A stretch of DNA of 42,865 nt. It comes from a bacterium. Its GTDB lineage: Bacteria; Verrucomicrobiota; Verrucomicrobiia; Limisphaerales; JAJXZI01. Where the stretch lies: the NCBI GenBank assembly GCA_021780115.1, contig JAJXZI010000315.1, positions 1 to 42,865 of the forward strand, read 5' to 3'. Positions 1 to 42,865 of the stretch are shown piece after piece (the first letter of the stretch is position 1; every line of letters starts with the position of its first letter). A program made the translations under genes and the position numbers. A model generated the notes under the pieces. The model was not told where the DNA came from. It searched no databases and was given only the letters and a program-made list of their open reading frames with translations.

Positions 1-232
1 TCGCCAGCCGCCGCGGCGGCGAGGCCCTGATCATCGACCCGGTGCTGGAAAAGGTGGACCGCTACCTGCAACTGGCGAAGGATTTGGACCTGCATCTGGT
101 CAAGGCGGTGGATACCCATCTGCACGCCGACCACATCACCGGCCTCGGCGCGCTGCGCGACCGCACGCACTGCATCACGGTGATGGGCGAGCAGAGCAAG
201 GTGGACGTCGTCTCCATGCGCGTGGCGGATGG
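1..232 (+). pseudogene. Truncated metallo-beta-lactamase-fold hydrolase (persulfide dioxygenase-like)
   Basis: The reading frame is open from the window edge (frame starting at base 3) and encodes an internal piece of an MBL-fold enzyme. The metal-binding motif THLHADHITG (H-x-H-x-D-H) is clear and is followed by a segment typical of the ETHE1/rhodanese-linked persulfide dioxygenase group (LGALRDRT...VMGEQSKVDVV). Enzymes of this group oxidise glutathione persulfide in sulfide detoxification. Homology stops abruptly after MRVADG, near base 229, where a low-complexity heptamer-rich sequence begins. The frame stays open to base 563, but only across an unrelated hypF fragment in the wrong frame. 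The later metal ligands of the fold are therefore missing. The 5' end lies outside the window. Either a real truncation or an assembly join would explain this. Confidence 0.7.
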
Positions 233-307
233 AGGGGGGAGAACGGAGGATGGAGGCGACGGCAGCCGCGGGCAGCCAGTCCGCACTCCGCACTTCGCAC
301 TCCGCAT
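227..307. repeat. Heptanucleotide-type short tandem repeat at the MBL/hypF junction
   Basis: Four consecutive 7-base units read TCCGCAC, TCCGCAC, TTCGCAC, TCCGCAT at 280-307. They are preceded by GGATGGA/GGAGGATGGAGG-type purine-rich repeats at 227-257. The array lies exactly where homology to the metallo-beta-lactamase ends and homology to HypF begins. It resembles the short tandemly repeated repetitive (STRR) heptamers described in cyanobacteria, although no relationship is shown. Confidence 0.7.
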
Positions 308-624
308 TCCTTCTCGATTGGGCGCCGATGGTCCGGGCGATTCTGGACGACTCGAAGCGCGGCGTGCCCGCCGGCGAAATCTCCGCCCGCTTCCACCTCA
401 CGCTTGCGGAAGCCATCGTGGCCGTGGCCCGGCGGATCGGCGAACCGCGTGTCGTGTTGAGCGGCGGTTGTTTCCAGAATCGCCGTCTGACGGAGCACGC
501 CGTCCGGAGGTTGGAGGCGGAGGGATTTCTTCCTTACTGGCATCAGCGAATTCCGCCGAATGACGGTGGCATCTCCCTAGGACAGGTGGTGGCGGCGCGG
601 CGTGCTTTGAAAGCGGCGGAGTGA
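229..624 (+). pseudogene. hypF: C-terminal fragment of hydrogenase maturation carbamoyltransferase HypF
   Basis: From about base 313 this frame matches the extreme C-terminus of HypF (LLDWAPMVRAILDD, then VLSGGCFQNRRLTEHA, then PPNDGGISLGQ). HypF transfers carbamoyl phosphate to the C-terminal Cys of HypE to make the CN ligands of [NiFe] hydrogenase. A full protein is roughly 750 residues with acylphosphatase, zinc-finger, YrdC and Kae1-like domains; only about 100 residues of the last domain remain. An ATG at 229 could start a 131-residue product, but its first ~28 residues come from the heptamer repeat. The piece cannot be a working HypF. hypC, hypD and hypE lie 8.3 kb downstream on the same strand. 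Confidence 0.75.
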
Positions 625-662
625 GCGGCGGGAAGGCCGGCTTGGCCGCTCGTCCTCGTCCC

Positions 663-1724
663 TCAGTGGTTCTTGCGTGTGATCCGGTCGGGATTGCGCG
701 CCCGGCTGACGGCGGTGTCGTAGCTGATGAGCGCGTTGGTGTAGAGGTCGTGGAGACAGTTGTCCATGAGCACCATGCCTTCCTTGCGGCCCATCTGGAT
801 GATGTTCTCCAACTGGTGGAGCTGGTTTTCGCGGACGAGATTGCGCACCGCGCCGGTGGCGACGATCAGCTCGAACGCCAGCACGCGCCGGGTGCGGTTG
901 ACCGCCGGCAGCAGTTCCTGGGCGATGATGCCCTGGAACGAGTTGGCCAACTGGAGGATGACCTGCCGCTGGGCCGCGCCTTCGAAGACGCCGGTGATCC
1001 GCTCGATGGCGTGCGCCACGCTCGGCGAGTGCATCGTCGCCAGCACCAGGTGGCCGGTCTCGGCCGCCGTCAGCGCGGTGGCGATGGCCTCCGGGTCGCG
1101 CATCTCGCCGACGACGATCACGTCCGGATCCTGGCGCAGGACGTGGATGAGGGCGCGGTTGAAGGAGCGCACGTCGGTCAGCACTTCCTGCTGGACGATG
1201 ATCGCGCGGCGGTTTTCGTGGACGAATTCGATCGGGTCTTCGATGGTGACGATTTTGCAGCGGCGCTCCTCGTTGATGAGGTTGACCAGGTAGTTCATCG
1301 TCGTCGTCTTGCCCGCGCCGGTGGGCCCGGTGATGAGGACCAGGCCGTTGGGCCGGCGCGCAAAGTCGTCGATCTGCGGCGGCAGGCCCAACTCTTCGCG
1401 GCTCGGAATCTGGTGTCCGCAAAAGCGCATGCTCATCTCGGGGTGGCCGTTGCGGCGGTAGAGCGTCAAGCGGACGCGCCCGGCGGCCTGATGGAGCAGC
1501 GAGATGCACAGCTCCCACTCCTCCTCGAACTTGCGGAGTTGCTGCTCGTTCAACAGGGCATGGGTCATCTCGGTCGCTTCGGCTTCCGTGAGCGCGTCGC
1601 GGTCGGCGAGGATGATCTCGCCGTTGACCCGGAAGGCGGGCGGCACGCCGGCGACGAGGTGAAGATCGGAGGCCTCGTATTCGAGGGCGGCCTCCAGCAG
1701 GCGGTCGAGCGGTTCCGTGGTCAT
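663..1724 (-). CDS. pilT: Type IV pilus retraction ATPase PilT
   Basis: The 353-residue product has the length and layout of PilT, the hexameric cytoplasmic motor that powers pilus retraction and twitching. The N-terminus carries the ASDLHL signature with a PAS-like N-domain. The Walker A motif GPTGAGKTTT sits at about residues 133-142, the Asp box around IEDPIEF, Walker B near DPDVIVVGEMRD, and a His box near GHLVLATMHS. The start at 1724 gives the usual short MTTEPLDRLL leader. It is the last gene of a minus-strand run, 130 bases after the TPR gene, so it may be read with that operon or from its own promoter. The pilB, pilC and prepilin genes lie about 19-26 kb away. Confidence 0.95.
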   Translation of the reverse strand: MTTEPLDRLLEAALEYEASDLHLVAGVPPAFRVNGEIILADRDALTEAEATEMTHALLNEQQLRKFEEEWELCISLLHQAAGRVRLTLYRRNGHPEMSMRFCGHQIPSREELGLPPQIDDFARRPNGLVLITGPTGAGKTTTMNYLVNLINEERRCKIVTIEDPIEFVHENRRAIIVQQEVLTDVRSFNRALIHVLRQDPDVIVVGEMRDPEAIATALTAAETGHLVLATMHSPSVAHAIERITGVFEGAAQRQVILQLANSFQGIIAQELLPAVNRTRRVLAFELIVATGAVRNLVRENQLHQLENIIQMGRKEGMVLMDNCLHDLYTNALISYDTAVSRARNPDRITRKNH

Positions 1725-1854
1725 GGATGGCCGTTCAAACTGCCGACCAAGCGCGGCCGTCCGGATCGCTGCGCGCCAAGAAGCGCGGCTTCCCGCCCGC
1801 CCGTCCGGGCAACGGAGAAGCGGATGGAAGGGGGCGCTCCGGAAAACAGGTCAT

Positions 1855-2631
1855 TCATCGTGAAAAGCGTCGGCGCCAGAAGCCGGCGAGCCGCGCGCCC
1901 AGCCCGGTGGAAGCCGCGCGCGTCTTGGCCAGTCGGGCCTCGGTGCATTCGGGGTTCAGTTCCTGCGCCCGGCTGAAGGACCGCCCGGCGGCGCCCGCCT
2001 GGCCGAGCGCGAGCTGGCACTGGCCCAGTTCCAGCCAGAGCACGAAGCGCGTCGCGTCCCATTCCAGCGCCTGCTGGAGCAGCTTGATGGCGGCGACGCA
2101 CTGCTCGTAGTAATGCCGGATGCGCGCCGCCAGCCAGGCGGTGAACCAGTCGCCGCGCGCCATCGCCAGCGCCTTGTCGAAGCAGTAATCGGCGCGGTTT
2201 TCCTTGCGGGCCAGCAGCACGTCGGCGCGGGCCAGCCAGATGTACGGCGTGTCGCCGCGCTCCTCGATCGCGGCGTCGGAGAAGGCCAGGGCGGCATCGA
2301 GATCGCCGCCGCGGCCCAGCGCGACGGCCTTGGCGGCGAGCAGTTCCGGCTCGTGCGGGAAGTTCTCCAGCGCCTTGTCGGCCCAGACCTTGGCCTCGCG
2401 GAACTCGCCCAACTCGATCAGGGCCCGCACCTGGCCGGTCCAGGCGGCGGCGTTCTGCGGATTGAATTCCAGCGTCTTGGCGTACCAGCGGAGGGCTTTC
2501 TCGAATTCCGCGTCCTCGAAGGATTGGCGGGCGCCGGCCAGGTAGTAGGTTTCGTCCTTCTTGGCCGGCCCGGCCGCCTGGAATTCCCCGTCGGATTCCG
2601 CGTCAAATTCCAGATTGCCGAACCGGCTCAT
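1855..2631 (-). CDS. Tetratricopeptide-repeat protein
   Basis: A 258-residue soluble protein with about five tandem TPR-like helical pairs between residues 28 and 235 (for example FEKALRWYAKTLEFNPQNAAAW and later ALGQAGAAGRSFSRAQELNP). There is no signal peptide or membrane segment; the C-terminus is short and basic. TPR proteins usually act as protein-protein scaffolds. The start overlaps the end of the upstream membrane-protein gene by 4 bases (ATGA arrangement), so the two are probably translationally coupled. It is the last gene of the compact Ycf46/DUF1257/DUF2997 operon before pilT. Its partner is unknown; a scaffold for the AAA ATPase or the membrane proteins is an inference from position only. 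Confidence 0.85.
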   Translation of the reverse strand: MSRFGNLEFDAESDGEFQAAGPAKKDETYYLAGARQSFEDAEFEKALRWYAKTLEFNPQNAAAWTGQVRALIELGEFREAKVWADKALENFPHEPELLAAKAVALGRGGDLDAALAFSDAAIEERGDTPYIWLARADVLLARKENRADYCFDKALAMARGDWFTAWLAARIRHYYEQCVAAIKLLQQALEWDATRFVLWLELGQCQLALGQAGAAGRSFSRAQELNPECTEARLAKTRAASTGLGARLAGFWRRRFSR

Positions 2632-3527
2632 GGCGTGACTTGTTTGGTAAAAAACCAGCGCTTAAACGGCCGCCCCACGAAGTCGTTCTCGTCCACCAGC
2701 GCCAGCCGCTGCATCTCGGCTTCGAAGCTCACCGTGAAGTTGCCGTGGCCACTGATACGCAACTCCGGCCAGACAAACCAGTGATTTTCCGGGACCGTGA
2801 ACGTGCCGGACGCCGGCATGTCGGTCAGGCGGGGAATGGGCGCGCCGTTGATCAGGCAGACCTCCGGCCCGAACTCCACGCGGTCGCCCGGCAACGCGAG
2901 GACGGGACCGTACCCGTAACCGGCCCGCAGCACGATGCCGCCGTGGTTGGCTCTGATCAGGCCGGCCACGCTGGCTTCGATCCGATAGGCCACCCAGTCG
3001 GCCTGCCGGACGCGGGCGGGCCGGGAGCCGGGGTTGACGATCACCATACCGCGGGGCGTCTGGAGCGGCATGGCGACATGCCGGAGGAACCAGTTCCGCG
3101 CCGGGACGTAAACGAACTGGTTGATGCCGGCGAACAAAATGACACTCAGGACCAATTGCGCCCACACGCGCCGGCTGGTGATCCAGGGCAAGATCTGCTG
3201 TGTCACGCTGGCGGCGTGCGCCGAGATGAGCGCCAGGAGCGCCCAATCCGCGGCCGGACGACCGAGGAAGATCAGGAAAACCAGCGCCGCCACGGCGCAG
3301 CCGGCGAAAATGCACTTGGCCACCACGCGCTGGCCGGCCAGGTAAAACGAGAGTCCGGGCACCAGCAGGCCGAGCAATCCCTGGAGCAGCGTGCGCGGCG
3401 GCGGCAGGTGGATCTGCTCCAGATGCAGCACGCGCCGCAGCCATTGCGCCGGGCGCAGCACCGGACTGTACCACCGCGCCCGCGGCGGATAATACACCGA
3501 GCGCAGGACTGTCAGGCGCCGGCTCAT
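2628..3527 (-). CDS. Membrane protein with a degenerate signal peptidase I-like domain
   Basis: A 299-residue protein. The N-terminal half has a YYPPRAR motif and about four hydrophobic segments (near residues 45-65, 70-90, 92-110 and 120-140). The C-terminal half, about residues 150-299, has the layout of an S26 signal peptidase: VLALPGDRVEF corresponds to the box with the general-base Lys, INGAPIP follows, and VPENHWFVWPE corresponds to the late VPxGHYFVLGDN region. The nucleophile box (usually SMxPT) and the Lys before GxPGD are not recognisable, so catalysis is unlikely. Its N-terminal part resembles the adjacent upstream gene, which it overlaps by 4 bases. A substrate-binding or scaffold role is a guess. 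Confidence 0.6.
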   Translation of the reverse strand: MSRRLTVLRSVYYPPRARWYSPVLRPAQWLRRVLHLEQIHLPPPRTLLQGLLGLLVPGLSFYLAGQRVVAKCIFAGCAVAALVFLIFLGRPAADWALLALISAHAASVTQQILPWITSRRVWAQLVLSVILFAGINQFVYVPARNWFLRHVAMPLQTPRGMVIVNPGSRPARVRQADWVAYRIEASVAGLIRANHGGIVLRAGYGYGPVLALPGDRVEFGPEVCLINGAPIPRLTDMPASGTFTVPENHWFVWPELRISGHGNFTVSFEAEMQRLALVDENDFVGRPFKRWFFTKQVTP

Positions 3528-4090
3528 GCGGCCTCGCTGAGGAACCGCGTTGTGGTGACGGCGCGCTCGTATTCGGCGGCACCAACTGGGAGCACATGGT
3601 GCTGCACGAGTCTCCAGATCGGGAAATAAATCGCGAAGATCAAGAACCCGGTCACACCGAACCCGGCGAAAATGCGCCCGCCGAAAGTTTCGATTCCAAG
3701 CAGTTTGGTGAGCAGGTAAGTCGCGGCCGTAGCGTGGATCGAAACGGCGATTCCGAGCGCCAGATAGGCGGGGTCGAACTGGAAGCTTTCATCGAATACG
3801 ACCGCCGCGACCGCTGGCGGCCCGCCCAGCAGGACGCCGAAACACGCCAGGGCCAGACCCCACCCGCCAAATACCAAGCCGGCGGCGATGTTGTGGCGAC
3901 GGAGAAAGAAACTGTAACCCGGCACCCAGAAGCCCAGCGCCATTTGCCCGAGGGAAACGCCGCTGGGCAGGAGTTTGTAGACACCCTGGAACTGCCGGGC
4001 GACGGCGTCCCGCATGTTGCGCAGCGGCACATGCAGCCGGGCACGCGGCGGGTAGTAAGACGATCCGAGTTTTGACGCCTCCCGTTTCAC
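3524..4090 (-). CDS. Multi-pass membrane protein, paralogue of the N-terminal half of the next gene
   Basis: A 188-residue protein of unknown function with three to four predicted transmembrane helices (near residues 48-68, 70-92, 108-130 and 140-160). It begins with KLGSSYYPPRARLHVPLR, which matches SVYYPPRARWYSPVLRP in the downstream gene. The region before the first helix is also alike (LGFWVPGYSFFLRR against LGLLVPGLSFYLAG). The two genes overlap by 4 bases and probably arose by duplication, one copy gaining or keeping the peptidase-like domain. They may form a heteromeric membrane complex within the Ycf46-type operon. I do not recognise a named family. Confidence 0.75.
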   Translation of the reverse strand: MKREASKLGSSYYPPRARLHVPLRNMRDAVARQFQGVYKLLPSGVSLGQMALGFWVPGYSFFLRRHNIAAGLVFGGWGLALACFGVLLGGPPAVAAVVFDESFQFDPAYLALGIAVSIHATAATYLLTKLLGIETFGGRIFAGFGVTGFLIFAIYFPIWRLVQHHVLPVGAAEYERAVTTTRFLSEAA

Positions 4091-4105
4091 GCCTAGTGGG
4101 TGCGG

Positions 4106-4306
4106 CTACTGGCGTTGCTCGATGTGATAACGCACCACTTCATCCGGCTCGTAGAATTCGCTCGTGGCTTGCTGCGACTTCACCTCGCCGACGACGCGCT
4201 CGAACAGTTTCACCGCTTCGAGGCAGCTCTTGCCTTTGTAGCCCTGGACGTGCAGGCGGACGCTGCCGTCCGGCTCGATCGTAATGTCAAATTCGCGTTG
4301 AGGCAT
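4106..4306 (-). CDS. DUF2997 family small protein
   Basis: A 66-residue protein that matches the DUF2997 pattern: an N-terminal strand ITIEPDGSVRLHVQG, then YKGKSCLEAVKLFERVVGEV, then an acidic/aromatic C-terminus with EFYEPDE. The conserved GKSCLE motif, with its single Cys, is intact. The family's biochemical role is unknown. It commonly sits beside a DUF1257/Ycf35 protein and a Ycf46-type AAA ATPase, and both are present here just upstream in the same direction. The gene lies 57 bases after the DUF1257 gene and 15 bases before the membrane-protein gene. A small adaptor or substrate for the ATPase is one possibility, but nothing in the sequence proves it. Confidence 0.8.
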   Translation of the reverse strand: MPQREFDITIEPDGSVRLHVQGYKGKSCLEAVKLFERVVGEVKSQQATSEFYEPDEVVRYHIEQRQ

Positions 4307-4363
4307 TTGCGTGTTGTGGGTTGTGGGGCGACTGGGGCCGCGTCCGGCGCCGCGCGCCGCGGT

Positions 4364-4834
4364 TTAGTTTTCCCAGTGCCGGACCTTCAGCCGGATGGCT
4401 TGGGTTTCGGTCACCTCCTCCTCGACCACCATGAATTGCCGGGCGCGGATTTCGTCCATCAGCTTTTGATAGACGTAGCGCTGGACGACGCGCTTGCCCA
4501 ATTCCTCGCCGAGCGCCCGCAGCGCGTCCTCCGTGTAGCCCTCGCCCGACACGCAAATCGCGGCCTTGCCGCGGGCGTCGCGGGAGAACGTGACCGAGGC
4601 GCCCTCGCGCGTGACGGTGATGCGCTGGTCGCGCGCCAGTTGGTCCGTCACCAACTCGCTCTGGTCAATCTCCAGTTGCACCCGCGTTGGTTTTTCCTCT
4701 TCCCGTTCGGCCGGGGTTTCGGCGGCGCGGGCGGCGACCTGGTAGCCCAGGGAAGTCGCGGCGGCCACCACCGCGGCGCTGAAGGCCGGCCAGGCGGCGA
4801 TCACCACCGGAGTCAGAATGCAGACGGCGCTCAT
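4364..4834 (-). CDS. DUF1257 (Ycf35-like) protein
   Basis: A 156-residue protein. The C-terminal half has the DUF1257/Ycf35 features: an acidic middle stretch (VQLEIDQSELVTDQL), a strand pair, a helix RALGEELGKRVVQRYVYQKL, and a terminal VVEEEVTETQAIRLKVRHW. Ycf35 is encoded in some plastid and cyanobacterial genomes; its activity is unknown. The first ~35 residues here are hydrophobic (AVCILTPVVIAAWPAFSAAVVAAATSLGY) and could be a membrane anchor or signal-like segment. It overlaps the upstream two-helix membrane gene by 4 bases. Its position between Ycf46 and DUF2997 suggests a conserved three-protein module. Confidence 0.8.
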   Translation of the reverse strand: MSAVCILTPVVIAAWPAFSAAVVAAATSLGYQVAARAAETPAEREEEKPTRVQLEIDQSELVTDQLARDQRITVTREGASVTFSRDARGKAAICVSGEGYTEDALRALGEELGKRVVQRYVYQKLMDEIRARQFMVVEEEVTETQAIRLKVRHWEN

Positions 4835-5142
4835 AGCATCATTCGGTTGCGGTCTTTCAGAAGCTTGGACCGGGCGGCGCGTAGTTCGTCACGCGACATC
4901 GGCGCACGCGGCAGGATTTCTCCGTTTGCCACCCGCGTCCGGCGGACAGCCAGCGTCACCAGGCTCACCGCCAACACGCCCAGGCCGAGGAGGACCAGGA
5001 ACCAATCCGCCGAACCGAGCGCGGCCCCGAAGACGCGGACGGCCAGCAGAACGCCGAGGAAACCGACCAGCGATACCAAGAACAGCCGGCCGTAGCGCTT
5101 GTCCTTGGCCTCGTCATACAACTGGCTCCAAAGCGGATTCAT
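4831..5142 (-). CDS. Small two-helix membrane protein
   Basis: A 103-residue protein with two clear hydrophobic helices (about residues 19-40 and 46-66, LFLVSLVGFLGVLLAV and WFLVLLGLGVLAVSLVTLAV). A basic, charged C-terminal tail of about 37 residues follows (RDELRAARSKLLKDRNRMML). I do not recognise the family. The gene begins 37 bases after the Ycf46-like ATPase gene and overlaps the DUF1257 gene by 4 bases, so it belongs to that operon. It could tether the module to the inner membrane; that is inference from topology and position. Confidence 0.75.
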   Translation of the reverse strand: MNPLWSQLYDEAKDKRYGRLFLVSLVGFLGVLLAVRVFGAALGSADWFLVLLGLGVLAVSLVTLAVRRTRVANGEILPRAPMSRDELRAARSKLLKDRNRMML

Positions 5143-5179
5143 GTCATCGGGTCAGTCAACCGGCGTCGGTCGCCGCCCG

Positions 5180-6733
5180 TCACAACTCCATCCGCCGCAC
5201 CGGCCCGGCCTTTTGGGCGTCGCGCGGGACGCTGGCGTTGCGCGCCCGGCCCTCGGACCAACTGCGCAGCCGGTTGATCTGCTCGTCCATCGTCTTCGAC
5301 AGCGGCACCGTCTGCCGCAGCGCCTCCCGCACGTGCTCGGTGGCCAGTTCCTGCTGCGTGTAAAAGGCATCGTAGAGCGCGCTGATGATGGCCTCCTCGA
5401 TTTCCGCGCCGCTGAAATCCTTGCTCCGCTCCACCAGCGCCGGGAGGTCGAACTTCGCCGGATCGCGTCCGCGCTTGCGCAGGTGGATGCGGAAGATTTC
5501 GGCGCGCTCTTCCTCCGACGGCAGGTCCACGTAGAAAATCTCGTCCAGCCGGCCTTTGCGGAGCAACTCCGGCGGCAGTTGCGAGATGTCGTTCGCCGTG
5601 GAGACGACGAACACCGGCGCCGTCTTCTCCGACAGCCAGGTCAGGAACGTGCCGAACACGCGCGCCGTGGTGCCGCCGTCCGTCGCGCCCGAGCCTTGCG
5701 ACCCGGCGAAGGCCTTGTCGATCTCGTCCACCCACAGGATCGCCGGCGCCACCGACTCGGCCACGGAGATGGCCTTGCGGACGTTTTCCTCGGAGGAGCC
5801 GACGAGGCTGCCGAACATCCGGCCCATGTCGAAGCGCAACAGCGGCAGTTGCCAGAGGCTGGACACCGCCTTGGCGCACAGGCTCTTGCCGCAGCCCTGC
5901 ACGCCGAGGAGCAGGATGCCTTTGGGCGCCGGCAGGCCGAAGGCGCGCGCCTGGTCGGTGAGCGCCAGCGCCCGCTTCTGGAGCCATTCCTTGAGCACGG
6001 ACATGCCGCCGACGTGCGCGAAGGTCTCGTCGGTCGCGTAATATTCCAGCAGCCCGTTCTTGCGGATGATCTGCTGTTTCTCGGCGAAGACCTCGTTCAC
6101 GTCGTCGCCGCTGAGCCGCTCGCTCTTGACGATGATCTTGGCGAAGACGTTTTCCGCCTCGGCGAGCGTCAGCCCCAGCGCCGCCTGAAGCAGCCGCTCC
6201 CGCCCCGCGTCGTCCAGTTCGATCTTCACCTGCGGGAATTTCTTCACGTCCTCAATCACCTTGTCCAGCAGCAGCGAGAGATCGTCGCGAGTGGGCAGCG
6301 GGTGGTTCAGGACGGTCACTTCCTTCTCCAACTCGGTCGGGATTTCCAGCACCGGGGCGATGAGGATGATCGTCTTGTAACTGTTCTTCAGGTGGAGGGC
6401 GATTTCCTTGAGCTTGCGGATGACGGCGAAGTTGTTCTTGGTGAGGAGCGGATGGAAATCCTTGAAGATGAAGATGGCCGGCTCGACCTGGTCAATCACC
6501 TGGTCCAGCGCCACCAGCGGATCCTTGGTGGGCGCGTTGCGGTGCTTCTGCGATTGGATGGACGTGCCCGCCGGCACGATGCCGCTGGTGTAGCTCCACA
6601 CGAACACCTTCTTCTGCCGTTTCTGGGCGATGCCCACCACCAGACTCTCCACCCGCGTCTCCTCACTCGACAGGATGTAGAGGATCGGATAGCGGGCGCG
6701 GATCAGCGTCTCGATTTCCTGGGCGAAGCTCAT
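5180..6733 (-). CDS. Ycf46-like AAA+ ATPase
   Basis: A 517-residue AAA+ ATPase with the Ycf46 layout: an N-terminal domain of about 230 residues starting MSFAQEIETLIRARYPILYI, then one AAA module. Walker A is GVQGCGKS (277-284), Walker B is ILWVDEID (332-339), sensor 1 lies at STAND (378-382), and an arginine-finger-like LLRKGRLDEIF follows near 391-400. A four-helix lid ends near residue 480. All residues needed for ATP hydrolysis are present. Ycf46 is linked to photosynthetic CO2 handling in a cyanobacterium, but this genome shows no sign of photosynthesis, so the job here is unknown. The start overlaps the 70-aa gene by 4 bases. It is the central enzyme of the operon. Confidence 0.9.
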   Translation of the reverse strand: MSFAQEIETLIRARYPILYILSSEETRVESLVVGIAQKRQKKVFVWSYTSGIVPAGTSIQSQKHRNAPTKDPLVALDQVIDQVEPAIFIFKDFHPLLTKNNFAVIRKLKEIALHLKNSYKTIILIAPVLEIPTELEKEVTVLNHPLPTRDDLSLLLDKVIEDVKKFPQVKIELDDAGRERLLQAALGLTLAEAENVFAKIIVKSERLSGDDVNEVFAEKQQIIRKNGLLEYYATDETFAHVGGMSVLKEWLQKRALALTDQARAFGLPAPKGILLLGVQGCGKSLCAKAVSSLWQLPLLRFDMGRMFGSLVGSSEENVRKAISVAESVAPAILWVDEIDKAFAGSQGSGATDGGTTARVFGTFLTWLSEKTAPVFVVSTANDISQLPPELLRKGRLDEIFYVDLPSEEERAEIFRIHLRKRGRDPAKFDLPALVERSKDFSGAEIEEAIISALYDAFYTQQELATEHVREALRQTVPLSKTMDEQINRLRSWSEGRARNASVPRDAQKAGPVRRMEL

Positions 6734-6942
6734 GCGGCTGGCTCCTGCGCCGTGGTATCGGATGCCACCGCCTCCGGCGTGCGCGGGCGGATCTGCGGAT
6801 CGTCCGGGTTCAACTCACTCAGCAATTGCGTGAAGGCCCGCGTCAGGCTGTGCCCCAGCACGCGGCCGTCCGGCAGAATGAGGATTTCGCTGACCAGCGC
6901 CCGCTTCCCGTCAGGCGGCTGTTTCAATTCGGTATCGGTCAT
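6730..6942 (-). CDS. Small conserved-looking protein upstream of the Ycf46-like ATPase
   Basis: A 70-residue soluble protein. Its core, SEILILPDGRVLGHSLTRAFTQLLSELNPDD, reads as a beta hairpin followed by a helix. The last 20 residues are low-complexity and probably disordered. I do not recognise a family. Its PDG-turn strand recalls the ITIEPDGSV strand of the DUF2997 protein in the same operon, but the similarity is too short to call homology. The 4-base overlap with the ATPase gene and the 25-base gap after the radical SAM gene argue that it is a real, translated operon member. A cofactor or regulator of the ATPase is possible. Confidence 0.65.
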   Translation of the reverse strand: MTDTELKQPPDGKRALVSEILILPDGRVLGHSLTRAFTQLLSELNPDDPQIRPRTPEAVASDTTAQEPAA

Positions 6943-6967
6943 ACGCTCTGCGATGCAATTTCCGGCT

Positions 6968-7954
6968 TCACACCACCAAATTCAAATCCCATTCGGCGGC
7001 GATTTCCCGCGCCCGGGCCGCCTCGCCGTCCGGGACGGTCCCGCGCAACTCCGGATGCCGCCGCGCCTGCCAGGCCGGCCAGAAGCCGCTGCGCAAGTTG
7101 ACCTTCACGCCGGGCAGGTGGAGCGCCAGCCACTCCGCCACCGGCGCCCAGCAGCACGCGACGTGGCCCGGCATCACCAGGTGCCGCACGATCAGGTCGC
7201 TCTGGCGCGCGGCCCAGAGCAGGTTCTCGCGCACGGTTTCGGTGTAGTTCGGGACGCGCGCCAGCCGCTCGGCGCAGGCGTCGTTGCCGAATTTGTAGTC
7301 GGCGCACCAGACATCGAACAGACCGTGGAGGAACGCGCGGCTGACCACGGAGCCGTGCGCGTTCGTCTTCAAAACGAGCTTCGCCTCGTCCGGCAGCGCG
7401 GCGACCACTTCGAGCAGGAACGGGAGGTGAATCGTCGGCTCGCCGCCCAGCAGCATGACCGTGCGCGCTCCGCCGGCGAGCGCCGCCTCGGCCCGCGTGG
7501 CCAGTTCCGCCGCCGGGATGATCTCGCCAGCCAGCGGATTCCAGCTTTGCGCGCCGGTGATGCAGAAATCGCACCGCAGATCGCAACCGCTGAGCGCGAT
7601 GGCAAACGTGGGGATTAACTCCAGTTCATCCGCCACCTCGACTTGGGCGAGGTGAACCCGCGGCCCGGCCCCGGCCCGGCAAACACCCACCTCGCCGGCC
7701 AACCGGTTGACGCCGCAGTCATGCGCGCAGAACCGGCAGTCCGCCAGCGCCGCTCGCGCTGCCGCGATTCGTCCGGCGGCCACGGCCGAGCGCCTTTCCC
7801 AGCGGCCCGACCGGATCATGGCTGCCAGCGTCCCCGCCGATCCGTGCCCCAGCCCCCTCGCGGTAGGGCGAGGCTCCCGCCGAGCCCCAACGCCCGCCCC
7901 CAAATCAGGGCGCCAGAGCGTCGTCCTCCCCGGTTCCTGGGCCGGTCGGTTCAT
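6968..7954 (-). CDS. PflX-like radical SAM protein (COG1313 type)
   Basis: The product is up to 328 residues. An N-terminal cysteine motif CRFCAHDCGVNRLAGEVGVC (about residues 83-102) is typical of the PflX group, which resembles pyruvate-formate-lyase activating enzymes. The radical SAM cluster motif CDLRCDFC follows (CxxxCxxC), then LLGGEPTIHLPFLLEV, matching the GGE SAM-binding motif. Such proteins cleave S-adenosylmethionine to generate a radical, but the substrate of PflX is not known. The true start may be internal: the first ~50 residues are arginine/glycine-rich and look non-conserved, and AAMIRSGRWERR would be a plausible later beginning. It sits 6 bases after a small gene and 25 before the 70-aa gene, inside the long minus-strand operon. 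Confidence 0.8.
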   Translation of the reverse strand: MNRPAQEPGRTTLWRPDLGAGVGARREPRPTARGLGHGSAGTLAAMIRSGRWERRSAVAAGRIAAARAALADCRFCAHDCGVNRLAGEVGVCRAGAGPRVHLAQVEVADELELIPTFAIALSGCDLRCDFCITGAQSWNPLAGEIIPAAELATRAEAALAGGARTVMLLGGEPTIHLPFLLEVVAALPDEAKLVLKTNAHGSVVSRAFLHGLFDVWCADYKFGNDACAERLARVPNYTETVRENLLWAARQSDLIVRHLVMPGHVACCWAPVAEWLALHLPGVKVNLRSGFWPAWQARRHPELRGTVPDGEAARAREIAAEWDLNLVV

Positions 7955-7960
7955 GACGCC

Positions 7961-8194
7961 TCAGAGGAACAGCCGCCGCCACCACGAGGCCCGGGCTTCC
8001 GACGGAGGTTCCTTCTCCAGCGAGTCGGCCAGCCGCGCCTTGACCGTCTCGGGCACTTCGGTCCGGGCGGCGTCGAAGCGCAGCATTTCCTCGGGCGACG
8101 CAAACTCGCGGCCCGCGGCCTGCGCCTGGGTTTGCCGCGCTTCGGCGGTTTGTTCGTTTTGCCGGTGTTCGAGTTTGGAGGAGGGCGGTTTCAT
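7961..8194 (-). CDS. Small charged protein next to the ECF sigma gene
   Basis: A 77-residue hydrophilic protein, rich in Glu, Arg and Ala. Its central part, REFASPEEMLRFDAARTEVPETVKARLADSL, would form helices, and the tail ends in WWRRLFL. Proteins with this REFAS.EEMLR.D pattern are, to my recollection, common near sigma factors in Verrucomicrobia, but I cannot name a family. It starts 15 bases after the ECF sigma factor gene and ends 6 bases before the radical SAM gene. By position it could be a sigma-associated regulator, but no zinc-binding anti-sigma motif or membrane segment is visible. Confidence 0.7.
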   Translation of the reverse strand: MKPPSSKLEHRQNEQTAEARQTQAQAAGREFASPEEMLRFDAARTEVPETVKARLADSLEKEPPSEARASWWRRLFL

Positions 8195-8209
8195 GTTCCG
8201 GAGTGCGGT

Positions 8210-8788
8210 TTAAGCGGTTTTCGGAAATTCCAGGGCGAAGGCTCTCCGCGCGCGATGCAGTTTGCCGCGTACCGCGTCGGTGGTCTGGTCCGTCAATTGG
8301 CCCACCTGTTCGTAGCTCAGGTGCGCGTCGGCCACCAGCAGCAGGAGCAGCCGGTATTCAGGCGACAGCGTGTCCAGGGTGCGCTGGATGCGCTCGCCAA
8401 GTTCCTTCAGTTCCAGCACCCGCAACGGCGAGTCCGTGTCCGCCGCCGTGCTGTGCAGGAGGGAATCATCGGCGGCGGGCTGGATGTGACGCTCGGCCCA
8501 GTTTTGCTGCAGGTTCCGGCAGTGGTTGATGGCGATGCGGTAAAGCCAGGTGAGCCAGGAGGCCTCGCCGCGGAACTGGTCGAGTTTGCGCCAGGCCTTG
8601 AGAAACACGTCGTGCGTGGCGTCTTCCGCCTTGCCCGGATCACTCAACAGCCGGAGACAAAGATAAAAAATCTGGCGCCCATGCGCCTCGTAAAGCGCGG
8701 CGAACTCCGGCGCCAGCGCCGGGGGCGCGGGCCGGGCCGACGATTCCCGTTCCACGGCCATTTCAGTCCAGGCATCTGTCACGATCAA
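8210..8788 (-). CDS. ECF-type RNA polymerase sigma factor
   Basis: A 192-residue sigma-70 family protein of the ECF type. Region 2 contains FYLCLRLLSDPGKAEDATHDVFLKAWRKLDQF and WLTWLYRIAINHCRN. Region 4 contains LSPEYRLLLLLVADAHLSYEQVGQLT with a following helix VRGKLHRARRAF that would bind the -35 element. The linker is Asp/Ser-rich. It is the first gene of the minus-strand run that continues through the radical SAM and Ycf46 genes with tiny gaps, so it may control its own operon. No classic transmembrane anti-sigma gene lies beside it. The region before its start (8789-8878) is shared with the divergent hypC gene and holds a 13-base palindrome. Confidence 0.9.
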   Translation of the reverse strand: MIVTDAWTEMAVERESSARPAPPALAPEFAALYEAHGRQIFYLCLRLLSDPGKAEDATHDVFLKAWRKLDQFRGEASWLTWLYRIAINHCRNLQQNWAERHIQPAADDSLLHSTAADTDSPLRVLELKELGERIQRTLDTLSPEYRLLLLLVADAHLSYEQVGQLTDQTTDAVRGKLHRARRAFALEFPKTA

Positions 8789-8830
8789 TTAGACCGGACG
8801 GCGGCCCGGATGTCACGCCCGCGTTGCGGC

Positions 8831-8843
8831 GCAAATCATTTGC
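8831..8843. promoter_or_regulatory. Palindrome between divergent ECF sigma and hypC genes
   Basis: The sequence GCAAAT-C-ATTTGC is a perfect inverted repeat with 6-base arms around one base. It lies in the 90-base region between the divergent sigma factor (start at 8788) and hypC (start at 8879). Placement fits an operator for a dimeric regulator, but no cognate factor is identified. Confidence 0.3.
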
Positions 8844-8878
8844 CGCGATGCCCGCAAACGGCTAGACCATCGGGCGCC

Positions 8879-9133
8879 ATGTGTCTGGCCATTCCAGGTA
8901 AGATCGAGACGATCGCGGGCGACGACCCGCTGCTGCGCCTCGGCCGGGTGAATTTTGGCGGCATCGTCAAAGAGGTGAGCCTCGCCTACGTGCCGGAGGC
9001 CAACGTCGGCGATTACGTCATCGTCCACGCCGGGTTTGCCCTCAGCCGCGTGGACGAGGCCGAGGCCCGCCAGGTCTTCGACTACCTTCGGCAGATGGAC
9101 GAACTGGCGGAGGCGCCGGAGGCCGGGCCGTGA
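8879..9133 (+). CDS. hypC: Hydrogenase maturation chaperone HypC
   Basis: An 84-residue protein beginning MCLAIPGKI, the invariant HypC/HupF N-terminus whose Cys2 binds the Fe(CN)2CO precursor and HypD or the hydrogenase large subunit. The rest ([40 protein letters not shown]) is the standard small OB-fold-like barrel. The reading frame is open far upstream, but the ATG at 8879 is the only start that gives the required Met-Cys end. The stop overlaps the hypD start (GTGA), indicating translational coupling. No hydrogenase gene is in the window, so its client is encoded elsewhere or lost. Confidence 0.93.
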
Positions 9134-10236
9134 AGTTCCTGGACGAATACCGCGACGCCGCGGCGGCGCAGAAGCTCGCCCAGGAAATCCACCGCGTCAC
9201 CACCCGGCCCTGGAGCCTCATGGAAGTTTGCGGCGGCCAGACGCACGCCATCGTCAAGTTCGGCCTCGACCAACTGCTGCCGCCCCGGATCACGCTCATC
9301 CACGGTCCCGGCTGCCCGGTGTGCGTCACGCCGCTGGAACTCATCGAGCAGGCGCTGGACCTCGCCGCCCGGCCGGGCGTCCTGTTCTGCTCGTTCGGCG
9401 ACATGCTCCGCGTGCCCGGCCGTGCCACCGATCTGCTCGCGGTCAAGGCCGCCGGCGGCGACGTGCGCATCGTCTATTCACCGCTCGACGCCGTCAAACT
9501 CGCCGAACAGTTTCCGGCCAGGGAAGTCGTCTTCTTCGCGGTCGGTTTTGAAACCACCGCGCCGACGACGGCGATGGCCGTCTTTCAGGCGGCGCGGAAG
9601 GGGCTGAAGAATTTCTCGCTGCTCGTCTCGCACGTCCTTGTCCCGCCGGCGATGGAGGCGATCCTGTCTTCGCCGAACTGCCGGGTGCGAGGGTTCCTCG
9701 CGGCCGGCCACGTCTGCACCGTGATGGGCTATTGGGAGTACTTCCCCATCGCGGCGAAATACCGCGTGCCGATCGTGGTCACCGGCTTCGAGCCGCTGGA
9801 TATTTTACAGGGCGTCCTGATGTGCGTGCGGCAACTGGAGTCGGGCCGCGCGGAGGTCGAAAACCAGTACGCCCGCTCGGTGCGCGAAGCCGGCAACCGG
9901 CCGGCGCAGCAGCTCCTCCAGCAAATCTTCGGCGTGGTGCCGCGCCAGTGGCGCGGGGTCGGCGAAATTCCGCAGAGCGGCCTGGGCCTGCGCCCGGAGT
10001 ACGCGGCGTTCGACGCCGCGAAGAAATTCGGCCTCGCCGATCACCACGTCGCGGAGCCGGCCGAATGTCGGAGCGGCCTGGTCCTGCAAGGCCAGATCAA
10101 GCCGCACGAGTGCCCGGCCTTCGGCACCCGCTGCACGCCGGAGCATCCGCTGGGGGCGACGATGGTGTCGAGCGAGGGGGCGTGCGCGGCGTACTACCGT
10201 TACCGGCGTCATCAGCCGGCGGTCGCGACGGCATGA
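9130..10236 (+). CDS. hypD: Hydrogenase maturation iron-sulfur protein HypD
   Basis: A 368-residue HypD, the [4Fe-4S] scaffold on which the Fe(CN)2CO unit is assembled together with HypC. The conserved motifs are intact: CGGQTHAI near residue 35, [10 protein letters not shown] near 59, [11 protein letters not shown], and GHVCTVMGY. The C-terminal cluster Cys set is also present, with [21 protein letters not shown] and [10 protein letters not shown]. The start is a GTG at 9130 that overlaps the hypC stop by 4 bases. Length is normal for the family. A 113-base gap with heptamer repeats separates it from hypE. Confidence 0.95.
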
Positions 10237-10246
10237 ACGAGTTCAA

Positions 10247-10334
10247 AATCCGAAATCTGAAATCCGAAATGCCTCCGGACCCAGCGGTGCGCGTTTCAGA
10301 CTACGAGCGTCGGGTGTCCTTCGGATTTCGGATT
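10247..10334. repeat. Inverted heptanucleotide repeats between hypD and hypE
   Basis: Three 7-base units AATCCGA, AATCTGA, AATCCGA run from 10247 to 10267. Two exact reverse-complement units TCGGATT, TCGGATT run from 10321 to 10334. The two arms could pair into a stem of about 14 bases around a 53-base spacer. The unit length (7) is the same as in the array at 280-307 near hypF, although the unit sequence differs. Confidence 0.75.
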
Positions 10335-10349
10335 TAACTTCGCGCCGCC

Positions 10350-11405
10350 ATGCCTCCGCCGACTGACTTCACCTCCGCCTGCCCGCTGCCCCTGGCCCAG
10401 TACCCGCACGTCCTGCTGGCGCACGGCGGGGGCGGAACGCTGATGCACCAACTGCTGGAGCAGGTGTTCCTCGCCGCCTTCGGCCGCCCCGCGCCGGGCG
10501 CGCAGCACGACTCCGCCGTGCTGGACTGTCCGGCTCAGCGCCTCGCTTTCACCACCGACTCGTATGTCGTGCGGCCGATGTTCTTCCCCGGCGGCGACAT
10601 CGGCTCGATGGCCGTGTACGGCACGGTGAACGATCTGGCGATGAGCGGCGCGCGCCCGCGCTGGCTCAGCGCCGGGTTCATCCTCGAAGAGGGCCTGCCG
10701 ATGGAATCATTGGGGCGGGTCGTCTGTTCGATGCGCGACGCCGCGCGGCGCTGCGGCGTGCGAATCGTCACCGGCGACACCAAAGTGGTGGACAAAGGCA
10801 AGGGCGACGGGCTGTTTCTCAACACCGCCGGCATCGGCGTGGTCGAACACGCGCTCACCATCGTGCCGCGGAGCGTCCAGCCGGGCGACGCCATCCTGGT
10901 CAACGGCGACCTGGGGCGGCACGGCATGGCGATCATGGCCGTGCGGGAGGGACTCGATTTTCAAAGCGTCATAGAAAGCGATTCCGCGCCGGTCGCCGAC
11001 CTGGTTCTCGAACTGCTCCGCGCCGGCCTCCCCGTTCACTGCTTGCGCGACCTCACCCGCGGCGGCCTGGCCAGCGCGCTGAACGAAATCGCCGCGGCGG
11101 CTGGGGTCCACCTCACGGTTGACGAAACGCGCATTCCAGTGCGGGAGGACGTTCACGCCGCCTGCGAGTTGCTCGGGCTGGACCCGCTGCACGTCGCCTG
11201 CGAAGGGCGGTTCGTGGCGTTTGTCCCCGCGGGTGAGGCGGAGCGGACCTTGGCCGTTCTGCGCGCCCATCCCTCCGGCTCGGGGGCGGCGCTGATCGGC
11301 CAAGTGGGGGCCGATGCCCCGCCACTCGTCGTCTTGAAGAGCGCCCTCGGCGCGAGCCGGATTCTCGACATGCCCAGCGGCGAGCAACTGCCGCGGATTT
11401 GCTGA
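10350..11405 (+). CDS. hypE: Hydrogenase maturation protein HypE
   Basis: A 351-residue HypE. It dehydrates the thiocarbamoylated C-terminal Cys to a thiocyanate, using ATP, and donates CN to the HypCD iron. The protein ends in PRIC, the required C-terminal motif with Cys as the last residue. Upstream are the PurM-like features: [12 protein letters not shown] at the N-terminus, [30 protein letters not shown], and later [13 protein letters not shown]. Everything needed for function appears intact. It follows hypD after a repeat-containing gap rather than the tight spacing usual in hyp operons. HypE needs HypF, yet only a C-terminal hypF fragment exists in this window. Confidence 0.95.
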
Positions 11406-11411
11406 ACCGCG

Positions 11412-11428
11412 GCCGGCGCCGCGCCGGC
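11412..11428. terminator. GC-rich hairpin between convergent genes
   Basis: GCCGGCG-CCG-CGCCGGC forms a perfect 7-bp stem in the 34-base gap between the end of hypE and the end of the convergent surface-protein gene. No T-tract follows on either strand, so it is at best a weak or factor-dependent terminator. Confidence 0.35.
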
Positions 11429-11439
11429 GGCCCGGCCCG

Positions 11440-14001
11440 TCAACGCACCTGGACGCGGAAGAACAGGCTGGGGTAGCCAGCCGGGATTGGTCCGGACACT
11501 TGGAAGACGCCGCCCGGCGGGTTGGTGCTGTAGAGCATCGCCCAGTTGCGCAAATCCGGGGAGGCGTAGATGTCAAACCGGCGGCCCGCCGTGCCGGAGA
11601 CGGTGAACCCGAACGCGCCGTTCGGCAGAAGCGTCGGCGCGAGCAGCCGCGCCGTGGGTGGCGCCAGCACGGCCAAAGAGAGCACCTGCTGCGCGGAAGC
11701 CGCCGCCGCGTCCGTCACGCGCACGATGAAGGTATTCGTTCCCGCCGCTGTGGGGGCGCCGGCGAGCCAACCGTTCGTTTGGAGGGTCAACCCCACAGGC
11801 AGCGGCGCGGAACCGAGGGCGAGCGACCACGAGTAAGGCTGCTGCCCGCCGCTGGCCTCGAGTTGCGCGCCGTACGACACGCCGCCGACGGCGTTCGGCA
11901 AGGCGGTGGTGGTCACTTGCAACGGGCCACTCGTGACCGCGAGGAACAGCGTTTGGTCGGCGGTCGCGCCGGTGTTGTCGGTCACGCGCACGATGAACGC
12001 GAAATTGCCGCTGACGGAAGACGTGCCGCTCAGCGTGCCGTCAGAGCCCAGCGTCAGGTTGGCCGGCAGCGCCGCTGATCCGGGGGCGAGCGACCACTGA
12101 TACGGCTGCTGTCCGCCGGTAGCTTGAAGCAAAACCTGGTAATAGGCCCCCGCGGTTCCGTTTCCCAAAGTGGTCGTGAGAATCTGCAACGGGGAACCGC
12201 TGGAGACGGTAAAGTTGACCGTGGGACTGTTGCCCGACACGGTGACGTTCTGCGAATTCGGACAGTTGTATCCGCGACTTTGCAGGCCGTTGCAATCCAA
12301 GCCGACGCTCCAGTTGCCGTTGCCGACGCTCAGTTGGTAGTTGCCGCCGTTGTCCGTTTGGACGTAGGCGCTGTAGTTGGCGCCGTTGATGGTGGCGTTG
12401 GCCCACACGCCGAGCTGGCCCACCGGGCTGCCATGGTTGTCGCTGACGTTGCCGGTGATCTGGCCGGTGACATGGCGGACCAGGTAAATGATGTTCGTGA
12501 GCGTCTGGCCGTCGGTTACAGTGACGGAGAAGCTGCTGCCCATGAGGCCGCGTTGCTGGGCGTCGCTGTCGTTGAGACTGAATTGCCAGGTTCCCGCCGT
12601 GACCCCCAGGTCGAAATTCCCGTTCCCGTCGGTCTGGCTGCTGATCCAGGGGCCGTTGTTTCCGTTCACGCCCAGAGTGACGAAATCAACCGGGTTGCCG
12701 AACTCATCCAGCACCCGGCCGACCAGGTGCGCCGAGACCTGACGCAGCACGAAATCCGCCCGCACCGCTTGCCCGGCGCTCAGCGTCACGTTGGTGCCCT
12801 GGCTCACGTACCCCAAGCCGGCCAGTTGGTCGTTGTCCGGCCCCGGGTTCCACGCGCCGGCTAGGACGCCCAGGCAGTAAGCTCCTTCGGGGGGAGAGCT
12901 TGCGCCGTCGGCCTGGAACAAGTTCAGCGAGTCGCTGGCGTAGAGGTCAATACCCGACATCGGGTTGCCCTGACCATTGGTCACGATCCCGTAGATCAAC
13001 GCGTTCGCCTTGGGCACCTGGAGATTCAGATTGGACACGTTGCCGCTGACGGTGAAGGACAGGTCACCCTGCAGGCCCACGTGGCCGAGCAGGGGAAGCT
13101 GGCTGCTGTTGTAGCCGAGGTGCCATTGCCCGGAAATCAGCTTGAGCAGGAAAACCCCGTTCGTATCCGTGAAAGTCAGCGCGTAATGGTTGTCGGACGA
13201 CTGGGCGAGGATCGCGACGCCGGGCAAACCGGTCCCGTTGGTGGCGTCAGTCAACCGGCCGGTGACGATGTTCGTGCCGGCAACCAGGGCGGCGTTGGCG
13301 GTGGTGAACTGGCCGGCGCTCACCGTGGCCATGCCCGCCGCCGCGTCGCCGACGTAGCCGTCCTGCACCACCCAAAACATGTAATTCGAGGGCGCGGTGA
13401 ACAGCGCGAAGTAGCCGTTGGAGTTGATCAGCGTGCCGCCCACGCTGTTGCCCTTGCCGCCGCCGCTCAGCAGGACCACCGCCGCGTTCGTCAACGGGGC
13501 GCCCGTGGCCGCGTCGGTAATCCGCCCGCGGAGGCCCTGCGCGGTGGGCTTCTGCCAAACCTTGAAGGGTTGGGTGACCGGAGCGAACGCGCCCGTCGGA
13601 CTCGAAATGCGGTAAAGATAGTTACCCTCGAATCGGCCCAGGGTCACGTCCACGCCCGGGAAAAGCAACTGGACGCTGAGCTGTCCGTTCGTCGCCCCGT
13701 CCTCGTCGCCGGGCACGTTCCAGTTGCGGACTCCGCCGATCGTGGGCACCACGCCGTCTTTGACTTTGAAGGCCTGCATCACCGGCTCGCCTGGATCAAT
13801 GACCCCGTTGTGGTTGGCGTCGGCATAACGCTCCACGATCACGTCCGCGCCGGCGGGGACGCCGGCGATGGCCAAGCTGATCGTGCTGGCGAAATCGTTG
13901 GTTACAACCGCCGGATTAATGGTGAACGTTGCGCCGTGAACGCCGAGCATTCCGCCCACCAGCGCCGCCGCAACCAGTCTCACACACACTTCAATACGCA
14001 T
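11440..14001 (-). CDS. Large secreted protein with carboxypeptidase-regulatory-like and He_PIG domains
   Basis: With the ATG at 14001 the product is 853 residues and starts with a signal peptide (MRIEVCVRLVAAALVGGMLG...HG|A). A GGGAG ribosome site lies 4 bases upstream, and longer starts would overlap the cyclase gene. Near residue 60 an EF-hand-like loop DANHNGVIDPGE suggests calcium binding. Residues ~155-600 hold several carboxypeptidase-regulatory-like beta domains (RGRITDAATGAPLTNAAVVL; VTGRLTDATNGTGLPGVAI; LVGRVLDEFGNPVDFVTLGV; ITGNVSDNHGSPVGQLGVW). Two near-identical putative Ig (He_PIG) repeats follow (ATGGQQPYQWSLAPGSAALP; ASGGQQPYSWSLALGSAPLP). The end is a short beta domain (FDIYASPDLRNW). 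It is probably an extracellular or surface-attached structural protein. No anchor motif is visible. Confidence 0.8.
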   Translation of the reverse strand: MRIEVCVRLVAAALVGGMLGVHGATFTINPAVVTNDFASTISLAIAGVPAGADVIVERYADANHNGVIDPGEPVMQAFKVKDGVVPTIGGVRNWNVPGDEDGATNGQLSVQLLFPGVDVTLGRFEGNYLYRISSPTGAFAPVTQPFKVWQKPTAQGLRGRITDAATGAPLTNAAVVLLSGGGKGNSVGGTLINSNGYFALFTAPSNYMFWVVQDGYVGDAAAGMATVSAGQFTTANAALVAGTNIVTGRLTDATNGTGLPGVAILAQSSDNHYALTFTDTNGVFLLKLISGQWHLGYNSSQLPLLGHVGLQGDLSFTVSGNVSNLNLQVPKANALIYGIVTNGQGNPMSGIDLYASDSLNLFQADGASSPPEGAYCLGVLAGAWNPGPDNDQLAGLGYVSQGTNVTLSAGQAVRADFVLRQVSAHLVGRVLDEFGNPVDFVTLGVNGNNGPWISSQTDGNGNFDLGVTAGTWQFSLNDSDAQQRGLMGSSFSVTVTDGQTLTNIIYLVRHVTGQITGNVSDNHGSPVGQLGVWANATINGANYSAYVQTDNGGNYQLSVGNGNWSVGLDCNGLQSRGYNCPNSQNVTVSGNSPTVNFTVSSGSPLQILTTTLGNGTAGAYYQVLLQATGGQQPYQWSLAPGSAALPANLTLGSDGTLSGTSSVSGNFAFIVRVTDNTGATADQTLFLAVTSGPLQVTTTALPNAVGGVSYGAQLEASGGQQPYSWSLALGSAPLPVGLTLQTNGWLAGAPTAAGTNTFIVRVTDAAAASAQQVLSLAVLAPPTARLLAPTLLPNGAFGFTVSGTAGRRFDIYASPDLRNWAMLYSTNPPGGVFQVSGPIPAGYPSLFFRVQVR

Positions 14002-14230
14002 AAACTCCCAGAGGAACTGCCGCCATGCCGGCAAAGTGCCGTCCCACCCGCCGGGAAGCAAGGGCGAATTGGTCCGCATTCGCGCGGCGCTAGCGAAGCC
14101 GGAGGTGTTGCCAACGTCGGGTACCGGGCCAACCCCGACGCGCAAACCGGAGCGGACCGGGGAGGTGTCCGCCGCCCGCTGTCCCGCGAGCCTTCGGGGC
14201 CGCGCTGGCGCCGGTGGCCGAGGCGGCCGT

Positions 14231-16387
14231 TCATCCGGGTGACCCGCGCTCCGGTTCCCAAGGCACCTCGTAAGTCGGCACCGGCTCGGGAATCCCCGCC
14301 ACGGCGACGGCGCTGGACTTGATGAACGTGCGGGCCAATTCCGGCGCGCGGCGCTGCACTTCAAGGTAGGTGGACTCCGTCGCCAGGATGCAATCCGCCC
14401 GGACGCCGCGGACCAGCCGGCTGGCGATGATGACGTCCCGGCCGAAGACGGTGTAGTTCGAGAGGTGGGCGGTTGAACCCATCAACCCCACCGTGGCCAC
14501 GCCGGAATTGATCGCGCTGCCGAAGCGCAAAATGGGCAGCGGTTCCAAGGCGGGATCGCCGTCGGCGCCCCGCGCGTCCCGGTCCCGCTGGCGCCGCGCG
14601 TTCTCCGCCCGGCGCTCCTGGTTCAGCGCGTGAATGGCCCGATGCACCGCCTGGGCGGCCTTCACACACGCCACCGCGTGGTCGTCCTGGTTGATCGGCG
14701 CGCCCCAGAATGACATGACACAATCGCCGATGTACTTGTCCAGCGTCCCGTCAAAGGTCTTGACCAGTTCGGCGACTTTGCCGATGTACAAATTGACCGT
14801 CTCAAGCGTCTCCCGGGCGTTGCGGTCAACGACCGCTTCCGCCGCGGCGCCCGTCAGCCCTTGGGCGCGGAGCCGGGCGAGCGTCCGGGCGTTGTTGCCC
14901 TCGACGAACGGCGTGAAGCCCCGCACGTCCGCAAAGTAAATGGTCACGCTGCGGCGCGTCGGCGTGGCCGGCGTTTGCAGCAGGTGGTTGATGACTTTGT
15001 CGGAGACGACGTTCCCAAACACCCGCCGCACGCGGCGCCGCTCGCGCCGCTCCAGCACGAACCAGTAGGTGGGCAGACACACGTACGACATCAGCAGCAA
15101 GCCGGTCAGCGGCCAGGCCATCGGCAGCCAGTACCGGTGGGCGCGGTAGAGCCAGACCGCCAGCGCGGCGTAGCCGATTGCCAGGACGGTCCCGATCACG
15201 AAGCCCAACGTGACGAGCCGCAGGCGGAACCCGACCAGCGCCGAAGCCAGCATCAGGCCCGCGAGAAGGAGCAACTCGGTCTCCAGCCCGCTGCGCTGGA
15301 TGAAGCGGCCGGTCAGGAGCGAGTTGGCCACGTTCACGTGCGAGAGGCACAGCGGGGTTTGTTCGCCGACGGGCGTCGGTCCCCAGTCGTTGAAATTCTG
15401 ACCTTGCGCCGCAAAGCCAATGACGACCAGACGACCGCCCATCTGGCTGGACACCGGCCCTCCGCGCTCGCGATCCAGGCTGGCGCGATAGAAGTCCGCG
15501 AACGGAGCCTGGCGCACCGCGTCGCTGGCCGGCCCGATCTGCCAGTCCACGTAGAACTGGTGGTGCGCGTCCACGGGGATGACGCGCCGCCGCCCGCCGG
15601 GCGCCGTGAGCACAATCCGCCCTGGCTCGACGCGGGCGTGGCGGAGGTCGAGGCCCAGCGCCCGCGCCGCCAGCACCAGGCCCAGGTGCCAGGTGCGGTG
15701 GCCGTCGCGCGGATCATCCACAAACGCCGACACCTGGCGGAATACGCCGCGGTCAAGTTCGCCGTGACCGCGGATACCATCCTGCCCGACCGCCCAGGCG
15801 TTGGTGCGGAACAGGTCCGGCAAGGGATGCAGATAGACGGCGTGGCGGACCACGTTTTCCGCCGTGTCGCCGAGCACCACGTTGCCGGCGGCGGCCAGTT
15901 GCCGGGCGAAGAATTCGTCGGAACTCAGGCCGTCCACGCGGTTCTCCGCGTAGTCGCGGTCCAACTCGAAAAAGAACAGGTCCATCCCGACGACCCAGGC
16001 GCCCTGGGCCTGGAGTTCGCGCACGACCCGGCCAAAGACGCTTCGCGGCCAGGGCCAGCGATAGCGGCCCAGTTCCGGCGAATTCAGGGCGGCCAGGCTG
16101 TCTTCGTCCACGTAGATCACGCCCAGGTTCGTCGCGACCGGGCCGGGGTGCGACAGGGCCAGTTTCGCCCGCCAGTCGTAGGTGGCGAGTTCCAACGGTT
16201 CCAGGAAATCGCGGGACGAGAAATGGTGCAGGACCACGCGCAGGAGGCAAACGCCCGCCGCGAGGGCCACGGGAATCCAGACCGGGGGCAACTTGAGCAG
16301 GCGCGACCGCACGTCAGGAGTCAACCACGCGGCCAGGCGGTCAGCAAGGGGGATTGTGCATGACCGAGCACCTCGGGCGCAGCGCAT
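14231..16387 (-). CDS. CHASE2-domain adenylate/guanylate cyclase
   Basis: A 718-residue membrane cyclase. After an N-terminal helix (about residues 35-52) comes an extracytoplasmic CHASE2 sensor (about 60-370, with LELATYDWRAKL and VIYVDEDSLA). Three transmembrane helices lie near 375-455, followed by a class III cyclase domain at about 485-705. The metal-binding aspartates are present in IYFADVRGFTPF and KYIGDCVMSFWG; the region SAINSGVATVGLMGS is also typical. An insertion rich in Arg/Asp (ENARRQRDRDARGADGD) interrupts the domain. It should make cAMP or cGMP in response to an outside signal. The next gene on the same strand starts 230 bases later, so co-transcription is uncertain. Confidence 0.9.
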   Translation of the reverse strand: MRCARGARSCTIPLADRLAAWLTPDVRSRLLKLPPVWIPVALAAGVCLLRVVLHHFSSRDFLEPLELATYDWRAKLALSHPGPVATNLGVIYVDEDSLAALNSPELGRYRWPWPRSVFGRVVRELQAQGAWVVGMDLFFFELDRDYAENRVDGLSSDEFFARQLAAAGNVVLGDTAENVVRHAVYLHPLPDLFRTNAWAVGQDGIRGHGELDRGVFRQVSAFVDDPRDGHRTWHLGLVLAARALGLDLRHARVEPGRIVLTAPGGRRRVIPVDAHHQFYVDWQIGPASDAVRQAPFADFYRASLDRERGGPVSSQMGGRLVVIGFAAQGQNFNDWGPTPVGEQTPLCLSHVNVANSLLTGRFIQRSGLETELLLLAGLMLASALVGFRLRLVTLGFVIGTVLAIGYAALAVWLYRAHRYWLPMAWPLTGLLLMSYVCLPTYWFVLERRERRRVRRVFGNVVSDKVINHLLQTPATPTRRSVTIYFADVRGFTPFVEGNNARTLARLRAQGLTGAAAEAVVDRNARETLETVNLYIGKVAELVKTFDGTLDKYIGDCVMSFWGAPINQDDHAVACVKAAQAVHRAIHALNQERRAENARRQRDRDARGADGDPALEPLPILRFGSAINSGVATVGLMGSTAHLSNYTVFGRDVIIASRLVRGVRADCILATESTYLEVQRRAPELARTFIKSSAVAVAGIPEPVPTYEVPWEPERGSPG

Positions 16388-16880
16388 TTCGGCGCGATCA
16401 CCGAACGTTCAATGCCGCGGCGCCCCTCCCAACCAAGTCTGAAAATAGGGAAGGAGGACACGACCCGGCGCCCGACTGGCTGCGGGCGCCGCGACAGCGG
16501 GCACGCCTGCGATTCCTGCGCTGAAATTGGTTTTCGGGCCTGCTGTTGGAATCCTTAACACGCCGCTGCCGACACCCGGAAGTGCGAACTTGGCTTGATT
16601 TTCCAAGGGAATTCGAGGTCCCGGGGGGGGGGACTCCAAATGATCGCGCCCAACTGCGTCGGCGAGGCTTACACTCGCAGTCGACTTATCCCCGAATGCC
16701 GGGGTGGCATGGTGGAAAATGACAAAACCAAGATGTTGCCAACGAATGAGTTGCGGCATAATGGAGCCGTCGCTGGACCTCGTGTGGCGCGAATTTTGCT
16801 GAAACACGAAAGGCGCGGCAAATCAGGGATCTTCGAGGCTTCGAGGGTCACGAAAACAGATAAAAACACGCAGGAAGACA
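16388..16880. other. Intergenic region, no gene recognised
   Basis: This 493-base stretch separates the cyclase from the plus-strand surface genes and must hold promoters for both directions. It contains a run of ten G at 16623-16632. Open frames here lack recognisable protein features or ribosome sites. From about 16800 the sequence becomes A-rich, which fits a leader for the small gene at 16881. Confidence 0.5.
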
Positions 16881-17045
16881 ATGAAAAACTCAAGAATGCA
16901 AATTGGATTCGGGTTGGTGCTTTTGATCGCGCTTGCCCAGAGCGCAATGGCCACGCCATCCCCGCTGCCCGACGGTGGGAGTTCGGCTCTATTGCTCGTC
17001 CTAGGTTCCCTTGGGCTGGGGTTGGCTCGGAGGTTCATCCGCTAG
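16881..17045 (+). CDS. Mini-protein made of a signal peptide plus a VPDSG-CTERM-like sorting tail
   Basis: A 54-residue product. Residues 1-24 are a signal peptide (basic MKNSR start, hydrophobic LVLLIALAQ core, SAMA|T cleavage site). Only about four residues later comes LPDGGSSALLLVLGSLGLGL followed by ARRFIR. This has the three-part structure of the VPDSG-CTERM sorting signal: a PDGGS motif, a hydrophobic helix and a basic tail. That signal is recognised by exosortase-type enzymes in Verrucomicrobia. An AGGA ribosome site at 16872-16875 stands 5 bases before the ATG. No cargo domain exists between the two signals. It lies 213 bases before the thioester-domain gene. It could be a relic of a deleted surface protein or a real minimal exosortase substrate. 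Confidence 0.7.
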   Translation: MKNSRMQIGFGLVLLIALAQSAMATPSPLPDGGSSALLLVLGSLGLGLARRFIR

Positions 17046-17258
17046 TTCAGAACAGGGCAATCTGGGACGCAGCAAACGCGTCAGCTTCTCGGGGTCTTGG
17101 TTCTGGGGCGCAGGAAGTGGGTGGTGCCAATGATTACAGAATGTTGGGAACCACATCCGGCGCTTCAGAGAGACCCTGTGTTTTTTGTAACAGAGGAGAT
17201 TTGGTTGCCCCCTTACGAAGGGAAAAAGGGCGATTGAGTAACTAGGAGGACAAAGAAA

Positions 17259-19835
17259 ATGAAAAATCGAGTTGTGAAGAGTCTGCAGATTGCTTTCGCG
17301 TTCGCTTTGAGCTTGGGCGCCGCCAGCGTCAGCTTTGCGCAGTGTTGCCTGAATTTCACTCCCTTTCCGGGAGTTGGTGTCGCTGCGTCTGCGGGCTGCA
17401 CTGATAACAATACTCCGTTTACAGTCACGCTGACGTCAACTGCCGGCATGCCCATCCCTGCAGGGAATTATACGTTCTGGTGCATAGACGATAATCAGGT
17501 TGACATCTTTGTTCCATACACCTATGTCAACGCCACCCTTTACTCAAGCTGTGACCCTAACCTTTTGACTTATGCGGGGCTGCGGCAACCCAATTTGGGC
17601 AGCTTCGCCAACATGCCGAAGGTCAATTACATCCTCAACAATCCCGATCACATCGCGGCCACATACGTGGACATTCAAAACGCCATCTGGCATTATGTGG
17701 GAGGCCCTCCTGGCCCGAATTTCCTCACTTGTTACAATTACAGCACCGGGTTTCCTACAACTGCGTATAACGAGTTGATTACCGGTGCTGACGCGAACCC
17801 CAATTATGCGGTTCCGTGCGGCGGTCTGGTCGGCGTCATCGTCGCCATTCCGGACACCACGGTGTCTGGCCACGGTACAGTTCCCATCCAACAAATAGTC
17901 GTCGGAGTCCCCTGCTGCTGTGTCACGGTGAGCGTAGCTCCAGTGACCGTCTGCCAGAGTGGATTGCCGGTATCCGTGACGGCGAGCGCAAGTGGCGGCA
18001 AGGGCACACTGCATTATAGCTGGACCGGACCCAATGGAGCGATTCCCGGCGACACCGCCACGATCAGCGCCCCCCAGGCTGGCACCTACAGCGTAATCGT
18101 CACGGACGACGGTGGTTGCAGTCCGGGCAGCGCCTCGGGTCTTGTGACGGTCAATCCGCTGCCGACCTGCAACTTGTCCCCGCCGAATCCGTTGCCTGTG
18201 TGCGATTCGACTGGCAACCAATTGAGCGGGCCCGACGGCATGTCGGTTTATCAATGGACTCTGCTCCCCGGTGCCGGCCCGAATTGGGCCATCACTGGCG
18301 GAGCCGACTCCCAGACTGTGACTTACACGGCGGGAGATTCCAGCACCGCGAAGTTCCAATTGCTGGTTGTAGATGCTAACGGCTGCCAAGCGACATGCCA
18401 AGTGACCTTCGGTTGCACTCCTCAAAGCCCGCCGCCACTGCAACTGACATGCGAAGGCGGCAGCGGCCAAGTCGGCCAGCCCTTCTCGGCGACCATCACC
18501 GTCATCGGTGGCACGCCGCCTTACACTTACACGCTGGCCGCGGGCAGCTTGCCCCCGGGGCTGACTCCCACCCTGCCGGTAACTCTCCCGGGGAACCTGA
18601 TGCTCTCCGGCACGCCCACCGCGCCCGGCTCGTTTAGCTATACGATCCAAGTGACGGACAAGAACGGCGCGACGACCACCTCCACGTGCTCCAGCGGCTG
18701 CACTCCCGCGTCATGCACCACCATCTGGGACTTCTCCAACCCGTCTGGGTGTCTGGGCGTCTCGCAGACGTACATCGCGGGCGGCATGACGATCACGGCT
18801 TACGGCTATGACGGCTCCGGCAACCCGGTGAATCTCTACGGCAAGACGGGTGGCGGTGACGAGAATGGCCTGGGTCTGTGCGGCCAGAAGGACAACGAAA
18901 TCACGGTCAACCATTACGTGGTGCTGGATTTGGCGGATTTGATCGCCAAGGGCGCGCAGAACCCCCAGATGTGGATCGGCAGCGTGCAGCCGGGCGAGCT
19001 GTACGATATCGCTGGGTCGAATAACGGCAAGAAGTGGAAGCCGCTCCTCACGGCGCAGAACCTCGACTACACCTTCTTCGCCATCCCGGGCTACCCCACT
19101 TACCGCTATATCAGCGTCACGGCGAACGGCTCGAAGAACTGCTACGCGAACGTGCTGCTCGGCGCGGTCAGTGTGGATTGCGTCGGCGCCTGCACCATCA
19201 CCATCGCGCCGCCGCCGCCGCCGCCGCACAACTGCACCTACACGATCGGCTACTACAAGAATCATCCGAGCGCCATTGCGCCGTTGCCGGTGTACCTTGG
19301 CACCCAGAGCGGCGCCAAGACACTCGTCGTGGACACCCAGCAAAAGGGCGTGGACGTGTTGAGCCAGAAGGTCTATTGCAGCCCGTCCGACGGCATCACC
19401 AAGCTCTACGCCCAACTCCTGGCGGCCAAGCTCAACATCGCCAACGGGGCAGACGGCAGTGCCGTCGCCAGCGTGATCGTGGCCGCCGACTTCTTTCTGG
19501 CGACCAACAATTGCGCGGCCTGGAGCAGCCTGAATCCCTCGGACGCGGCTCTGGTTCTGGTCTGGCAGTGTGCGCTGGACAGCTACAACAACGGCAACAT
19601 CGGCCCCGGCCACTGTGGCGACAGCACTTGCAACACTGGCGGGCAGAACGGTGGAGATGACGGCAGCGACAATGGTGGCAACAACGGCGGGAATGGGGGG
19701 AATGGTCACACCGGCGGAGCGAACTGCCAGAACGGCAACGGTGGCCAGGGGAATGACCACAGTGGCAATCAGGGAAACAATCAGAACGGTGGCAACGGCA
19801 ACAACAACTGCAATAACAACGGGGGGCACCACTAA
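17259..19835 (+). CDS. Large secreted surface protein with a putative thioester domain
   Basis: An 858-residue protein with a signal peptide (residues 1-28, ...ASVSFA|Q) and a strong AGGAGGA ribosome site at 17244-17250. Residues ~45-150 resemble the thioester domain of Gram-positive adhesins: WCID (Cys75), YILNN, and DIQNAIWHY (Gln140), the Cys and Gln that would form the bond. Two PKD/Ig-like Cys-rich domains follow (about 220-390), then an He_PIG-like domain (395-477) and a beta-sandwich (486-644). A proline run (about 650-657) leads to a GYYKNHP module ending in QLLAAKLNIANG...ADFFLATNNC. The tail from about 790 is Asn/Gly-rich. There is no CTERM tail. It is probably an adhesin or matrix protein. 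Confidence 0.8.
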   Translation: MKNRVVKSLQIAFAFALSLGAASVSFAQCCLNFTPFPGVGVAASAGCTDNNTPFTVTLTSTAGMPIPAGNYTFWCIDDNQVDIFVPYTYVNATLYSSCDPNLLTYAGLRQPNLGSFANMPKVNYILNNPDHIAATYVDIQNAIWHYVGGPPGPNFLTCYNYSTGFPTTAYNELITGADANPNYAVPCGGLVGVIVAIPDTTVSGHGTVPIQQIVVGVPCCCVTVSVAPVTVCQSGLPVSVTASASGGKGTLHYSWTGPNGAIPGDTATISAPQAGTYSVIVTDDGGCSPGSASGLVTVNPLPTCNLSPPNPLPVCDSTGNQLSGPDGMSVYQWTLLPGAGPNWAITGGADSQTVTYTAGDSSTAKFQLLVVDANGCQATCQVTFGCTPQSPPPLQLTCEGGSGQVGQPFSATITVIGGTPPYTYTLAAGSLPPGLTPTLPVTLPGNLMLSGTPTAPGSFSYTIQVTDKNGATTTSTCSSGCTPASCTTIWDFSNPSGCLGVSQTYIAGGMTITAYGYDGSGNPVNLYGKTGGGDENGLGLCGQKDNEITVNHYVVLDLADLIAKGAQNPQMWIGSVQPGELYDIAGSNNGKKWKPLLTAQNLDYTFFAIPGYPTYRYISVTANGSKNCYANVLLGAVSVDCVGACTITIAPPPPPPHNCTYTIGYYKNHPSAIAPLPVYLGTQSGAKTLVVDTQQKGVDVLSQKVYCSPSDGITKLYAQLLAAKLNIANGADGSAVASVIVAADFFLATNNCAAWSSLNPSDAALVLVWQCALDSYNNGNIGPGHCGDSTCNTGGQNGGDDGSDNGGNNGGNGGNGHTGGANCQNGNGGQGNDHSGNQGNNQNGGNGNNNCNNNGGHH

Positions 19836-19881
19836 CCCCGGCGCCGGCCGCTTACCCAGCGCGGCAGGATCTTAAGCGATC

Positions 19882-19916
19882 AGGGCCTCGCCACCCGGCG
19901 AGGCCCTTCGCTTTTT
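19882..19916 (+). terminator. Strong intrinsic terminator after the thioester-domain gene
   Basis: AGGGCCTCGCC-ACCC-GGCGAGGCCCT forms a perfect 11-bp stem with a 4-base loop at 19882-19907, followed by TCGCTTTTT to 19916. It lies 47 bases after the stop codon and is oriented for plus-strand transcription. Confidence 0.92.
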
Positions 19917-20053
19917 GCCAGGCTGATAATCGAAGTCCCCGCCCGGCCAGGCGGTCGGCAGGCGCGTCTATGAGCAGTCGGGGAACCCTGGAGCACTCGT
20001 CGCTGAACCCACGCGGCTTACAATACAAGGGAAGGAGCCGGGCCAGGGCGGTG

Positions 20054-21181
20054 TCAGTGGCAATTTCCCGACGTGAAGCCCTGGACCAGGTTTTGCAGGG
20101 CCGTCTGCATGAGGCTGTTGGCGCTGACCACGGCGCCGTAGGCGCCGCCGCTGGATTGAAAGCCGTTGTTGGCCCAGTTCACGTAGGCGCCCATGTAGTT
20201 GGTGACGCTGCTCATCACCGCGGAGGGGGTGTAGGTGACGCCGGAATAGCCGTTGGCGGGACTGGAGGCGAACCACGCGGCGGTCAGCCCCATCGCGCTT
20301 GCGGTGATCCCCGGGGCGTTGGTCGTGAGCACCGGCGGGGCTTGGAAGAGCAGGCTGGGCGTGTCGGCCGCGGCCACCAGTTTGGTGTCCACGCGCGCGC
20401 CGACGCCGAGGGTGACGACCGTGCCTTGCAGGAAGTAGCCGTCCACGAGGCCGCCGGGGACATTCGTGAGCGTGAGCGAGTCGATGGCGAGCAGATTGGT
20501 CGCGAAGCAATTGCCCAGCGTCAGCCGGACGAAGAGCGGCGCCAGGTTGATCCGCTGCGCGCACAGGTCGCTGCCGCTGCCGCGCCAGCCGGTCCAGGCC
20601 GCCCCCGGCGGCAGGGTGCCGTCGGCGTTGGTCCAGAGGACGTTGAAATCACTCGCGGAGAGGCTCGGCAAGGCCGGTCCCAGCGAGGAAACGAGCACCA
20701 AGCGGGGGCTGACGGGCGGGACCAACACGCCGCCGTTGGTCACCACCGAGCCGGTGAGGAAATTCGTCTGGGCGTAGGGCAGGCCGCCCCCGGCGCGTCC
20801 GATCTGGAGTTGCGGGTCCACCAACAGGAGCCGCGGCTGGCCGCACGCGTTGGTGGCGACGGCCGTGGGGCTGGCGCCCAGTTCGGTGGCGACCACCGCG
20901 GCCCAGTCGGCCGGCCCCGGGACGTAACGGTTGCGCAAAATGCCATTCTGGAGGGCATTGGCGTAGCTGAGCAGGTTGGTGCTTTCCTGCTGGCTGTTGA
21001 GCAGGCTCAGTTGCTTGAGGCTGGCGGTGAACACCATGCTGGCGAGGATCATCGTCACCGCCAGGACGCCGACCATTTCCAGCAGGGTGAAGCCGGCCCG
21101 GCGGCGCGGTCGGCGCGCGGCGGGGAACCGCGGTTCCTCGTCGAGATTTTGGTGCGGCGGGTTGGGTGGGCGAATCGTCAT
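20054..21181 (-). CDS. Type IV prepilin-like protein, type A copy 1
   Basis: A 375-residue prepilin-like protein, taking the ATG at 21181. After a 30-residue basic leader the prepilin peptidase site is AG|FTLLEM, with Glu at +5, and a hydrophobic helix (VGVLAVTMILASMVFTASL). The mature domain is long and mostly beta, with the landmarks QQESTNLLSYANALQNGILRNRY and LAPLFVRLTLGNCF. It resembles the gene at 22551-23687 across its length (QQESTNL, NRY.PG..DWA, ATELGA). It is the last gene of the pilB-pilC-prepilin run. It would be a pilin or minor pseudopilin, cleaved at the inner membrane. Confidence 0.85.
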   Translation of the reverse strand: MTIRPPNPPHQNLDEEPRFPAARRPRRRAGFTLLEMVGVLAVTMILASMVFTASLKQLSLLNSQQESTNLLSYANALQNGILRNRYVPGPADWAAVVATELGASPTAVATNACGQPRLLLVDPQLQIGRAGGGLPYAQTNFLTGSVVTNGGVLVPPVSPRLVLVSSLGPALPSLSASDFNVLWTNADGTLPPGAAWTGWRGSGSDLCAQRINLAPLFVRLTLGNCFATNLLAIDSLTLTNVPGGLVDGYFLQGTVVTLGVGARVDTKLVAAADTPSLLFQAPPVLTTNAPGITASAMGLTAAWFASSPANGYSGVTYTPSAVMSSVTNYMGAYVNWANNGFQSSGGAYGAVVSANSLMQTALQNLVQGFTSGNCH

Positions 21182-21215
21182 GGGCGCGCGGCGCGATCGG
21201 AATGGGCCATCCGGG

Positions 21216-22535
21216 TCATTTGCCAATGAGGTTGCCGGTCCCGTCGATCCAGATGAACACCTGGAGGAGGAGTTGCTGATAGGAGAAGCCAAGGAAGCTG
21301 CCTTGCGACGCGAAACAGGGCGTCTGGTTCGCGTAGGCGCCGTAGGCGAACATGTAGGAGTATAACATGGTGGCGACGCTGGCGGGCGTGGCGCCCCAGG
21401 AGGTGTGAGGGTAGGTGGGCGCGTTGAGAAACTGGTTGGCCAGCGGGGTGATCTGGGCGGCCAACGCCGCGTACGGGCCGGCGTTGTTGTTGGTCGCGCC
21501 GGCAAACTGCAGGCTGGTGGGCCAGTTGGTGGAGGGAAACAGCGGGCTGTAGTCCCCCTTCAGGATCTTCTGGGTGATCAGGTTGGGATTGGCATTCGTG
21601 TCGCCCAGGCGGAGCACGGTGCCATCGAGGAAATAGGCGTCCAGCACGTTCGTGCCGGCGGGCAGGTGGACGGCGGGGTTGTTATCAATGACATAGTAAC
21701 CGACCGTGCCGGAATCGTCCTGGTTCAGGATCAACCGATGAAACAGCGGCTCGAGGTTGATCCGTTGGATCACCAAGTCCTGGCCGCTGCCCGCCCAATT
21801 GGTCCACGTCGGGGGCTTGCCCCGCGGCGGAGTGTTCCAGAGGTCATTGAAACTGGCGGTGGACGGAGCGCCGCTCGCCACCGGCAGGGTCCGGGACAAC
21901 GTCGCGACGATCATCACGCGGGCGTTCACCGGGCGGGGGGTGCCGGTGGCCGTCTGGTTGAACGGCAGGGAGACGGTCCCCAGCCAGCCGTTGGTGTCGA
22001 GGAGGAACGCCCGGGCGTAGCCGCGGGGGGTGGTGGTGATGCTGGGGAGGGGCATGGCGGCGGCGGAACTGACGGCCGTCGCCCAGTTGGTATAGGAGGG
22101 AACGCTCTTGCTCGACAGGATGTAGGACTGCAAGGCGGCCGCCATGACGCCCAGATCGGAAGTTTCCTTGGTCCACGCCGCCTGGTCCATCTGCTTCAAC
22201 ACCACCGGAACCATCGCCGTGGCAAGGATGGCGATGATCGCCATGACGCCGGCCAGTTCGATGAGGGAAAAGGCGTGGGTGCGCGGATCAGGCGCTGTTG
22301 GCGGCGGTTCGCTCGCAAGCTGGCGGCTGCGTCGGCGCACACACCGTCCGCATCCGCGGCAACGTCCCGCGCGCTGGGCGAAGGGCAAGTCATCCAGCCC
22401 TCGGTGTCCGGGCCAGGCCGGGCAGACGGTGAACCGGCTGCGCCCTGCCGCCGTGAGTCGCCGCGCCGCCCGCACGCGAGCCGGCGCCAGCATCAACCCC
22501 CGAAGACCGAACGGCTGCTGGTGGCACTTTTGCAT
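21216..22535 (-). CDS. Type IV prepilin-like protein, type B copy 1
   Basis: A prepilin-like protein of up to 439 residues. The cleavage region reads THA|FSLIELAGVMAIIAILA, with Glu at +5, but Ala stands at -1 where Gly is almost universal. The leader would be about 88 residues, Arg/Cys-rich and not conserved, so the true start may be downstream at a non-ATG codon. The mature part (VVLKQMDQAAWTKETSDLGVMAAALQ, then NLWNTPP-like and IQRINLEPLFHRLILN motifs) closely parallels the gene at 23684-25009. The gene starts 15 bases after the stop of the type A copy 2 gene. Confidence 0.8.
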   Translation of the reverse strand: MQKCHQQPFGLRGLMLAPARVRAARRLTAAGRSRFTVCPAWPGHRGLDDLPFAQRAGRCRGCGRCVRRRSRQLASEPPPTAPDPRTHAFSLIELAGVMAIIAILATAMVPVVLKQMDQAAWTKETSDLGVMAAALQSYILSSKSVPSYTNWATAVSSAAAMPLPSITTTPRGYARAFLLDTNGWLGTVSLPFNQTATGTPRPVNARVMIVATLSRTLPVASGAPSTASFNDLWNTPPRGKPPTWTNWAGSGQDLVIQRINLEPLFHRLILNQDDSGTVGYYVIDNNPAVHLPAGTNVLDAYFLDGTVLRLGDTNANPNLITQKILKGDYSPLFPSTNWPTSLQFAGATNNNAGPYAALAAQITPLANQFLNAPTYPHTSWGATPASVATMLYSYMFAYGAYANQTPCFASQGSFLGFSYQQLLLQVFIWIDGTGNLIGK

Positions 22536-22550
22536 GGTCCAGTCCAGGCG

Positions 22551-23687
22551 CTAGTCGCCTCGGCCTTGTCCGAAGTTGGAGATCAAGTTCGCCATGGTTT
22601 GCTGCATCTGGGAGCTCGCGGTGTTGACGGCCGTGGGAAGAGTGCCGGATGACGGAAAGCCGGCGTTGGCCCAGGCGAGATACGAGTTCATGTAGCTGCT
22701 GAAGGCGTTCACCACGGACGTCGGGGTCGCCAGCGGCGAGCCGCCGGCGAGCGGGTTCCCGAGGCTGGCGGCAAATTGCGCCGCCGTCAGCCCCAGCACC
22801 GGGCCGGTCACCGCCGGACCCTGGAAGATGCTTCCCCGCCAGATTCCCTGAACGTAAACGTAGCTGGTGTCACGGGTGAGGACTTGTGTTGAAACCGGGA
22901 CTGAAGTTCCCGTCAGCAGCGTCAGGGTTGTGTTTTGGAGGAAATAGGCATTGACGCCGGCGCTCCCTACGGCATTGCTGGCCGACGCGTCAATGGTGAA
23001 CTGGCCTTGGTTGGTGGAGGCGTAATTGGCCAGGAGCAGGTGCATGAACAGCGGCGTTAAGTTGACGCGCTGCACCCGCAGGTCATCCCCCGACCCTTTC
23101 CATCCGGCCCACGTCGGCACGGCGGGAACCGTGCCGTCCGCCGTGTTCCACAGCGCGTTGAAGTCGGTCGCCGCCGGGGTGCCGTTGGTGAGCGCGGCGG
23201 GCAACGGCGGACCGAGCGAGGACAGGATCATCAAGCGCGCGGCCGGCGGGTTGGTGCTGCCGTTGGTCGTCTGCGTGTACGGCAGGGCGCTGCTGCCGTT
23301 GAGGTTCAGATTCGGGTCCATCAACAGGACGCGAACCGAGCCGCAGTAATTGGTGAGGATAGTGCCGGCATCCGCGCCCAGTTCCGTCGCGATGGCGGAA
23401 GCCCAGTCGGTGGCGCCCGGGATGTAGCGGTTGCGGGTGATGCTGTTCTGCAAGGCGGTGGCGAACCGCACCAGGTTCGTGCTTTCCTGCTGGTCGGCGG
23501 CCAGGCTCATCTGTTTGATCGTGGTGGCAAAGACCACCGTGGCAAGGATCGTGACCACCGCCAGCACCCCGATTATTTCAATCAGCGTGAAGCCGGCGGC
23601 ACCGCGCGTCCGGCCGGCGACCGGGCGCGCGCGCCAGTCGGGTCGGCGGGTGGGTGCTGGGTGGGCGGGCATAATCGGGATGCTCAT
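22551..23687 (-). CDS. Type IV prepilin-like protein, type A copy 2
   Basis: A 378-residue prepilin-like protein. The 31-residue leader ends at AAG|FTLIEI, with Glu at +5, followed by IGVLAVVTILATVVFATTI. The mature domain has QQESTNLVRFATALQNSITRNRYIPG and LTPLFMHLLLANY, matching the gene at 20054-21181 in the same order. Gene start and the previous gene's stop overlap by 4 bases, so it is translationally coupled to type B copy 2. Both type A proteins have two Cys in comparable places at most, so no conserved disulfide is obvious. It probably forms part of the same filament as its type B neighbour. Confidence 0.87.
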   Translation of the reverse strand: MSIPIMPAHPAPTRRPDWRARPVAGRTRGAAGFTLIEIIGVLAVVTILATVVFATTIKQMSLAADQQESTNLVRFATALQNSITRNRYIPGATDWASAIATELGADAGTILTNYCGSVRVLLMDPNLNLNGSSALPYTQTTNGSTNPPAARLMILSSLGPPLPAALTNGTPAATDFNALWNTADGTVPAVPTWAGWKGSGDDLRVQRVNLTPLFMHLLLANYASTNQGQFTIDASASNAVGSAGVNAYFLQNTTLTLLTGTSVPVSTQVLTRDTSYVYVQGIWRGSIFQGPAVTGPVLGLTAAQFAASLGNPLAGGSPLATPTSVVNAFSSYMNSYLAWANAGFPSSGTLPTAVNTASSQMQQTMANLISNFGQGRGD

Positions 23688-25009
23688 TCTCCGCCCTGGT
23701 GGCCGTCCTCACCGTCCAGGTAGTCGGCCGTGCTGAAGCACTTCAGCACGGCCTGCAACATGGTGTACTCGGGGACTTGCTGCTCGGAGTTCTGGCCTTT
23801 GAAGGCGAAACACGGGGTTTGCGCGGCCCAGGCCGTGTAGGCGTTCATGAACGTGTACATCAGGCTGGCCAGCCCCGACGGCGTGGCGCTCCATTTGGCC
23901 GCCGGCGAGGACGGCGCGGCCATGAACTGGGTGGCGAGGGCGGTGAAATCCGTGGGACCGGTGCTGGCGCCCATCTGGATGCCATCGCGCCAGACGCTGT
24001 ACTCGAAGACGTGGCTGAGGTCGTTCTTCACGAGTTCACGGGCCATCAGGTTGACATTGGTGTCGTACAAGCCGAGGGCCGTGCCATCAAGGTAATAGGC
24101 GTTCCATCCCGCCGCGCCGGGGGGCACGGCCAGGGGGCCGCCCGCGTCAATGGAGAAATAGCCCGTGCCGCCCACGGCGCCATTGTTCAGGATCACCCGG
24201 TGGAAGAGCGGCGCCAGGTTGATCCGTTGGATGACGAGATCCTGGCCGTTGCCGGCCCAGGTGGTCCAGGTGCTGGGCTTGGTTCCTTTGGGCGTGTTCC
24301 AGAGATCGTTGAAGGCGTTCGAGGAAAGGATGCCGCTGGCCACCGGGAGCGCGCGGGCCAGTGTCCCGACGATCAGAGCGCGGGCGCTGACGGGAGCGTT
24401 GGTGCAGCTATTGGTGGTCTGCGTGTACGGCAGGCCGGCGCCGCCGATCTGCAGGTTTGGGTCAATCAGAAAGGCCCGGGCATAGCCGCGCGAGGTATTG
24501 GTAACGCTGGCCAGGGACATCGCCGCGAAGGAACTGACGGCCGGCGCCCAGTTGGTGTAGGTGGGAATGGTCTTCGTAGCCAGGATAGACGATTGCAACG
24601 CGGCGGACATGACCCTCAAATCGGCCGTCTCCTTGGTCAAGGCGGCCTGGTCCATTTGCTTCATCACGACGGGGACCAGGGCGGCAGCCAGAAGGGCGAT
24701 GATGGCCAGCACGCCGACCATTTCGACCAGCGAGAAGCCAAGGTTCGAGACGAACGTCCGCTCCCCGCGAACGGCTTGTTCGGCGCGGCTCCGACGCGCC
24801 TGCCGGCGGCGGGCGTCTTCGGAGGCGTGTTGGATGGCCAGGCGCAGCAGGGCGCCTTTCAAGGAGCGTTCGCGCGGCCGGCCTCGCGGCGGGGCCGGTT
24901 CCGCCAAACCCAAGGTGGCCGGGGCCGCCGGGGGAGAGACCCGGCGCGGGGAGGCGGCCCGGCCCAGGAGGGTGATCCGTTGGCTTGTCATGCGCTGGGG
25001 CGGGTTCAT
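23684..25009 (-). CDS. Type IV prepilin-like protein, type B copy 2
   Basis: A 441-residue prepilin-like protein, taking the ATG at 25009, which overlaps the pilC stop (ATGA). The peptidase site is NLG|FSLVEM with Glu at +5, preceded by an exceptionally long basic leader of about 91 residues with no better ATG, GTG or TTG start seen nearer. The mature region (VVMKQMDQAALTKETADLRVMSAALQ, YTNWAPAVSS, RGYARAFLIDPN, IQRINLAPLFHRVILN) closely follows the gene at 21216-22535. It is the first of four prepilin genes after pilC. Confidence 0.85.
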   Translation of the reverse strand: MNPPQRMTSQRITLLGRAASPRRVSPPAAPATLGLAEPAPPRGRPRERSLKGALLRLAIQHASEDARRRQARRSRAEQAVRGERTFVSNLGFSLVEMVGVLAIIALLAAALVPVVMKQMDQAALTKETADLRVMSAALQSSILATKTIPTYTNWAPAVSSFAAMSLASVTNTSRGYARAFLIDPNLQIGGAGLPYTQTTNSCTNAPVSARALIVGTLARALPVASGILSSNAFNDLWNTPKGTKPSTWTTWAGNGQDLVIQRINLAPLFHRVILNNGAVGGTGYFSIDAGGPLAVPPGAAGWNAYYLDGTALGLYDTNVNLMARELVKNDLSHVFEYSVWRDGIQMGASTGPTDFTALATQFMAAPSSPAAKWSATPSGLASLMYTFMNAYTAWAAQTPCFAFKGQNSEQQVPEYTMLQAVLKCFSTADYLDGEDGHQGGE

Positions 25010-26238
25010 CGGATGCTGCCCATCAGGGTGATGAGCGGCAGATAGATGGAGAGGGCGACGATCAGGACCGTGCCGATCAACATCAGCATCAGACACGGCT
25101 CGAGCAGCGTGAGCATTTTCTTGATGCGTTCCGGGATGATCTGGTTGTAGTACTGGGCCACGTCTTCGAGTGCCGCGTCCAGTTTGCCGGTCTTCTCCCC
25201 CACCATTAACATCCGCAAGAGCATGGGGGGGAAAATGTCGCTCTTGCGGCAGGCGTCGCTGATGGAGCTGCCGCGTTTCACGTCTTCCTGGATGCCGGCC
25301 ACGGCGTCGGCCACGACTAAATTGCCGACCAGGCCCCGACACAAGTCGAGCACTTGAAGGACCGGGAGTCCGGAACGGTAGAGCACGACGAAGTTGTGGG
25401 TGAAGCGGGAGATCGCCAGCATGCGATTCAGCTCACCGAAGATGGGGAGCCGCAATTTCACCCGGTCCACCATACGGGCAAAGTCGGGCGACCAACGCCG
25501 GCCGAACTTGAGGCCGACGGTCAGAAACAGCACCAGGAGCAGTCCGATCCACCAATTCTTCTTCGCGAATTCGCTCAGGCCGAAGATGATTTGGGTTAGC
25601 AGGGGCAGCGGCACATTTAGCTTCGCGAGCAAGTCGGCGAACTTGGGGATCACGAACGTGAACAGGGACGAGACAAACACGGCGATGACGCCCAGGACGA
25701 TGGCCGGGTAAAGGGTGGCCGAGCGGACATCCTGCACCACTTTGTCCACCCATTCGAGGTAGCTCTTCAGATCCTTAAAGGTCTCCGGCAGCCGGCTGCT
25801 CAACTCGCCCGCCCGGATGATGCCCAGAAACTCGGTCGAGAAAATCCGGGGATGTGTCGCCAGCGCCTCGTGGAAGCGCGTGCCGCCCTCGATCTGGCGC
25901 TGCACGTCGGCCACCACCTTGCGGAAGTGCGGGTTCTCGTACTGCTGGCCGATCACTTCCAGCGCCTGCACCAGCGGGACGCCGACCCGGGACTGAAAGC
26001 CCATCATGGTGCAGAAATCAATCAAGGCCCGGCGGCGCTGCTTGCCCCAGAGCGGCACCCGAACCGAGTTGGAGGCGGCGACAGCGTCCGTCGTGCGCGG
26101 CGCCTCCAGGGCCGCCTCGACCAGCCAAAGGCCGGCCGACTTGAGCGTCTTCTCCAGACCCGGCTCGTCCTCCGCCGACATCGTGCCGCCAATGTTGTGG
26201 CCCTGGTCATCTACGGCTTCGTAACGGAATAGGGGCAT
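25006..26238 (-). CDS. pilC: Type IV pilus / type II secretion platform protein PilC/GspF
   Basis: A 410-residue inner-membrane protein with the PilC/GspF layout: two repeated cytoplasmic T2SSF domains and three transmembrane helices (about residues 165-195, 215-240 and 375-400). Recognisable features are MPLFRYEAVDDQGHNIGG at the N-terminus, FCTMMGFQSRVGVPLVQALE, ISRFTHNFVVLYRSGLPVLQVLDL and MLRMLMVGEKTGKLDAALEDVAQYY. It couples the PilB motor to pilin insertion. It lies 211 bases downstream of pilB, and the following prepilin gene overlaps its stop. Length is normal for the family. Confidence 0.94.
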   Translation of the reverse strand: MPLFRYEAVDDQGHNIGGTMSAEDEPGLEKTLKSAGLWLVEAALEAPRTTDAVAASNSVRVPLWGKQRRRALIDFCTMMGFQSRVGVPLVQALEVIGQQYENPHFRKVVADVQRQIEGGTRFHEALATHPRIFSTEFLGIIRAGELSSRLPETFKDLKSYLEWVDKVVQDVRSATLYPAIVLGVIAVFVSSLFTFVIPKFADLLAKLNVPLPLLTQIIFGLSEFAKKNWWIGLLLVLFLTVGLKFGRRWSPDFARMVDRVKLRLPIFGELNRMLAISRFTHNFVVLYRSGLPVLQVLDLCRGLVGNLVVADAVAGIQEDVKRGSSISDACRKSDIFPPMLLRMLMVGEKTGKLDAALEDVAQYYNQIIPERIKKMLTLLEPCLMLMLIGTVLIVALSIYLPLITLMGSIR

Positions 26239-26449
26239 GGTGTTATGATGCTATAAAATCCCCCGCCGTTGGGACCGGCGCGACGCGCCTCCACCCAAGG
26301 CGGAATCCACGGGCGCACCAGCGCATCGCGTTCCTGTCTCCCGAACGCACGCCGGCCCGGACGAAGGAGGCGCCGGGCGGGCAACAACCGGTTCCCCGAG
26401 CGGTTTCTGCGGGCGATGTTGCGTCGGGATGGTCACGTCGATTCCAGTC

Positions 26450-28186
26450 TTATTGGACGGTCAGCCGGGTCACTCGGAGCAGTTCTTCGATGGTGGTCGT
26501 TCCTTGCATGGCCTTGATGAGTCCGTCGTCGAACATCTCCTTCATTCCGTTTTCGCGAGCCAGGCGCAGGTACTCCGGCGCCCCCGCGCGCTGGACGATC
26601 GGGTCGTGGAACCGCTCGTCCAGGATCATCAATTCGTAGATGCCCTGGCGGCCTTTATAGCCGGTGTGCTTGCAGTCTTCGCACCCCGCGCCGCGCCAAA
26701 GCACCGCCGGCCAGCCCGGCGGGGGCTTGACGCGGAACTTGTCGAGGATTTCCTCGGAGTTCTTGACGTGTTCCTTGCACTTGGGGCAGATGGTCCGCAC
26801 TAAGCGTTGGGCCAGCACCGCGACCAAGCTGGACGGCAGCAGATACGGCTCGACTCCCATGTCCACCAGGCGGGGGATGGCTCCGGGCGCATCGTTGGTA
26901 TGCAGGGTGGAGAACACGAGGTGGCCGGTCAGCGCGGCCCGCACCATCAACTGCGCCGTTTCCGTGTCCCGCGTCTCCCCCACCAGGATGATGTCCGGAT
27001 CCTGGCGGAGCAAGGCGCGCAGTCCGCCGGCGAAGGTCAGCCCCATCTCCTCGCGCACTTGCGTTTGGCGCACCAGCGGCATCACGTACTCAATGGGATC
27101 CTCCAGGGAAAATGTCGTGACTTCCATGGTGCTGACTTCTTGCAGCACCGCGTAGAGCGTGGTCGTTTTGCCGCTGCCGGTGGGTCCGGTCACGAGGATG
27201 ACGCCGTACGGCTTGTTCATCGCTTCGCGGAACTGGCGCTGCATTTCCGGCGCCATGCCCAGGGCGGGCAGGGTCAGGCTCTGGGTGGCGGTGTCCAGGA
27301 TGCGCGCCACGATGTTCTCGCCGAAACGCGTTGGCAGGCTGGACACCCGCAAGCTGACCTCGCGTCCGCCAACGGAGACGGTGGCCCGGCCATCCTGCGG
27401 AACGAACGTGTCCGCCAAGTCCAAGTCGGCCAGGATTTTCATGCGCGTCGTTACGGCGGACTGCATGGTCTTCGGAATCAGCACGTCCTGGAACATGATG
27501 CCGTCGATGCGGGTGCGGATGCGCATCATCTGCGCCTCCGGCTCGAAATGGATGTCGCTGGCGCTGCTCTGGACCGCGCGGGTGATAATCTGGCTCACCA
27601 AGCGGATGACGGGGGCGTCTTCGTCTTTGTTACCCAGCCGGCCGAGGACCTCTTCCAGCGGTTGGACGGGTTCCTGGGCCTTTTCGGCCATGACCTTGTC
27701 GATGGACTCGTCAATCGTGTCGCGCGGGTCGCCGTAGTGGAGTTCCTGGCAGTTGAGGATGTCCCGCTCCGGCGCCGTGACCATGTCGATGCCCAATCCG
27801 GTGGCCTGCCGGAGCAGGTCCACGGCGAGCACGTCGAAGGGATCGGCCATCGCCACGGTGAGGGTGTGATCGTGACGGGACAACGGCATGGCGCGCAGTC
27901 GCTTCGCCAAGTCCAGGGGCACCAGCGGCAAGACGCTGCGGTCCACCCGCTCGCGGTTGAGATCGACCAACTTGGCGCCGGCCTCCTTGGCGAGAAAGTC
28001 CGCCAGGACTTCCGGGGCCACGAGGCCAAGTTGCATCAGCGCGGGGACGAGTTGGCCCCCGGTTCGCTTCTGCTCGCGCAGGGCCAGGTCCAGTTGCGCC
28101 TCCGTCAGCAGACCGGCGGCAATGAGCCGATCTTCAAAACGCCGCTTGTGGTCCGGCGCTGTCGTTTCTACTCGCTGTGCGTGCAT
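26450..28186 (-). CDS. pilB: Type IV pilus / type II secretion assembly ATPase PilB/GspE
   Basis: A 578-residue assembly motor. An N-terminal MshEN-like domain (DRLIAAGLLTEAQLDLAL..., LVDLNRERV) could bind c-di-GMP in some relatives. The ATPase core follows, with ASDIHFEP near residue 215, Walker A GPTGSGKTTTLYAV near 337, LEDPIEY (Asp box), Walker B DPDIILVGETRD and a His box in GHLVFSTLHT. The four zinc-binding cysteines are present (CPKC...CEDC), followed by HTGYKGRQGIYELM. It is the first gene of the pilB-pilC-prepilin run. A hairpin lies about 45 bases before its start. Confidence 0.95.
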   Translation of the reverse strand: MHAQRVETTAPDHKRRFEDRLIAAGLLTEAQLDLALREQKRTGGQLVPALMQLGLVAPEVLADFLAKEAGAKLVDLNRERVDRSVLPLVPLDLAKRLRAMPLSRHDHTLTVAMADPFDVLAVDLLRQATGLGIDMVTAPERDILNCQELHYGDPRDTIDESIDKVMAEKAQEPVQPLEEVLGRLGNKDEDAPVIRLVSQIITRAVQSSASDIHFEPEAQMMRIRTRIDGIMFQDVLIPKTMQSAVTTRMKILADLDLADTFVPQDGRATVSVGGREVSLRVSSLPTRFGENIVARILDTATQSLTLPALGMAPEMQRQFREAMNKPYGVILVTGPTGSGKTTTLYAVLQEVSTMEVTTFSLEDPIEYVMPLVRQTQVREEMGLTFAGGLRALLRQDPDIILVGETRDTETAQLMVRAALTGHLVFSTLHTNDAPGAIPRLVDMGVEPYLLPSSLVAVLAQRLVRTICPKCKEHVKNSEEILDKFRVKPPPGWPAVLWRGAGCEDCKHTGYKGRQGIYELMILDERFHDPIVQRAGAPEYLRLARENGMKEMFDDGLIKAMQGTTTIEELLRVTRLTVQ

Positions 28187-28880
28187 CTAAGTCTTCAAAA
28201 CCAACTGCCCGCGGAAGCCGTAAAACAGCAAGCAGCGGATGACTACCGCGTCACCCGCTGCTCAATCCCTGAACCTGGGGTTCGTGACTTAATTCCAGCG
28301 CGCTACGGTCGAAACACCAATCCATGAGTCTCTGCCGCACCGCTGCCGTTCTGTGTTCGATCCAAGAATCTGTGAACCGGGCGGATGCGCCCGATCAAAC
28401 GAGCCTTCTGATCGGGACAATTCCCGAAACTTGGCGTGGTTGTCGGCAATGTCCGCCGGACTTCACAGATCGCACTCGTCCAACCTATTGGGCACGAAGA
28501 AGCTAAAAGCATACCGACGGCTTCAAAGAGCGAAGTTTGTTTGCAACCAGTTCATGGATAGCATACTAGGCATGTCAATGGACGGAAGGAACGTGCCGGG
28601 AAATTCGGATGGCTTTCGGGCCAATCTGTTAAAGGATTAGACTCTGTCGGAATCGGCCTCGAAACGACGATTCGTCAACCATATACAAGACGTTGGCAAT
28701 AAACAAGTTGAAGCAGGAGTCAATCCCAGCGAAGGGTGCTCACTCGTGTCAAACCCTCTTTGACACGGCCGACCGCGCCGAAACTCCGCCAACGGCGGCG
28801 CATGAACCAGAAAAGGATGTCCAAGACAGCCGCGTTTTGCTATCTACGGACGGCAGTTCGCTGAACCAACACCGGTAGCT
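28187..28880. other. Divergent intergenic region, no gene recognised
   Basis: A 694-base stretch between the divergent pilB and Ig-domain genes. It is clearly lower in GC than the flanking genes. Short open frames exist, but none has recognisable protein features or a ribosome site, and I see no tRNA. It must carry promoters for both sides. One hairpin is listed separately. Confidence 0.5.
28231..28262 (-). promoter_or_regulatory. Hairpin upstream of pilB
   Basis: AGCAGCGG (28231-28238) pairs with CCGCTGCT (28255-28262), and inside it TGAC pairs with GTCA around a TACCGC loop, with one mismatch between the two stems. It lies 45 bases before the pilB start codon, so it may be in the pilB leader RNA or be a DNA operator. 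No known riboswitch consensus was recognised. Confidence 0.4.
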
Positions 28881-31160
28881 ATGATACACCAGACTCGATC
28901 GCCCGGTCCCGGGGCCAGCGCCCCGATGCGGCTTCTATTCCGACCGCTGTTGTTGCTCGGCGCGGTCGCGTTCGCCAGCCATGTCCACGCCCAAACGCCC
29001 CTCATCACTCTTCAGCCGACCAACACCCACGCCGCCGTGGGCAACGTGATCTCGTTCGTCGTGACGGCCACTGGCGCGGCACCACTGGGCTACCAGTGGT
29101 CGTTCAACGGGACCCCGTTGAGCGATGGCGGACGTTTCAGCGGCACCGCCTCCAACGTGATGACGATCGTCAGCGTTCGCACCAACGACGCCGGGAACTA
29201 CTCCGTTGCCGTCTCCAACCCTTACGGCTCGGCGTCCAGCCAGGCGGCGGCTTTGGTCGTCCACCAGTTCACCGCGTCACCGGCGGGCGAAGTCGCCCTG
29301 TGGTCCGCCGAGGGCAATGCCAACGACTCCGTCGGCGGGAACAACGGCACGGCCTACGGCGTGAGCTACGCGCCGGGCTGGGTGGGGCAGGCGTTCCAGT
29401 TTGACGCGGCCAGTTATGAATTCATCCAGGTGGCGCCGTCTCCGGTCGTGGACTTGAGCCAGATGGCGGCGTGGACCGTGGCGGCGTGGATCAACCCCAC
29501 GGGCAATAACTACGGCGGCGGCCTGACGGTTTATTCGGAAGGCCAGCTCTACGCGTCCCTCGGCGTGGACATTTATTATTGGACCGCCAACAGCACGATC
29601 AACAACTCCAACCTCGTCAGTTCCGTCCCGATCCCGACCAATCAATGGACGCATGTGGCGCTGGTCAACACCGGCACCAACCGCATTTTCTACGTCAACG
29701 GCGCGCGGGCCGGTGGTGGGGGAAACCCGCTGTGGGCGCCGGTGGCGGACTTCGCCTACCTCGGCGGAGTGCCGGGGTTGTCCCAGTATTTTGACGGCCT
29801 GATGGACGAAGTGACCATTTACAGCCGCGCCCTGTCTGACGCGGAGGTGCAGCAGGTCTATTGGCCCGGCAGCTCGAATCTGCCGCCGATCATCCTGACG
29901 CAGCCGGCCAGCCAAACCGTCTATGCCGGCGACAGCACCGCGCTCACCGTGGGCGTCGTGGGCACCACCCCGCTGGTGTACCTGTGGCAGAAGAACGGCG
30001 CGAACCTCGCGGACGGCCCGCGAGTCTCCGGCAGCCAGACGCCGCAGTTATCGCTGACCGGCCTCCAACCTAGCGACGCCGGCAACTACTTGGTGTGGAT
30101 CACCAATCTGGCCGGTTCGGCGACCAGTCAGGTCGCAGTGGTCACCTTGGCGGTGCATCCGCCCGTCATCACACAACCACCGCAAAGCCTGACCGTGACC
30201 CAGGGCAATACGGCTTCGTTCAGTGTCGCGGCGGCGAGCGCCGTGCCGCTCAGCTATCGCTGGCTTTTCCAGGGCACGCCGCTGACGAATGGCGGCCAGT
30301 TCAGCGGCGTCACCACCACGAACTTGGTCGTCGCAAATGTCATGGCCACCAACGCCGGCAATTACACGGTCGCCGTCAGCAACGCTGGCGGGACTACCGT
30401 CAGTTCGCCCGCCGCGCTCATCGTGCAGACGTTTCCGCCGGTGATCACGGGGCCGCCCCAGGGCCGCACTGTGGGCTCCGGCGCCACCGTCAGTTTCACC
30501 GTGACCGCGACCGGCCAGCCGCCGCTGAGCTACCAATGGCGCTTCAATGGCGCCAACCTGGCCAACGGCGGGCCGTTCAGCGGTGTCGCGACTTCGAACC
30601 TCACCCTGGTCAACGTCCAAACCAACAACTCCGGCAGCTACGCGGTCGTAATCACCAATGTTTACGGCGCGATCACGAGCGCGCCGGTGGGCTTGGTCGT
30701 CACCCCGGGGCCGGTGATCACGCAGCAGCCGGTTAGTCAGACCGCGAACGTCGGGGACACGGTGGCCTTCACCGTGCAGGCCGGCGGCACTCCGCCGCTC
30801 TCGTACCAGTGGCGCTGGAACGGCCAGTCTCTGGCCCGCGCCACGAATAGCGCGCTGACCCTGACCAATGTGACGCTGGCCAGCGCGGGTTTCTACGACG
30901 TGATCGTTTCCAACGCCACCGGCTTCGCGACGAGCACGCCAGCCAGCCTGAGCTTTATTGACCTGAAAATGTTCGCCGGCGTGATCATCACCGGACCCGT
31001 CGGGGCAACCTATCGAATTGACTTCACCCCCGCGGTGGCGGACCCGCCTAACTGGCAGACGCTCGCCACCGTGACGCTGCCGACCACGCCGTACTACTTC
31101 ATTGACTACACTTCGCCGAGCGTGGGCCAGCGGTTCTACCGGGCCGTGCCGCAGCCGTGA
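28881..31160 (+). CDS. Secreted Ig-like and LamG domain protein
   Basis: Up to 759 residues. A signal peptide starts at the internal Met16 (MRLLFRPLLLLGAVAFASHVHA|Q), so the ATG at 28926 may be the true start; neither start has a strong ribosome site. Ig-like domain 1 covers about residues 41-127. A LamG/concanavalin-like domain covers about 137-326 (WTVAAWINP, NQWTHVALV, FDGLMDEVTIYSRALSDAEV). Four more Ig-like domains follow at about 335-690, each with a Y.W.(F)NG and NAGNY/DAGNY-type motif and lacking disulfide Cys. The C-terminal ~70 residues form a short beta domain. This build is common in Verrucomicrobia surface proteins. It probably binds carbohydrate or other cells. Confidence 0.87.
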   Translation: MIHQTRSPGPGASAPMRLLFRPLLLLGAVAFASHVHAQTPLITLQPTNTHAAVGNVISFVVTATGAAPLGYQWSFNGTPLSDGGRFSGTASNVMTIVSVRTNDAGNYSVAVSNPYGSASSQAAALVVHQFTASPAGEVALWSAEGNANDSVGGNNGTAYGVSYAPGWVGQAFQFDAASYEFIQVAPSPVVDLSQMAAWTVAAWINPTGNNYGGGLTVYSEGQLYASLGVDIYYWTANSTINNSNLVSSVPIPTNQWTHVALVNTGTNRIFYVNGARAGGGGNPLWAPVADFAYLGGVPGLSQYFDGLMDEVTIYSRALSDAEVQQVYWPGSSNLPPIILTQPASQTVYAGDSTALTVGVVGTTPLVYLWQKNGANLADGPRVSGSQTPQLSLTGLQPSDAGNYLVWITNLAGSATSQVAVVTLAVHPPVITQPPQSLTVTQGNTASFSVAAASAVPLSYRWLFQGTPLTNGGQFSGVTTTNLVVANVMATNAGNYTVAVSNAGGTTVSSPAALIVQTFPPVITGPPQGRTVGSGATVSFTVTATGQPPLSYQWRFNGANLANGGPFSGVATSNLTLVNVQTNNSGSYAVVITNVYGAITSAPVGLVVTPGPVITQQPVSQTANVGDTVAFTVQAGGTPPLSYQWRWNGQSLARATNSALTLTNVTLASAGFYDVIVSNATGFATSTPASLSFIDLKMFAGVIITGPVGATYRIDFTPAVADPPNWQTLATVTLPTTPYYFIDYTSPSVGQRFYRAVPQP

Positions 31161-31179
31161 TCGAGGCAACGGGGGTCGT

Positions 31180-32562
31180 TCAGCGGACGTAAATCGGATT
31201 CGAGTAAAGCCACGGACGTTCCTCCCCATCCAGGGTGAGCCATCCTTCCACGCGATAGACGCCCGGTTCCGTCAACCTGGCTTCCCACGAGGCGGTTGGG
31301 CGCTGCGACTGAAGCTCGTGGCCGTTCCGCAGCAGGCGCACCCGGCAAGGCAGGGTGAACTGCGCCGACCAGCGCAGACCGGGAGCGAATTTCACTTCAT
31401 CCCCCATGAGCGCCGCCCGGCTTCCGTCCGCCGCCAGCGCCTCGAATCGAAAGCCCGTCGCGTCGCCCATCCAGTCGTGCGCGACGTAGGCGTGGCCGGC
31501 CTTCAAAGCGGCGCGGAGGGCCGGCTCCGTCAGCTCCGGCGCGAGGACGTGCGTGCTGACGTTGCGGAACGAGCGAAAGTAGGGATCCAGGTCCACGCGG
31601 GCCAGAATGTCGCCCGGCTTGTGGCCGCGGAGCAACGCGGCGAGGCCCGGGCGCAACGCCGTCGTCACCTTCCGCATCTGGTCGTCTTTGTCCACATTCG
31701 TGCCGAGGAGCACGGTGTTCGCGTCCGCCATCTTGACAATCAGAACGTTGTTGTGGTGGCAATCGTTGGCGGCGACACCCGTCAGCCGGCGCTGCTGTGT
31801 GCCCGCGTCCCAAGCGGCGAGATAGACCTCCGGATACTCGCATTGGAACGCGAACACCTCGTCGGGATACCGCTGCACGCCCTCCTGCAGTTCGGCGAGT
31901 TCCCGCGGATCGGTGAGCTTGAGCGCCAGCGCCAGCAGGGACGCCGGATCGCGCTCCGCGTCGTAGTGCCGGTTGTAAATCTCCATTCCGGTCAGACCCG
32001 CGACCGGATGGTTCGGGTGCTCCTCGACGTGCGACAGGAAGATCAGCCCCTCGCCAGCGGTGACGATGCGGATGAATTCCGGCGTCGGCAGCTCCATCCG
32101 GTCCATGATCGACGCCATCGGATACAGGAGAAACCCGCGCTCCTCCGAACCGGGCACGAAGAGAACGCCGTCGTGGCTCCCGCGCCAACTGCTGGTGATG
32201 AAGTCGCGCGGCGGGCGGTAGTGGTCGCTGAGGAAGATGGCCTGCACGCCGGCGCGGCGCGCGTCGGCGAGCATTTCGGGCCGCGTGCCGCCCGTGTGGG
32301 CCGAGTCTTCGGCGTGGGCGTGCAGCACGGTCCGGTAATCGTGCAGGCCGGCCAGCGGCGGAAGGGACCGATGGCTGGCTTCCAGCCGCCGCACATCTTC
32401 ATGCACGGCCTGCAGCCGCGGCAGCGCAAGGCGTTCCGCGGCGCTGCGATGGATCGCTGGCGGCGGTGCGGCGTCGGCGGGCGGCGCCGGGCTTGCCGGA
32501 CATGCGCTGAGGAAAGCCAGTGCGACGGCACCCCAAAAAAGCGGAGATCGATGGCGGCTCAC
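31180..32562 (-). CDS. PHP-domain metallohydrolase lipoprotein
   Basis: A 460-residue protein. It has a lipoprotein signal (FLSAC, lipidated Cys21) and a Pro/Ala-rich linker. The PHP fold shows metal ligands in VLHAHAEDSAHTGG (H-x-H) and AGVQAIFLSDHYRP (DH), and later IFLSHVEEHPNH and GVAANDCHHNN. PHP proteins are metal-dependent phosphoesterases, and CehA-like members act outside the cytoplasm. The last ~100 residues look like a beta-sandwich (RVRLLRNGHELQSQ...VYRVEGWLTLDG). The substrate is unknown. It is convergent with the Ig/LamG gene and divergent from the RodZ-like gene. Confidence 0.8.
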   Translation of the reverse strand: MSRHRSPLFWGAVALAFLSACPASPAPPADAAPPPAIHRSAAERLALPRLQAVHEDVRRLEASHRSLPPLAGLHDYRTVLHAHAEDSAHTGGTRPEMLADARRAGVQAIFLSDHYRPPRDFITSSWRGSHDGVLFVPGSEERGFLLYPMASIMDRMELPTPEFIRIVTAGEGLIFLSHVEEHPNHPVAGLTGMEIYNRHYDAERDPASLLALALKLTDPRELAELQEGVQRYPDEVFAFQCEYPEVYLAAWDAGTQQRRLTGVAANDCHHNNVLIVKMADANTVLLGTNVDKDDQMRKVTTALRPGLAALLRGHKPGDILARVDLDPYFRSFRNVSTHVLAPELTEPALRAALKAGHAYVAHDWMGDATGFRFEALAADGSRAALMGDEVKFAPGLRWSAQFTLPCRVRLLRNGHELQSQRPTASWEARLTEPGVYRVEGWLTLDGEERPWLYSNPIYVR

Positions 32563-32680
32563 GGCCGGAGTTTCAAGGCCGGACGCGTGCCTGTCAACCG
32601 GGGCCTGAGCCCGGGTATTTCACGAACCGCGCGATTCCAGCATTGCCAAACGCGGCCGGCTCGCGCTAGAAAGGGCCGGC

Positions 32681-33190
32681 ATGTCCACCGTTGGCGAACA
32701 ACTCCGCAGTGCGCGCGAGGCCCAGAGGCTCGAGGTCAATCAAGTCGCGGAAGCCACCAAAATCCGGACCGACCACATCCGCGCTTTGGAGGCAGGCGAC
32801 TACGACCGGTTCGTCGCGCCCGTATATATCCGGGGCTTTGTTCGGACGTACGCCGCGCTGCTGAAGCTGGATGTGCCCCAGGTCATGGCGGCGCTGGACG
32901 CGGAGCTGGGCCGCACCGAGAAGTTCTCCGAGCCGCCCTCGCTGTCGCCGTCCAAGCGCGGTCCCATCGACTTGGTGATGCTCCAACTCTCGAAGGTGAA
33001 CTGGCCCAAGGCCGGCCTGGTCGTGGGCGTGGTGGCGGTCCTGGCGGTGGCGGCTGCGGGCGCCTACGCCTGGCGGCGGCACCAAACAACCGATCCTCTG
33101 GCGGGTCTGAAACCGCCACTCTACCAGCCGACCCAATCCGTCTCCGGGAACGCCTTGCCGCTGCCCACGCCGGCGCAGGGGAAACGGTGA
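32681..33190 (+). CDS. RodZ-like helix-turn-helix membrane protein
   Basis: A 169-residue protein. The N-terminal ~70 residues are an HTH_25 domain as in RodZ (TVGEQLRSAREAQRLEVNQVAEATKIRTDHIRALEAGDYD, then YIRGFVRTYAALL). A single transmembrane helix follows at about residues 109-128 (AGLVVGVVAVLAVAAAGAYA) with a short Pro-rich periplasmic tail. RodZ links MreB to the cell-wall elongation machine. This version lacks the large C-terminal domain of the Escherichia coli protein. It is convergent with pgsA. Alternatively it is a membrane-bound DNA-binding regulator. Confidence 0.8.
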   Translation: MSTVGEQLRSAREAQRLEVNQVAEATKIRTDHIRALEAGDYDRFVAPVYIRGFVRTYAALLKLDVPQVMAALDAELGRTEKFSEPPSLSPSKRGPIDLVMLQLSKVNWPKAGLVVGVVAVLAVAAAGAYAWRRHQTTDPLAGLKPPLYQPTQSVSGNALPLPTPAQGKR

Positions 33191-33245
33191 TACCCGTTCC
33201 GGCGTGGGCTGGTCACATCGTTCCCCTGGGCGGACGCGCGGCCCG

Positions 33246-33884
33246 CTACGACTCGCGGAGATACAGTGCCCGGTTGCGCCAGAGGTAAATCCCGCCCGAG
33301 ACAGCCGTCAGCGCCACCGCGAGCCAGAGAACCACCAGCGCGAAGGCCGGGACCCAGGCCAGGAAAAAGGCCTGCAGCCGCGCGGGCCATTCCTCGCAGG
33401 CGTTGAGCACGAGCAGGGAAATGATCGCCACCATCTGCGAGATCGTCTTGTGTTTGCCGTAGCCTTCGGCGGCGAGCACCAGGCTCTTGGAGGCCGCCAG
33501 CAACCGCAGGCCGGTGATGGCCAGTTCCCGCGCCACGATCACGACCACCATCCACGCCTCCACCTTGGCAAAGACGGGATGGCCGCCCAGGTGGAACACC
33601 ACCGGCAATTCGCCCCGCGTCAGGGCGATCGTGTGCCGTTCGACCAGCGCGATGAAGGCGGAGCAGGTCAGGATTTTGTCGGCCAGCGGATCCATCAGGA
33701 TGCCGAAGTTCGTGATGAGGTGGCGCTGGCGCGCGATGCGGCCGTCCAGCAAGTCGGTGAGGGCGGCGGCGCAGAAGAACATCAGCCCCAGCGTGTCGTT
33801 GAACCGCAAGCGGGAGAAGACGGCCCACAGGAAGAACGCCGTCAGCACGAACCGCGAAACCGTCAGTCGGTTCGGCAGGTTCAT
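33246..33884 (-). CDS. pgsA: CDP-diacylglycerol-glycerol-3-phosphate 3-phosphatidyltransferase
   Basis: A 212-residue membrane enzyme, taking the ATG at 33884 (MNLPNRLTVSRFVLTAFF), the usual PgsA beginning; longer starts add non-conserved residues. The CDP-alcohol phosphotransferase motif is complete (DGRIAR, eight residues, G, three, D, three, D), ending in LMDPLADK. About five to six hydrophobic helices follow. It makes phosphatidylglycerol phosphate for membrane phospholipid. The next gene on this strand, uspA, ends 358 bases upstream, so pgsA probably has its own promoter. The symbol fits the sequence; phosphatidylserine synthase is less likely given the N-terminus. Confidence 0.9.
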   Translation of the reverse strand: MNLPNRLTVSRFVLTAFFLWAVFSRLRFNDTLGLMFFCAAALTDLLDGRIARQRHLITNFGILMDPLADKILTCSAFIALVERHTIALTRGELPVVFHLGGHPVFAKVEAWMVVVIVARELAITGLRLLAASKSLVLAAEGYGKHKTISQMVAIISLLVLNACEEWPARLQAFFLAWVPAFALVVLWLAVALTAVSGGIYLWRNRALYLRES

Positions 33885-34242
33885 GCCGGCCGGGGCGGAT
33901 TGCCGGTGGCGCGTTGCAAGTTGTGCATTACCAAGCGCGGAGGTTATACCCTGCCCCCCGCGACTTGCCAACCCACAACTGGCCGGCGCTGAAAGGCGCC
34001 GGGGGGTGCCACTGTGGATCCAGATGCTCCATCACTCCGCCCAAACGCAGCCGAGAGTAAAGGCGATGCGCCAGCGCCAGCGTCGGAGGACGAAGGCGGG
34101 CGATCCGCTTGATGGCCCTCCCGAAGCCAGGAGAGCTGACATTTTCCGCCAGGTTTCCGGTTCTCTGTTGCTTCCGCGCGGCGGCACCTCGCACTTTAGA
34201 CTTGGCCGGGGCCTTCTCCGCTTGTCTCCGCTCCCCCAACCT
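33885..34242. other. Intergenic region, no gene recognised
   Basis: A 358-base stretch between uspA and pgsA, both on the minus strand. A minus-strand frame of 103 codons spans 33928-34239, but it lacks a ribosome site, known motifs and plausible composition, so I do not call it. The pgsA promoter should be here. No hairpin with a T-tract was seen. Confidence 0.45.
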
Positions 34243-34659
34243 TTATTTGGCCCGGAGAAGGAGAACGGGCACGCTGATGCTGTGCTGGACGCGACTGGCG
34301 GTGGTGCCAAGAAACAGGTCGGCCAGGAAGCGGTGCCCGTGCGTGCTCATCGCCACCAGATCGCAACCCTTCCGGTCGACCCATTTGACGATCTCGTTGA
34401 CCGGATCGCCATAAGCCAGTTCCGCGGCAGCGGGAATTCCGGCGGATTGAAACTCCGACCGAATCTGCTGCAAATAGGCCGTATCCTCGATGATCTCGGG
34501 GCTGACCGCATCCGGGCCATAAGTGCGGGCCGCCCAGCCGTCGGCGACATGGAGCAACACCACGCGGCTTTGGGCCAGCTTGGCGAGCGGTTTGACGTGT
34601 TCGACAATGGCCCGGTCGGTTGCAGTTCCGTCCAGCGTCACGAGAATCGTCTTGTACAT
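34243..34659 (-). CDS. Universal stress protein (UspA family)
   Basis: A 138-residue single-domain universal stress protein, taking the ATG at 34659 (MYKTILVTLDGTATDRAIVEH). The nucleotide-binding signature is present near the C-terminus, STHGHRFLADLFLGTTASRV (compare G-x2-G-x9-G-[ST]), and the protein ends with the PVLLLRAK strand. Such proteins bind ATP and dimerise; their roles are in stress survival. It starts 25 bases after mntH on the same strand, so it is probably co-transcribed with the manganese transporter and controlled with it by MntR. Confidence 0.92.
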   Translation of the reverse strand: MYKTILVTLDGTATDRAIVEHVKPLAKLAQSRVVLLHVADGWAARTYGPDAVSPEIIEDTAYLQQIRSEFQSAGIPAAAELAYGDPVNEIVKWVDRKGCDLVAMSTHGHRFLADLFLGTTASRVQHSISVPVLLLRAK

Positions 34660-34684
34660 AACGGTCCTGGCACAGCTTCGAGTT

Positions 34685-36133
34685 TTATCCGCCCGTGAGG
34701 ACATGCCAAGCGGATTTCAGCGAGTCCGGCAGTCCGCAGAGGTCCATCACGGTAATCAGCAGCGCGCTGCCCCAACCGGCGATCAGCAAAAACCAGCCGA
34801 TTTTCCATGCTCCCATCTTCTTGCGCGAACTGGTGAAATGCAGCAGCGGGAACATGGCGAAAGGTAGCTGAAGCGCCAAGACCACCTGGCTCAACGTCAG
34901 CAAATCATTCACGCTGCTGTCGCCGCGAATCCCGATGATGAGGACCGCCGGGATGATGGCCAGCGTGCGGGTGAGCAGCCGCCGCAACCACGGGGCGATC
35001 CGCCAGCGCATAAAGCCCTCCATCACCACCTGCCCGGCGAGGGTGCCGGTGATGGTGCTGCTTTGCCCGCTGGCCAGCAGCGCGACCACAAATAGCGTGC
35101 TCGCCAGGGACGCTCCCAATAGCGGCGCGAGGGTGAGATACGCGATGCGGATCCAGTCGCTGTCGGGGCCAAAATTGACCGCCTGACCGCCAGCCACCGT
35201 TACACTGGTCTTGCCGTAGAAAACCAGCGCCGCCAGCACCATAATGGCCGCGTTGACGAAGAAGGCCACGGTCAAGGCGGCGATGGAATCGATGGCGTTA
35301 AACCGGATGGCGCTGCGGATGGATGCTTCGTCCTTTTGCAGCTTGCGGCTCTGCACCAGCGCCGAATGCAGGTACAGATTGTGGGGCATCACCGTGGCCC
35401 CGATGATGCCGATGGCCACGTAAATCATCCCGGCTTGACGGAAACCCGGTGTAACCAGCGCACTCCCCATTTCCAGGAAGTTCGGCTGCGTCTGCGGCAA
35501 AATGAAAATCTCGATGAAGTAGCAACCCCCGATTGTTACCACCAGCAACAGCACCACTGCCTCGATCATCCGCATCCCGAGCCGTTGCAGGGCCAGCAGC
35601 AGCAGCACGTCCAGTCCCGTGATAATCACGGCCCAAAGCAATGGGATGTGGAACATGAGGTTGAGGGCGACGGCGCTGCCGAGCACTTCCGCCAAGTCAC
35701 AGGCACCGATGGCCAACTCACAGAACAACCAGTTGGGCCAGCGGGTCCAGCGCGGATACCAATCGCGGCAGCATTGCGCCAGGTCTTTTCCCGTCACCAC
35801 GCCCAAACGGGAGGAGATGACTTGCATGAAGATGGCCATCAAACTGGCGAGACCGACCACCCAAAGCAGTCCGTATTTGAACTGGGCGCCGCCCGCCAGA
35901 TCCGTGCCCCAATTCCCCGGGTCCATGTAACCGACGCTGACAAGAATCGCCGGTCCGACAAAAGCCCGCCATTGCTGCCAGAAACCGGCTTGATGGTGCG
36001 GCACCGCGATCGTGCCGTGCATCCCTTCCAGCGACACGTGGCCGGCGTGCGGAACAGCCTCGACGGTGTCGTCTTCCGGCCCGTGGGAGCCGATGGTCGT
36101 GTTGCTGCCTGTGAACCGATCAGAATCCTTCAT
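34685..36133 (-). CDS. mntH: Nramp-family divalent metal transporter MntH
   Basis: A 482-residue transporter, taking the ATG at 36133 (MKDSDRFTG). The helix 1 motif DPGNWGTD and the helix 6 motif MPHNLYLHSALVQSR, which together form the Mn2+ site (Asp, Asn, Met), are intact. Eleven or so hydrophobic helices are visible. The protein is longer than usual (about 410-430 residues) because of a ~55-residue N-terminal tail rich in His, Glu and Asp (SHGPEDD, HAGHVSLEGMHG, PHHQ), which might bind metal. It is divergent from mntR and is followed by uspA. It imports manganese with protons. Confidence 0.95.
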   Translation of the reverse strand: MKDSDRFTGSNTTIGSHGPEDDTVEAVPHAGHVSLEGMHGTIAVPHHQAGFWQQWRAFVGPAILVSVGYMDPGNWGTDLAGGAQFKYGLLWVVGLASLMAIFMQVISSRLGVVTGKDLAQCCRDWYPRWTRWPNWLFCELAIGACDLAEVLGSAVALNLMFHIPLLWAVIITGLDVLLLLALQRLGMRMIEAVVLLLVVTIGGCYFIEIFILPQTQPNFLEMGSALVTPGFRQAGMIYVAIGIIGATVMPHNLYLHSALVQSRKLQKDEASIRSAIRFNAIDSIAALTVAFFVNAAIMVLAALVFYGKTSVTVAGGQAVNFGPDSDWIRIAYLTLAPLLGASLASTLFVVALLASGQSSTITGTLAGQVVMEGFMRWRIAPWLRRLLTRTLAIIPAVLIIGIRGDSSVNDLLTLSQVVLALQLPFAMFPLLHFTSSRKKMGAWKIGWFLLIAGWGSALLITVMDLCGLPDSLKSAWHVLTGG

Positions 36134-36508
36134 CGGCCGAACTCTCAATGGATTCTCGCCCCGAAAACCGATACGAGGCCACGGGCGCGGTGGCGGGCGG
36201 GAAGGTTTGCCAATTGGTAACCAACCGCACCATGTCAGTGCTCTGCCGGTGCCGGTTCCCGTCCGGCTCCGGGGTCTCCACCGCGGGCTCCGCCGTTTCG
36301 GCCACCACCAGCCGCGCACCAGCCCGCGGAGGCAAAAGCACCACCAGCGCGGAAGGGAGCCGCGAGGCGGCGCCGTTTTTCATCGGTGGCCGGCGGCGCC
36401 GGCTTCAGGTGCATCACGTATCTCAAAATTCATTATGTAGCTACCGCTACGTCTTTTTGTCTCGACGGTCAATCGCAAAGTGGTTTGGATCACGGGTGAA
36501 CAATATTC
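36134..36508. other. mntH-mntR divergent region, no firm gene
   Basis: A 375-base stretch between the start codons of mntH and mntR. Near the mntR side it is AT-richer and holds a palindrome, listed separately. An 87-codon frame on the minus strand (36120-36383) overlaps the mntH start but has no ribosome site or known motif. If transcription of mntH starts near the palindrome, its leader would be about 300 bases long. Confidence 0.5.
36435..36452. promoter_or_regulatory. Candidate MntR operator
   Basis: ATGTAGC-TACC-GCTACGT is an imperfect palindrome with perfect GTAGC/GCTAC arms around four bases. It lies in the only AT-rich part of the region between divergent mntH and mntR, 57 bases before the mntR start. 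Position and symmetry fit binding of a DtxR-type dimer such as MntR. The sequence has not been matched to a measured site. Confidence 0.5.
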
Positions 36509-36970
36509 ATGTCGACGCGACGACCATTGAGAGCGCCAAAGACCGGAGCACTCGTGCGCCTGGAAGGCGGTCACGCGGAGAATTTCCGGCAGACGCGGCG
36601 GGAGCACGCCAGCGAAACAGCCGAGGATTACGTGGAGGCCATCGCCGATTTGTCCGCCACCTTGGGCGAAGCGCGCGTGGTGGACTTGGCCCGCCGCTTG
36701 GGCGTGACGCACGTGACGGTGAACCGCACTTTGGCTCGGTTGCGCCAAGCCGGTTACGTCAACACCAAACCCTACCGGGCCATCTTCCTCACGGAGATGG
36801 GACGCGATCTGGCCGAGCAGTGCAAACGGCGACATGAAACCGTGGTCACTTTCCTGATTTCACTCGGCGTTTCGGAAACCGTGGCGGCCATGGACGCGGA
36901 GGGAATTGAGCATCACGTCAGCAAAGAAACCCTGGGCGCGTTCGTCAAACACCTCGAACGCCTCGGCTAG
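36509..36970 (+). CDS. mntR: Manganese-responsive regulator MntR (DtxR family)
   Basis: A 153-residue regulator of the Escherichia coli-type MntR group. A disordered ~30-residue head is followed by HASETAEDYVEAIADL, the winged helix (RVVDLARRLGVTHVTVNRTLARLRQAGYV) and KPYRAIFLTEMG. The dimer and metal-binding part contains the expected ligands in RRHETVVTFL and MDAEGIEHHVSKETL (Asp/Glu/His). It should repress mntH when Mn2+ is plentiful. The start chosen is the first ATG; the later Met residues lie inside the fold. It is transcribed away from mntH-uspA, with a palindrome between. Confidence 0.93.
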   Translation: MSTRRPLRAPKTGALVRLEGGHAENFRQTRREHASETAEDYVEAIADLSATLGEARVVDLARRLGVTHVTVNRTLARLRQAGYVNTKPYRAIFLTEMGRDLAEQCKRRHETVVTFLISLGVSETVAAMDAEGIEHHVSKETLGAFVKHLERLG

Positions 36971-36975
36971 CGTAG

Positions 36976-37001
36976 GCCGGCGTCGCCGCCGGTGCCCTTT
37001 T
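36976..37001 (+). terminator. Weak terminator after mntR
   Basis: CCGGCG-TCGC-CGCCGG forms a 6-bp GC stem at 36977-36992, followed by TGCCCTTTT. It lies in the 44-base gap between the convergent mntR and guanine deaminase genes. The T-tract is short, so efficiency is uncertain. Confidence 0.45.
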
Positions 37002-37014
37002 CGCGGTTTCCCTG

Positions 37015-37482
37015 TCAATACGGCACCTTATCCGCTTTCCGCTCCCATTCCTGGAGCGCCGCGAGCGCCTCGTCCCGGAGCACTTGCTCCATCGGCAGTG
37101 CGCGTCGGCGGAGCGGCCGCGCGACTTCGCGGTGGATCCAATCATCGTCGAAGCCGATGCGCGCGGCGTCGTGCCGGGTGTTGGCGTAGAACACACGCCG
37201 GACGCGCGCCCAGTAAATCGCCGCCAAGCACATTGGGCACGGCTCGCAACTGGTGTAGAGTTCGCAGTCTTCGAGGTGGAACCTCCGGAGCCGGCGGCCA
37301 GCGGCGCGGATGGCGACCACCTCGGCGTGGGCCGTTGGATCGTGTGTGGAAGTCACCCGGTTCCAACCGCGCGCGAGGATTTGTCCGTCCCGCACGAGGA
37401 CCGCGCCGAAGGGGCCACCAGCGCCGCGGCGCATTTTGGCGAGCGAGAGGCGAATGGCCTCGCGCATAAACGCCGGGTTCAC
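37015..37482 (-). CDS. Guanine deaminase-like nucleoside deaminase
   Basis: A 155-residue zinc deaminase of the cytidine/deoxycytidylate deaminase superfamily. The zinc ligands are in PTAHAEVVAIR (His and catalytic Glu) and SCEPCPMCLAAIYWAR (PCxxC). Upstream GGPFGAVLVRDG is typical. The tail with GFDDDWIHREVARP and ending VPY matches bacterial guanine deaminase (GuaD/GDE) better than tRNA adenosine deaminase TadA. It converts guanine to xanthine. The GTG at 37482 overlaps the stop of the PIG-L gene (GTGA); an ATG five codons later is the alternative. It is the last gene of the ROK/PIG-L operon, an unusual partner set for purine salvage. Confidence 0.82.
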   Translation of the reverse strand: MNPAFMREAIRLSLAKMRRGAGGPFGAVLVRDGQILARGWNRVTSTHDPTAHAEVVAIRAAGRRLRRFHLEDCELYTSCEPCPMCLAAIYWARVRRVFYANTRHDAARIGFDDDWIHREVARPLRRRALPMEQVLRDEALAALQEWERKADKVPY

Positions 37483-38336
37483 GGGAAGAGCGCCGCCGGG
37501 TTTTCCTTCACGGAAAGCTGCCGGCCGCCTTCGTAAGCCGGTCGCAGTTGGCCGCCGCTCCACCAGCGCAAGCGATAGAGCGTGCTGAAGGTGAAGTCCG
37601 GCGCCGCGCCACCCTGCCCGCCGACCAACTCGCCACCGCGGCGCACGTTGTCCTGCATCCACGGCGGCAGCAACACGTGATACGGGTTACGCCGCACTTC
37701 GCCGACATGGAACGAGGTGGCGGCCACCAGGTCGGCCACGTCGTCCACGCTCGACTCGACCATGAGGTTGGGCGTGGCCATCGCACCCCAGAATTCGGTC
37801 TCGACGACGTGACACTGGAACTTGGCCGCCTGGCAGCGGAGCGCGTCCAGCAACAAATGGTGCGTGCCAACGTGCGTGCTGTTCCAATCCGCGTCGTGCG
37901 GGAAAAAGACGACCCTGGGCTGCTGGAGCGCGAGGATTTTGGCGACGGCTTGGACGCAGTGCCGCCAATGCGCCGCGTCCTGTTCGCGGGTTGCGACGTT
38001 GATGCGTTCCAGGCCGCCGGGCGCGGTCGGGAGGAGGCCGAAGCCGAGATACTGACACGCCGCCTTCAACTCCTCCCACCGTGGCGCCTGCCGCTCCTGC
38101 TTGCTGCCTTGCGTGACCGCAACGTTGAGGACGCGCATCCGTGTCTCGCGCAACAGGCGCAGAGCCAGGGCACCGACGATGCACTCGTCATCGGGATGCG
38201 GCGAAAAAATCAGCGCGCGGGGGGCGTCAGGCGGCAACGCCGGACACGGGGCAGGCGTGAAACCGCCCAGCGGCTGGTCTTTGCCTTCGCGGGCCAAGCG
38301 GGCGTAATCAGAAACCAAGCGGTGGTAGGGATTCAT
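37479..38336 (-). CDS. PIG-L/LmbE family zinc deacetylase
   Basis: A 285-residue enzyme with the PIG-L metal motif PHPDDE at residues 46-51 and the later His ligand region STHVGTHHLLLDAL. The family removes acetyl groups from N-acetylglucosamine-type sugars, or acts as amidohydrolase on related conjugates. There is no signal peptide, so it acts in the cytoplasm. The start overlaps the end of the ROK gene by 4 bases (ATGA), and the stop overlaps the deaminase start, so all three are translationally coupled. The neighbour ROK kinase supports an amino-sugar substrate. In some bacteria a similar domain is fused to glucosamine-6-phosphate deaminase. Confidence 0.87.
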   Translation of the reverse strand: MNPYHRLVSDYARLAREGKDQPLGGFTPAPCPALPPDAPRALIFSPHPDDECIVGALALRLLRETRMRVLNVAVTQGSKQERQAPRWEELKAACQYLGFGLLPTAPGGLERINVATREQDAAHWRHCVQAVAKILALQQPRVVFFPHDADWNSTHVGTHHLLLDALRCQAAKFQCHVVETEFWGAMATPNLMVESSVDDVADLVAATSFHVGEVRRNPYHVLLPPWMQDNVRRGGELVGGQGGAAPDFTFSTLYRLRWWSGGQLRPAYEGGRQLSVKENPAALFP

Positions 38337-39769
38337 GCGCGGTCGGTCACGGGGGGAATCACGGGCAGGCTGGCGGCGGCGATGGCCTGGCCGTGGCGTT
38401 TCTCCTTTTCGTCCGGCACGTGGAAGGCGAGGCGCCGCGCCAGTTCGGGAAACTCGATCTCCAGGACTTCCCGGGCGCGACCGACAATGTGATCGCCACC
38501 ACGGCCGGAGGTCACGCGGCCCAGCACCAGGACGTGGCGCACATCGTAGAACTCGGCACAGTGTGCGACCGTGTAACCGAGATAGGTGCCGATAGTCTCG
38601 TAAATCTTCCGGGCGCGATCATCCCCCGCCGCCATCAGCGACTGGACCAGCTTGAGTTTTCCCGGCAGCGGCGTATTGGCCGGCGCATCGATCCCAGCCA
38701 CCGGCATCAGGCGTCCGACGCATTGTTGTGAGAAATACTGTGCGCCGCAACCGGCGTCGCCGGACCATTCGTCCACCGGGGCGTTCGGTTGGTAGTCCAC
38801 CGGCACGAACGCCAGTTCGTTGAGCCAGGAGGTGATGTTACCCTCGGGCGTCACGTAGCCGGCCGCGGTGCTGGTGCCCAGCGCCAGGCCCAGGACCGCG
38901 TTCTGGCCGAGCGCCATCGCGCCGGCCAGCGCGGTGACCTCGCCGTCGTTGACGACCTCGAAGGGGACGTTGTTCCAGGCGCTCTTGACTTCCAGGAAGA
39001 GGTCCTTGACGCGCTGGTTGAACAGGGCGGCCGGCACGCCGCGAAAGAGCGAGGCGACCTTTACCCGGTTGTGGACGTACACGCCCGCCGCGCTGCCGCC
39101 GATGGCCTCAACGCGCGGCAGGTGCGCCGCCGCTTTCTGCAACGAATCCATGATCCCGTCGAAGTGGTATTGCGGGTCCGCCTGCGGATACGGGTCCCAC
39201 GGCGTCTCGTCGCTGAACACCACCTTGCCCTCCATGACCGCCGCCACTTTGCGGTCGCTTCCGCCCAAGTCGAAACCGATCCGGCACCCGTTCAGGTTCC
39301 GGCCCAGCGGCGCGGTGCGGGACCGCGCGGGCGGCAGGTTCCGGGTCACGACGACCTCAATCGGATGATCGTAAATGCGCTCGCCGACAATGTCCGAGTC
39401 AAACCGCCCGGTGGCTGTCTCGCCGTAGTGCGCCTGAAGCGCCGCCCCCAACGGCGCGGGGCCGTCGAAATGAATCCGCCAGCCGCCGCGCGACCAGAGG
39501 AGAAACTTGACGAGTCGTTCGAGATAGGTCGCGTTGCCCGCGGCGAGCGGATGGGCTTCCGGCAGCACGGTGGTTTCAAAGCGGAAGACGGAGCCGTCGG
39601 CCTGCTCCAGGGCCAGCCGGATCGGTGCCGCGTCCGCCGTGGCGCGGGCCATGCGGCGGAAGGCGCGGTTGGCCAGGATGGCGGGACGAAACGACGGATC
39701 GAGCACCGGCGTAAGCCGGGGAGCCGCCAAGGGAAGGCCATGCTGGCTGTTCATTTCAGTGGGAGGCAT
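38333..39769 (-). CDS. ROK-family sugar kinase-like protein with an N-terminal extension
   Basis: A 478-residue protein. The ROK/actin-like ATPase part starts near residue 170 with GCRIGFDLGGSDRKVAAV (phosphate 1 loop) and continues with EAIGGSAAGVYV, EVVNDGEVTALAGAM and LGLALGTSTAAGYV. The ROK zinc motif is altered: GDAGCGAQYFSQQC keeps two Cys. The first ~165 residues are not part of the usual ROK fold and are unlike the DNA-binding head of ROK repressors, as no helix-turn-helix is evident. It is probably a hexose or amino-sugar kinase, the first gene of a three-gene operon. The substrate is unproven. Confidence 0.78.
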   Translation of the reverse strand: MPPTEMNSQHGLPLAAPRLTPVLDPSFRPAILANRAFRRMARATADAAPIRLALEQADGSVFRFETTVLPEAHPLAAGNATYLERLVKFLLWSRGGWRIHFDGPAPLGAALQAHYGETATGRFDSDIVGERIYDHPIEVVVTRNLPPARSRTAPLGRNLNGCRIGFDLGGSDRKVAAVMEGKVVFSDETPWDPYPQADPQYHFDGIMDSLQKAAAHLPRVEAIGGSAAGVYVHNRVKVASLFRGVPAALFNQRVKDLFLEVKSAWNNVPFEVVNDGEVTALAGAMALGQNAVLGLALGTSTAAGYVTPEGNITSWLNELAFVPVDYQPNAPVDEWSGDAGCGAQYFSQQCVGRLMPVAGIDAPANTPLPGKLKLVQSLMAAGDDRARKIYETIGTYLGYTVAHCAEFYDVRHVLVLGRVTSGRGGDHIVGRAREVLEIEFPELARRLAFHVPDEKEKRHGQAIAAASLPVIPPVTDRA

Positions 39770-39796
39770 TTAATCCAACGCCCGCGACAGTTCAAG

Positions 39797-39826
39797 CCTG
39801 GAAGTCAATCGGAGACTTCCTCCAGG
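39797..39826 (-). promoter_or_regulatory. Hairpin before the ROK gene
   Basis: CCTGG-AAGTC pairs with GACTT-(CCT)-CCAGG around a 7-base loop AATCGGA, giving about 10 bp with a 3-base bulge. It lies 28 bases upstream of the ROK start codon and downstream of the rpsI terminator, so it may be in the ROK operon leader. No known element matches. Confidence 0.3.
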
Positions 39827-39849
39827 GCGGAGCTGGCCATCCGCCAATG

Positions 39850-39882
39850 AAAAAACCCCAGCCGGCCCAAACCAGCGGGGTC
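39850..39882 (-). terminator. Intrinsic terminator of the rplM-rpsI operon
   Basis: On the minus strand GACCCCGCTGG and CCGGCTGGGGT pair around a TTTGGG-type loop with one bulged T, and TTTTTTC follows. It lies 20 bases after the rpsI stop codon and is correctly oriented. Confidence 0.85.
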
Positions 39883-39901
39883 TTCTGAATTCCGACGGCA
39901 A

Positions 39902-40303
39902 TTACCGCTTGCTGTATTGGAAGCGTTTGCGGGCGCCGGGCTGGCCGTACTTCTTCCGCTCCCTCATGCGCGGATCGCGGGTGAGCAACCCTTCGCTCTT
40001 GAGCGCGGGACGCAGGTTCGCGTCCACGCGGATCAAGGCGCGGGCTAGCCCGTGCCGGACCGCGCCGGCCTGTCCGGAGGGGCCGCCACCGCGGACGGTG
40101 ACTACCATGTCAAATTTCTCGGAATTGCCAGTGACCGTCAGCGGCTGCAGAGCGGCGGTGCGCAGCGATTCCAACGGGAAGTAACTTTCCAAGGGGCGGC
40201 CGTTGACGAGGATCTTGCCGCTCCCGGACACCAAACGCACCTGGGCCACGGCGGTCTTGCGCCGTCCGGTGCCGAGGAAATGAGGGACTTTTGTGTCAGC
40301 CAT
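39902..40303 (-). CDS. rpsI: 30S ribosomal protein S9
   Basis: A 133-residue S9 (uS9). It has the N-terminal [27 protein letters not shown], the central [22 protein letters not shown], and the C-terminal [17 protein letters not shown] whose last residues reach the P-site tRNA. It contains every conserved landmark and has normal length. It follows rplM after 36 bases, the conserved L13-S9 pair, and is followed by a terminator. Confidence 0.98.
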
Positions 40304-40339
40304 GTTTAAATCGAGGTTGTGGATTCAGGTCGCTGGGGG

Positions 40340-40774
40340 CTAACTGGCCGCTTTCAGCGGCTCGGGCGTCTGGGCCGCATGCGGGTGCGCCGGGCCTTTA
40401 TAGACCTTGAGCTTCGTCAGCAGGACGCGGCCCAGGCGGTTCTTGGGGATCATGCCCTTGACGGCGTGCGTGATGAGGCGCTCGGGATGTTTGGCGCGCA
40501 GTTCGGCCACGGAGCGGTACCGTTCGCCCCCTTTCCAGCCCGAATAGGTCATGAACCGCTTGTTCGTTTCTTTCTTGCCAGTGACACGCACCTTCTCCGC
40601 GTTGACGACCACCACAAAATCGCCTGCGTCCAAGTGCGGTGTATAGACCGGCGTGTCTTTCCCGCGCAGGATGTTGGCAACCTGCGCGGCCAAGCGACCG
40701 AGCACCGCGCCGTCGGCGTCCACGACGTGCCACTTGCGCTGGTCCAGGTTGACTTTCGGCAAATACGTTTTCAT
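40340..40774 (-). CDS. rplM: 50S ribosomal protein L13
   Basis: A 144-residue L13 (uL13). It has the N-terminal KTYLPKVNLDQRKWHVVDADGAVLGRLA, the central GDFVVVVNAEKVRVTGKK, and AVKGMIPKNRLGRVLLTKLKVY. Length is normal. It is the first gene of the rplM-rpsI operon; its promoter must lie in the 291-base region shared with the divergent prepilin gene. Confidence 0.98.
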   Translation of the reverse strand: MKTYLPKVNLDQRKWHVVDADGAVLGRLAAQVANILRGKDTPVYTPHLDAGDFVVVVNAEKVRVTGKKETNKRFMTYSGWKGGERYRSVAELRAKHPERLITHAVKGMIPKNRLGRVLLTKLKVYKGPAHPHAAQTPEPLKAAS

Positions 40775-40896
40775 TTCTGTCGGATCAAAAGAGTGCGAAA
40801 ACTAACAAAAAGAACGTCCAAGTCAACAGGCTTTTCCATCCTGTCGCGTAGTTTTCCAACCCGGCCAGATTCTTTGGGGAGGGTGGCGAAGAGGAT

Positions 40897-40917
40897 GGGG
40901 GGGGCTTGGGGATCGGG
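40897..40917 (+). other. G-rich tract, possible quadruplex
   Basis: G8-CTT-G4-ATC-G3 gives at least four runs of three or more G with short loops on the plus strand. It lies in the divergent region between rplM and the H-X9-DG prepilin gene. A second run of nine G is at 40991-40999. The 291-base region otherwise shows no gene. Confidence 0.4.
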
Positions 40918-41065
40918 TTGAGCGACCATGACGGAGTGGTAGCCGGTGGGGTGAGGACATAGGATGAGTTGGCTTTTGGGAGGGCGGCGCGGGGGGGGGA
41001 ACGCCGTGCGCTGTGCGCTTAAAAGCACAGTTGCCACGGAAGGTAAAAGGGCGTAATCTCGCGCC

Positions 41066-41956
41066 ATGAAGGTCACCTGCGTCAAGCCTTTGCTGCCGAA
41101 GTTCCATCGCCCGGTGCGCACCGCCGGGTTTCTTGCCTCCCGCGCAGACCTGCGGGGGTTCACCTTGATCGAGTTGCTGGTGGTCATCGCCATCATTGCG
41201 ATCCTCGCGGGCCTGCTCCTGCCCGCCTTGGCCAAATCCAAGCTCAAGGCCCAGAGCATCACCTGCGTCAACAACCAGAAGCAGCTTTCGCTCGCTTGGA
41301 TCATGTACGCCGGGGACTTTACCGACCTGATGCCGCCCAACTGGCTGGCGGACCACCGCGCCTGGATTGACGGGACGGTGGGCAATGTGGACGTCCTGCC
41401 CGGCGCGACCAATCTCGTGGCGTTGCGCAACGGCCTGCTGTATCGATACAATCCCAGCGACGGGGTGTACCGTTGTCCCGCCGCCAAGGGCGGGCCCACG
41501 CTACCTCCGGCCCCGGCCTACATGCGCAACGTGCAACTGGTGCGCACTTATTCGCTGCAAGGCCGGATGGGCGGCGCCGACGGTCCCACGGCGGCGCGCT
41601 ACGGCGTTTCGGACACCACCTGGGTGCTGGGAGCGCAGTATGCCCAGTACTCGAAGCTCACCCAGGTGAAGAATCCCTCGCCATCGGACGCCATGACCTT
41701 CGTGGACGAGAGCATTGAAACGATCGACGACGGCTACTTCGCCGTGAACGCCGCCGGCGAGATTAACGCCTGGCAGAATTCCCCCAGCGTGCGGCACGGG
41801 CAATCCTGCGTCTTTGCCTTCGCCGACGGCCACGCCGAGCGCTGGAAATGGCTGGCGCTCCATGTCGAGCAGCCCCTGGACGCCTCAATCACGCAGTACG
41901 GGAGCAGCACCGCGGCGGATCTCAAGCGGGTCCAAAATGCCGTCTTTCGTCCGTAG
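41066..41956 (+). CDS. Prepilin-like protein with an H-X9-DG motif
   Basis: A 296-residue protein of the large prepilin-like family of Planctomycetes and Verrucomicrobia. A 30-residue basic leader ends at [30 protein letters not shown], with Glu at +5. The H-X9-DG motif occurs near residue 250 ([18 protein letters not shown]). The middle contains [17 protein letters not shown] and YRCPAAKGG. Such proteins are thought to be substrates of a type II secretion or pilus-like system, and many copies per genome are usual. It is separate from the four prepilin genes near pilC and of a different subtype. A fucosidase gene follows on the same strand. Confidence 0.93.
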
Positions 41957-42246
41957 CGAACGCCCATCGACGTTCCCCCCGTTGGGTGTAACGCCGGGCA
42001 CAGTCCGGCCAGGCGCCTCAGATCTTATTCCCGCCGCGGGTTGATGTGTGCGGATCTGGGGGACGCCGCTGAAGGACCGGACGGGCGAAACCCGACATAC
42101 AAGGACCGTCAACAACTACAGCCTTTCCGACCCAACCGGCCTAGGAGTGTTCGATGGGATTCGGGCCTCGATCCTGGATGCAGAGAGATTGCCTGGCGCC
42201 TGCGTTGAACCTACTCTTCATGGCCAAAGTCATCGGATTGAACCAC

Positions 42247-42865
42247 ATGAAATCGCTCTTTCGCCTCATCTGCTGGGCCGCTGTCTTCGCCGTCACCGCC
42301 CATACCGTCCGCGCCGAAACGCCTGCCCAGCGCGACGCCCGCATGAAATGGTGGCGCGAGGCCCGGCTCGGCATGTTCGTCCATTGGGGCCTCTACAGCG
42401 CCGCCGAAGGGTGTTGGGACGGCAAGAAGTACGGCGGCGGAGTGGAGTGGATCCAGAACGAAGCCGGCGTGCCCGCCGCCGAGTACGCCGCCCGTCTGCG
42501 CCCGCTCTTCCGGCCCCGGCCTAACTTCGCCAAAGCGTGGGCGCGGCTCGCCAAGGACATGGGCGCCCAGTACGTTGTCTTCACCGCCAAGCACCACGAG
42601 GGCTTCGCGCTCTGGGACAGCAAGCTGACGGACTTCGACGCGAAAGACTTCACCGGGCGGGATCTCTTCAAGGAAATCGTTACCGCGCTCCGGGCCGAGG
42701 GGCTGCGCGTCGGCGTCTATTTCTCAGTGATCGACTGGCATCATCCGGATTTCCCGGTGAAGAACACCGGCCTGCCGCACCCGCTGCAGAAGCATCCGGA
42801 AATCGCCGACCCCGACGCCGGGCGCGTGATGAGCCGCTACGTGGATTCCCTGCACCGCCAGGTCA
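42247..42865 (+). CDS. Alpha-L-fucosidase, GH29 (N-terminal part)
   Basis: The first ~206 residues of a glycoside hydrolase family 29 enzyme; the gene runs off the window. A signal peptide (MKSLFRLICWAAVFAVTAHTVRA|E) is followed by KWWREARLGMFVHWGLYSA, AKDMGAQYVVFTAKHHEGFALWDS and LRVGVYFSVIDWHHPDF, all typical of the GH29 barrel. The catalytic Asp lies beyond the window. It removes alpha-linked fucose from glycans outside the cytoplasm. An in-frame ATG nine codons upstream is an alternative start, but only the later one gives a clean signal peptide. The 290-base gap before it shows no gene. Confidence 0.93.
   Translation, partial: MKSLFRLICWAAVFAVTAHTVRAETPAQRDARMKWWREARLGMFVHWGLYSAAEGCWDGKKYGGGVEWIQNEAGVPAAEYAARLRPLFRPRPNFAKAWARLAKDMGAQYVVFTAKHHEGFALWDSKLTDFDAKDFTGRDLFKEIVTALRAEGLRVGVYFSVIDWHHPDFPVKNTGLPHPLQKHPEIADPDAGRVMSRYVDSLHRQV

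Follow-up and report, generated by a model that had tools for sequence, protein, structure and literature searches.

Gene content and organization of the locus

The window (the whole stretch of DNA analysed, 42,865 nucleotides) carries a block of minus-strand genes spanning positions 663–8816, set between plus-strand hyp genes. The features, in the order of their coordinates, are the following:

268–603, plus strand: C-terminal end of hypF, the left flank of the block (57% identity to residues 772–883 of a relative's HypF)
663–1724, minus strand: PilT-type pilus retraction ATPase (Pfam T2SSE, 8.8e-44), found with TPR in relatives
1855–2631, minus strand: TPR protein (Pfam TPR_19, 8.9e-17), N-terminus MSRFGNLEFD, a docking-motif candidate
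2628–3527, minus strand: M2, membrane protein whose C-terminal domain resembles a degenerate signal peptidase I
3524–4090, minus strand: M1, membrane protein related by alignment to the N-terminal part of M2
4106–4306, minus strand: DUF2997 protein (Pfam PF11211, 1.3e-15), near-invariant G-x-K-G-x-x-C
4364–4834, minus strand: DUF1257 protein (Ycf35-type; Pfam PF06868, 2.9e-5), hydrophobic N-terminus
4831–5142, minus strand: TM2, hydrophobic protein of 103 aa, annotated initially as two-helix, with orthologues in several relatives
4864–4892, minus strand: second copy of the promoter-like motif, GTGAC-N17-GTCCAAG, lying within TM2 at its 3' end, 29 nt before DUF1257
5180–6733, minus strand: Ycf46-type tandem AAA ATPase (Pfam AAA, 8e-27)
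6730–6942, minus strand: S70, conserved protein of 70 aa with an ILPDG...HNLTP motif
6968–7819, minus strand: PflX-like radical SAM enzyme (rSAM; Pfam Radical_SAM, 4.4e-10)
7961–8194, minus strand: S77, protein of 77 aa between ECF and AAA, conserved C-terminal WW
8210–8761, minus strand: ECF sigma factor (Pfam sigma70_r2, 4.1e-15; sigma70_r4_2, 2.2e-8)
8788–8816, minus strand: promoter-like motif GTGAC-N17-GTCTAAT, 5' of the ECF gene
8879–9133, plus strand: hypC, the right flank of the block, followed by hypD and hypE

All eleven minus-strand genes that the initial annotation had placed at 1855–8788 are present as ORFs, and the same set was chosen by a GC-frame gene caller. They had been described as packed with four-base overlaps or short gaps; such overlaps are found at four junctions (S70/AAA, TM2/DUF1257, M1/M2, and M2/TPR), the remaining ones being gaps of 6–130 nt. 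The array had also been taken to end at 1855, but it continues into a twelfth gene, PilT, which we count in because it keeps company with TPR in relatives. Chance is excluded as the source of this arrangement, since full-length AAA orthologues (62–85% identity) with conserved neighbours are found in 26 of the 58 genomes of the same order. The rest of the hypF gene of this genome is located on a different contig (C185), and hypF-hypC-hypD are uninterrupted in the loci L116–L123. No Rfam or tRNA features were found in the window. Regarding gene starts, the ORF of the ECF sigma factor is open up to a TTG at 8788, which overlaps the -10 element of the promoter at 8816–8788, and for this reason the ATG at 8761 is probably the start; rSAM probably starts near 7819, because the alignment with relatives begins only there.

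The AAA ATPase and its neighbours

The AAA protein comprises a degenerate D1 (residues about 1–230), an active-type D2 (about 235–484), and a C-terminal tail, RRMEL. It aligns over its whole length, N-terminal region included, with the cyanobacterial members of the Ycf46 family, and its AF2 model (pLDDT 84.8) matches p97/Cdc48 in Foldseek also at full length (E 4.7e-24, TM 0.69–0.70, about 560 columns), a match that sustains the earlier idea of an ATP-driven, membrane-linked remodelling machine. A Walker A motif is present in none of 45 N-terminal halves and in all 45 C-terminal halves of the AAA homologues, and the catalytic residues of D2 are invariant across those aligned (n = 45), so that the complete set of catalytic motifs originally ascribed to the ATPase holds for D2 and not for D1. 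Alignment and predicted structure thus indicate a p97/Cdc48-like tandem AAA with D1 dead and D2 intact, p97-like and not a Cdc48 given that the first domain has no Walker A. The likeness to Cdc48/p97 (VCP) lies in the two tandem AAA domains, the full-length fold, and the conserved D2 catalytic residues; the differences are the P-loop-less D1 and the pore loop of D2, where L-V replaces the aromatics of Cdc48, by which threading may differ from that of Cdc48, and the adaptors, which here would be DUF1257 and DUF2997. Hexamer formation and substrate unfolding by this protein are putative. The Walker B residue of D2 is E337, and D1 has an EExR motif.

DUF2997 scored 57.5 bits against a Pfam gathering threshold of 24.1; of the 39 rows aligned, 95% have its Cys, and the pair that does not consists of spurious ORFs. 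DUF1257 narrowly passed its threshold, with 24.7 bits against 22.2, matching by its C-terminal 40 positions only, and aligns full-length with typical DUF1257 members; its model (pLDDT 73.7) had no match among PDB folds (nothing below E 0.06) and a profile search returned no credible match.

The radical SAM enzyme has three Cys sets conserved in the alignment (CxxxCxxC, an N-terminal set, and a C-terminal PGHxxCC), and its cluster motif, GCDLRCDFC, is kept in relatives. Orthologues appear in 12 of the 58 genomes of the order, adjoining AAA in every one, and the type is rare outside it (three genomes at E < 1e-40, including the window's own, in a phylum sample of 289). An identity as pyruvate formate-lyase activase or another named rSAM equivalog was rejected, the best score being 28 bits and the NCBIfam cut-offs all above 130. 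S70 and S77 belong to no Pfam or NCBIfam family.

Among the membrane proteins, TM2 matched PspM weakly, far under the cut-off, and this identification was dropped. M2 resembles the signal peptidase fold (the top six PDB matches of its profile are all signal peptidases, best E 5.2e-4), and the catalytic Ser/Lys motifs (SMxP, KRxxGxPGD) were not recognisable in the alignment read by eye. The product of 663–1724 has PilT as its best PDB match (E 3.4e-84 versus about 1e-20 for PilB) and contains AVRNLVRE, in agreement with the retraction-ATPase motif A(I/V)RNL(I/V)RE. Judging from its sequence, it is by family a true PilT retraction ATPase, nearer PilT/PilU than PilB/GspE, and a clear member of the type IV pilus retraction module (PilT/PilU). 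To our knowledge, the well-known pilT loci contain no AAA, rSAM, DUF1257, or DUF2997 genes.

The ECF sigma factor and its promoter motif

Both sigma regions 2 and 4 are present in the ECF protein. The adjacent S77, found in 25 of the 26 order genomes with AAA and in none of the 32 without it, is a candidate partner or regulator of ECF. The exact pattern GTGAC-N17-GTCnAAT precedes the ECF gene in the window and in at least 14 loci of relatives, and by pattern matching it occurs three times in the 5.15 Mb window genome versus zero for a reversed control; its conservation makes it the candidate sequence recognized by this ECF. A sigma-70 consensus scan of the window found nothing, because the motif reads TCTAAT instead of TATAAT. 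The copy before DUF1257 is weaker (score 15.5), and comparable sites lie 8–33 nt 5' of DUF1257 in nine of ten loci tested, the motif preceding this gene also where it sits elsewhere. This internal copy qualifies the single transcript from 8788 that was initially expected.

The DUF1257-proximal copy overlaps a conserved TM2 peptide, an overlap that could explain part of its conservation.

An exact copy of the motif is still found in the window genome 5' of c14, at the ancestral Lon-LolA-c14 site, which the block seems to have left. Exact copies were also seen before genes for PilT and for PilB-like and prepilin-like proteins, and the window genome's own pilB/pilC cluster has none. Further sites considered for this ECF are C343:8563–8535 and C338:2959–2987. 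Genomes of the order lacking AAA have exact matches too, roughly one per genome, and therefore single extra sites prove little.

Distribution of the cassettes and the terminal motif

The array consists of two cassettes, ECF-S77-(rSAM-S70)-AAA-TM2 and DUF1257-DUF2997-M1/M2-TPR-PilT, fused in the window and in five other genera and apart in at least four genera (loci L155 and L038, being one contig, were counted once where it matters). The operon had been seen as built around Ycf46, Ycf35, and DUF2997, but the invariant core in the order is ECF-S77-AAA, often with TPR-PilT, and rSAM, S70, DUF1257, and DUF2997 form a set missing from about half of its lineages. The Ycf46, Ycf35, and DUF2997 genes do stand alongside a sigma factor gene and those of a radical enzyme and of membrane proteins, as first noted, and in relatives gene-order conservation extends well beyond the three DUF/AAA genes, so that the initial annotation withstands the refutation by gene order that it had itself proposed. 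Nor are these families confined mainly to plastids and cyanobacteria, as had been supposed: AAA is accompanied by DUF1257/DUF2997 in Planctomycetes, Myxococcales, Omnitrophota, and Hodarchaeota, and by DUF2997 in spirochaetes. Planctomycetes have the order rSAM-AAA-DUF1257-DUF2997-M2-TPR-PilT, with no sigma factor. In both Verrucomicrobia and Planctomycetes, PilT is found with TPR, M2, DUF1257, and DUF2997 even where AAA lies apart; several genomes have PilT and the AAA locus at different sites, and in most other phyla AAA has no PilT neighbour.

In these loci a terminal motif, RFxxLE(L/F), recurs on proteins of at least five families unrelated to one another, among them a rhomboid-like protein of relatives, and its N-terminal version in TPR is common to the orthologues of Verrucomicrobia and Planctomycetes. 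It looks like a docking signal, for which it is a candidate. The related AAA tail tracks DUF2997, being present in 11 of 12 genomes versus 0 of 13; the tree has so few joint changes of tail and DUF2997 that the phylogenetic pair test does not reach significance. TPR retains the motif in loci without DUF1257 and DUF2997, which therefore cannot be its only receptor.

Proposed role and alternative explanations

Gene order and the common promoter motif hold the two cassettes together. Tentatively, we favor a membrane-linked, ECF-controlled AAA remodelling complex that would serve a PilT-type machine, perhaps a type IV pilus or a relative of it, through linear-motif docking, the parts of the complex being those observed and its client, receptor, and role those that we infer. 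ECF, with S77 as partner or regulator, would act at the promoter of its own gene and at the weaker one 5' of DUF1257. DUF1257 and DUF2997 would be adaptors or cofactors associating with AAA via the RRMEL tail, the bearers of RFxxLE(L/F) (here TPR, in relatives the rhomboid-like protein) would be tethered to the complex near PilT and M1/M2, and ATP hydrolysis by D2 would pull apart or re-assemble subunits of the PilT machine. The radical SAM enzyme and S70 might modify or activate one of the proteins in the complex, plausibly at the near-invariant Cys of DUF2997; the radical-modified client proposed in the initial annotation is hypothetical.

It is also conceivable, if unlikely, that this is a general quality-control operon: when ECF senses stress, AAA and a redox or Fe-S partner would unfold proteins of the envelope or the cytosol that have been damaged, PilT and TPR being passengers of gene order. 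p97/Cdc48 is a general unfoldase, in several relatives Lon and a LolA-like gene come before the ECF gene, with an Hsp20-like protein too in four loci, and in cyanobacteria DUF1257 and DUF2997 cluster with fed7, encoding a stress-tolerance ferredoxin that binds a DnaJ-like protein (PMC4284462). However, the cluster itself has no protease partner, TPR-PilT stays with DUF1257/DUF2997 where AAA lies elsewhere, and the Planctomycetes cluster has PilT with no ECF and no Lon found nearby. Quite improbable is a peptide- or protein-modification system with S70 or DUF2997 as the target of rSAM, AAA and DUF1257 serving to present this substrate or to recycle the complex. Such a system cannot be general, as most AAA loci with DUF1257, including all the cyanobacterial ones, have no rSAM nearby; the cluster showed no RiPP recognition domain and no export gene, and one genome (G015) keeps rSAM and S70 with DUF2997 missing. 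On the other hand, two distinct rSAM types adjoin AAA in different phyla, S70 occurs with rSAM, and the GxKGxxC of DUF2997 is near-invariant.

Cargo loading or release for a secretion-type machine, here type II-like or pilus-like, appears improbable, even though Ycf46-type AAAs occur in contractile-injection loci: AAA-DUF2997-rSAM is found within those of Treponema and another spirochaete, and AAA lies beside eCIS core proteins in MAGs of Myxococcales/Deltaproteobacteria. We know of no case of Pvc15 working with DUF1257 or DUF2997. This injection-system AAA (Pvc15/Afp15) is similar in its tandem domains with D2 as the only active ATPase, which serves payload loading, and differs by an extra N domain (PMC11495950). 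The tail sheath (PF04984) had no match in the 85.7%-complete window genome, with positive controls, and effector loading by a contractile injection system was rejected there; no candidate cargo was found, and the Treponema plasmid stretch has no annotated protein with the terminal motif. Finally, it is very improbable that loosely related genes were clustered by history, their co-distribution following genome size or lineage with no common machine. The few gains and losses on the tree and the non-significant pair test would fit this, but gene order is kept from Verrucomicrobia to Planctomycetes, the promoter and terminal motifs are held in common, and rSAM, DUF2997, and the AAA tail are jointly absent in one member of each of two supported sister pairs (G009/G051 and G011/G044).

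Relation to cyanobacterial and plastid genes

Both Ycf46 and Ycf35 are genes of long standing in plastids and cyanobacteria, with an unsettled role, and their presence among the same neighbours in non-photosynthetic bacteria and archaea means that photosynthesis does not fully account for this role. From the operon come named partners (PilT, TPR, and a pseudo-signal-peptidase), together with a regulon motif and a candidate for a short docking tag. The data suggest one type of unfoldase common to pilus-type and contractile injection machines; no paper was found in a literature search on Ycf46 together with DUF2997 and contractile systems. A broader view, possible though rather doubtful, is that Ycf46, DUF1257, and DUF2997, often with an rSAM or Fe-S partner, form a portable AAA platform, previously undescribed, which different machines would recruit via RFxxLE[L/F]. 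These would be of pilus type in Planctomycetes and Verrucomicrobia; spirochaetes and myxobacteria would use the platform for contractile injection systems, and cyanobacteria and plastids for some other client. Among the Ycf46/Ycf35 genes of cyanobacteria and red-algal plastids, the AAA is of the same family (about 51% identity), but the cyanobacterial loci, unlike the window, have no ECF, S77, rSAM, M1/M2, TPR, or PilT alongside, and their DUF1257 is a smaller protein that lacks the hydrophobic N-terminus. In those retrieved, AAA is followed directly by DUF1257 and ends in a similar tail (YQRMEF).

Gene content and conservation within the order

The minus-strand block at 663–8816 comprises genes for ECF, a 77-aa protein (S77), a radical SAM protein (rSAM), a 70-aa protein, a Ycf46-type AAA ATPase, the membrane protein TM2, DUF1257, DUF2997, two further membrane proteins, a TPR protein and PilT. 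The initial annotation described eleven minus-strand ORFs at 1855–8788, all of which are present and were returned as the same set by a GC-frame gene caller, and the families named there were upheld by Pfam. The end at 1855 did not hold, as the PilT gene (663–1724; phmmer match to PilT in the PDB at 3.4e-84) is a twelfth member downstream, and the TPR-PilT pair is kept together in relatives. ECF and rSAM probably start at ATG 8761 and about 7819, respectively, not where first proposed.

Among 58 genomes of the same order, a full-length AAA orthologue (62–85% identity) was found in 26. Its surroundings almost always include ECF and S77, with S77 in 25 of the 26 AAA-bearing genomes versus 0 of the 32 others (Fisher 1.5e-15, uncorrected for kinship). 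The rSAM orthologue appears in 12 genomes of the order, adjacent to the AAA every time. Window-type DUF2997 occurs in 11 of the 26 AAA genomes. Ten of these are among the 12 that carry the rSAM orthologue, and the eleventh is G047, which has a distant rSAM beside its AAA; no DUF2997 match was found in the rSAM-bearing G015 and G055 (the latter 79% complete). Since DUF1257-DUF2997-TPR-PilT follow the AAA in some genomes (G026, G013, G011, G014, and G032) and the DUF1257/DUF2997 or TPR-PilT neighbours lie on a contig other than the AAA's in others (G001, G040, G006, G009, and G047), the window array is two cassettes, fused.

Promoter motif and apparent relocation of the block

The motif GTGAC-N17-GTCnAAT lies upstream of ECF in the window and in at least 14 relatives' loci. 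The window genome holds three exact copies (reversed control 0): at ECF, on contig C343 between a Lon-LolA-like pair and the gene c14, and upstream of a 50-aa prepilin-like ORF. In relatives, ECF comes after Lon-LolA and c14 after PilT, and c14 there lacks a motif copy of its own, so that the site on C343 seems to be the ancestral location that the block left, the promoter having stayed behind, and the block lies elsewhere with its own copy. Eight relatives have hypF and hypC side by side; here the block lies between them on the opposite strand (window 1–624 and 8879–11405; contig C185). The window's contig may have a chimeric end, since its initial ~220 bases resemble by eye a portion of a gene for an MBL-fold hydrolase.

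A PWM copy of the motif was also found 8–33 nt upstream of DUF1257 in 9 of 10 loci, some unlinked to ECF, and is strong in G013 (PWM score 21.8). In the window, the conserved terminal peptide of TM2, (S)RDELRxARSK, and the promoter-like copy upstream of DUF1257 share the same bases (within 4831–4892).

In other genomes, exact copies of the motif lie upstream of a PilT gene (G009), two PilB/GspE-like genes (G051 and G042) and a prepilin gene (G013), sites picked after the fact. Given this choice, a background of roughly one exact match per genome, the absence of the AAA from G042 and the abundance of prepilin-like genes in genomes of this kind, a motif-defined pilus regulon is a suggestion. The window itself contains PilB (T2SSE 5.7e-123), PilC (T2SSF 6.3e-52) and several prepilin-like genes at 20054–28186, where the promoter motif is absent.

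ATPase structure and terminal motifs

The AF2 model of the AAA (pLDDT 84.8, pTM 0.74) matches p97/Cdc48 over its entire length. Among 45 homologues, Walker A was found in the first AAA domain of none, its place being taken by an invariant E24 and near-invariant E25 and R27, and in the second domain Walker A, D336-E337, N381, and R392/R395 are invariant. The W-Y pore residues of the second domain of Cdc48 align with L-V in the window protein. In Pvc15 the second domain is the sole motor (PMC11495950).

A candidate docking motif, R[FIM]xx[LM]E[LFMI], found by looking in the same set as that counted, occurs near 22 N-termini and at 8 C-termini among 1575 called proteins (shuffled, 0.9 and 0.1), most of the 22 being TPR orthologues, counted as one family. 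The others are a rhomboid-like protein, k18 (a protein of contractile loci), a zinc-ribbon membrane protein and two single proteins. Some AAAs end in similar residues (such as RRMEL, RRMEF, or YQRMEF). Within the order, DUF2997 is in the genome for 11 of 12 such tailed AAAs versus 0 of 13 untailed (p 2.7e-6, uncorrected); on the order's tree both characters change few times (6 and 7) and sister pairs agree, the pair test being too small for significance. Across phyla, DUF1257 or DUF2997 is in the locus for 37/40 tailed versus 11/36 untailed AAAs (17/20 versus 11/36 without cyanobacteria).

Fold, gene order, promoter and motif are facts of sequence or model; client, receptor and role of the AAA complex we infer. 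The block would encode an AAA remodelling complex under ECF control that acts next to a PilT machine, with DUF1257 and DUF2997 as putative adaptors and rSAM as a putative maturase. Competing readings invoke general proteostasis, modification by an rSAM system, or the loading of cargo.

AAA loci beyond the order

In a single scan of named genomes, among the best 80 of at least 586 relatives, the order rSAM-AAA-DUF1257-DUF2997-M-TPR-PilT was found in Phycisphaerae (L142 and L152), another planctomycete (L175), and Pirellula (L195). These four loci are without ECF-S77, a rhomboid-like gene heads three of them, and in the AAA tree they form one clade with Verrucomicrobia (20 rows, SH-aLRT 98). Also among these 80, cyanobacteria have AAA-DUF1257, Hodarchaeota DUF1257-DUF2997-AAA, and Myxococcales and Omnitrophota the AAA together with DUF1257 and DUF2997. 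A second, NrdG-like rSAM type (Fer4_12 4.2e-31) is the immediate neighbour of the AAA in spirochaetes, a Clostridiales MAG and an archaeon; in Gordonia and Anaeromyxobacter MAGs it is found close by. A rhomboid-like protein, by eye lacking the catalytic motif in some cases, precedes rSAM in L031, L038, L043, L142, L152, L154, and L175; the gene is missing from the window.

In two spirochaete MAGs tail sheath, tube and baseplate genes surround AAA and DUF2997, and on a Treponema succinifaciens plasmid a 4Fe-4S protein, AAA, and baseplate genes are consecutive; the Ycf46-type AAA may be a regular part of contractile-injection systems. The AAA and a radical-SAM/4Fe-4S protein were seen in contractile-injection clusters at L144, L160, and L290 (plasmid pTRESU01, 48560–78065), two of which also have DUF2997.

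A divergent lineage of the AAA (L055–L062, L130–L134, L156, and L158) shares about 45% identity with the window AAA and is accompanied by a DUF3150-type protein, DUF1257, DUF2997, and a 75-aa protein. At some of these loci a ligase-like gene, beta clamp and RadC lie alongside, surroundings that resemble those of mobile elements. Ycf46-type AAAs (about 33–52% identity among the matches listed) also occur in phages and plasmids. There are 54 such phage records, many of which are mycobacteriophage entries with the annotation AAA-ATPase, and 670 plasmid records, for the most part from conjugative, enterobacterial plasmids.
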